DNA of 38,842 nucleotides, taken from NCBI GenBank assembly GCA_945897865.1, contig CAMDHJ010000015.1, positions 1 through 38,842 on the forward strand. Reading direction: 5' to 3'. The notes under the pieces were generated by a model that saw only the letters and a program-made list of their open reading frames with translations, ran no database searches and was not told the DNA's origin. Source of the DNA: Tepidiphilus sp. J10. Lineage in GTDB: Bacteria > Pseudomonadota > Gammaproteobacteria > Burkholderiales > Thiobacillaceae. The position numbers and the translations under genes were made by a program. Each line of letters opens with the position of its first letter. Position 1 is the first letter of the stretch. Positions 1-38,842 of the stretch are shown here, one piece after another.

Positions 1-336
1 TTCGATCACCCTCACCAAATGGGTGAGCCCGCTACGCGTTCGATTGCGGGCCTGCCGAGCCGCCTGGCCGCGTTGCTCCTCCTTGCAGGGAACGACCATG
101 CGCGTCGTCGCGCCTTGCCAGACAACCCGGCAGACCCACACTCGAACGCGTCCAACAGAGGAATCTAGGATTAACCGTCACCCATTTTTCAACACCCTGT
201 TAAGGGCAATCAGCCCAATGAACCTACAAATCGAAACACAATTGCGCGTGCAGTGCGACAAGCTGACCTTGCTGACCGGTCCAGAGATATCAGCTGCATC
301 GCTTCAACTTTCTCACCCAAACCCAAGGATATCCTG
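1..336. other. Leading intergenic stretch, no gene recognised
   Basis: No convincing coding region ends or begins here. The open frames crossing it have irregular composition and no family resemblance. A small hairpin (CTCACC/GGTGAG, 11-27) sits at the left edge and could be the tail of a terminator for a gene outside the window, but no T-run follows. Positions 160-330 are AT-richer and probably hold the amidase promoter; I cannot pick out clear -35/-10 boxes. Confidence 0.5.
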
Positions 337-1170
337 ATGAAAATCAACAACCACCGTCTGTTGGACGACAACAACCAGCCGGTTCCCTATCGGGAAACCC
401 CAAACAAGGGGGGCGTCATGACACCGGAATATCTGGTCATCCACTACACCGCCGGCAGCAGTGCCGAGGGTTCGGTGGCCTGGATGTGCAATCCGGCGGC
501 GAAGGCGGCAGCGCATCTGGTCATCGGCCGTGACGGCAACATCACTCAACTGGCACCGTTCAACCGGGTCACCTGGCATGCCGGCCAGTCGCAGTGGGCT
601 GGGCGCAGCGGTCTGAACCAATTTTCGATCGGCATCGAACTCGATAACGCGGGCAAACTGGAACGCACCGGCAGCCATTGGCGCTCGGCGATCAGCAAGC
701 GCATCTATGCCGACGACGATGTACTCCTGGCCAACCACAAACATGACCGGCCTGGTTTGCCACCTATCGGTTGGCATGAATACAGTGAGGTTCAACTGGC
801 AACTGCGCGCGAAGTCAGCCAGATTCTGATGCAGAAATATGCGCTGCAAGATGTGCTTGGGCATGAAGATATCGCGCCCGGCCGCAAGAGCGACCCTGGC
901 CCCGCCTTCCCGATGGCCAGTTTTCGCGCCCACCTGATGGGCCGCGCCGACGATGAGGTTGAGCTGTACACCACCAGTGCCGCCCTGAATGTTCGCGCCG
1001 GGCCCGGCACCGAATTTGCCATACTGCCTGGCAGCCCACTGCCGATCGGGGTCAAGGTCACGTTGCTGGAACAACAGGGCCTATGGTGGCGGGTCGATGT
1101 GCTGGATACGGTGAACGGCGTGATGGACCTGGTTGGTTGGTGCCATAGCCGTTTCCTGACCAAGGCGTGA
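337..1170 (+). CDS. N-acetylmuramoyl-L-alanine amidase (Amidase_2) with C-terminal SH3b domain
   Basis: This predicted zinc amidase cleaves the bond between N-acetylmuramic acid and the L-Ala of the peptide stem. The PGRP/Amidase_2 fold is seen from VIHYTAG (first zinc His) through the SIGIELDN segment to GHEDIAPGRKSDPG (second His and the Asp/Lys region), roughly residues 25-205. A bacterial SH3 domain follows (LNVRAGPGTEF, GLWWRV, GWCHSRFL), a likely cell-wall binding module. No signal peptide is visible, so it either acts in the cytoplasm on recycled muropeptides, is released by lysis or a holin, or is a domesticated endolysin. I chose the ATG at 337 over the upstream in-frame GTG at 253 because AAGGAT lies at the right distance before it and homology begins there. 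It stands alone; the next gene is convergent on the minus strand. Confidence 0.88.
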   Translation: MKINNHRLLDDNNQPVPYRETPNKGGVMTPEYLVIHYTAGSSAEGSVAWMCNPAAKAAAHLVIGRDGNITQLAPFNRVTWHAGQSQWAGRSGLNQFSIGIELDNAGKLERTGSHWRSAISKRIYADDDVLLANHKHDRPGLPPIGWHEYSEVQLATAREVSQILMQKYALQDVLGHEDIAPGRKSDPGPAFPMASFRAHLMGRADDEVELYTTSAALNVRAGPGTEFAILPGSPLPIGVKVTLLEQQGLWWRVDVLDTVNGVMDLVGWCHSRFLTKA

Positions 1171-1293
1171 CAGATCGCGCGAGCTATTGCCTGCCTACGC
1201 CTGCTTGAGCCGTATATCGCCCGAAAGCCGTGTGGTCAGAGACACGAGGTTATTTTTGCCGGGTCTCCCGTAGGAGCGCTTTGGACGGCGCAC

Positions 1294-4200
1294 CTACGAC
1301 GCCAGCTTGCGCAATGCAGCACGCAAATCAACCGTCAATTGTGTCTGCGTAGTCTGAATTTCGGCTGCGAGTCGTTCGATATCATCAGCGGGGGCCTGTG
1401 AGGCAACGGCGGCTTCCAGTTTTGCCGCCAGTGCCTGCACAGCTACCGCGCCCAACGAGCCCGCTGCCCCCTTCAATGAATGCGCAACGCGACGTGCCTC
1501 CTCTTGTTCGCCAGCGGCAAGCTTTTCGCGCAACTTGTCCATGTCATTCTGGTGACCATCGATATACATCAGCAGCAGTCGTTGATAGATCGAAGCGCGG
1601 CCGCGGACCCGCTTGAGTCCTTCAGCCACATTGAGGCCAGAGATTGTCAATCTGGAAAGATCTACTTCATTTGCAACTTCATCTGCCGCCCCGGCAGGCT
1701 TCGCAACCTGCCTCTCGGGCGATTGGGTCTGAGGTGGTTGAGTCTGAAGGGGTTGGCGCGTCACAGATTGGGTATGACCACTGCTAGCCGGTAGCCATTT
1801 GAGCAAGCTGGCATACAGAGCTTCTGGATCAACCGGCTTTGCCACATGGTCATCCATGCCGGCTTGCATGCATTGCTGGCGATCTTCATCAAACACATTC
1901 GCGGTCATTGCCAGAATCGGCAGATGTCGATACTTGGGTATGGCCCGTATGGCACGGGTGGCAGCAAGACCATCCATCAGCGGCATTTGCACATCCATCA
2001 GGATCAGATCGTAGTGCTGTTTTTCCAGCATTCGCATGACATCCATGCCATTGGTGGCGACATCAGCATGGAATCCAATGTCGTTCAACAGCGCCAACGC
2101 CACTTCCTGATTCACCAGATTGTCTTCCGCCAGCAAGATGCGCATACCTCGCTGGCGGGACAGCGCAGTACGCACATCGCTAGACAGAATCAGCGCATCC
2201 TCAGGCATCAGTTCACCCAGTTCGAGCGGCAGGTCGCACCAGAATCGGCTGCCTCGTCCCGGCTCGCTGTCCACCCCGATGTCACTGCCTTCATCGCCGC
2301 CCATCAGGCTGATCAGCCGCTTGCTGATCGCCAGGCCGAGACCGGTGCCGCCATATTTTCGAGTGGTTGAGGTATCGGCCTGCTCGAACGCCTGGAACAA
2401 GCGAGCAATCTGATCCGGATTCATGCCGATGCCGGTATCACAGACCTCAAATCGGACGCGCAGCAATCTGTCCTTCTGTTCCAGCAGGCGCGCGGTCAGC
2501 GATATCACGCCTTGATCGGTGAATTTGACCGCATTGCCGGCAAAGTTGAGCAGCACCTGACCCAGACGCAGCGGATCTCCCCGCACCACCCAAGGTAAGG
2601 CGGGGTCAACTTCACTGGTCAATGCAATGCCTTTGCTGGTGGCATTTTCTCGAATCAGATCAAGCACATTGGCGAGCACCCGGTCGAGACGGAAATCGGA
2701 AATTTCGATCGTCATCTTGCCAGCCTCGATTTTAGAGATATCGAGAATGTCGTTGATGATGCCCAGCAAATGCCGCGCGGCATCCGATACCTTGGCCAGT
2801 TGCTCGATCTGCTTCGGTTCGGTGGCGGAGTTTCGCAGCAGATGCGTAAGGCCGATGATGGCGTTCATCGGTGTGCGTATCTCATGACTCATGTTGGCCA
2901 GGAAAGTCGACTTGGTTCGATTGGCATCTTCCGCCCGCTCGCGCGCGGCAATCAGTTCGGCCGTGCGTTGTGCGACCAGTGCTTCCAGGTGTCCGCGGTG
3001 TTGCTCAAGTTCTTGCTGAATGGTCTTGCGTTCACTGATGTCCTGGAATGTGCCGGCGATATAGGTGCCATCGGCCTCCTCCACGCGGCCGATACAGCGC
3101 AGCTCAACCCAGAAGCGGCGTCCGGATGGCAATTGCATTTCCGCTTCCAGCATGAACGGCTGACCATTTTCCCAGGCGAGTTTGAAGGCGGCGAGGATGC
3201 GCGATCTGAATTCGGGTGCGTAATACTCCAGTCGTTCCTCAAAACCTGGCGGGCTGCCGGGTGGCAATTCCAACAACCGGTAGATCTCTTCCGTCCATAC
3301 CACGACATGGCCTTTCAGATCGGTTTTCCAGCCACCGACCTTGGCAATGCGCTGGCTTTCGCGCAGGAAAAGACTGGATTCGGCCAATGCCCGTTCAGCA
3401 GCGCGTTGTTCGGTGACATCCTCGCCGGCACTGAGGCTGCCGATGATGCGGCCATCGGGGTTGCGGATCGAACTGGCATGCCAGGCAATCAGACGCAACT
3501 GTCCGGAACGGTTGATCACCGCATGTTCGTAATACTCCCTTTGTTGCATTTGTCCGGCGATGAATGCCTGGAATTTGGGATATTGATCCCGCATCCCTTC
3601 TGGCTGCGGCAGACACTGCGCAAACCAGGATGCACCCATCAGTTCTTCCACCTGATAGCCAAGCAGTTCGCAGCCTTTGCGGTTGATCAGGGTGATCCTG
3701 CCCGCTTCATCCAGCGCCACAATCACCGCTTCGATGGTGTCCAGGTAACGCTGACTGCGATCGCGCTCGATTCGGAGCGAAATTTCAGCCTGCTTGCGCT
3801 CCGTAATGTCGCGATTGACACCGCGCCGGCCTTGATATTCGATCTTGCTGCTGGCAACTGCCTGACATTGATGCTCAATCCAACGCGTACGGCCATCTTT
3901 TGTGATCAGGCGAAATTCCATGTGCTTATGGGCAACATCGTTCCGGTCTGAATTCACATCGCGCCAATGCGTTTGCCAGATTTCCTGATCGTAGGGATGC
4001 ATGATCTCGCTCATCAGGTCGGGCTTGTCGATGAAATCCTGCGGCGAGTAGCCGGTGATCGTTTCACAACCAGGTGATACATACCGATAGCGACCATCAA
4101 CGCCCAGCCAGTACTGCCAATCGGTCGAATAGTCGGCCAGGATGCGGTAGCGCTCTTCACTTTCCGCCAAACGGAACTGGGCCAGTTTTTGCTCGGTAAT

Positions 4201-7200
4201 GTCCTGCACGGTACCAATCGCCTGGATGGGCTTGCCTTCAGCAAAGCTGATCTGCGCTCTTTCCCGCACCCATTTTTCCGACTGGTTCACCCGGATGCGG
4301 TGTTCGATGTCATAGGGCGCGCCACGCAAGGCATTGTTCCAGGCGGCCAACACAGCGGCTTGATCATCAGAATGGATGTGCCCGATGAATATTTCCATGC
4401 TGATCGGTGTGGCTGGATCGATACCGAAAATTCGATAGATTTCATCCGACCAGTTCAATTCTCCGGATTCAATTTCCAACCACCAACTGCCAAACTGAGC
4501 CACCTGTTGCGCCAAAATCAAGGCTGCTTCACTCTGGCGCAGCCGTTCTTCCGCCTGCTTACCCTGATGAATATCAACATGCACGCCGATCATGCGCAGC
4601 GGTTTTCCGTCTGGCGTGTATGCAACCAACAAACCGCGTGCCTGTATCCACTTCCACCAACCTTGCTTGTGGCGAAAGCGAAAATCGATCCTGTATTCCG
4701 GCGTTTCGCCGGCGAAATACGCCTTGAGAACCTGCTTCACACGCGATTCGTCTTCTGGATGCAGCAGGCTTTGAAAAACCTCGAAACTGCCGGTCAATTC
4801 TTCTGCCTTGTAACCGATCATCTCCAGCCACAAAGGCGAAAAATAAGTCGCACCCGTTTCGATATTCCAGTCCCAGACACCGAGGCCGCTGCCTTCAAGC
4901 GCAAATTTCCAGCGCATCTCCGCTTCACGCAGCGCCTGATCGGTCGCTTTGCGTTGGCTGATATCGCTGAAAATGGTGGCAAAAGCGTTGCTGCGCCAAG
5001 GTACGACGGAAATTGAAAAATATTTCTGCAGCGGTGCAAACCAGGCTTCGAACATGACTGGCAACCCGCTCGCCACAACGCCGGCATACTTACTCAGAAA
5101 AGGCGGCGCCTCGGCTCCATAAGCCGCGCATGAGAGCTGTCCGACAACCTTGGCAGGATCGATATCCAGAATCGACACATAGGCGGCATTGACTTCGAGT
5201 ATCCGGTACTCCACCGGCTGTTGGTTTTCATCCAGCAGCAATTCATGCAGCGCAACGCCCTCCGCCATACTGTCGAACAGATTGTGGAATCGCTCTTCGC
5301 TGGCGCGGAGCGCCAGTTCTGCTTGTTTGCGCTGAGTGATATCTCGGCAGACCGTGATGATTACATTCTGACCATCGATTGATGCACCGGTGGCACTGAT
5401 TTCAACCGGATAGACACTGCCATCCTTGCGTCGATGCATGCTTTCGAAGGTCGCATCAATGTGGGAAAGATCAGCAAAACCGGACCGAACCTGAGCTTCG
5501 TTCAAGTTGGCATCAAAGTCCCAGGTATGCAGGTTCGGCAACTCAGCCAGCGAATAACCAAGCATTTCGGCGAAGCGGTAGTTGGCTTCGACGATGCTGT
5601 GCTCCTGATCCAGGATCGCAATGCCATCCCGTGACAGGTTCATTAATTGCCGCCGCCTGACTTCGGCTTCGCGCGCTTGGGTGATGTCGTGCGCAACCCC
5701 CAGGACACCGATCAAACGGCCATCCGGTGCACGCATCGCCGTCTTGGTGGTTTCAAACAGGCCGCGATAGCCACCATCCGCGTTGGTCAGCCATTCTTCG
5801 TTGCTGCGCGGACGCTCGGCAACCGAAGCGGCCAAGTCATTGGCGCGGAAAAAATCAGCAAACTCCGGATCAACAAAGTCGTAATCGGTCTTGCCGACGA
5901 TATCGGCTTCCTTGGCGCCATATAACTGTTCGAAGCGTGGATTGCAGGCGAGATAAACCCCTCGTGGGTCTTTTAACCAGACCAGATCGGGAATCGTCTG
6001 GATCAATGTCTTGAAAAAGCCACGCTCATATTCCAGTGCTTTCTTCGCCTCGATCCGGTCGGTGATTTCACGCGCAAAGCCAACCGTTCCGATGACCTGT
6101 CCATCCAGTGTCACCGGCGATTTGTAGGTCTCCAGCCAGAAGCGGCGACCGTTTTCTTCAATTTCCTCTTCCACTGTTTTGGCTTGACCGCTTTCCAGCA
6201 CCGCCCGGTCATCCGCCTGAAAATGACTCGCCAGTTCGAGCGGCCAGAAATCATCGTCACTTTTACCTACCATGCCTTCCGGATCAGCCTGCCCGGCTAC
6301 TTTTGCGTAGGCCTGATTGACCGCCAGCAAACGGCTCTCGCGGTCCTTCAGCCAGACCATGAAAGGAAAATTGTTGAGTACCGCCCGCTGGTAACGATCG
6401 CGTCTTTGCAGTTCATCCTGAGCGGTCTTGAGCTGGCCGATATCGCGCGAGAGGCCAAGCAATGCCGGTTTACCGTTCCACGATCCCTTAACAATGCGGG
6501 TATCGACCTGAATTTCACTGCCATCCGCGCGCAGCAACGGCAACGGACAGGATTCGCGCTTGCCGGCCAACATTTCGCCGACCACACGCCAGGCTTCCTC
6601 ATGGACCCTCGCCGGATGCACCGACAAAACCGATTGGCCAAGCAGGCTGTCGTCATAGCCCAGGCGAGACTTGACGGCAGGATTGACATGTTGAATTCGG
6701 CCTTCGCCATCCAGAACAAAAACAAAATCCGTGATGGCCTGAAAAAATCCATCCAGATTCCGCCGCTGCTGCAATGCTTCCTGCCGCACCTGAAGTCGTT
6801 CCAGCGCCTGACCCAGCTGCCGTGCAATCGATTCAAGAAAAGTCACGATCTGCGACGGCATGCTCAGTACATGCTTGCTGGCCAGATTCAGACTGGCGTA
6901 AATGTGCCCGGAAACGGCGATGGGATACACCAGCAGCGAGGTGATGCCCTCCGCCCGAAGTTGGGGTTGCCTGATCAGATCGGGATCGGTGCAGTGCAGG
7001 GTGGGCTGGTAACAACTGCACACCGCGCGTCCCGCCTGCAGCAGCTTGGCTCTTGGACTTGTAGGCTCGATCTCGCCCGCTTGGTCGATGAACTCGGTGC
7101 TGATACCGCGACTGGCGACCAGCTTGTAGCCACCGTCGGGGCGCAATTCGTAGAGACCGCCGCCATCCAGTTCAGTCAGAGACAGCACGGTATCCAACAC

Positions 7201-7713
7201 CGCTTCAACCAGGTCGGCGTGTTCGGGATTATCGAGCAGTGTCTGATTGAACTTCTGCTGCAGTAACAACAGCTGTTCCTGCTGCTTGCGCTGGGTGATA
7301 TCCACTTTAGTGCCCAGCGTGCGCAGCGGATTGCCTTCTGCATCGCGCTCAACGACACATCCCCGCGCGTCCAGCCAGGTCGTATTGCCGTCGGGGCGGA
7401 TGAAGCGATATTCCAGACGAAATGGCGCATCGCTTGCGAGGTAGGTCCGTATCGCAGTTTCGGCGACCGATCGATCGTCAACATGGATGCAGGCAATCCA
7501 TTCCGCCAAATGAGCAAACTCACCGACGGGATAATCATTGCCCAACCAACTGCGTAACTTTGGGCTGTAGTGCATCCGGTCGTTCAGATGGTCGTACTCC
7601 CAGTAACCGGTATCAAGGGCTTCCAGAACGTGCTTCAAATCAGGTTCTGTCTGCTGAACGGTCAGGTTTTCCGGCGTGTCGTCGACAACCAGCACGGTCT
7701 CTTTTACAGGCAT
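1294..7713 (-). CDS. Giant hybrid sensor histidine kinase (11 PAS, GAF, HisKA, HATPase, REC, HPt)
   Basis: A 2139-residue cytoplasmic phosphorelay kinase with no membrane segment. Approximate order: PAS1 22-140, GAF 150-310, PAS2 325-425, PAS3 440-550, PAS4 565-678, PAS5 690-792, PAS6 806-920, PAS7 930-1050, PAS8 1060-1173, PAS9 1185-1302, PAS10 1313-1433 and PAS11 1445-1558. Most PAS units end in a D-I-T-x-R/Q-K motif. A coiled linker leads to HisKA with H-box SHEIRTPMN (phospho-acceptor H1610), then an HATPase with N, G1 (DTGIGM) and G2 (GGTGLGLAI) boxes, a receiver (DVQMP, D1907) and HPt ([10 protein letters not shown]2078). After the G2 box, [10 protein letters not shown] carries about four more residues than the usual GGEIGV. 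The N-terminus ([11 protein letters not shown]) copies the first strand of a receiver but runs straight into PAS1, so an N-terminal receiver seems to have been deleted. The start at 7713 has no strong Shine-Dalgarno. The partner and output are unknown; the free receiver at 19.2-19.6 kb is a candidate but not adjacent. Confidence 0.93.
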
Positions 7714-7807
7714 TTATTTTGGAATCTCAACATTGGATTCACCTTGATTCGGCAGCTTGCACTGTAAAAAAGTGAGTCCTGGTTATCGACCGGAAAGGCA
7801 TATTACT

Positions 7808-10174
7808 TTAGATATATCCATGCTTTATTGTCAGCGCCTGCTGCATGGCAACCCAGGCTTGGCCGAGGCTCAAACCCCCATCATTCGGCGGTACCTGCCG
7901 GGGCATCAGCACGTTGAGGCCGCTCCGGCTCAACAAGTGCATCAAGCGGCGTGAAAGCACCTGGTTCAGAAAACAACCGCCGCTCAATGCAATCGTGCGC
8001 AGCCCCTGCCCGGCAGCGGCCTGGCCGACCCAGTCGGCCAGTGCGTACGCCAGGGTGGCATGAAAAATCGCCGCACCGAATGCCGCGTCAGGTTGATCGG
8101 CAATGCCTGCCAGCAAGGGCAGCAGATCGAGTTCGCTGAATGGGTTGCCCGCGTTCAGACGATGTGTGTTCAAACAATATCCATCGCGCATCGGCGCGAC
8201 ATCGCCATAACTTGCCGCCATGCCTTCCAGCAACATCGCCGCCTGGCCTTCGTAGGCCATCACTTCGCGGGCGCCGAGCAGACCGGCTGCAGCATCGAAC
8301 CAACGTCCCAGACTGCTGGTCAGCGGGCAATTCAGCTTGCGCGCCAGAATCTGTTGCAGCTGCGCGGCAGCCGCCTGGTCGGCAAAGCGAGTCGCGATCT
8401 GGTCACCCCGATCCATTTGAAACAGCGCCGCCGCCGCCATCCGCCAGGGCTCTTTTGCGGCCTTGTCTCCGCCCGGCAACCCAATTGGAGCGAGGCAACC
8501 CAGACGGGTAAAACCCGCGCGTTCAAACCGCAGCAACTCGCCACCCCAGGCGTTGCCGTCGCTACCGAGGCCGATGCCGTCCAGCGCCAGACCGAGCATC
8601 GGTTCGCATAGACCATGTTCTGCAGCCACGGCGGCGACATGGGCATGATGGTGTTGCACCGCGATTGCAGGCACCTGCCACTCTGCGGCGAGTTCCATCG
8701 CGTGGCGCGTGCTGAAGAAATCTGGATGCAGATCGTGCGCGATGACGTCCGGCCGGACTTGCAGGATGTCGAGCAGATGCCGGCTGACTTCGATCAGCAT
8801 GCCGATGCTGGCCGGATTGTCGAGACTGCCGATGTGTTGCGAAACAAAAGCTTCATCGCCGCGCGTGACGCAGATCGTGTTCTTCAGATAGCCGCCCAGC
8901 GCCAACACCGAAGGTCCGCTGGCCGGCAAGCGCACTGGCAAACGGATGGCGCGCGGGGTATAGCCGCGCGCGCGGCGGATGAACTGGGGTGCGCCGGTTG
9001 CGCTGATACGCAGCACGCTGTCGTCGCAGCGCACAACGATGTCGCGGTCGTGCATCAGCACCGCATCGGCAATGCCGGCCAAGCGTGCAACCGCTTCGGC
9101 GTTGTCGATCACCAACGGTTCGCCACCAGGATTGGCGCTGGTCATCACCAACAACAGCGCTTGCTCTTGCTGCATCCATGCCGTGCCCACTGGCTGCCCG
9201 GCGGCGGCATGCCACAGCAGCCAGTGCAGCGGCGTGTACGGCAACATGATGCCTAGCCAGGCCAGTCCGGGCGCAAGTTCAGGGAAATCCGTATCGGCAA
9301 TGGCCTGTTTACGCAACAGCACGATCGGCCGCTCGGGTGATTGCAACAGGTCGGCCTCCGCCGCGCTGATCAGCACCCAAGGTGAGATCGATCGGGGATT
9401 GGCGGCCATGATCGCGAACGGCTTTTCATCACGCTGCTTGCGGCCACGCAAACGTTTTACCGCGTCGGCATTGCGTGCGTCACATGCCAGATGAAAACCG
9501 CCCAGGCCTTTGATCGCGACGATGCGGCCGGCGCGCAGCTCGTCCAGCGTGGCGGCGATCGGGTCTGATAGTGCTTCTAACGACGTTGCTTCACCGCGGG
9601 CATCAAGCCGCACCAATGCCAGCTTCGGCCCGCAAACCGGGCAAGCCGTTGGCTCGGCATGGAAGCGTCGATCCGCCGGATTGCGATATTCACGCCCGCA
9701 GGCCGAGCACAGCGGGAACTTCGCCATGCTGGTCTGGGCGCGGTCGTAAGGTAGTTTGTGAGTCAGCGTGTAGCGCGGACCACAATGCGTGCAGTTGATG
9801 AAGGCATATCGCCAGCGCCGGTCGCTTGGATTGAACATCTCCGCCAGGCAATCGGCACAGACCGCCGTGTCGTGGCCGATCATCGTCGCCGCCTGACCAG
9901 CGCCGCTTTCCAGGATGTTGAAATCGGTCAGCATCTGGTCGACCGGAGCATCAAGCCAGGTCAGTTCGCGCACCTGAGCCAGCGGCGGAATTTCTAACGG
10001 CAAACGGCGGCTGAAGGCTGCAAGCTGATCTGGTGTACCAATCGCCAGCACATCAACCCCGGCGGCATCATTGCGCACCCAGCCAGTCAGTTTCAATTCA
10101 TGTGCCAGATGCCAGACATAAGGCCGAAAGCCGACACCCTGAACAATGCCGGTAATGCGGATGCGGCGTTGCAT
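7808..10174 (-). CDS. hypF: Carbamoyltransferase HypF (hydrogenase maturation)
   Basis: HypF turns carbamoyl phosphate and ATP into carbamoyl-AMP and transfers the carbamoyl group to the C-terminal Cys of HypE, the first step to the CN ligands of NiFe-hydrogenase. In order the sequence shows an acylphosphatase domain (VQGVGFRPYVW near residues 8-18), two C-X2-C...C-X2-C zinc fingers (CADC...CTHC, then CSAC...CPVC, about 105-180), a YrdC-like domain (about 205-385) and a Kae1-like C-terminal domain with metal motif HHHAHV. The length of about 788 aa is in family range (E. coli 750). I prefer the ATG at 10174 because family members begin just before this acylphosphatase strand. The frame stays open to ATGs at 10240 and 10324, and none has a clear Shine-Dalgarno. 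No other hyp or hydrogenase gene is in the window, so this copy is an orphan. Confidence 0.93.
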   Translation of the reverse strand: MQRRIRITGIVQGVGFRPYVWHLAHELKLTGWVRNDAAGVDVLAIGTPDQLAAFSRRLPLEIPPLAQVRELTWLDAPVDQMLTDFNILESGAGQAATMIGHDTAVCADCLAEMFNPSDRRWRYAFINCTHCGPRYTLTHKLPYDRAQTSMAKFPLCSACGREYRNPADRRFHAEPTACPVCGPKLALVRLDARGEATSLEALSDPIAATLDELRAGRIVAIKGLGGFHLACDARNADAVKRLRGRKQRDEKPFAIMAANPRSISPWVLISAAEADLLQSPERPIVLLRKQAIADTDFPELAPGLAWLGIMLPYTPLHWLLWHAAAGQPVGTAWMQQEQALLLVMTSANPGGEPLVIDNAEAVARLAGIADAVLMHDRDIVVRCDDSVLRISATGAPQFIRRARGYTPRAIRLPVRLPASGPSVLALGGYLKNTICVTRGDEAFVSQHIGSLDNPASIGMLIEVSRHLLDILQVRPDVIAHDLHPDFFSTRHAMELAAEWQVPAIAVQHHHAHVAAVAAEHGLCEPMLGLALDGIGLGSDGNAWGGELLRFERAGFTRLGCLAPIGLPGGDKAAKEPWRMAAAALFQMDRGDQIATRFADQAAAAQLQQILARKLNCPLTSSLGRWFDAAAGLLGAREVMAYEGQAAMLLEGMAASYGDVAPMRDGYCLNTHRLNAGNPFSELDLLPLLAGIADQPDAAFGAAIFHATLAYALADWVGQAAAGQGLRTIALSGGCFLNQVLSRRLMHLLSRSGLNVLMPRQVPPNDGGLSLGQAWVAMQQALTIKHGYI

Positions 10175-10531
10175 GACTTCGCCGCTGGCCTGACGTACGA
10201 CTTGAATCAATAAACCCCGCGAAGTTTCGATTGCCGACATGCCAGCATTTTCGCCCAGGATGATGGCCTTCACTACCGAATTCAGACTGATCGCATGGCG
10301 ACATTTCAAGTTGGTACTCAACAAAGGACACCATCAAGATGCAAGATCATGCCGATCACCAGGCTGCAAGCTGCAGCAGGTTTCGTCTATTTGCAGTGCG
10401 AATGTATGGCAAGCGAATATTGCCTACACGTCATATCGATTAGAAAGCGATACAGAAATCAGGGTCTTTATTGCTATATAAGCGGTCGCTTGTTGACTCT
10501 ATTTGCCGTGATGGTTAGTTTTGCAGACCTG

Positions 10532-10547
10532 AGGCGTTGCAACGCCT
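10532..10547. promoter_or_regulatory. Perfect 16-bp palindrome upstream of the exported Pro/Ala-rich gene
   Basis: AGGCGTTGCAACGCCT is its own reverse complement, lies 20 bp before the ATG at 10568 and is followed by TCTTTTAT. A TTGACT box at 10493-10498 could be the -35 of a promoter whose product carries this palindrome in its leader. It could be an operator or a leader hairpin that attenuates translation. The sequence alone does not decide. Confidence 0.4.
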
Positions 10548-10567
10548 TCTTTTATAAGGCAACCAGC

Positions 10568-11776
10568 ATGACCCCCTCGCCCTTGTTGTTCAGGATGACC
10601 CTCGTCACCTCCATTTCCGTGCTTACTGCGGGAGTTGCCTGGAGCGCTTATGAAGCGCATGAGAAACAGACAGCGCTGAATAGCAGCAAGGGCAAGGCCG
10701 TTAGAGCGAAAACACCGAAGCCTAAGCAGACTTTTGTTAAAGCGGTCAGTTCGAATTCGGAAACGGGAAATGTCAAGCTGATAAGCTCGCAGCAACTTTC
10801 AACGCCTAAACAGGCGGATTCCCAGGCGGCTGGCAGCAGCGAGCCGGCCCAATATGTCCCGGCAGCAGCCATCGAAGTTTCACAAAATCCGTATTTTGCC
10901 AACCAACCTGCAGCCATTTTGCCGCTGGCCGCGAGACCCGTGGCAACGAATCCAACCCCACGACCGATCGATGTTGCCCCCGTCGCCTCCGCTCCAGCCA
11001 TCACGCCAGCGGTTGTTGCACCGGTAGTCATCGGACCTGCCAGCACGCCGGCCATAGAACCCGTTTCAGCACCCACAATAGCCATCCCGGCACCTTCGGT
11101 TGCTTCGGTTGCTTCGGTTGCAGCAGCGCCGGTGGCACCCGCCCTGCCCAGCCTGGCGCCACCAATCTACAGCGCTGCCTCACCGGTCGCCACGAACAGC
11201 TACAGTGCTCCAGTTGCCGCTTATCAAACTTGGAACTCTGCCTCCACCGGCATTAATAGTCCGTCAGCTAACCCTTATCTGAACCCCTACCTGAATAATA
11301 ACCGGGCATATCAACCGCAACCGCCAGCAGCGGCCCCTGTGCAGCCGTTCATCCCCTCATTCAGTAATCCCTTTGGCGGCGGCGCGTTTAAATTCTCCCT
11401 GCCTTCTTTGCCTTCGTTCCCCTCACTGCCACAGGCAGGCAATCCAGAACCGGCCGCTTACAAAGCGCCTCAATTCAGCGCTCAACAAATTCAGACGCCA
11501 AAAAAAGCAGCCAGTACCGGTTCAGGCAGTTCGATTTTATCGAGCTTGAAAATGATGATTCCTCTGACTGGCGATTCCAATATTTTGCCGACTATCAAGA
11601 AGGTTTATCCGACGGGCGAAAAACCACTGGTGGTGTTGAATTTCAAATGTCCGACCGAAGTCATCGGCATTACGCCGCCACCCATGAAGTTATTGCATGA
11701 AGCCGTTAATTTTGGTTTTGACGGCCTCAACAAGACCAATCTGCTGTCTTTCAATCTGCAGCAAGTCTGCTCCTGA
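10568..11776 (+). CDS. Exported Pro/Ala-rich low-complexity protein of unknown function
   Basis: I do not recognise a family. The ATG at 10568 is preceded by AAGG at a good distance and opens a signal-anchor-like stretch (short N-region, then hydrophobic residues up to VAWSAYEAHE), so the product is probably exported or anchored. The frame is open further upstream, but that part has no signal-like start. Lys-rich residues (about 30-60) are followed by a long Ala/Pro/Val-rich disordered region (about 95-200) with SVA repeats, then Asn/Tyr/Pro-rich sequence. A compact hydrophobic C-terminus of about 80 residues contains VLNFKCPTEVIG and ends in Cys-Ser. The two Cys of the last 80 residues (FKCPTE and the penultimate QVCS) could form a disulphide. 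The long linker plus a small end domain suggests an envelope-spanning or surface protein (inference). A strong terminator follows at 11806. Confidence 0.7.
   Translation: MTPSPLLFRMTLVTSISVLTAGVAWSAYEAHEKQTALNSSKGKAVRAKTPKPKQTFVKAVSSNSETGNVKLISSQQLSTPKQADSQAAGSSEPAQYVPAAAIEVSQNPYFANQPAAILPLAARPVATNPTPRPIDVAPVASAPAITPAVVAPVVIGPASTPAIEPVSAPTIAIPAPSVASVASVAAAPVAPALPSLAPPIYSAASPVATNSYSAPVAAYQTWNSASTGINSPSANPYLNPYLNNNRAYQPQPPAAAPVQPFIPSFSNPFGGGAFKFSLPSLPSFPSLPQAGNPEPAAYKAPQFSAQQIQTPKKAASTGSGSSILSSLKMMIPLTGDSNILPTIKKVYPTGEKPLVVLNFKCPTEVIGITPPPMKLLHEAVNFGFDGLNKTNLLSFNLQQVCS
11095..11121 (+). repeat. Triple 9-bp tandem repeat TTCGGTTGC inside coding sequence
   Basis: Three exact in-frame copies of TTCGGTTGC encode Ser-Val-Ala three times in the disordered region of the exported protein. 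The unit is a multiple of three, so slippage would change linker length without a frameshift. Confidence 0.9.
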
Positions 11777-11805
11777 TCTTTCCACGGCTTTATTTCTGAT
11801 CAAGT

Positions 11806-11848
11806 TTGCGCCCTCGGCATCATTCGATGCCGAGGGCGCAATTCTTTT
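11806..11848 (+). terminator. Rho-independent terminator after the exported Pro/Ala-rich gene
   Basis: A perfect 16-bp stem (TTGCGCCCTCGGCATC with its exact complement), loop ATTC, followed by TTCTTTT. It lies 30 bp after the stop codon at 11776, in the correct orientation for the plus-strand gene, and separates it from convergent purT. Confidence 0.88.
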
Positions 11849-11892
11849 GTGCGGCGCTTTGGCGAATCCTTTGCTGAATCAATAAATCTCGG

Positions 11893-13098
11893 CTAGATCG
11901 CTACGGGCTTCACCAGCGCAGCGGCGGCTTTGGCTCTCTGCCGCGCCTGATCGGTATCAATACCCTCCGCCAACGCGACCCCCATGCGTCGGTTCGTGAA
12001 AGACACCGGCTTGCCGAACAGGCGCAGGTCGGTTCCGGGTATCTGCAACGCCGCATCCACCCCTTCAAAACGGATGCCGGGGGCATCAACGCCACCATAG
12101 ATCACCGCCGAAGCGCCGGGCGAACGCAACGTGACATCGACCGGCAAGCCGAGAATGGCCCGCGCGTGCAGTTCAAATTCATTCTGCTTCTGACTGGTCA
12201 TCGTCACCATGCCGGTGTCATGCGGGCGCGGACTGACTTCCGAGAACCAGACTTCATCACCCTTGACGAAGCACTCGACGCCAAACAGACCCACGCCGCC
12301 CAGATTGTCAGTGACCGCTTTGGCGATTTCCTGCGCGCGTTCCAGGGCAGCCTGGCTCATTGCCTGTGGCTGCCAGCTTTCGACGTAATCGCCATTGACC
12401 TGGACATGGCCAATCGGCGCACAAAAATGGGTTTGCACCTCAGCGGCGGCATTGCGCGCGCGCACCGTCAACAATGTGATCTCGTAATCAAAATCCACCA
12501 CGGCTTCAACGATCACGCGGCCCTTTTTGACACGTCCGCCGGCGTTTGCGTAATCCCATGCGGTGCCCAGATCATCCAGACTGTTGACACGGCTTTGGCC
12601 CTTGCCGGAGGACGACATCACCGGCTTGATGATGCAGGGAAAACCGATGCCATTCTGGCCTTCCACCGCCGCACGCAAACTTTGCAAAGAATCTGCAAAG
12701 GCATAGCGTGATGTCGGCAGTTTGAGTTCTTCGGCTGCCAGTCGACGAATGCCTTCGCGATTCATGGTCAGATTTGCCGCACGGGCACTCGGTATCACCC
12801 GGCAAATCCCGGCCTTTTCCAATTCCACCAGGGTTTCAGTCGCAATCGCCTCGATTTCCGGCACCACAATCGCCGGCTGCTCCGAATCGATCAATCGGGA
12901 CAGCACATTGCCATCGGTCATATCGATGGTCTGCGCCCGATGTGCGACCTGATGACCGGGCGCATCGTCATAGCGGTCGACCGCAATCACCTCAACCCCA
13001 AGGCGTTGCAATGCAATGATGACTTCCTTGCCAAGTTCGCCAGCCCCCAACAGCATGACCCGGGTAGCAGAAGGCGATAACGGCGTTCCAATGAACAT
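11893..13098 (-). CDS. purT: Formate-dependent phosphoribosylglycinamide formyltransferase PurT
   Basis: PurT (GAR transformylase 2) makes formyl-GAR from GAR, formate and ATP, the folate-independent version of purine synthesis step three. The 401-residue protein is full length. Its start ([20 protein letters not shown]) is the classic PurT N-terminus with the Gly-rich nucleotide loop. The ATP-grasp core follows, with [14 protein letters not shown] as the phosphate-binding loop and [14 protein letters not shown] as the metal-binding Glu region. AAGGA lies 8 nt before the ATG. It is monocistronic and divergent from the LysM-FecR gene, with about 50 bp between starts. PurL, the next purine enzyme, is encoded 2 kb away on the same strand but is not in the same operon. 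Confidence 0.96.
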
Positions 13099-13152
13099 GA
13101 GAGGTATCCTTACGACATATCATTGCCCAAAGCTTAACGTAAGAGACTTCAC

Positions 13153-15084
13153 ATGCGCACTGCACAACTGATTCCCGCCCTGGCCGCACTGACCATTTTT
13201 TCTGCCCAGGCGGCAGACTGGCTTTATTTGACGGTTCCGGGCGACACCTTGAGCGGCATCGGCCAGATGTATCTGAAGAATCCTAAAGACTGGCCCAAGA
13301 TTCAGGCAACGAATGGCGTCCGCATCCCCAAACACCTGCCGGCCAACAGCCGTTTCAAAATCCCGGTTGACCTACTGAAAGTCACACCGGCCGCCGTCAA
13401 CGTCGTCGCGGTAAAAGGCAACGCCCGTTTCAAGCTCGCTGATGGCCCCTTCCAGAAGCTGGTCAGCGGTGCAACGTTGACTGGCGGTGAAACCGTATTG
13501 ACCGGTCCAGGCGCCAGCGTCAGCTACCAATTCGCCGACAACACCCGGCTTACCCAACAGGCTTCAAGCAAGCTCAGCTTTGGACGTCTGGCCAGTTATG
13601 GCAAAACCGGCATGGTTTCCACCGAGATTTCGCTCGATAGCGGGCGACTGGAAGCCAGTGCAGCAAAACAGCTTTCCCCGGCAGGCGGTTTCAAGGTGCG
13701 CACGCCCATCGCAGTCGCTGGTCTGCGCGGCACGGGGTTTCGGCTGAATATCTCGGAGGATGGCAAAACGCTACGCAATGAGGTCACCGAGGGCGCGGTT
13801 GCGGTGTCAGCGCAAGGCCAGGAAGTTCAGGTTGACGCGGGTTTCGGCACCTTTGCCGAACTTGGCAAACCTCCGGTGCCACCGACCAGTCTGTTGGCCA
13901 AACCGGATTTGTCCGCCCTGCCTGACAAGATCAATCGGCTCCCGGTGAGCCTGGCCTGGCCGGAGAATCCCGCCGCCCAAGCCTGGCGTATTCAACTCTC
14001 CGACGAGGCCAGTTTCCAGACCCTGCTGCGCGATGAAATCGTGACTCGGGCTTCAGTCGAGTGGACATCCGAATTGCCGGATGGTGATTATTTCCTGCGT
14101 GTTCGCGGGGTTGACCCACTCGGCCTCGAAGGCTTTAACGCCGACCATGCTTTCAGCCTCAACGCGCGTCCATTGCCGCCGATGCCGCAGAAACCGGCAT
14201 TGGGCGAACGCATCGGGCAGCACGAGATCGAACTCGCCTGGCATGCTGCGGAAGGCGCTCAGGGTTATCTGCTGCAATTGGCGCCGACGCCGGAATTTTC
14301 CCATGGCGTCATCGAACGCCGATTGATGGTGAAATCGCCGACGATTGCAGCTGCGGGCGCAGCGACGACGCTCGAATCAACCCGCGAAACTCTGAACAGC
14401 GGGGAATGGCATTGGCGCATTGCCAGCCTGGATAAGCAGGGCCAAACACGGGCATTCAGCCCACACCGCGCTTTCAGGGTGCAACCTACGCCTGCGATCC
14501 CCCTGTTGCTGACGGAAACTGATAAGCCCCTGGTGACAACCCAGCCTGAGGTAAAACTGCAATGGCAAGCTTCTTCGGAAGCAGTGGCCTATCAGGTTCA
14601 AATTGCGGCTGACCCTGAATTTGCCAAGAAGGAGGTCGATCAACGCACGGCTGAAACCCATCTCACCACGACTTCGAAAGCACCCGGCGACTGGCACTGG
14701 CGGGTCGCTGCATTGGGGCTGGATGATGATTCGCAAGGTTTCTCGAAAGCCGCAAGCTGGCGTTATCAGCCGCTGCCAACTCAACCGGAGATGCCGCGCT
14801 ACAGCGTGGATCTCGATTCCGTGTCCGTCGTCTGGTCCGGCTCAGCCCCGGCCTACCGGCTTGAACTCAGTCGCAATCAAGCTTTTACCGAAGTGATCGC
14901 CCGTCCTGTCGTGCGGGTTCCTGAAGCACGCCTGATCAAACCCGCAGCCGGCACATACTGGTTACGTGTGATTGCGTTGAATGCCGACAATCAGGAAAGC
15001 CCACCTAGCGCTTCGGTTCAGATTGAAGTGCAAACTACGTTCAGGCCATGGTGGCTGCTACCCTTTCTAATCTTTGCACCTTGA
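13153..15084 (+). CDS. Exported LysM and FecR domain protein with fibronectin-like repeats
   Basis: A cleavable signal peptide (residues 1-20, ending FSAQA-A) is followed by a LysM domain (about 24-75; LTVPGDTLSGIGQMYLKN) that should bind peptidoglycan. A FecR-type sensing domain (about 85-225; VRTPIAVAGLRGTGFRL) comes next, then three or four Ig/FnIII-like repeats (about 245-630) with recurring W-H-W-R-I/V or F-L-R-V-R strands. The protein ends in a hydrophobic tail, FRPWWLLPFLIFAP. Betaproteobacteria often carry such a protein beside a CHASE2-type cyclase or kinase, probably as the periplasmic partner; none is present here. The stop codon lies in an 11-bp tandem repeat and the tail looks like the start of a membrane segment, so the C-terminus may be secondarily shortened (inference). 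A direct role in iron uptake is unlikely because no sigma factor or TonB receptor is nearby. Confidence 0.85.
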   Translation: MRTAQLIPALAALTIFSAQAADWLYLTVPGDTLSGIGQMYLKNPKDWPKIQATNGVRIPKHLPANSRFKIPVDLLKVTPAAVNVVAVKGNARFKLADGPFQKLVSGATLTGGETVLTGPGASVSYQFADNTRLTQQASSKLSFGRLASYGKTGMVSTEISLDSGRLEASAAKQLSPAGGFKVRTPIAVAGLRGTGFRLNISEDGKTLRNEVTEGAVAVSAQGQEVQVDAGFGTFAELGKPPVPPTSLLAKPDLSALPDKINRLPVSLAWPENPAAQAWRIQLSDEASFQTLLRDEIVTRASVEWTSELPDGDYFLRVRGVDPLGLEGFNADHAFSLNARPLPPMPQKPALGERIGQHEIELAWHAAEGAQGYLLQLAPTPEFSHGVIERRLMVKSPTIAAAGAATTLESTRETLNSGEWHWRIASLDKQGQTRAFSPHRAFRVQPTPAIPLLLTETDKPLVTTQPEVKLQWQASSEAVAYQVQIAADPEFAKKEVDQRTAETHLTTTSKAPGDWHWRVAALGLDDDSQGFSKAASWRYQPLPTQPEMPRYSVDLDSVSVVWSGSAPAYRLELSRNQAFTEVIARPVVRVPEARLIKPAAGTYWLRVIALNADNQESPPSASVQIEVQTTFRPWWLLPFLIFAP

Positions 15085-15106
15085 GCTGACCTTGAGCTGA
15101 CCTTGA
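15078..15106 (+). repeat. 11-bp tandem repeat across the LysM-FecR stop codon
   Basis: ACCTTGAGCTG occurs twice in tandem (15078-15088 and 15089-15099), followed by a partial third copy ACCTTGA. The TGA stop at 15082-15084 is inside the first unit. The unit is not a multiple of three, but each unit carries a TGA in the same position, so copy-number change would not remove the stop. Confidence 0.85.
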
Positions 15107-15121
15107 CCGTTATCCGTCGCT

Positions 15122-18100
15122 TCAGCCCACCCACTTCCTTGCATTCCTGAACATCCGCAGCCACGGCCCGTCTTCGCGCCAGTCGGCGGGTTTCCAGGAA
15201 TGTTGCACCGCACGGAAGACACGTTCCGGGTGCGGCATCATGATCGTGAAACGGCCGTCCGGCGTGGTCAGGCCGGTGACCCCCTTGGGCGAGCCGTTCG
15301 GGTTCATCGGATAGGTCTCCGTTTTGCGGCCACGGTTATCGACGTAGCGCAGACAGACTTCCGCTGCTTTCCGCTGCGCCTTACCACTTTCCTTGTCATG
15401 CCCGAACACCGCCCTGCCCTCGCCATGCGAAACAACAATCGGCATGCGGCTGCCAGCCATACCGTCAAACAGGATGGAAGGTGTTTTCGGCACTTCGACC
15501 ATGACGAAGCGCGCTTCGAATTGTTCTGACAAATTGCGTTCGAAGCGCGGCCAGTTTTCAGCGCCGGGGATGATGCCGGACAAGCGGCTCATCATCTGGC
15601 AGCCATTACAGACGCCAAGTGCAAAGCTGTCGCTACGCTGGAAGAACGCCTGGAATTCATCACTCGCCCGTGCATTGTGCAGGATTGAGGCCGCCCAACC
15701 GCCCCCCGCGCCAAGCACGTCGCCATAACTGAAACCGCCACAAGCGGCGAGGCCCTTGAAAGCCTTGAGGTTGACGCGTCCGGCCAGGATGTCGCTCATG
15801 TGCACGTCCACCGGCGTGAAGCCAACGCGGGCAAACGCAGCCGCCATTTCCACCTCGCCGTTGACGCCCTGCTCGCGCAGGATGGCGATCTTTGGCTGGG
15901 CACGCTTTTTTTTCACGTAAGGCGCGGCCACATCCTCGTTCTGATCAAAACTCAGCACGGCATGCAGGCCGGGATCATGCTTCGCGCTCAGGCCGTCGAA
16001 TTCCTCCTGTGCGCATGCCGGATTGTCGCGCAGCGCCTGCATGCGGTAGCTGGTTTCCGACCAGGCAGCAAGCAGCTTGGCGCGTTTCTCGTCGAACACC
16101 GCAACCCCCTCGCGCAAGATGCGTACGCGATCCTTCTGGTTGGTACTGCCGATGATGTAGAACTCATCGCGCAGACCGGCCTCGAAGCAGGCGTTCATTA
16201 CCGCGCCGGTGTCTGCCCGGCGCACCTGGATTACGGCACCCAGTTCTTCGTTGAACAAAATGCCGAACATCCGGCTGGTATAGGGTTCATGCGGATCCGG
16301 TGCTGCTTCCACGTCCTGCATGATGTCATCGTGCAAGCGGTGGTAACGCAGTTCATCGACATCCAGATCAACGCCGCAATGGCCGACAAAAGCCATCTCG
16401 CAAACGGTTGCAAACAGTCCACCATCGGCGCGGTCGTGATAGGCGAGTAGCTTGCCTTCACGATTCAACCGCTGGATCAACGCAAAGAAGGCTTGCATTC
16501 GGGCGGGATCGTCCAGATCCGGGCAGGCATCGCCCAGTTCGCCATAGACCTGGCCGAGAATGCTGCCGCCCAGACGGTTCTGGCCGCGTCCCAGATCGAG
16601 CAGGATAAGGTCGGTTTCTTCCGCGTCATGCCGCAGTTGCGGTGTCAATGTGCGGCCGGCGTCCGGGCTGGGCGCGAACGCGGTGATGATCAACGACAGC
16701 GGCGAGACCACCGATTTCTTGACGTCCGCCTCTTGCCAACTGGTGCGCATCGACATCGAGTCCTTGCCCACCGGGATGCTGATGCCGAGCTGTGGACAGA
16801 GTTCCATGCCGATCGCCCGCACGGTATCGAACAAGGCGGCGTCCTCGCCGGGATGCCCGGCCGCCGCCATCCAGTTGGCGGAAAGCCGAATGTCGCCGAT
16901 CTCGTTGACAGCAGCGGCGGCCAGGTTGGTCAACGCCTCGCCCACCGCCATGCGGCCGGATGCGGCCGGGTTGATCAACGCGATTGGGCTGCGTTCACCC
17001 AGCGCAAAGGCTTCGCCCAGCAAGGTGTCATAGCCCATCGTGGTGACCGCCACGTCCGCCACCGGCATCTGCCAGGGACCGACGAACTGGTCGCGCGCGG
17101 TGTAACCACCGACGGTACGGTCGCCGATGGTGATCAGAAAACTCTTGTTGGCGACAGCCGGATGGCGCAACACGCGATAAGCCGCTTCGTCCAGGTCGAG
17201 ACCTTCGGCAGTGAACGGCTTCAGGGTTGGCGCGACATGTTCGACTGTGCGCGTCATCTTCGGCGGTTTGCCGAGCAGCACGTCCATTTCCATATCGACC
17301 GGCGCGTTCTTGAAATGACGGTCGGTGACCGTCAACTGGCCGTCTTTGGTCGCCTTGCCGACCACCGCGAAGGGACACCGTTCGCGTTCGCACAGTGCAC
17401 GGAACAGGCCCAGGCTGGCCGGCGCAATCGCCAGCACATAACGTTCCTGTGCTTCGTTGCACCAGATTTCACGCGGTGACATGCCGGGTTCCAGGCTCAG
17501 CACATCACGTAATTCAAACTTCGCACCGAGACCGGCGCCATGTGCCAATTCCGGCATCGCATTCGACAAACCACCGGCGCCAACGTCGTGCACAGAGAGA
17601 ATCGGGTTGTCCTCGCCCAGCGCCCAGCAACGGTCAATGACTTCCTGCGCCCGCCGCTGGATTTCCGGATTACCGCGCTGCACCGAGTCGAAATCCAGCG
17701 CTTCCATGTTGGCACCGGCGCCCATGCTGGATGCTGCGCCGCCACCTAGGCCGATCAGTAAACCGGGCCCACCGAGCTGGATCAGCAGCGTACCGGCCTT
17801 GAAGGACTGCTTGTGGATATGGCGTTCCTGCACATTGCCGACGCCGCCTGCGAGCATGATCGGCTTGTGATAGCCGCGCACCTGGCCATCCGGCGTCTGC
17901 ATTTCGAAGCTGCGGAAATAGCCGGTCAGATTTGGACGGCCGAATTCGTTGTTGAACGCGGCCGAGCCAATCGGACCGTCAAGCATGATCTGCAGCGGCG
18001 AAACGATGCGGCCGGGCTTGCCAATGGGTTTGCCATATTCACTCTCCCAAGGTTGTTCGAAACCGGGAATGCGCAGGTTGGAAACTGTGAAACCGGCCAG

Positions 18101-19114
18101 ACCGGCTTTTGGCTTGGAACCCTGGCCGACCGCGCCCTCATCACGAATCTCACCACCGGAGCCAGTGGCCGCGCCAGCGAATGGCGCAATCGCGGTGGGA
18201 TGGTTGTGCGTCTCCACCTTCATCAGGATGTGCGTCGGTTCGACATGGAAGCGATAGACATTGTCCTGGTCGGGATAGAAGCGGCCGATGCTGGCACCTT
18301 CGATCACCGAGGCATTGTCGGAATACGCCGACAGCGTGCCTTGCGGACGCATCGCGTGGGTGTGGCGAATCATCGAAAACAACGACTCGGTCTGCTTCTT
18401 GCCGTCGATCACCCAGTCAGCATTGAAAATCTTGTGCCGGCAATGTTCCGAATTGGCCTGTGCGAACATCATCAACTCGACATCGGTCGGGTTGCGTTTT
18501 ACGCGTTTGAAATTCTCCGCCAGGTAATCGATTTCATCCGCCGACAAGGCTAGGCCGAGGTCCGCATTCGCCTTTTCCAGCGCTTTCTTGCCGCCCTTGA
18601 GCAAGTCCACCGTCGCCAGGGGTTGCGGTTCGACATGGTGAAACAACTCGGCGGCCATGCGCTCATCCAGCAGCACGCTTTCGGTCATCCGGTCATGCAG
18701 AAAGGGCAAGGCGGCTTGCACGGTCGCGGCCGAAACCGGTTTGCCCTTGCGTCCGGATAATTGCCAGGCAATGCCATGTTCGATCCGCTTGATCGATTGC
18801 AAACCGCAATTCGCCACGATATCGGTGGCTTTGGAAGACCACGGCGAGACCGTGCCCAGCCGCGGAGTGACCAGAATCGCAGCGACCGCAGGCTGGTGTT
18901 CCTGTGCATTCAACAGCTTGAACAGGAAAACCAGATCTTCAGCGGCGAGCGAAGTATCCAACTCGGCAAAATAACGATGCTCCGCGGATACGCCAGCGAT
19001 GCCAAGCGGCGCCAAGTCTTGCAGCAGTTTCTGGATACGAAATTCAGACAGGGCTGAAGCAGCGAAAAGACCACCCTTCAGAAACAAGACTTGCGATTGC
19101 GGTGTTGAGCCCAT
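15122..19114 (-). CDS. purL: Phosphoribosylformylglycinamidine synthase PurL (large, single-chain)
   Basis: PurL converts FGAR, glutamine and ATP to FGAM in purine synthesis step four. At 1330 residues it is the fused proteobacterial type: PurS-like N-terminal domain (about 1-150), linker, two AIRS-like synthase halves and a C-terminal class I glutamine amidotransferase. Visible signatures are [10 protein letters not shown] in the linker, [14 protein letters not shown] and [13 protein letters not shown] in the first synthase half, [14 protein letters not shown], and [10 protein letters not shown] with nucleophile C1169. The triad is completed by [10 protein letters not shown] near the C-terminus. 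AGGGAAG precedes the ATG at 19114. No truncation or missing motif was seen. The gene appears monocistronic. The upstream receiver gene is on the same strand, but its stop is about 100 bp from the purL start, so co-transcription is possible but not shown. Confidence 0.97.
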
Positions 19115-19211
19115 GGCGCTTCCCTGGAGGGGTTGGGAAAGCCCGGCATTTTATCCGAAGGGCGACGAGTTATCGTGAACGGCGAAAGCAGAACCCGATG
19201 CAGACTGACGA

Positions 19212-19613
19212 TTAATTGAATGGAGAGTCCATTTGGGTTTTAAGTGCCGCGCGCAACGCCAGACCAACGCGACCGGATTTGAACGGTTTGATGATGTATC
19301 CCATCGCCCCGAACCCGACCGCGTCTCGCACCGTGCCCATGGTCGAATCACCGGTAATCATCACGACCCGAACCTCGGGATAAGTCGACCGGATACTTTT
19401 CAAGACATCGATGCCAGACATGCCCGGCATATTGACGTCCAGACAGACCAGATCAGGCAGTGACCGTTCAAGCATCGCCAACGCGCCCAGCCCGTCGCGC
19501 GCTTCACCGGCAACAACAAACCCCTCATCACGCAGTAATGCTTTCAGGACTTCACGCATCAACGAGTCGTCATCGACAACCAGAACTCGCGGGCGTTCTA
19601 CAGATGAATTCAT
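19212..19613 (-). CDS. Stand-alone CheY-like response regulator receiver
   Basis: A 133-residue receiver domain with no output domain. The acidic pocket (VLVVDDDS, D14-D16), phospho-acceptor D59 in LDVNMPGMSG, conserved Thr in MITGDS and Lys in IIKPF are all present, so it should be phosphorylatable. Stand-alone receivers act through protein contacts, as in chemotaxis or phosphorelays. No chemotaxis gene or kinase is adjacent. The giant hybrid kinase at 1.3-7.7 kb is the only kinase in the window, but a link is speculation. It shares the minus strand with purL and is divergent from the phasin promoter. Confidence 0.9.
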   Translation of the reverse strand: MNSSVERPRVLVVDDDSLMREVLKALLRDEGFVVAGEARDGLGALAMLERSLPDLVCLDVNMPGMSGIDVLKSIRSTYPEVRVVMITGDSTMGTVRDAVGFGAMGYIIKPFKSGRVGLALRAALKTQMDSPFN

Positions 19614-19749
19614 TGTTCAGAAAAGAAGTCAGGATGTGGCGATTTTAAAACCCCAGCGCGTCTGTGTGGCGTGCTCATTGGGCAGGCGAAACACATTCAA
19701 CAGAACAAAACATGACATCAGCTACCTTCAAAATATTTGGGCCTGACTA

Positions 19750-19803
19750 TTGACAACCAAACACGAGCTTGGATATTGTGCACCGCAACATTGGTGCACC
19801 GCA
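19750..19803 (+). promoter_or_regulatory. Phasin promoter with twin TGC-N3-GCA operator repeats
   Basis: A perfect -35 box TTGACA (19750-19755) is followed after 18 bp by a -10-like TATTGT (19774-19779). Two exact copies of GTGCACCGCA lie at 19778-19787 and 19794-19803, 16 bp apart, each containing TGC-N3-GCA; the first overlaps the -10 end and the second falls near the start of transcription. In Paracoccus and Ralstonia the PHA regulator PhaR binds GC-rich TGC-containing sites at this part of phasin promoters and leaves them when PHA granules form. Binding by PhaR here is inference. Confidence 0.6.
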
Positions 19804-19855
19804 CAAATGACTTGAACTTGACTTGAACACCTCACTTGAACCCAGGAGAAACACC

Positions 19856-20230
19856 ATGCAAAAACAAATGATCGAAATGTTTGAAAAATCCACCGAAACC
19901 GCGATGGATTCCGTTCGCAAGATCACCGAACTGAACCAGCGCACCTTCGACAAGATGTTCCAGCAACAAGCCGAACTGGCCGCATTCTTCATGGATGCCA
20001 GCGCGCGTGGCATGGAACTGATGACCAAGGCCAAAGGCTACCAGGATCTGATGGCTGGCCAGACCGCGCTGATGCGTGAATGTGGCGAGCGCGGCATCAG
20101 CGCCGTGCGCACCAGCATCGACTTCGCCAACGAGTCTTCAACCGAATACAGCAAGCTGGCTCAGGAAAGCTTCAAGGTTGCGCAAGAACAAGCCGCCCAA
20201 GCCACTTCCTCCCTGCAAGCCAACGCCTGA
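19856..20230 (+). CDS. Phasin family protein (PHA granule surface)
   Basis: This small helical protein should coat polyhydroxyalkanoate granules and control their size and number. The 124 residues are almost all amphipathic helix. The family pattern is clear in the N-terminal half (EMFEKSTETAMDSVRKITELN, then RTFDKMFQQQAELAAFF), and the C-terminus is the usual Ala/Gln-rich tail (AQEQAAQATSS). It is one of the short phasins. The start at 19856 is fixed by AGGAGA seven bases upstream; an earlier in-frame ATG at 19823 has no ribosome site. Three ACTTGAA repeats lie in the leader (19810, 19821, 19834). A strong promoter with a likely PhaR-type operator and a strong terminator bracket it as a single-gene unit. 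No phaC, phaA or phaB is nearby. Confidence 0.9.
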   Translation: MQKQMIEMFEKSTETAMDSVRKITELNQRTFDKMFQQQAELAAFFMDASARGMELMTKAKGYQDLMAGQTALMRECGERGISAVRTSIDFANESSTEYSKLAQESFKVAQEQAAQATSSLQANA

Positions 20231-20253
20231 TCTTCGTACCGAGCTCCTTCAAC

Positions 20254-20289
20254 GCCCGCCAGATCTTCGATCTGGCGGGCTTTTTTTTT
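20254..20289 (+). terminator. Rho-independent terminator of the phasin gene
   Basis: A perfect 12-bp GC-rich stem (GCCCGCCAGATC with its complement), loop TTC, followed by nine T. It begins 23 bp after the phasin stop codon. It is one of the strongest terminator structures in the window and isolates phasin transcription from the island that follows. Confidence 0.95.
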
Positions 20290-20662
20290 GCGCCATCATT
20301 CAGTGTGAAATTTCAGTGCAAGAAGAGCGCGCGCCAGACTTTCATAACAACTTGCGCCTTTGATCCTGTCCTTCCTGGATGAATACAACGAATCTGAAGA
20401 TTCCATTGATCGAGCCTTCAATCCTTTTTAGAAATTTGGCCATTACAGCGCTCAGGGCGAGAACATCATGTGGCGGCAGTCGACCAACTGCCGCCATTCA
20501 TGAAGATGGGAATTCACTCAAATGAATGTCTGAATGCTGTGTATTTCCGACAGCCGGTCGCACGGCTGGATCTGCTTCGACGGTAGGCAATCTTAGTTTC
20601 CCGCTGCCATGTAGAAGTTAAGCTTCCGCCCTAAGTCAGGGCATTGCGTCAGCACGCATACA
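20290..20662. other. Non-coding junction between phasin and accessory island
   Basis: No supported gene. Two hairpins are visible: TGGCGGCAGT with ACTGCCGCCA (20471-20496, loop of 6) and CAGCCG with CGGCTG (20551-20568). Neither has a T-run. Short open frames (for example a 48-codon one from 20379) lack a ribosome site and family resemblance. No integrase fragment or tRNA end marks an insertion site. A TACAAT box at 20659-20664 overlaps the first ATG of the ATPase gene. Confidence 0.5.
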
Positions 20663-22009
20663 ATGGAGGAACCTGTACGCTCTGCAACTCGTAACAACGC
20701 CATTTCGGGAGATAACCCAGTCGTGACCTTGCCCACCCTCCGCCCACGCGACCGCGACGCGCTCATTCAAGCCCTGCGCTCCGGCGTTACCCCGCGCACT
20801 GGCGCAAGACATATCCAGGTTGGCCGCGATGCCGAAATAGCCGCCCTCGACAAAGACCTCGAACGCATCTGCGACGGCGGCGCAAGTTTCCGGCTGATCG
20901 TCGGCGAGTACGGTTCCGGCAAGACCTTTTTTCTCAACCTTCTACGCGGCGAAGCCATGGAGCGGCAACTCATCGTCGCCCATGCTGACCTCAATCCCGG
21001 CCGCCGCCTGCACGCCTCCAGCGGCGAAGCGCGCAGCCTGTATGCCGAGTTGATGAAAAATCTTTCCAGCCGCGCCAAACCGGAAGGCGGCGCACTCATC
21101 ACAGTAGTAGAAAAATTCATCACCTCCGCGTTGGCCGAAGCGAGGAAAGCTGACCGCAAACCCGAGGATGTCATTCACGACAAGCTCGAAGCCCTGAGCG
21201 AACTGGTCATGGGCTACGACTTCGCCACCGTCATCGCCGCCTACTGGCGAGCCTACGAAAAAGACGACGACACCCTCAAGGCCAACGCCATCCGCTGGCT
21301 GCGCGGCGAATTCAGCGCCAAGACCGACGCCCGCGCCGCCCTCGGCGTGCGCGAAATCATCAATGACGCCGCCCTCTACGACCAACTCAAACTGCTCGCC
21401 CGCTTCACCCGACTGGCCGGCTACAAAGGCCTGCTGATCTGCCTGGACGAACTGGTCAACCTCTACAAACTCGCCAACCCGCAAGCCCGCAACAGCAACT
21501 ACGAACAAATCCTGCGCATCCTCAACGACCTCGAACAAGGCAACGTCGAAGGCTTGGGCTTCGTCCTCGGCGGCACCCCGGAATTCCTTACCGACCCGCG
21601 CCGGGGTCTGTACAGCTACCCCGCCCTGCAATCGCGCCTAGCGGAAAACCCCTTCGCCCGCGACGGCCTGATCGACCTCACCGGCCCGGTCATCCGCCTC
21701 GACAACCTCAGCCGCGACCAATTCGGCCAACTGCTCGGCAAACTCAGCCAGGTCTACCAGGGCGCGGGCGCTCCGTTATTGCCGGAAGCCGGCATCCCCG
21801 CCTTCATCGCCCACAGCGAACAACGCCTGGGCGAAGCCACCTTCCGTACACCGCGTACCACCATCAAGGCATTCGTCGGATTGCTGGCGGTGCTGGAACA
21901 GAATGAAGCGGCGGATTGGCGGGCACTGCTGGAGCGGACGGAGGTAGAAGCGGAACAGACGGTTGGTGATGGAGATGTTAGCGATGAATTGGCATCATTG
22001 ATGCTTTGA
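20663..22009 (+). CDS. BrxD-like P-loop ATPase (DUF2791 family)
   Basis: A 448-residue ATP-binding protein of the DUF2791 family, which includes BrxD of some BREX systems and the ATPase of Ter-linked DNA-processing clusters. The family start IQALRSGVTPRTGARHIQVGR is followed by Walker A GEYGSGKT (about residues 82-89), Walker B GLLICLDEL (about 255-263), a sensor-like VLGGTPEFL and a C-terminal RTPRTTIKAFVGLL helix with an Arg finger-like RTPR. It probably remodels or loads a partner, perhaps the helicase at 26.8 kb, onto DNA (inference). The start is uncertain: the ATG at 20663 has no ribosome site, whereas the in-frame GTG at 20723 has GGGAGA 10 bp upstream and sits just before the conserved region. 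Its GC-rich codon use differs from the AT-rich genes that follow. A 244-bp AT-rich gap without a gene separates it from the next gene. Confidence 0.82.
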   Translation: MEEPVRSATRNNAISGDNPVVTLPTLRPRDRDALIQALRSGVTPRTGARHIQVGRDAEIAALDKDLERICDGGASFRLIVGEYGSGKTFFLNLLRGEAMERQLIVAHADLNPGRRLHASSGEARSLYAELMKNLSSRAKPEGGALITVVEKFITSALAEARKADRKPEDVIHDKLEALSELVMGYDFATVIAAYWRAYEKDDDTLKANAIRWLRGEFSAKTDARAALGVREIINDAALYDQLKLLARFTRLAGYKGLLICLDELVNLYKLANPQARNSNYEQILRILNDLEQGNVEGLGFVLGGTPEFLTDPRRGLYSYPALQSRLAENPFARDGLIDLTGPVIRLDNLSRDQFGQLLGKLSQVYQGAGAPLLPEAGIPAFIAHSEQRLGEATFRTPRTTIKAFVGLLAVLEQNEAADWRALLERTEVEAEQTVGDGDVSDELASLML

Positions 22010-22253
22010 ATTGTCCAAGCAAATTAGATGAAATACCTTGTGCCAGTAAGAATGTACAAACAGGATCTGTATACGAGGAAACCTCATGAATAACAAATTA
22101 AATAGATATATTTAAATACCACGGATGGCAGCCAAACTAACTAAGCCAGATCAATTCAGTAAAATCGCTGAAGACAACGCCAATTAAATATTAACAACCC
22201 CATCACACCAGTACAGACGCTGACGTTACGGTCCAGAGAAGAGAATTAGAACG

Positions 22254-23912
22254 ATGAGATGTTACTCACCCGAACCCCATAGTAAGTACTGCATCACCAC
22301 TGGCGACTTCACCTACCGTCTGGTGGACGAGGGGCGGCCGGCAGCCTGGAATCTGGTCTGGCTTTCGGTGCCCCAAGTTGACGATCTGCTCGACCCGAAC
22401 CTGGACCGGAACAAGTTTTATGACACCCTGCCCTCAGCCGCAATCGGTGGACTGTCGGCGGCGAGCTGTGCTATCAGCGAATCACTGACCTTCACCGTTG
22501 AGTCCATCATGGGCCAGTCTGCCGTTGCCTTCGTCACCGACTATCTGGAGATGTTTGACTTTCAGTCAACATCAGGCTGGAAGCTCCTGGGCGGTCAAGC
22601 CTGGCTCGACACGATGATGCGCCGAGCCTACCTTTCTGACGGGATGTCTGAGGCGTATGCCGCAGCCAAATCATCTGACAAAATACTCTTGGTGGATTTT
22701 TCTTTGAGGAGGAAATCTAATACACGTATCGAATCACAAGAAATTGAAGAACAAATTCACATCGAAGAACAACAACCAATATCTGGATTGATTATATTAA
22801 ACGGGGGCAAAAACCAAAGTAGTGATCATTCTTTAGTAACAGGCAACGCAAAATTCAGTAATGCAAGGTCAATTAAAGATCAATTCGTCGAAAGCACTAC
22901 CAATCAAGCTATCGAAGCCATAGAGGACAAAAAGATAGTTATTGCGGACCTCCCAAATGGGTATGTAGATAATCGAAATGGAACAATTACCGACCCCCGG
23001 AGTGGTCTTACCTGGATGCGCTGCCTTCTGGGGCAGCGTTTTGAGGCTCTTGGATGCAATAAATGTACAGGGACCGCAAACACTTATACTTGGGAAAATG
23101 CCAAGCTGATCCGGCATCAGTATGCCGGGCATGATGACTGGAGGCTGCCAACGATTGATGAGTTGGAGTCGATTTTCGGAAAGCACTCTGATAGGAATCA
23201 AAATAAAGCAATTTTTCCATGGTTAGCGAATGAAGATGATATTTTTTCTACAACCTGCGTTTGGTCGTCTAGCACAGCAACGGCGATGGATATCTTCACC
23301 GTATATGCATATCATCCAAACGATGACAGCATCGCAGATTGCTTTGACAACTACCTGGATGATCATCACCAGATTTTATTAATGCGCAGCATTGCAGGTG
23401 GTTCTAATGCGGTTATGGGTGCAAACATTGAACAGCAAAATATTACACAAGGGCTTTCCTCACCAGATGAAATAATTGGCAGCGCTATAGATGACGCCAG
23501 CATTAGCGCCACGGTGGTGGTATTACTCAACATGGTCGAACGATTCGAAGCACGCTTCGAAGCAATGGAGAGCCGAATAGAATTACTTACAAATTTACTG
23601 GCATTTCCGCAATCAAAATTTGCGGTAGATGCCCCACCTCATACTAAGGCCGGAAGAATCGATGTTGGAATTCCAGTCGATGCTACATACCTGGAATTCT
23701 TGTACTGGCTGGTTGAACAGCAGAGCATCGCTTACTCAGATTTGCGTACCCGACTGCTCCCACTTGACCTTCTTCCTGGCGCTGTTATCAACGATATTAA
23801 TGAACGTGCCCTAGATCTAACTGGCGAACCGGCGTTGGAAGAAGATGGCGACACCATGATCGTGCGGCAAGAAGTGCTGTTGCAAGTCATCGATACCTGG
23901 GATGTACCTTGA
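22254..23912 (+). CDS. DUF1566 (Lcl C-terminal) protein with probable TerB-C domain
   Basis: A 552-residue mosaic. Residues 1-145 match nothing I know. Residues about 232-378 form a DUF1566/Lcl_C domain: NRNGTITDPRSGLTWMRC, TYTWENAKL, GHDDWRLPTIDELESIF and VWSSSTAT are its diagnostic blocks, usually found in surface or C-type-lectin-like proteins. A coiled segment (about 420-445, MVERFEARFEAMESRIELL) leads to residues about 475-550, which resemble TerB-C: hydrophobic helices, LLPGAVINDINERAL, then the acidic EPALEEDGD. TerB-C normally ends TerB-N/TerB proteins encoded beside DUF2791 ATPases and Lhr-like helicases, which fits this neighbourhood. There is no signal peptide. The first 430 bp are GC-rich; from about 22690 the gene turns markedly AT-rich, suggesting fusion of parts with different histories. 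AGAAGAG precedes the start. The DUF1566 call is firm, TerB-C moderate, function unknown. Confidence 0.75.
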   Translation: MRCYSPEPHSKYCITTGDFTYRLVDEGRPAAWNLVWLSVPQVDDLLDPNLDRNKFYDTLPSAAIGGLSAASCAISESLTFTVESIMGQSAVAFVTDYLEMFDFQSTSGWKLLGGQAWLDTMMRRAYLSDGMSEAYAAAKSSDKILLVDFSLRRKSNTRIESQEIEEQIHIEEQQPISGLIILNGGKNQSSDHSLVTGNAKFSNARSIKDQFVESTTNQAIEAIEDKKIVIADLPNGYVDNRNGTITDPRSGLTWMRCLLGQRFEALGCNKCTGTANTYTWENAKLIRHQYAGHDDWRLPTIDELESIFGKHSDRNQNKAIFPWLANEDDIFSTTCVWSSSTATAMDIFTVYAYHPNDDSIADCFDNYLDDHHQILLMRSIAGGSNAVMGANIEQQNITQGLSSPDEIIGSAIDDASISATVVVLLNMVERFEARFEAMESRIELLTNLLAFPQSKFAVDAPPHTKAGRIDVGIPVDATYLEFLYWLVEQQSIAYSDLRTRLLPLDLLPGAVINDINERALDLTGEPALEEDGDTMIVRQEVLLQVIDTWDVP

Positions 23913-23952
23913 GTAATCGCCAGTTACACCCGTTTTCAACTTGGACATCAGA

Positions 23953-24705
23953 ATGACCAGACAGTCACAAAAAGATGAAGAGCGAGTGTTTCTGGTCAAA
24001 GCATTAGGGAAGATTGGCCTTAAATACGAAATTGCTAGCGGCGTGCGCGAAAGGCCCGACTTTGTAATTACTTGCGAAAACAAGACTATTGGGGTGGAAA
24101 TAACATCTCTACCTAGAACCCTATCGCCGGGCGAAAACGCAAAAAAACTCGAAGCGTCAATTAGCCACATCAAAAATAAATCAATAGAAATTTACTCAAA
24201 CCTAGGTGGACCACCAATAATCGCTCAAATCGTGCTTGACGGAACGAAGCCGATTATCAACAAAAAGTCTTTTACAGAGATACTGGCAAACCACTTGTTT
24301 TTAGCTTGTACTACTAACCATCAACGCGACCTGCCTTCTGATGTTGGCTGTATTTCTTTCCAAAATAAAAATCTGAGCCCGATTACAGAAATAATTATCA
24401 CCCCATCCCCAACAAATGAGTCTGGCATGTTTGTGATAAGCAAGTTCAACTCAACCGAGGTCTGTGCAGCAGACGTCAATGATGTCGTCGCCAACAAATC
24501 GCTTGACACAAGTGAATACCCAAGCTTTCTTTCGGAGAAGTGGCTAATAATTGTATTGCCACTTATGGCAATGGCCGGCGATTCGGTATTGCCAAATAAT
24601 ATCTGCACTCCTGAGAAGCATGGCTTTAATAGAATTTATCTTTTTGATTCCTACAGAGACAAACTGGCCGTAGTAGGTACAGGGAACATTAAGGAAAGGG
24701 CTTAA
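23953..24705 (+). CDS. Uncharacterised protein with PD...ExT nuclease-like motif
   Basis: A 250-residue protein I cannot assign to a named family. Near the N-terminus (about residues 15-55) it has E-R-V-F followed by YEIASGVRERPDFVI and TIGVEIT. This resembles the core of PD-(D/E)xK nucleases (helix with Glu, then PD, then E-x-K), with Thr in place of the final Lys. Similar PDF...GVEIT proteins occur in defence and restriction neighbourhoods (general knowledge). The remainder is mixed alpha/beta with no clear motif. I take the ATG at 23953 rather than the TTG at 23941; neither has a good ribosome site. The gene is distinctly AT-rich, lies 40 bp after the TerB-C gene and ends 2 bp before the DUF433 gene, suggesting a transcription unit acquired from a lower-GC source. 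Confidence 0.6.
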   Translation: MTRQSQKDEERVFLVKALGKIGLKYEIASGVRERPDFVITCENKTIGVEITSLPRTLSPGENAKKLEASISHIKNKSIEIYSNLGGPPIIAQIVLDGTKPIINKKSFTEILANHLFLACTTNHQRDLPSDVGCISFQNKNLSPITEIIITPSPTNESGMFVISKFNSTEVCAADVNDVVANKSLDTSEYPSFLSEKWLIIVLPLMAMAGDSVLPNNICTPEKHGFNRIYLFDSYRDKLAVVGTGNIKERA

Positions 24706-24707
24706 AA

Positions 24708-24938
24708 ATGAATCGTTTTGATCGCATCACCATCAACCCCGCTCTAGTGAATGGGCAACCATGCATTCGAGGCATGCGCCTCACCGTCAAACGCGTGGTC
24801 GAGGCTGTGGCCTTGTATCCGAACCGAGAGGATCTGTTTCTGGAGTACCCCGAACTCGACGCGGAGGATGTTCGCCAGGCACTGGATTTCGCGGCGTGCA
24901 ACCTGGATGACAGCGTGATCCAGCTCGAAGCGGCATGA
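24708..24938 (+). CDS. DUF433 family antitoxin
   Basis: A 76-residue DUF433 protein, a small winged-helix-like antitoxin family related to VapB45. The signature is clear: RITINPALVNGQPCIRGMRLTV at the start, then a helix-turn-helix-like part with YPELDAEDVRQALDFAA. It should bind the partner toxin and repress its own promoter. The start follows the previous stop by 2 bp, with GGAAAGG just upstream inside that gene's end as ribosome site. Its stop overlaps the toxin start by 4 bp (ATGA), the usual coupling in toxin-antitoxin pairs. GC-rich codon use returns here after the AT-rich preceding genes. Confidence 0.9.
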   Translation: MNRFDRITINPALVNGQPCIRGMRLTVKRVVEAVALYPNREDLFLEYPELDAEDVRQALDFAACNLDDSVIQLEAA

Positions 24939-25306
24939 CCAAGGTCTTGCTGGATCAAGGCTTGCCGCGCACGTCGGCGGGCCTGTTGCGGGAGATTGGT
25001 TGGGACGTGCAACACGTCAGCGAACGCGGCATGTCCCAAGCGGAGGATGTCGCCATCATTGAGCTGGCACGCCAGGAACAACGCGTCGTCGTTACATTGG
25101 ACGCCGATTTCCATGCCTTACTTGCGGTTTCCGAGGCAAGCGGACCTTCCGTCGTGCGAATTCGCTCGGAAGGGCTAAAAGCTGCACAGATCGCGACGCT
25201 GCTTCAACGCATTTTTGCTGTCGCAGGTAACGAAATGGCCAAGGGCGCAATGGTCACCGTCCTCGACGAGAAGATACGTATCAAGCACTTGCCCATCGTC
25301 AAGTGA
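24935..25306 (+). CDS. DUF5615 PIN-like toxin
   Basis: A 123-residue DUF5615 protein with a PIN-like nuclease fold. The acidic residues expected for metal binding are in place: LLDQGLP at the N-terminus (first Asp), DVAIIELARQ (central Glu/Asp) and VVTLDADF (third Asp). It is the toxin partner of the upstream DUF433 protein, and the ATGA overlap supports coupled translation. The predicted target is RNA, by analogy with VapC; this has been shown for few members. It lies between the nuclease-like gene and the Fic-helicase pair, so it may stabilise the island or be an unrelated addiction module. Confidence 0.88.
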   Translation: MTKVLLDQGLPRTSAGLLREIGWDVQHVSERGMSQAEDVAIIELARQEQRVVVTLDADFHALLAVSEASGPSVVRIRSEGLKAAQIATLLQRIFAVAGNEMAKGAMVTVLDEKIRIKHLPIVK

Positions 25307-25320
25307 TTAACGCCCTCCAA

Positions 25321-25369
25321 AGTGGCGCAATAAGCCTTATGCGCCACTAAACCATGCCATAGTGGCGCA
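25321..25369. promoter_or_regulatory. Triple AGTGGCGCA repeat upstream of the Fic-helicase operon
   Basis: AGTGGCGCA occurs at 25321-25329, inverted (TGCGCCACT) at 25340-25348 and direct again at 25361-25369. The first two arms and their spacer (TAAG-C-CTTA inside) form a nearly complete hairpin. No T-run follows, so a terminator is less likely than a protein-binding site. The array lies 25 bp before the ATG of the winged-helix Fic-like gene, fitting autoregulation by that protein's N-terminal domain or by the DUF433 protein (inference). Confidence 0.6.
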
Positions 25370-25393
25370 TACCACATTGCACCCGATCAGAAC

Positions 25394-26779
25394 ATGTCCC
25401 GCTCCATTCACGAATCCGAGCTCCAAGACATACTTGCTGCGATCACACGCTCCCCGGATGGGCTTGGCATCGAGGAAATTGAATCGGCAATGCATACGCC
25501 GCCGCCGCGTCGTACATTGCAACGCAGGCTGGCCTTGCTGGTGGCCGAGAAACGGCTGCGGATGGCGGGACAACGGCGCGGGGCGCGGTATTTTTCCGGT
25601 AGCGCGGATGTGGCGGCGTTATTACCAACCATCGCACCTCATACGCCAGATGATTTTGGCATTCCGTTTTCCGCCGAGGTGCTGGAGGTTGCCAAGGCGG
25701 TCACACGGTCGTTATCCGCGCGCCAACCCGTCGGCTACAACCGGGCGTTTCTGGATGGTTATCGGCCCAATGTCAGCCGCTATTTGTCCGAGTCGGTGTG
25801 TGCCGAATTGCACGACGCGGGGCAAGCGGCGATAGGCGAGATGCCGGCCGGAACCTACGCGCGGCAGATTCTCGGCCGCTTGCTGATCGATCTGTCGTGG
25901 AACTCCAGCCGCCTGGAAGGCAATACCTATTCCCTGCTGGAAACGGAACGCTTGTTGTCCGTGGGGCAGGTGGCAAGCGGCAAGGATGCGCTGGAAGCGC
26001 AGATGATTCTGAACCACAAGCGGGCGATTGAATTTCTGGTGGAACCCGCCGCCGAGATCGGTTGCAACCGTTTCACCGTGCTCAACCTGCACGCGCTGCT
26101 GGCGGACAACTTGCTGGCCGATCCCACGGCCGGCGGTCGTTTGCGGAGCATTGGGGTCGGCGTCGGCGGTACAGTGTTTCACCCTCTGGAGGGGCCGCAA
26201 CGAATCGCGAAGTGTTTTCAACAGGTGCTTGATTCAGCGGAGGCAATCATCGAGCCTTTCGAGCAGGCTTTCTTTCTGATGGTGCACCTGCCGTATCTAC
26301 AGCCGTTCGAGGACGTGAACAAACGGGTGTCGCGACTGGCGGCAAATATCCCGCTGATTCGGCATAACCTCTGCCCGCTGTCTTTTGTCGATGTCGATCA
26401 GCAAACCTACATCCATGCCGTGTTGGGCGTCTATGAACAGAACCGGGTCGAGTTGCTACGCGATGTCTTCGTCTGGGCCTACAAGCGTTCCAGCGCGCGT
26501 TATTCAGCGGTGCGCCAATCGCTGGGCGAACCAGACCCGTTCCGGCTTCGCTATCGCGAGTTGCTGGTCGAAACCGTGGCGCAAGTGGTGCGCGCCGGCA
26601 TGAGCCGTGACCAGGCCATTACGTTCATCCAGGCGCAAGCGGACACAGTGGACAAGCAGGATCGGCCCCGCTTTGTCGAGGTGGCGGAAACCGAGGTGAT
26701 GAGCCTGCACGAGGGCAACATTGCCCGCTATCGCTTGCGTCCGAGCGAGTACACCGCCTGGCGAGCGCAATGGATATAA
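25394..26779 (+). CDS. Winged-helix Fic-like protein with degenerate active site
   Basis: A 461-residue protein with an N-terminal winged-helix domain (about 1-75; TLQRRLALLVAEKRLRMAGQRRGARYF) and a Fic fold. Fic enzymes normally AMPylate target proteins through HPFx(D/E)GNGRxxR. Here the matching segment (about residues 301-314) is LQPFEDVNKRVSR: the catalytic His is Gln and the first Gly of the anion loop is Val, while the Phe, Asn and Arg positions are kept. The class II inhibitory motif S-x-x-x-E-G is intact (SSRLEGN, about 169-176). It may be inactive as an AMP transferase, use another chemistry, or serve as a sensor/regulator. Similar QPFEDxNKR variants exist in the Fic superfamily (recollection). 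Its 3' end overlaps the helicase ATG by 10 bp, implying coupled translation. GC-rich codon use matches the ATPase and helicase genes, not the AT-rich middle of the island. Confidence 0.82.
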   Translation: MSRSIHESELQDILAAITRSPDGLGIEEIESAMHTPPPRRTLQRRLALLVAEKRLRMAGQRRGARYFSGSADVAALLPTIAPHTPDDFGIPFSAEVLEVAKAVTRSLSARQPVGYNRAFLDGYRPNVSRYLSESVCAELHDAGQAAIGEMPAGTYARQILGRLLIDLSWNSSRLEGNTYSLLETERLLSVGQVASGKDALEAQMILNHKRAIEFLVEPAAEIGCNRFTVLNLHALLADNLLADPTAGGRLRSIGVGVGGTVFHPLEGPQRIAKCFQQVLDSAEAIIEPFEQAFFLMVHLPYLQPFEDVNKRVSRLAANIPLIRHNLCPLSFVDVDQQTYIHAVLGVYEQNRVELLRDVFVWAYKRSSARYSAVRQSLGEPDPFRLRYRELLVETVAQVVRAGMSRDQAITFIQAQADTVDKQDRPRFVEVAETEVMSLHEGNIARYRLRPSEYTAWRAQWI

Positions 26780-28947
26780 GCGGCGCGGCCTTCGACCGCC
26801 TCGCGCCACCGCTGCAACGCTGGTTGTGGGAACAAGGCTGGACCGGTTTGCGCGAGGCGCAGGCGGCGGCGCTGCCGTTGCTGCTGGATGACGAACGCGA
26901 TGTAGTGATCGCCGCCGCAACAGCCTCCGGCAAGACCGAGGCGGCGTTTCTGCCACTACTCACGCGCTTGTGGCAAGGCGGGGGCCAAGGAATGGTGTTG
27001 TATGTCGCGCCGATGAAGGCGTTGATCAACGACCAGTTCGAGCGGCTTGGCCTGATTTGCGAACGCCTGGAGTTGCCGGTAACGCCCTGGCATGGCGATG
27101 TCGGTGAGTCGCCGCGCAAGCGTTTCTTCGCCGACCCGCGCGGCGTGGTGTTGATTACGCCGGAATCCTTGGAGTCTCTGTTATTCCGCCGGGGCGCGGA
27201 ACTGGGCCGTATCTTTGCTAGCCTGGAAGCCGTGGTGGTGGATGAGTTGCACGCTTTCATCGGTAGCGAACGCGGGCGGCAATTGCAGTCGTTGTTGCAT
27301 CGATTGGATGCCGCTATCGGTCGGAGAGTCCGGCGGGTGGGTTTGTCGGCGACGCTGGGCGATATGCGGCTGGCGGCGGAGTTTCTGCGACCTGGCGCGG
27401 GTGCGGCGGTGGCGGTCATCGTCAGTTCGGCGGAGAAGAAGCGGCTGGATCTGGCTTTCAAAGCGGTGCGGGTGCCGCCCGGCACGGAAATAACCGTGAT
27501 TGCAGCGCATCAGACCATCGCCGTCGAGTTGTTCGCGCGGCTGCGCGATGCCAATTATTTGATTTTTCCCAATACCACTGGCCTGGTCGAGCAATACGCC
27601 GACGGCTTGCGCTTGCTGAGTGAAGCGGCCCGCGTGCCGGTGAGCTTCTTTCCACATCACGGGCGCTTGGGCAAGTCGGAACGGGAGACTACGGAAAGCG
27701 AATTGAAACGCGGCGACCGACCGATCAGCGCGATCTGTACCACGACGCTGGAAATGGGCATCGACATCGGTGCGATTCGTGGTGTGGTGCAGATCGGCGC
27801 ACCGGATACAGTGTCCAGCTTGTGTCAGCGCATCGGCCGCGCCGGGCGCCGCGCGGGAGAAGCCGCGCGTTTATGGCAATACTGCGTGACCGAGGAACCC
27901 CACGCCAATATGGGTTGCGCCGCAGGTCTGCATGCCGATTTCATCCAGGCGCTGGCAATCATTCGCCTGTATCTGGCCAAGTGGTATGAGCCACCACGAT
28001 CCGGCGCGCTGCACACCTCGACGCTGGTGCAACAAATCCTGGCGTTGATCGGCGAGCGGCACGGTATCAGCGCCGCCGATGCCTATCGCACGCTGTGCTT
28101 GAGCGGCCCGTTCAGCAATATCAGCGAGTCGGATTTCATCGAACTGTTGCGCGCGCTGGCCGCGCAAGGGTTGATCATGCAGGACGCCACGCGCCTGCTG
28201 TTGCATGGTCCGCTGGGGGAGAAACGGGTCAACCACTTCACGTTCTTCGCGGCTTTCCCGGATACCCAGGAATACCGATTGCTGCACACCGGCAAGGAAC
28301 TTGGCACGCTGCCGCTGAAGATCAGCCATCAGGTCGGCAGCGTGCTTATCTTCGCCGGCCGTCGATGGCGCATGGCGGAAATCGACCACGACAAACGACG
28401 CGTTGAGCTGATTCCGGCGACGGTGGGTGATCGACCCCGTACACGCGGCGAAGGCAGCCCGGTGCATGACCGGGTGCGCGCGGAGATGCGCGCCGTTCTG
28501 GCAGGCGAGGATGAACCGGAATGGTTGGATGACAAGGCGCGTGAAGTCTTGCGCTCCGCGCGCCGGCATTTCCGCGACCTTGGTTTGGGGGCATGCACGC
28601 AGATCGCGGATGGCAATAGCGTCAATCTATTTCTCTGGCGCGGCGATGCGGTTCAGGATGGGCTGGTCGCCATGCTGAGAAGTCGAGGCCTGGCGGCGGA
28701 AAACCACGGAATCTGCGTGGAAATCGGACGCACCAACGTGCAAAGGCTCACCGCCGGGCTCCAGGAAATCGCAGCAGCGCCATGTCCTGCACCGGATCAG
28801 GTGTTGAATCGCCAGGCTATCGGCAACCCGGAGAAATGGGATTGGGTTCTTCCTGATCGTCTGTTCCACGCCAGTTTCGCAAGCAGTCGGCTGGATTTGG
28901 CGGGGGCGCATACGTGGTGTTCAAAGGGGGTGAAGAACGCCAAGTAG
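26770..28947 (+). CDS. Lhr/BrxHI-like superfamily II DEAD/DEAH helicase
   Basis: A 725-residue DNA/RNA helicase. Visible motifs: a Q-motif-like FDRLAPPLQRWL...REAQ at the start, motif I ATASGKTEA (about residues 49-58), Ia APMKALINDQ, Ib TPESLESLL, motif II VVDELHAF (DELH, about 156-160), motif III LSATLGD (about 190), motif V TTLEMGIDIG and motif VI QRIGRAGRRAGE (about 352-363). The C-terminus (KWDWVLPDRLFHASFASSRLDL) is typical of the Lhr-related helicases called BrxHI in BREX and found beside DUF2791 ATPases. The start at 26770 overlaps the Fic-like gene, so the two are made together. It probably unwinds foreign or stalled DNA with the ATPase at 20.7 kb as loader (inference). It ends the island: the following 347 bp hold no gene and DinG begins a separate unit. 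Confidence 0.9.
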   Translation: MDISGAAFDRLAPPLQRWLWEQGWTGLREAQAAALPLLLDDERDVVIAAATASGKTEAAFLPLLTRLWQGGGQGMVLYVAPMKALINDQFERLGLICERLELPVTPWHGDVGESPRKRFFADPRGVVLITPESLESLLFRRGAELGRIFASLEAVVVDELHAFIGSERGRQLQSLLHRLDAAIGRRVRRVGLSATLGDMRLAAEFLRPGAGAAVAVIVSSAEKKRLDLAFKAVRVPPGTEITVIAAHQTIAVELFARLRDANYLIFPNTTGLVEQYADGLRLLSEAARVPVSFFPHHGRLGKSERETTESELKRGDRPISAICTTTLEMGIDIGAIRGVVQIGAPDTVSSLCQRIGRAGRRAGEAARLWQYCVTEEPHANMGCAAGLHADFIQALAIIRLYLAKWYEPPRSGALHTSTLVQQILALIGERHGISAADAYRTLCLSGPFSNISESDFIELLRALAAQGLIMQDATRLLLHGPLGEKRVNHFTFFAAFPDTQEYRLLHTGKELGTLPLKISHQVGSVLIFAGRRWRMAEIDHDKRRVELIPATVGDRPRTRGEGSPVHDRVRAEMRAVLAGEDEPEWLDDKAREVLRSARRHFRDLGLGACTQIADGNSVNLFLWRGDAVQDGLVAMLRSRGLAAENHGICVEIGRTNVQRLTAGLQEIAAAPCPAPDQVLNRQAIGNPEKWDWVLPDRLFHASFASSRLDLAGAHTWCSKGVKNAK

Positions 28948-29294
28948 GTGTCACAGGTTTGCGTCGTTTTGAAGCCCCTACACTTGCAGTTCGCGATCCA
29001 GCGCTAAGCTGAAGACGCTATCAAGGGCGAAACGTTGGCGTTTCATCATTTCCTGACCGCATCTATGGTTGTCGGCTATAGGTGGAGGATCGGGCAAGGC
29101 CATGGCCTATGACTGCAACGGGTCGATACCAGCCACAACCGATTCAACATCAAGCCAGCTCAACCAAGCAAAGAAGTAGCGCGAAGAGTCCAGACCGATT
29201 TCCAGATTCCCTTTCCATATCCGATAGCAGCCCATCGTCGCGAGTCGCACAACTAGACGACTCGCTGGCGCAATCCCTCGGATAAACTCGCCAG
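28948..29294. other. Non-coding gap between island helicase and dinG-like gene
   Basis: No supported gene. A 6-bp hairpin GAAACG/CGTTTC (29029-29044) without a T-run could be a weak terminator for the helicase. A perfect 8-bp inverted repeat GCGAGTCG/CGACTCGC (29240-29265, spacer 10) lies just before a GATAAACT -10-like box at 29281, only about 7 bp from the next ATG. No integrase, tRNA end or matching repeat to the 20.3-20.7 kb side was found. Confidence 0.5.
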
Positions 29295-31274
29295 ATGAAC
29301 CTGGATGACATCTTTTCCGATGGCGGGCCGCTCAGCCGCGTCCTTAGCCACTATCGGCCACGCCCGCAGCAACTCGAAATGACGCGCACGATCTTTTCGG
29401 CGCTGGAGCGGCGTGCGCATCTGGTCGCGGAAGCCGGTACCGGCACTGGAAAAACGCTGGCCTATCTGGTGCCGACCTTGCTCTACGGCGGCAAGGTGAT
29501 CGTCTCGACCGGAACCAAGACGCTGCAGGATCAATTGTTTCACCGCGACATTCCGGCGGTGAGGGAGGCCTTGGCACTACCGATCAGCATTGCCTTGTTG
29601 AAGGGGCGCGCCAATTACGTTTGTCCTTATCATCTGGAACGCGCGTTGTCCGAAGGCCGTTTCAAAAGCCGTGAAGATGCGCAGCATCTGCGGTCTATCG
29701 CCCGCTTTGCGGCATTCACCGATTCCGGCGACCGCATGGCCTGCGGCGATGTGCCGGAAGATTCACCCGCCTGGGCCTGGGCAACCTCGACGCGTGATAA
29801 CTGCCTGGGCGGCGACTGCCCGCATCACAAAGCCTGTTTTGTCCTGAAAGCCCGCAAGAAAGCACTGGAAGCCGACCTGGTGGTGGTCAATCACCATCTG
29901 TTTTTTGCCGATGTCTGGCTCAAGGATGAAGGTGCCGGTGAATTGTTGCCGGCCAGCAATGCGGTGATCTTCGATGAAGCGCACCAGTTGCCTGCTACCG
30001 CCAGCCTGTTTTTTGGCGAGACGGTGACCACCGGCATGCTGCTCGACCTCTGCCGCGATGTCCGTGTCGAGGCTGCGATCAAAGCTGCCGATTTTGCCGA
30101 ACTGCCAGAAGCGGTCGGCGAAGTGGAGATCGCCGCCAGACAGGTTCGCCTCAGCCTTGGCCCGGTGCAAGCGCGAATGCCGGCCGCGCGCGGGCTGGAA
30201 CGGGCTGAATTTCGAGACGCACTGGATGAATTGGTCGCGGCACTGGCCAAACTCGACGTCTTGCTGGAAAGCCAGGCCGAACGTGCCGACGAACTGGAGA
30301 AGCTGCATGCGCGTTGCCATGAAGCGGCCGACCGCCTGGAACGCTGGCTGACACCAACCGCCGATACGGGCGGTAATCTGGATGGCGTCATCGTGCGCTG
30401 GCTGGAAGCCGCCACCCATTCCGTGTTGTTTCACGCGACGCCGCTGAATGCCGGCGAACTCTTCGCGCGCCAGATCGAGAGCGATACCCGCGCCTGGATT
30501 TTCACTTCCGCGACCTTGTCGGTGCGCAAGGATTTCTCGCATTACCTGCACGAAATCGGTCTCAAGGAAGCCGAAACCGCCGTCTGGGACAGTCCTTTCG
30601 ATTACGAAAAGCAGGCCCTGCTGTATGTCCCGGAAGCCATGCCGGACCCAAACTCCCCCGGCTATACCGAAGCCGTGGTGGAAGCCGCCTTGCCGTTATT
30701 GAACGCCAGCGGCGGCGGTGCCTTCCTGTTGTTTACCTCGTTGCGAGCGATGAACGAAGCCTATCGGCTGTTGCAGGCGCGCATGGCGGAAACCGGCTGC
30801 AACTTTCCGCTCTTGCTGCAAGGCGACAAGAGCCGCACCGATCTGCTCGATGAATTCCGCCGTCTCGGCAATGCCATCCTGCTTGGCAGCCAAAGCTTCT
30901 GGGAAGGAGTCGATGTGGCCGGCGACGCGCTGTCGCTGGTTGTCATCGACCGCCTGCCCTTCCAGCCGCCGGACGATCCCGTGTTGGCCGCGCGCATGGA
31001 AGCCATGAAGCGAGCCGGCAAAAACCCGTTCTTCGATTACCAGCTGCCGCATGCCGTAATCAGCCTGAAACAGGGGGCTGGACGCCTGATTCGGCGTGAA
31101 AGCGATCGCGGCGTGTTGATGATCTGCGACCCGCGCCTGGTCGAAAAGCCTTACGGCCGTCGCATTTGGCAAGCGCTGCCGCCGATGAAGCGCAGTCGCA
31201 AGCGCGATGAGGCGGTGGCGTTTTTTTCGCTTGCTTCAACGATTACGCCCTCCAGTGATGCCGCAGCAGCATAA
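29295..31274 (+). CDS. DinG/YoaA-family iron-sulphur ATP-dependent DNA helicase
   Basis: An XPD-like 5'-3' helicase of 659 residues, closest in layout to YoaA/DinG, acting on forks, R-loops or D-loops during DNA repair. Motif I is AEAGTGTGKT (about 43-52), motif II FDEAH (D227-H230) and motif III TSATLS; motif VI is near the C-terminus (QGAGRLIRRESDRG). Four Cys in the Fe-S domain, C110 (NYVCPYH), C170, C175 and C181 (NCLGGDCPHHKAC), match the 4Fe-4S ligands. The start ATG at 29295 has no Shine-Dalgarno and lies a few bases after a GATAAACT -10-like box, suggesting a very short or absent leader. Its 3' end overlaps the HIRAN gene by 17 bp. The exact ortholog (YoaA or DinG) cannot be fixed by eye. 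Confidence 0.9.
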   Translation: MNLDDIFSDGGPLSRVLSHYRPRPQQLEMTRTIFSALERRAHLVAEAGTGTGKTLAYLVPTLLYGGKVIVSTGTKTLQDQLFHRDIPAVREALALPISIALLKGRANYVCPYHLERALSEGRFKSREDAQHLRSIARFAAFTDSGDRMACGDVPEDSPAWAWATSTRDNCLGGDCPHHKACFVLKARKKALEADLVVVNHHLFFADVWLKDEGAGELLPASNAVIFDEAHQLPATASLFFGETVTTGMLLDLCRDVRVEAAIKAADFAELPEAVGEVEIAARQVRLSLGPVQARMPAARGLERAEFRDALDELVAALAKLDVLLESQAERADELEKLHARCHEAADRLERWLTPTADTGGNLDGVIVRWLEAATHSVLFHATPLNAGELFARQIESDTRAWIFTSATLSVRKDFSHYLHEIGLKEAETAVWDSPFDYEKQALLYVPEAMPDPNSPGYTEAVVEAALPLLNASGGGAFLLFTSLRAMNEAYRLLQARMAETGCNFPLLLQGDKSRTDLLDEFRRLGNAILLGSQSFWEGVDVAGDALSLVVIDRLPFQPPDDPVLAARMEAMKRAGKNPFFDYQLPHAVISLKQGAGRLIRRESDRGVLMICDPRLVEKPYGRRIWQALPPMKRSRKRDEAVAFFSLASTITPSSDAAAA

Positions 31275-31689
31275 CCAGCGGGTGCCGAACCTGGCCTTCG
31301 CCAGATTCATCCAATTTGGCCTGGGATGGCTGTTTTGGCTGTTTTCTAGCCCTGCCTGGGCGGCTTCTGAGCATTTCCTCGTATTGCAAACCTCGCCTTT
31401 GGCCGGCTTTCAATATTACGCCGGGGCAGCGCTAATTCCGTTGATGCAGGTTGGCGACCCGTTGCAACTCAAGCGCGAACCGGCCAACCCGCATGACCCG
31501 CTCGCGGTGCGAGTCGAATGGCGCGGCGTGCAGATTGGTTATGCGCCACGCGCCGAAAATGTCGATCTGGCCCGACTGATGGATCGCGGAACGCAAGTCG
31601 AAGGCCGCATCCTGCATCTGCAAAAGAGCCGCGACCCATGGAAGCGCGTGTTGATGGAGCTGTATGTGGTTGAAACGGATACGCGTTGA
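31258..31689 (+). CDS. Exported HIRAN domain protein
   Basis: A 143-residue protein with an apparent signal peptide (residues 1-36: Arg-containing N-region, hydrophobic IQFGLGWLFWLF, cut after AWA) followed by a HIRAN domain (about 42-118; LAGFQYYAG, LKREPANPHDPLAVRVEW, IGYAPRAEN). HIRAN domains bind DNA ends or damaged DNA when fused to SWI2/SNF2 proteins such as HLTF; small stand-alone bacterial versions are common, with unknown role. The start at 31258 is within the helicase gene, 17 bp before its stop, so translation is probably coupled. An upstream GTG at 31207 is in frame but would place charged residues ahead of the signal. The contradiction between a DNA-binding domain and export is unresolved. 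Confidence 0.82.
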   Translation: MPQQHNQRVPNLAFARFIQFGLGWLFWLFSSPAWAASEHFLVLQTSPLAGFQYYAGAALIPLMQVGDPLQLKREPANPHDPLAVRVEWRGVQIGYAPRAENVDLARLMDRGTQVEGRILHLQKSRDPWKRVLMELYVVETDTR

Positions 31690-31713
31690 TCTGGTCAGTT
31701 TGACCCATGAAAA

Positions 31714-31769
31714 CGTAGGGTGCGCCATGCGCACCGTTTGGCTGAATGGTGCGCATGGCGCACCCTACG
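31714..31769. repeat. REP-like palindrome, 22-bp perfect arms
   Basis: Two perfectly complementary 22-bp arms (31714-31735 and 31748-31769) of the CGTAGGGTGCGCC...ACC type are separated by a 12-base loop. An 18-base part (GGGTGCGCCATGCGCACC) recurs at 34614-34631. It lies between the HIRAN gene and tsaB, both plus strand, where it may also act in transcript ending or mRNA stability. Confidence 0.9.
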
Positions 31770-31876
31770 GCCAGGCTGGCAATCTCGGATTAATCGGGCT
31801 GAATCGATAAACCGATCACTGCCTGCTGTCTTCCCTCCGCTAAAATCCCCCTCCCTTTCCCAGCCGTCGTTCCACC

Positions 31877-32572
31877 TTGAAATTTCTTGCTTTCGATACC
31901 GCCACCGAATGGTGCAGCGCGGCGCTGTGGATAGATGGTGTCTGCACTTCTCGTGAAGTCCACGCCGGCCAGAAGCATTCCGATTTGCTGGTGCCAATGC
32001 TGATGGAACTGCTTGCCGAAGCTGGCTTGAGCCTGCATCAACTCGATGGCCTGGCCTATGGCATGGGGCCGGGATCGTTTACCGGCTTGCGCATTGCCAG
32101 CGGGGTTGCGCAAGGTCTCGCGCTGGCCGCCGATCTACCGGTGCTAGGCATCTCGACCCTGGAAACACTGGCTGAAGAAGCCGGCGCGGAGCAAGTGCTC
32201 GCCTGCCTGGATGCGCGTATGCATGAGGTCTACGCCGCGCTGTATCAACGAGAACGTCAACGAGAAGGCCAACGAGACAGCCAACTTCAAGGCGGAGCCT
32301 GGCAATGCCTCGCCGGGCCGCTGGTCTGCCCGCCGGATGTTGTCCCCTTACCTGAAGGTGATGGTTTCGTCGGCGTGGGTTCCGGCTTTGCGGCATACCC
32401 GAATCTGGCACAAGCGCATCTCAGCCGGATCGATGCCAGTCTGATTCCGCATGCCCGCGCCATGGCCCGCCTGGCCGCACCACGGCTGCAGCGCGGGGAA
32501 GGCGAATCGGCAGAGAAGGCTGAGCCACTGTATATCCGCAACAAAGTCGCGCTGAAAATTTGCGAGCGTTGA
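31877..32572 (+). CDS. tsaB: tRNA threonylcarbamoyladenosine biosynthesis protein TsaB
   Basis: TsaB is the scaffold of the TsaB-TsaD-TsaE complex that installs t6A at position 37 of ANN-decoding tRNAs. The N-terminus KFLAFDTATEWCSAAL is the family's ASKHA-fold phosphate-1 strand, and GPGSFTGLRIASGVAQGLALA is the diagnostic TsaB motif. Length 231 aa is normal. The start must be TTG at 31877: the frame upstream runs to a TAA at 31841 with no ATG or GTG, and the next Met is too far inside. No Shine-Dalgarno is visible. TAAAAT at 31841-31846 is a good -10 candidate, giving a leader of about 25 nt. Residues around 120-135 are a Gln/Arg/Glu-rich insertion (QRERQREGQRDSQLQ). It leads the tsaB-rimI-udg operon. 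Confidence 0.93.
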   Translation: MKFLAFDTATEWCSAALWIDGVCTSREVHAGQKHSDLLVPMLMELLAEAGLSLHQLDGLAYGMGPGSFTGLRIASGVAQGLALAADLPVLGISTLETLAEEAGAEQVLACLDARMHEVYAALYQRERQREGQRDSQLQGGAWQCLAGPLVCPPDVVPLPEGDGFVGVGSGFAAYPNLAQAHLSRIDASLIPHARAMARLAAPRLQRGEGESAEKAEPLYIRNKVALKICER

Positions 32573-32590
32573 AGATTTGAGACTGAAACG

Positions 32591-33055
32591 ATGAATGCAA
32601 TTCTGAAACCACTTGAATTCAGTTTTCGGCCGATGCACGAGGATGACCTGGATAAAGTCATCCGTATCGAGCGTGCCGCCTACCCATATCCCTGGACCCT
32701 GGGCAATTTCAGGGACAGCCTGGAATCCGGCTATTCATGCTGGCTGGCCGAAATTGACGGCAAAGCAGCCGGCTACTGGGTAATGATGCTGGCGGCGGAT
32801 GAAGGCCACATCCTCAATTGTTGTGTCGCCCCTGATTGGCAAGGGCGGGGTTTCGGACGCCAATTGGTTGAGCATCTGATCGACACCGCACGCAGCCATC
32901 GTACTGAATGTCTGTATCTGGAAGTTCGCCCCTCCAATACCGCCGCCGTGTTTCTCTACCAGCGTCTCGGCTTTGAAACCATCGCATTGCGCAAGGGCTA
33001 TTACCCGGCCGACCACGGCGCGGAAGACGCCCTGGTGATGCGAATGTTGTTCTGA
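32591..33055 (+). CDS. rimI: Ribosomal protein S18-alanine N-acetyltransferase RimI
   Basis: A 154-residue GNAT acetyltransferase. RimI acetylates the N-terminal Ala of ribosomal protein S18 using acetyl-CoA. The acetyl-CoA loop WQGRGFGRQLVEHL (about residues 82-95), the substrate-side AYPYPWTLGNF (about 30-41) and the C-terminal YQRLGFETIALRKGYYP are typical. It starts 18 bp after tsaB and ends 13 bp before the glycosylase gene. tsaB-rimI linkage is conserved in proteobacteria and supports the assignment. Confidence 0.94.
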   Translation: MNAILKPLEFSFRPMHEDDLDKVIRIERAAYPYPWTLGNFRDSLESGYSCWLAEIDGKAAGYWVMMLAADEGHILNCCVAPDWQGRGFGRQLVEHLIDTARSHRTECLYLEVRPSNTAAVFLYQRLGFETIALRKGYYPADHGAEDALVMRMLF

Positions 33056-33068
33056 AGCAACTACCAAC

Positions 33069-33875
33069 ATGAGTCTTTCCAGACAAGATCGCATGCAAGT
33101 GCTCGGTTTATGGCCGGCTTGGCGTCTGCGCACGCCGGTGGAAAGCATTGCGCAAACCGTAGAGCAGCCCATTCAACCAGCTGCTCCAGTTGTCGCCCCC
33201 CCGGCGCAGCTTGCTCCGCCGGCCCGCCCTGCCCCAACGCCGCAGCCGCAGCCGCAGCCTGTGATTCAAGCCTCCGCCCCAGTCGCTCAGGTTGACCACC
33301 AGCATCACATTGGCGAAATGGACTGGACCGCGTTGAATGCGGCAATTCAATCCTGCACCCGCTGCGACCTGGCCAAATCCCGCACACAGGCGGTGCCGGG
33401 CATCGGCGACCCGCATGCCGAATGGCTATTCATCGGCGAAGCTCCAGGCGCCAACGAAGATCGTCAGGGTGAACCGTTTGTCGGCGATGCCGGCAAGTTG
33501 CTCGATGCGATCCTGGCCGCGATAGGCCTTGCTCGCGGCAAAAATGTGTTCATCGCCAACGTGTTGAAATCACGCCCGCCGGCCAACCGTGACCCGAAAC
33601 CGGAAGAAGTGGCGGCCTGCCTGCCCTATCTGGAACGCCAGATCGAACTCATCCAGCCCAAGCTGATCGTGGCGCTGGGCCGCTTCGCCGCGCAAAGCCT
33701 GCTTGCCACCGATACGCCAATCGGCAAACTGCGCGGCCAGGTGCATCGATATCGCGGCGTACCGCTGGTGGTGACCTACCATCCGGCCTACTTGCTGCGT
33801 AACCCGCTGGACAAGGCCAAAGTCTGGGAAGATCTGGTCCTGGCACGCGATACGATGCAGTCATTGAAGACTTGA
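33069..33875 (+). CDS. Family 4 uracil-DNA glycosylase with one cluster Cys replaced
   Basis: Removes uracil from DNA to begin base excision repair. The core (about 80-268) has IGEAPGANEDRQGEPFVG (uracil pocket) and THPA-like TYHPAYLLRNP near the end. Residues about 33-75 are a Pro/Ala/Gln-rich linker. Family 4 enzymes bind 4Fe-4S through C-X2-C, the Cys of a KCRPP motif and another Cys 16 residues on. Here C96, C99 and C184 are present, but the KCRPP position is Ser (LKSRPP, S168), and the protein has no other Cys. The cluster may be lost, be 3Fe-4S, or use a non-Cys ligand. It is the third gene of the tsaB-rimI-udg operon. Confidence 0.9.
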   Translation: MSLSRQDRMQVLGLWPAWRLRTPVESIAQTVEQPIQPAAPVVAPPAQLAPPARPAPTPQPQPQPVIQASAPVAQVDHQHHIGEMDWTALNAAIQSCTRCDLAKSRTQAVPGIGDPHAEWLFIGEAPGANEDRQGEPFVGDAGKLLDAILAAIGLARGKNVFIANVLKSRPPANRDPKPEEVAACLPYLERQIELIQPKLIVALGRFAAQSLLATDTPIGKLRGQVHRYRGVPLVVTYHPAYLLRNPLDKAKVWEDLVLARDTMQSLKT

Positions 33876-33903
33876 ACAAACCTCATCCAGAAAGGAAAAA
33901 GCC

Positions 33904-34530
33904 ATGTACAAGATATTGATTTCATTGCTAATGCTGATTTCAGTCCTGAGCCTGAGCGGCTGCGGCTACAACACCTTGCAAGTCCAGGATGAAGCCATCA
34001 AGGCGGGCTGGTCGGAAGTGCTCAACCAGTATCAGCGCCGCGCCGATCTGGTGCCGAATCTGGTCAACACCGTCAAAGGCTACGCCGCTCACGAGGCCAA
34101 GGTGCTGACCGAAGTCACCGCCGCCCGCGCCCGCGTCGGCCAGATCGCCGCGACACCGGAATTGGTCAACGACCCGGCCGCGCTGGAGAAATTCCAGGCC
34201 GCGCAGGGAGAACTCACCAGCGCCCTGAGTCGCCTGCTGGTGGTCTCGGAAAACTACCCGCAACTCAAGGCCGATGCCGGTTTCAGAGACCTGCAAGCGC
34301 AACTGGAAGGTACCGAAAACCGCATCACCGTCGCCCGCAATCGCTATATCAAGACCGTTCAGGAATACAACGTGACGGTGCGTTCCTTCCCCAGCAACCT
34401 GACCGCGATGATGTTCGGTCATCAACCGAAAGCGAATTTCGCGGTGGAAAACGAAAAAGCGATCAGCGCACCACCGAAAGTTGACTTTGGTGGCAGCGAA
34501 GCGACAAGCCAGCCCGCACCGGCTTACTGA
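33904..34530 (+). CDS. LemA family lipoprotein
   Basis: A 208-residue LemA protein. Signal peptide 1-19 ends in lipobox LSGC (C20), so it is a membrane-anchored lipoprotein; many LemA proteins have a transmembrane anchor instead. The family core QYQRRADLVPNLVNTVKGYA and the helix AHEAKVLTEVTAARARV, followed by ENRITVARNRYIKTVQEYN and FPSNLTAMMFG, are unmistakable. Function is not settled; LemA is commonly next to TPM-domain (YgcG-like) genes, but none follows here. AAAGGA precedes the ATG at 33904. It starts 28 bp after the glycosylase stop and ends in its own terminator, so it may be a read-through member of the operon or have its own promoter. Confidence 0.93.
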   Translation: MYKILISLLMLISVLSLSGCGYNTLQVQDEAIKAGWSEVLNQYQRRADLVPNLVNTVKGYAAHEAKVLTEVTAARARVGQIAATPELVNDPAALEKFQAAQGELTSALSRLLVVSENYPQLKADAGFRDLQAQLEGTENRITVARNRYIKTVQEYNVTVRSFPSNLTAMMFGHQPKANFAVENEKAISAPPKVDFGGSEATSQPAPAY

Positions 34531-34549
34531 AACATCAATTGAAAACAAT

Positions 34550-34577
34550 AAAGCTGGCAATGCCGGCTTTTTTGTTT
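34550..34577 (+). terminator. Rho-independent terminator after lemA-like gene
   Basis: A 9-bp stem (AAAGCTGGC with GCCGGCTTT, one G-U pair), loop AAT, followed by a T-rich tail ending TTTTGTTTC. It begins 19 bp after the stop at 34530 and ends the tsaB-rimI-udg-lemA transcript. Confidence 0.85.
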
Positions 34578-34613
34578 CTGTCGGATTACTTCCCTTCCAC
34601 GCCCGTGAAACCG

Positions 34614-34631
34614 GGGTGCGCCATGCGCACC
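34614..34631. repeat. Partial second copy of the GGGTGCGCC palindrome family
   Basis: GGGTGCGCCATGCGCACC is identical over 18 bases to the left arm at 31718-31735. The partner arm is absent here, so this is a decayed or half copy. It lies in the gap between lemA-like gene and pabB. Confidence 0.85.
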
Positions 34632-34661
34632 ATTAAACCTAAATCTGGCAGTTGTCGACGT

Positions 34662-34724
34662 TGTAGGAGCGTCCGCTTGCGGCGCGAGCGTTGAGGGATC
34701 GGCCCGCAAGCGGAGCCTCCTACA
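34662..34724. repeat. REP-like imperfect inverted repeat (TGTAGGAGCG type)
   Basis: Arms 34662-34682 and 34704-34724 are 21 bp each with two mismatches, beginning TGTAGGAGCG and ending CTCCTACA. The TGTAGGAGC start is typical of REP elements in beta- and gammaproteobacteria. Confidence 0.8.
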
Positions 34725-34783
34725 GCGTGTTCGGCCAATTCGATAGAACATGCTGCCATGGGGCTCGTGATGCAAAAGGCTCC

Positions 34784-34789
34784 TAAAAT
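34784..34789 (+). promoter_or_regulatory. -10 box (TAAAAT) directly before pabB
   Basis: TAAAAT ends six bases before the pabB ATG at 34796. Transcription starting the usual 6-8 bases downstream would begin at or next to the ATG, giving a leaderless message. No Shine-Dalgarno is seen between the box and the ATG (only C residues). No clear -35 is seen. Confidence 0.45.
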
Positions 34790-34795
34790 CCCCCC

Positions 34796-36235
34796 ATGCG
34801 TCTGACCCCACTTCCCTACCGTTCCGACAGCGCCGAGTTGTTCGAGGCGATTGCCGATGAACCCTGGTCGGTGTTTCTCGACAGCGGCCGGCCGCGTTCC
34901 ACTGCCGGGCGCATCGACATCCTCGCAACGCGGCCAACGACCACGCTGGTGACGCGCGGCGGCATGACCGAAATCCGCCAGTACGCAAAAAGCCCGGCCG
35001 GTGCGGTGACGCTTTCCCCAGCCGACCCGTTCGAACTGCTGCGCCACTTTCTGGCAGCCGATTCGCAGCCGCATGCCTTGCCGTTCAATGGCGGCGCCAT
35101 CGGCTACTTTTCCTACGATCTCGCCCGCCGCCTGGAACGTCTGCCCAACCGCACGCTGGATGCCGAAGCCATTCCGGAAATGTCGGTCGGCATCTACGAC
35201 TGGGCGGTGCTGGTCGACCACGAGCAACAAGCGAGCTGGCTGGTCGGCGCCGGCCGTGATGCCCGCACCGCAAAGGCCTGGGACAAACTGGTCGCGCTGT
35301 TCAGCGAGCCGCCGCTGGCCGGCGCACAAACCCCGGCGCGGCGGCCGTTCCAGGTCGGCAAGGTGGGCTGCAACTTCAGCCGTCAGACCTACCGTCAGGC
35401 TTTCGCCCGCATCCAGCGCTACATCTCGGCTGGCGATTGCTATCAGGTCAATCTGGCGCAGCGTTTCGCCGCGCCGGTCAGCGGCGATCACTGGCTAGGT
35501 TATCAGGCCTTGCGCCGGCTTAATCCGGCGCCCTACTCGGCTTATCTGAACCACCCCGCCGCGCGCATTCTGTCGTCCTCGCCGGAACGCTTTCTGGAAG
35601 TCAAACAGGGCCGCGTGGAAACCAAGCCGATCAAGGGCACCCGCCCGCGCGCCGCCGCGCCCGAAGCCGATTCGGCGCTGGCGCGCGAGTTGCAGTCGAG
35701 CGAAAAGGACCGCGCCGAAAACCTGATGATCGTAGACCTGCTGCGCAACGACCTGGGCAAGGTCTGCGCGCCGGGATCGGTCGCCGTGCCCAAGCTGTTC
35801 AAGATCGAAAGCTTCGCCACCGTGCATCATCTGGTCAGCACCGTCACCGGCCAACTGGCCGCCGGCGGCGACGCGGTCGGCCTGCTGCGCGCCTCGTTCC
35901 CGGGCGGCTCAATCACCGGCGCGCCCAAGCTGCGCGCAATGCAGATCATCGAGGAACTGGAACCGAACCGACGCGGCGTGTACTGCGGTGCCATCGGATG
36001 GTTCGGTTTCAACGGTGACATGGACAGCAACATCGCGATCCGCACCCTGGTCAGTTCCGACGACCGCCTGCGCTTCTGGGCCGGCGGCGGACTGGTGGCC
36101 GATTCCAAGGCGGACGAGGAATACCAGGAATGTCTCGACAAGGCCGCCGCCATGCTCAGACTGCTGCGCGACTGCGGCGGCGAGTGGGACATGGACGCAG
36201 CGGCAAACGCGGACGCGCAATGTTCCGCGTCGTGA
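34796..36235 (+). CDS. pabB: Aminodeoxychorismate synthase component I (PabB)
   Basis: PabB converts chorismate and ammonia from PabA to 4-amino-4-deoxychorismate, the precursor of p-aminobenzoate for folate. The 479 residues cover the whole chorismate-utilising fold: N-terminal half with NGGAIGYFSYDLARRLE, then DCYQVNLAQRF, SSSPERFL, the catalytic-lysine motif PIKGTRPR (K280, the Lys of PabB rather than the Ala of TrpE), LMIVDLLRNDLGKVC, SFPGGSITGAPKLRAMQIIEELE and CGAIGWFGFNGDMDSNIAIRT. These features favour PabB over TrpE. No pabC fusion is present. The start is preceded by TAAAAT and a run of C. Its last 16 bases overlap an amino-acid-kinase remnant, suggesting a former operon. Confidence 0.93.
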   Translation: MRLTPLPYRSDSAELFEAIADEPWSVFLDSGRPRSTAGRIDILATRPTTTLVTRGGMTEIRQYAKSPAGAVTLSPADPFELLRHFLAADSQPHALPFNGGAIGYFSYDLARRLERLPNRTLDAEAIPEMSVGIYDWAVLVDHEQQASWLVGAGRDARTAKAWDKLVALFSEPPLAGAQTPARRPFQVGKVGCNFSRQTYRQAFARIQRYISAGDCYQVNLAQRFAAPVSGDHWLGYQALRRLNPAPYSAYLNHPAARILSSSPERFLEVKQGRVETKPIKGTRPRAAAPEADSALARELQSSEKDRAENLMIVDLLRNDLGKVCAPGSVAVPKLFKIESFATVHHLVSTVTGQLAAGGDAVGLLRASFPGGSITGAPKLRAMQIIEELEPNRRGVYCGAIGWFGFNGDMDSNIAIRTLVSSDDRLRFWAGGGLVADSKADEEYQECLDKAAAMLRLLRDCGGEWDMDAAANADAQCSAS

Positions 36236-36465
36236 AGCTTGGCGGCAGTTTGCATAAGGCACCCGAAAGCTCCCCGCAGTGCACATCGAGAAATTTCCCG
36301 CCAGCGATACGGGAAGTCATCGTTGCCAAGGTTGAAGCGCTGGAGTTCATGGCAACGGGCCATTACGTAAGCATTTCGATACCTACTCCCCCCTTTGAAA
36401 AGGGGCTTAGGCAGCCAGAGACTTGGCCACCGTTTTTTGGCGGCTTAGTCGGTCATCTGGATTGA
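36220..36465 (+). pseudogene. Remnant of an amino-acid-kinase family gene
   Basis: An ATG at 36220, overlapping the pabB end by 16 bp, opens MFRVVKLGGSLHKAPE. This is the N-terminal nucleotide-binding strand (VVKLGGS) of the aspartate/glutamate/uridylate kinase family. After about 16 residues the similarity stops, and the frame continues through unrelated sequence with two small repeat fragments to a stop at 36463-36465 (81 codons in all). A full kinase of this type is about 200 residues or more, so most of the gene is missing. Such kinases occur beside pab and FmdE-like genes in methanopterin-linked C1 clusters of methylotrophs (recollection), so this may be what remains after a deletion between pabB and the FmdE-family gene. 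Confidence 0.55.
36390..36405. repeat. Short hairpin CCCCTTTGAAAAGGGG
   Basis: Arms CCCCTTT and AAAGGGG are separated by GA. The surrounding bases resemble a dispersed repeat fragment, inside the decayed kinase region. Confidence 0.6.
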
Positions 36466-36605
36466 GGGAGCTAATCATCTCGTCATTCTCGCGAATGCGA
36501 GAATTCAGTCCCTGACCTTGCCGACAACGACCTGCCCGAAGTCAAGGCATCCGGCAAAGCTCACCAATAAAGTGGGGTTCATCTTCCAATTTACAGAGGC
36601 TCAGC
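36466..36605. other. Leader region of the FmdE-family gene with a CGTCATTC-type repeat
   Basis: ATTCTCGC-GAAT-GCGAGAAT (36485-36504) is a perfect hairpin that matches the widespread CGTCATTCCCGCGAA...GCGGGAATCCAG repeat type, in slightly changed form. The remaining bases to the ATG at 36606 hold no gene. AGAGG is the ribosome site just before that ATG. Together with the remnant, 36236-36605 has no intact gene. Confidence 0.6.
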
Positions 36606-37211
36606 ATGGCATTTCCCGAATTCTTCCAGCAAGTTCCCGGCATCACCCTACGCGACAAATTGGCCGACATGCTGGGCGCCGCAACGGACGGCGTGATCGA
36701 GTATCACTATGCCGATGCGGTCAAACTGGCCGGCCATTCCTGTCCCACCGTCGCCGGCGCCTGGTTGATGGCCAGCTGCGCGCTCGCCGCGTTATATTCG
36801 GACAGCTTGCCGGTGCGTGGCGAAATCCGGGTTGAACTGCGCGGTGCACAAGATGCCGGCACGACTGGCGTTGTCGGCGCCGTGCTCGGTCTGATCACGG
36901 GTGCGGCGAGCGAGGGGGGCTTCAAGGGAATTGGCGGCCAGCATGTGCGCCGCCACCTACTCAATTATGGCGTCGATATTGCCGCCGAAGCCCGCTTCAC
37001 CCGGCTAGACAGCGGCGCCTCGGTGCTGGTCGATTACCACCCGGAAGCAGTGCCGCCATCACCGGACCTGCCACCGCTGATGGCGCGTGTTGTCGGCGGC
37101 GTCGCCGACGAAGTTGAATGCGCCGCCTTCGGCGAACTCTGGCAAGCGCGGGTACGGCGCATCCTGTTGCAGGAATCGGACGTGCCGACGCTGGTTCTGC
37201 GCGTAGGCTGA
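36606..37211 (+). CDS. FmdE family protein
   Basis: A 201-residue protein related to FmdE, the subunit E of formylmethanofuran dehydrogenase. The metal-binding start AVKLAGHSCPTVAGAWLM (about residues 38-55) is the FmdE GH-x-CP motif, followed by GEIRVELRGAQDAGTTGVVGAV and, near the end, FGELWQARVRRIL, both typical of the proteobacterial subgroup. In archaea the enzyme works with molybdenum or tungsten cofactor; the bacterial proteins are uncharacterised. Only one conserved Cys (GHSCP) is clear in the core. The MOSC gene begins 9 bp after its stop, so the pair is one unit, suggesting a molybdopterin link (inference). Confidence 0.85.
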   Translation: MAFPEFFQQVPGITLRDKLADMLGAATDGVIEYHYADAVKLAGHSCPTVAGAWLMASCALAALYSDSLPVRGEIRVELRGAQDAGTTGVVGAVLGLITGAASEGGFKGIGGQHVRRHLLNYGVDIAAEARFTRLDSGASVLVDYHPEAVPPSPDLPPLMARVVGGVADEVECAAFGELWQARVRRILLQESDVPTLVLRVG

Positions 37212-37220
37212 GGCTGAGCA

Positions 37221-37886
37221 GTGACTGAAATCGCCAGTTTCAGGCTGCTCGGTCTGCGCATTGGACGCGTGCAAACCTTCGGTCCGGCGGGCCAATTGAG
37301 CGGCATCGCCAAAACACCGGTGAGCGGACCGATCAAAGTCGGCAAGCTCGGCCTGGAAGGTGACGAACAGGCCGACAAAATGCATCACGGCGGCATCGAC
37401 AAGGCTTTGCATCACTACCCGTTTGAACACTACGCGGCGTGGGCAAGCGCCCTACCCGAGCAAGCGCATCTGTTTCATGCGGGGGGCTTCGGCGAAAACC
37501 TGTGCACCCAGGGCCTGCATGAAGACAACGTCTGCCTGGGCGACATCTTCCTGCTCGGCGACGCGCTGATTCAGGTTTCACAAGGCAGAACCCCGTGCTG
37601 GAAACTCAACCATCGCTTCGGTATCAGCGACATGGTGCATCGGGTTCAGGTCAGCTTGCGCACTGGCTGGTATTACCGGGTGTTGACAGCCGGCAGCGTC
37701 ATGCCTGATGACCCATTGACCTTGATGCAACGCCCCTACCCGGATTGGCCGCTGACACGCCTGTTCCGGCAACTACACCATGCCAATCCGGATCCCGCCG
37801 TATTGGCCGAAATCGCCGATCTGGAAGTGCTGTCGGCAAGCTGGCGGGAAAAAGCGACGAATCGGCTGAAGACCCGCGCTTTTTGA
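37221..37886 (+). CDS. MOSC domain protein (YiiM-like)
   Basis: A 221-residue MOSC protein. MOSC domains handle molybdenum cofactor and its sulphur. The YiiM-like core is clear: GLEGDEQADKMHHGGIDKALHHYPFEHY (about 46-75), GGFGENL, VCLGDIFLLGDALIQVSQGRTPCWKLNHRFG (about 104-134) with the conserved Cys. The C-terminal region (LTLMQRPYPDWPLTRLFRQL) is the 3-alpha domain seen in YiiM. YiiM reduces N-hydroxylated compounds using molybdenum cofactor (established for E. coli YiiM). The start is GTG at 37221 with GAGG upstream; no ATG is available. It shares an operon with the FmdE-family gene. Confidence 0.88.
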   Translation: MTEIASFRLLGLRIGRVQTFGPAGQLSGIAKTPVSGPIKVGKLGLEGDEQADKMHHGGIDKALHHYPFEHYAAWASALPEQAHLFHAGGFGENLCTQGLHEDNVCLGDIFLLGDALIQVSQGRTPCWKLNHRFGISDMVHRVQVSLRTGWYYRVLTAGSVMPDDPLTLMQRPYPDWPLTRLFRQLHHANPDPAVLAEIADLEVLSASWREKATNRLKTRAF

Positions 37887-37929
37887 TTCGGTATTGGCAC
37901 AGAAATATTCGATAGCGAAAGAACCACTC

Positions 37930-38003
37930 GTAGGATGGACCAAGCGTAGCGGTCCCATCGATGCAGCAAGCGTGATGGGCCCGCTACGCTTGGCCCATCC
38001 TAC
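37930..38003. repeat. REP-like inverted repeat with 30-bp arms (GTAGGATGGACC type)
   Basis: Arms 37930-37959 and 37974-38003, 30 bp each with two mismatches, start GTAGGATGG and end CCATCCTAC. The spacer is 14 bases. This type of GTAGGATGGGCC palindrome is dispersed in many betaproteobacterial genomes. Confidence 0.9.
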
Positions 38004-38030
38004 ATGCTGGAAATCTCCAGCTGACCAAGC

Positions 38031-38067
38031 TGTAGGTGCGTTGCATGCGAATGAATTCGCACCTACA
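38031..38067. repeat. REP-like nested palindrome (TGTAGGTGCG type)
   Basis: Outer arms TGTAGGTGCG (38031-38040) and CGCACCTACA (38058-38067) enclose another perfect hairpin TGCGAAT-GA-ATTCGCA (38046-38061) that shares bases with the right arm. The two structures exclude each other. It lies only 10 bp after the stop codon end of the minus-strand exoprotein gene, a position where it could serve as a transcript end. Confidence 0.85.
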
Positions 38068-38076
38068 TGGCACCAC

Positions 38077-38842
38077 TTACAAGCTCAAGTTTTCCACCCA
38101 GTATTCAAAACTGGTATCTGACTCGAAACGCTGGCCGCTGCTGAATACCGTCGAAGCAAGAATATCTTCGTCAAGCGCATAACGATCACCCATCGAAGCT
38201 GACCAACCATATCCAGAATCATCCAGGCCTGTACTGGCTTTACCAGCCAGGAAATCTTCGATCGCTGAACCAGAATCCGCCCCAGCCTTAACCACACCGG
38301 CAGCTGAAGCGAAGAGTGAGGTAAATGCACTTCCGGCCAACGTCGGCGCTGCATGCTCGATGAAGTCATCGCCGGCCTGGTCGTTCACTTCAGTCTGCCG
38401 CACCACCTCGCCCTGGTTGGCCAGTTGTTCATACAGCACGCCGTCGTGCATCACCATGAAGTGCACTTTGCCGTCCGGTGAGACATCCTGGAACACCAGG
38501 CCGCCCGGCACATCGATCACGATGCTGTTGGCGTTGACTTGCAGCGGCGCGCCAACCTCTCCGTCCGCTACCCCGAGGCCGCGCATGATGATGCTGTTGG
38601 CGGTGATGTTGGCGGTGTTGTTCAGCCCGCCCGTGGCATCGACGATGCGGCCGCCGATGCTTTGCAGGATGACCTGGTCTAGCACGCCGCCTGCATCCGC
38701 CTGCAGGGTGCCCAGGCTGAGGTCGCCGTTGGCGCGCAGTTCGATGTCGCCGGCGTGCACGCTCAGGCTGCTGGTCGGCGCCATTTCGATCGCGCCGCTG
38801 AGGCTGCTCATCTGGATGTCGCCGGCGGCGCTGCTGATCGAT
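38077..38842 (-). CDS. C-terminal end of a large filamentous-haemagglutinin-like exoprotein (partial)
   Basis: The frame is open to the window edge, so only the last 255 residues are seen. The upstream part has beta-helix-like short repeats (SSLSGAIEMAP, SVHAGDIELRANGDLSLGTL, ITANSIIMRGLG, VNANSIVIDVPGG), typical of secreted adhesins of the two-partner type. The C-terminal 130 residues are acidic and less repetitive, ending in SFEYWVENLSL, which may be a processing or anchoring end (recollection of similar tails). The internal ATG at 38811 is not a likely start because the repeat pattern continues upstream of it. The transporter is not in the window. Confidence 0.8.
   Translation of the reverse strand, partial: SISSAAGDIQMSSLSGAIEMAPTSSLSVHAGDIELRANGDLSLGTLQADAGGVLDQVILQSIGGRIVDATGGLNNTANITANSIIMRGLGVADGEVGAPLQVNANSIVIDVPGGLVFQDVSPDGKVHFMVMHDGVLYEQLANQGEVVRQTEVNDQAGDDFIEHAAPTLAGSAFTSLFASAAGVVKAGADSGSAIEDFLAGKASTGLDDSGYGWSASMGDRYALDEDILASTVFSSGQRFESDTSFEYWVENLSL

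Follow-up and report, generated by a model that had tools for sequence, protein, structure and literature searches.

Canonical Shango, a phage-defence system with the gene order SngA-SngB-SngC, has been described as active against phage in P. aeruginosa (PMC10250203). Among the titles, abstract openings and passages returned by our literature search on Shango, none names a mechanism. In 78 of the 89 other loci compared here this order is contiguous, with gaps of <300 bp. For the BrxD-BrxHI dyad of BREX type 2, a loader-helicase role has been proposed (PMC12839542).

The locus described here lies at positions 20663-28947 of a 38,842-nt stretch of DNA from Tepidiphilus sp. J10 (GCA_945897865.1, contig CAMDHJ010000015.1), the whole of which is referred to as the window. 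A first-pass annotation had listed six or seven genes facing the same way and read them as a candidate new defence island; the positions and the common orientation hold, with all seven ORFs present on the + strand. The genes and two sub-features are as follows.

20663..22009, + strand: sngB, AAA+ ATPase of 448 aa, BrxC/BrxD Pfam family (Pfam, PADLOC)
21793..22009, + strand: 3' end of sngB, conserved anchor to the left of the variable interval (window-G857 DNA similarity)
22254..23912, + strand: A', in the place of SngA, 552 aa, with an unknown N-terminal part, Lcl_C/DUF1566 at residues 243-344 and a TerB-C tail at 457-545 (Pfam)
23688..23892, + strand: TerB-C tail, conserved right anchor within A' (DNA similarity to G857)
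23953..24705, + strand: 250-aa protein with a PD-(D/E)xK-like motif read by eye, predicted nuclease (motif only)
24708..24938, + strand: DUF433 protein, antitoxin-like (Pfam E 2.7e-18)
24935..25306, + strand: DUF5615 protein, PIN-like partner of DUF433 (Pfam E 6e-23; PIN_10 7.1e-6)
25394..26779, + strand: Fic-like protein of 461 aa, with QPFEDVNKR lacking the His of the Fic motif (Pfam Fic E 5.7e-10)
26770..28947, + strand: sngC, SF2 helicase of 725 aa (Pfam DEAD and Helicase_C, PADLOC)

A probable rearranged relative of Shango

The ATPase matches the Pfam BrxC/BrxD family at E 9.6e-145 and the PADLOC SngB model at E 6e-163 over residues 25-444 of 448, against 3.4e-45 for BrxD. The helicase likewise matches SngC at E 5.5e-238 over residues 7-718 of 725, against 2.9e-122 for BrxHI. 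Walker A (GEYGSGKT) and Walker B are found in SngB, and motifs I, II (DELH), III and VI in SngC. The defence-type reading of the locus is borne out, with the ATPase and helicase as SngB and SngC, and the fit of these two models rules out an unrelated new island: the locus is a variant of the known Shango system, not a new kind of system. The rearrangement noted at first pass is also real, since about 5 kb separate the two genes, and the window holds no contiguous A-B-C operon; its order is sngB-A'-...-sngC. Promoter-like and terminator-like sites are no more frequent than in shuffled sequence.

Five loci carry an A' gene: the window, Accumulibacter L018, Limnohabitans L019, Sulfuricella L073 and G857. 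Together with G621, which has no A', they form one clade in the SngC tree (SH-aLRT 100, stem 0.79), and the same clade appears in the SngB tree (SH-aLRT 99). The grouping of the ATPase, the TerB-C protein and the helicase holds, and this trio recurs in the clade, with a compact sngB-A'-sngC locus in Accumulibacter; the Fic gene and the toxin-antitoxin (TA) pair had been grouped with them at first pass. A search for SngB in 399 genomes of the order gave five matches, and only the window's own copy and that of G494 belong to its clade. In 398 genomes of another family there were 24 matches, at 59-64%, under the 70-89% of the clade, and the one of these that was read (G484, L133) has the order A-B-C. 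SngC aligned with eight viral loci at 26-42% identity and with 655 plasmid records, every one at <60% identity; spread by phages or plasmids was rejected as an explanation. We regard the locus as probably a rearranged Shango relative, belonging to a rare subtype ordered sngB-A'-sngC.

The TerB-C protein and the variable interval

The proposed fusion of DUF1566 to TerB-C stands: Pfam matches to Lcl_C (DUF1566; E 2.2e-16) and TerB_C (E 1.9e-7) fall in the single 552-aa A' protein. Its match to PADLOC SngA is confined to profile positions 440-520 of 528, and by Pfam it keeps TerB_C alone of TerB_N, TerB and TerB_C, all three of which are present in the canonical SngA of L014. In the predicted A' model, block-mean pLDDT is 89-96 at residues 481-550 and <50 at 1-470; a Foldseek search with the tail gave no significant match (best E 0.48). 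The tail found no match in plasmids, and the A' alignment none in viral contigs. The GC content of A' (0.35-0.58 per 150 bp) is below that of most of sngB and sngC. Among the best-ranked matches of a literature search for TerB together with DUF1566, no paper joined both.

The TerB-C tail is common to all A' proteins despite their differing fronts, which carry Lcl_C in the window and Sulfuricella, two Lcl_C and Flg_new_2 in Accumulibacter, Flg_new_2 in Limnohabitans, and Lcl_C with IF2_N in G857. The range of fronts spans DUF1566, InlB-type repeats and IF2_N, and perhaps Sel1 too. Between the window and G857, DNA similarity extends to base 22009, the final base of the sngB stop codon, and between sngB and sngC it is left only in the TerB-C tail (205 bp at 77.6%) and DUF433; the rest of A' has no DNA similarity at E 1e-4. 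The SngC start (residues 1-150) is again 85% identical, and the match of the G857 sngC to the window ends after residue 150. SngB is 89% identical in amino acids with a dS of 0.49, against 30% and 2.7 for the A' front. The two A' proteins have the same domain order apart from IF2_N and are related at the protein level, and fast divergence could mimic replacement in this pair.

The Limnohabitans locus has a tandem pair of TerB-C tails, separated by a repeat of the sngB end (the two ends at 6471-6686 and 8142-8357). The repeats of the sngB end (88.4% identity) and of the tail (88.8%) flank a second front part, whose GC is 0.37 against 0.58 for the tail. The second tail ORF and the Sel1 ORF that precedes it are in different frames, so this second cassette may be dead.

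Companion genes, decay and rival readings

A Shango operon in decay, in which SngA was lost, the sngB-sngC interval was filled with unrelated genes and the locus became inactive, is an unlikely but serious alternative. Within the genus the Shango locus does often decay, because sngB is broken in three of the five genomes that have it (G494, G611 and G632) and TerB_C is absent from G621. At E 1e-15 the three genomes with a broken sngB gave no SngC except for a 36-residue remnant in G611; in G621, sngB and sngC lie 8.3 kb apart and TerB_C was matched nowhere in the assembly. The low GC of the inserted part of the window fits decay as well. Against it, the ORFs of the window are uninterrupted, SngB and SngC have their motifs, and the compact Accumulibacter locus argues that the order itself is not a product of decay. 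Both genes are under purifying selection, with dN/dS of 0.16 (against G621) and 0.12 (against G857) for sngB and 0.13 (against G621) for sngC, values that average over the shared history. The repeated sngB end was left out of the dN/dS comparison, as a stop codon had disturbed its alignment.

It is considerably less probable that the locus is an enlarged single system, with the nuclease-like protein, the TA pair and Fic as true subunits or effectors, although all genes lie on one strand. A nuclease-like gene follows A' in three of the five A' loci: in the window and Limnohabitans it is PD-(D/E)xK-like by eye and in G857 it matches HEPN_AbiU2 (E 6.7e-9), whereas in Accumulibacter and Sulfuricella A' is followed directly by sngC. 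In the window this ORF opens at 23941, with a likelier start at ATG 23953, and has a GC of about 0.39-0.50. The earlier label "nuclease-like" is without model support, as no Pfam, PADLOC or NCBIfam family matched, and rests on the motif PD-x(12)-ExT read by eye. The single-sequence AlphaFold model was unusable (pLDDT 37), and homologues were absent from viral contigs, from plasmids and from the 349 other genomes of the class (own copy only, of 350).

The DUF433 protein, for which we assume an antitoxin-like role, and DUF5615 are encoded by ORFs with a 4-nt overlap. DUF433 lies between sngB and sngC in the window, G621 and G857 only; the G621 copy is in the same place, at 90.4% DNA identity and dN/dS 0.06. 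The G857 copy is perhaps frameshifted, because its DNA identity is 88.9% and its protein identity 65%. A DUF433/DUF5615 pair, its DUF5615 match weak, also lies about 0.5 kb behind the canonical Shango L015, and a weak DUF433 match lies near canonical Shango L075. The DUF433 copies in the interval and the L015 pair favour an enlarged system; the lack of a DUF5615 match in G621 speaks against it. DUF5615 had no match in any of the seven clade or genus loci compared, nor in G857. In our reading the TA pair is a passenger, inserted into the A'-sngC interval.

The Fic ORF shares its last 10 nt (26770-26779) with the helicase ORF, and in G611 a 79% identical Fic homologue again lies 5' of the sngC remnant, with dN/dS 0.16 between window and G611. 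This is the sole recurrence of the adjacency, and a genus-level Fic-sngC link may exist. Fic was matched in none of the 87 loci L011-L097, and six of the seven other Fic neighbourhoods, some on short contigs, have no sng gene. As these loci and neighbourhoods show no Fic-sng link outside the genus, Fic as a general Shango subunit is rejected, and it is most likely a passenger in the A'-sngC interval. Fic AMP-transferases have a catalytic His in the Fic motif; all 13 aligned sequences, the window's included, have Gln in its place, and FICD, a solved relative, aligns across this stretch. The winged HTH reported before Fic had no Pfam match. The earlier proposal that these six or seven genes make up a single system is thus weakened by its own test, SngA-B-C being mostly contiguous elsewhere and Fic absent from L011-L097.

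A reduced BREX type 2 system is very improbable: BrxD and BrxHI come second among the matches, but the SngB and SngC models outscore them by far, the NCBIfam BrxD equivalog gives 151.9 bits against a cut-off of 350, a very long branch sets the BREX helicase L017 apart in the SngC tree, and the one PglZ match in the assembly (86% complete) is weak, at 18.9 bits where the cut-off is 25, in line with the absence of core BREX genes claimed at first pass.

A proposed exchangeable module and comparison with known systems

Our preferred reading of the locus as a whole, which we consider probable, is that a Shango chassis carries an exchangeable sensor cassette. SngB and SngC would form the conserved chassis, and A' would stand in SngA's place, its TerB-C tail being the conserved part through which it docks on SngB and SngC. 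The front half, here the unknown domain and DUF1566, would be a replaceable module for sensing or specificity. Recombination anchored in the sngB 3' end and in the TerB-C tail could let strains swap or stack front halves, at times together with a nuclease-like gene behind A'. If the window locus is active in defence, A' may sense a phage-derived cue during infection, whereupon SngB would load SngC onto the target nucleic acid or activate it there, blocking the replication of the phage.

More tentatively, Shango might serve as a chassis for recognition cassettes that are swapped or stacked between the sngB end and the TerB-C tail and often have a PD-(D/E)xK or HEPN nuclease behind them, so that strains change what the ATPase-helicase pair responds to. 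In this clade the third subunit splits into a constant part, the TerB-C tail, and a variable part, and this split points to docking for the tail and sensing for the front. If so, Shango would join the defence systems that diversify through exchange of one module; a literature search worded for exchangeable effectors found no such paper. Detectors that require a full SngA may miss sngB-A'-sngC loci.

Compared with known systems, the window is like Shango in having SngB and SngC by profile, with motifs intact, and an A' that ends, as SngA does, in a TerB-C domain. It differs in its gene order and the extra genes in the interval, and A' has other front domains; TerB_N and TerB are missing from it, and so is the hydrophobic N-terminal stretch that SngA shows by eye. 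The AAA+ ATPase and SF2 helicase are related to the BrxD-BrxHI dyad of BREX type 2; unlike that system, the window's assembly has no PglZ above cut-off, and both proteins are better matched by the Shango models. Lamassu-type systems, whose effectors are exchangeable, also pair a conserved chassis with a variable partner; their chassis proteins are unrelated to those of the window, where the variable part is fused to the TerB-C tail.

Identity of the genes in the window locus

The seven ORFs of the first-pass annotation were found on the forward strand at 20663-28947, with domains as described there except for two labels, the nuclease-like one and a winged helix-turn-helix:
20663-22009, forward strand, ATPase (sngB)
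22254-23912, forward strand, TerB-C-tailed protein in the place of SngA (A')
23941-24705, forward strand, probable start 23953, nuclease-like candidate ORF with the motif PDF...GVEIT read by eye
24708-24938, forward strand, DUF433 protein
24935-25306, forward strand, DUF5615 protein
25394-26779, forward strand, Fic-like protein, overlapping the helicase ORF by 10 nt
26770-28947, forward strand, helicase (sngC)

According to the available text of PMC10250203, Shango is an anti-phage system of three neighbouring genes in P. aeruginosa PA14, encoding a TerB protein (SngA), an ATPase (SngB) and a helicase (SngC), and it reduced plating modestly (10-100-fold) for many but not all of the phages tested. 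The window ATPase matched the PADLOC SngB model at 6e-163 versus 3.4e-45 for BrxD, and the helicase matched SngC at 5.5e-238 versus 2.9e-122 for BrxHI. The two proteins fit the Shango models. In the 552-aa A', Pfam placed DUF1566/Lcl_C mid-protein and TerB_C at the C-terminal end, and its match to the PADLOC SngA model is confined to the model's final part. No family was matched by the nuclease-like candidate, a label that goes back to the by-eye motif, and Pfam gave no match for the winged helix-turn-helix described in front of Fic. We conclude that the window locus represents a genuine, rare variant of Shango and not a categorically new system, and that replacement of its third subunit is well supported. 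Elsewhere in the window, a hybrid histidine kinase of 2139 aa is encoded at 1294-7713; it carries GAF, receiver and Hpt domains besides many PAS domains.

Gene order and the clade around the window

Genome contigs were scanned with a SngC alignment, and the best 80 of a larger number of loci were classified together with L011-L016, L133, L134 and L137 (89 in all, with neither the window nor the BREX locus L017 among them). The order A-B-C with gaps below 300 bp was found in 78 of these, a few having one gene cut by a contig end, and one more (L025) had the same order with a 1 kb gap; in this Cupriavidus plasmid a 298-aa gene with no PADLOC match lies between SngA and SngB (7720-8616). One locus had the order C-A-B (L054, 649-6523), three had B-C with no detected A (L037 and L079 at contig starts, L080 not) and three had C alone (L039, L049 and L073, the last cut by a contig end). 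The remaining three, L018 (Accumulibacter), L019 (Limnohabitans) and L137 (genome G621), lack a canonical A and have B and C separated by a gap. L042 (3628-8635) has a tandem pair of 803-aa SngA genes ahead of sngB, and in Silanimonas (L031, 9989-14164) SngC lies in a 1391-aa ORF and may be fused there to an additional C-terminal part.

In L018, L019 and L073 (Sulfuricella), the gene ahead of sngC shares with SngA only the TerB-C tail. These three, the window and L137 form one side of a branch in the SngC tree (91 rows; SH-aLRT 100), and the window, L018, L019, L137 and genome G857 group together in the SngB tree (88 rows; SH-aLRT 99), both being quick trees without bootstraps. Complete or long SngB matches within the clade are 70-89% identical to the window protein, versus 59-65% for the other Shango loci compared. 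Among the papers listed by literature searches, titles and abstract openings mention no Shango variant of this kind.

The motifs of window sngB and sngC are kept, and both genes are under purifying selection (dN/dS 0.12-0.16). Evidence bearing the other way on functional state is that, among 23 genus genomes searched, sngB is broken in three (G494, G611, G632) of the five that have it. A' is absent from G621, in whose assembly no TerB_C match was found, and the sngC match of G857 ends after residue 150. Window 1-169 is 83% identical to 14008-14175 of the G494 locus (L138), at a distance of some 1.3 kb from the broken copy of sngB there, and the two stretches are perhaps a shared mobile repeat.

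Modularity and probable replacement of the A' front

According to Pfam, A' combines Lcl_C with TerB_C in the window and L073, two Lcl_C with Flg_new_2 and TerB_C in L018, Flg_new_2 with TerB_C in the first copy of L019, and Lcl_C/DUF1566, IF2_N and TerB_C, in that order, in G857 (L145, 2811-4664); the second copy of L019 is a Sel1 ORF followed by an out-of-frame TerB_C ORF. The canonical SngA of L014 carries TerB_N, TerB and TerB_C. An AlphaFold model of A' from a five-row alignment gave block-mean pLDDT values of 89-96 for residues 481-550 and below 50 for 1-470. Foldseek returned no significant match (best E 0.48); many of the top-ranked matches were transcription regulators, whose DNA-binding domains we take to be winged helices. 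As none was significant, a winged helix is only suggested.

When the window was compared with G857 by blastn (E 1e-4), shared DNA was confined to sngB as far as the stop codon (86.7%), 205 bp in the TerB-C tail (77.6%), DUF433 (88.9%) and the beginning of sngC (81.4%). Protein identity was 89% for SngB, 85% for the first 150 residues of SngC and 30% for the A' front, and dS was 0.49 for sngB, 1.0 for the tail and 2.7 (saturated) for the front. Since the fronts are still related at the protein level, fast divergence instead of replacement is possible for this pair. L019 contains repeats of both the 3' end of sngB (216 bp, 88.4%) and the TerB-C tail (223 bp, 88.8%). The sngB repeat begins at the stop codon that closes the first A' gene, and the second A' copy has a GC of 0.37 in its front and 0.58 in its tail. 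These repeats and the GC contrast fit insertion of a second allele, which would have occurred by recombination at two anchors, the sngB end and the TerB-C tail.

Neighbouring genes and proposed mechanism

A further gene follows A' in three of five loci, different each time: in the window it is PD-(D/E)xK-like by eye (GC about 0.39-0.50), in L019 it encodes 179 aa with a KPDF...MEVK motif by eye (GC 0.32), and in G857 it matches HEPN_AbiU2 with a score over the Pfam cut-off (E 6.7e-9). L018 and L073 have no such gene. The L019 protein has no Pfam family and matches three plasmid records, one annotated as formyltransferase-like, one as hypothetical and one without annotation there.

The DUF433/DUF5615 pair of the window locus is classed as a passenger, and Fic is most likely one too. 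DUF433 is present between sngB and sngC in each of the window, G621 and G857, and DUF5615 in the window only. The G857 interval has a PIN gene (E 1.1e-7), to which a G621 gene aligns at the DNA level with a PIN score of only E 0.17; the G621 interval between sngB and sngC (L137, 7776-14094) also encodes a D12 methyltransferase, a HerA-like ATPase, a 464-aa protein of no named family and a DUF1778-like/GNAT pair named by eye. Beyond this clade, in L015, which comes from an unrelated member of the class, canonical Shango is followed at about 0.5 kb by a DUF433/DUF5615 pair (9033-9569), and L075 has a weak DUF433 match near canonical Shango, so that this TA-like pair may be associated with Shango in a looser way.

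Fic had no match in loci L011-L097 (0/87). A family-wide search found 13 further places besides that of the window, with matches in 11 of 100 genomes, and 32 plasmid records matched. Only one of seven other neighbourhoods has sng genes, that of G611 (L127, 9163-12177), where Fic is followed first by a 3' remnant of sngC and then by sngB in broken form. With the end of sngC placed upstream of sngB, the layout resembles a tandem or circular junction. Because Gln replaces the Fic-motif His in all 13 sequences aligned (of 14 places), ordinary AMPylation by this type of Fic appears unlikely.

In the mechanism that we propose, A' would dock through its TerB-C tail and sense through its front half. 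BrxD has been proposed to perhaps load or activate the BrxHI helicase (available text of PMC12839542), and SngC has been placed in one group with BrxHI, DruE and DpdJ (available text of PMC12278908); by analogy with the loader/activator-helicase pairing proposed for BrxD and BrxHI in BREX, SngB may likewise load or activate SngC.
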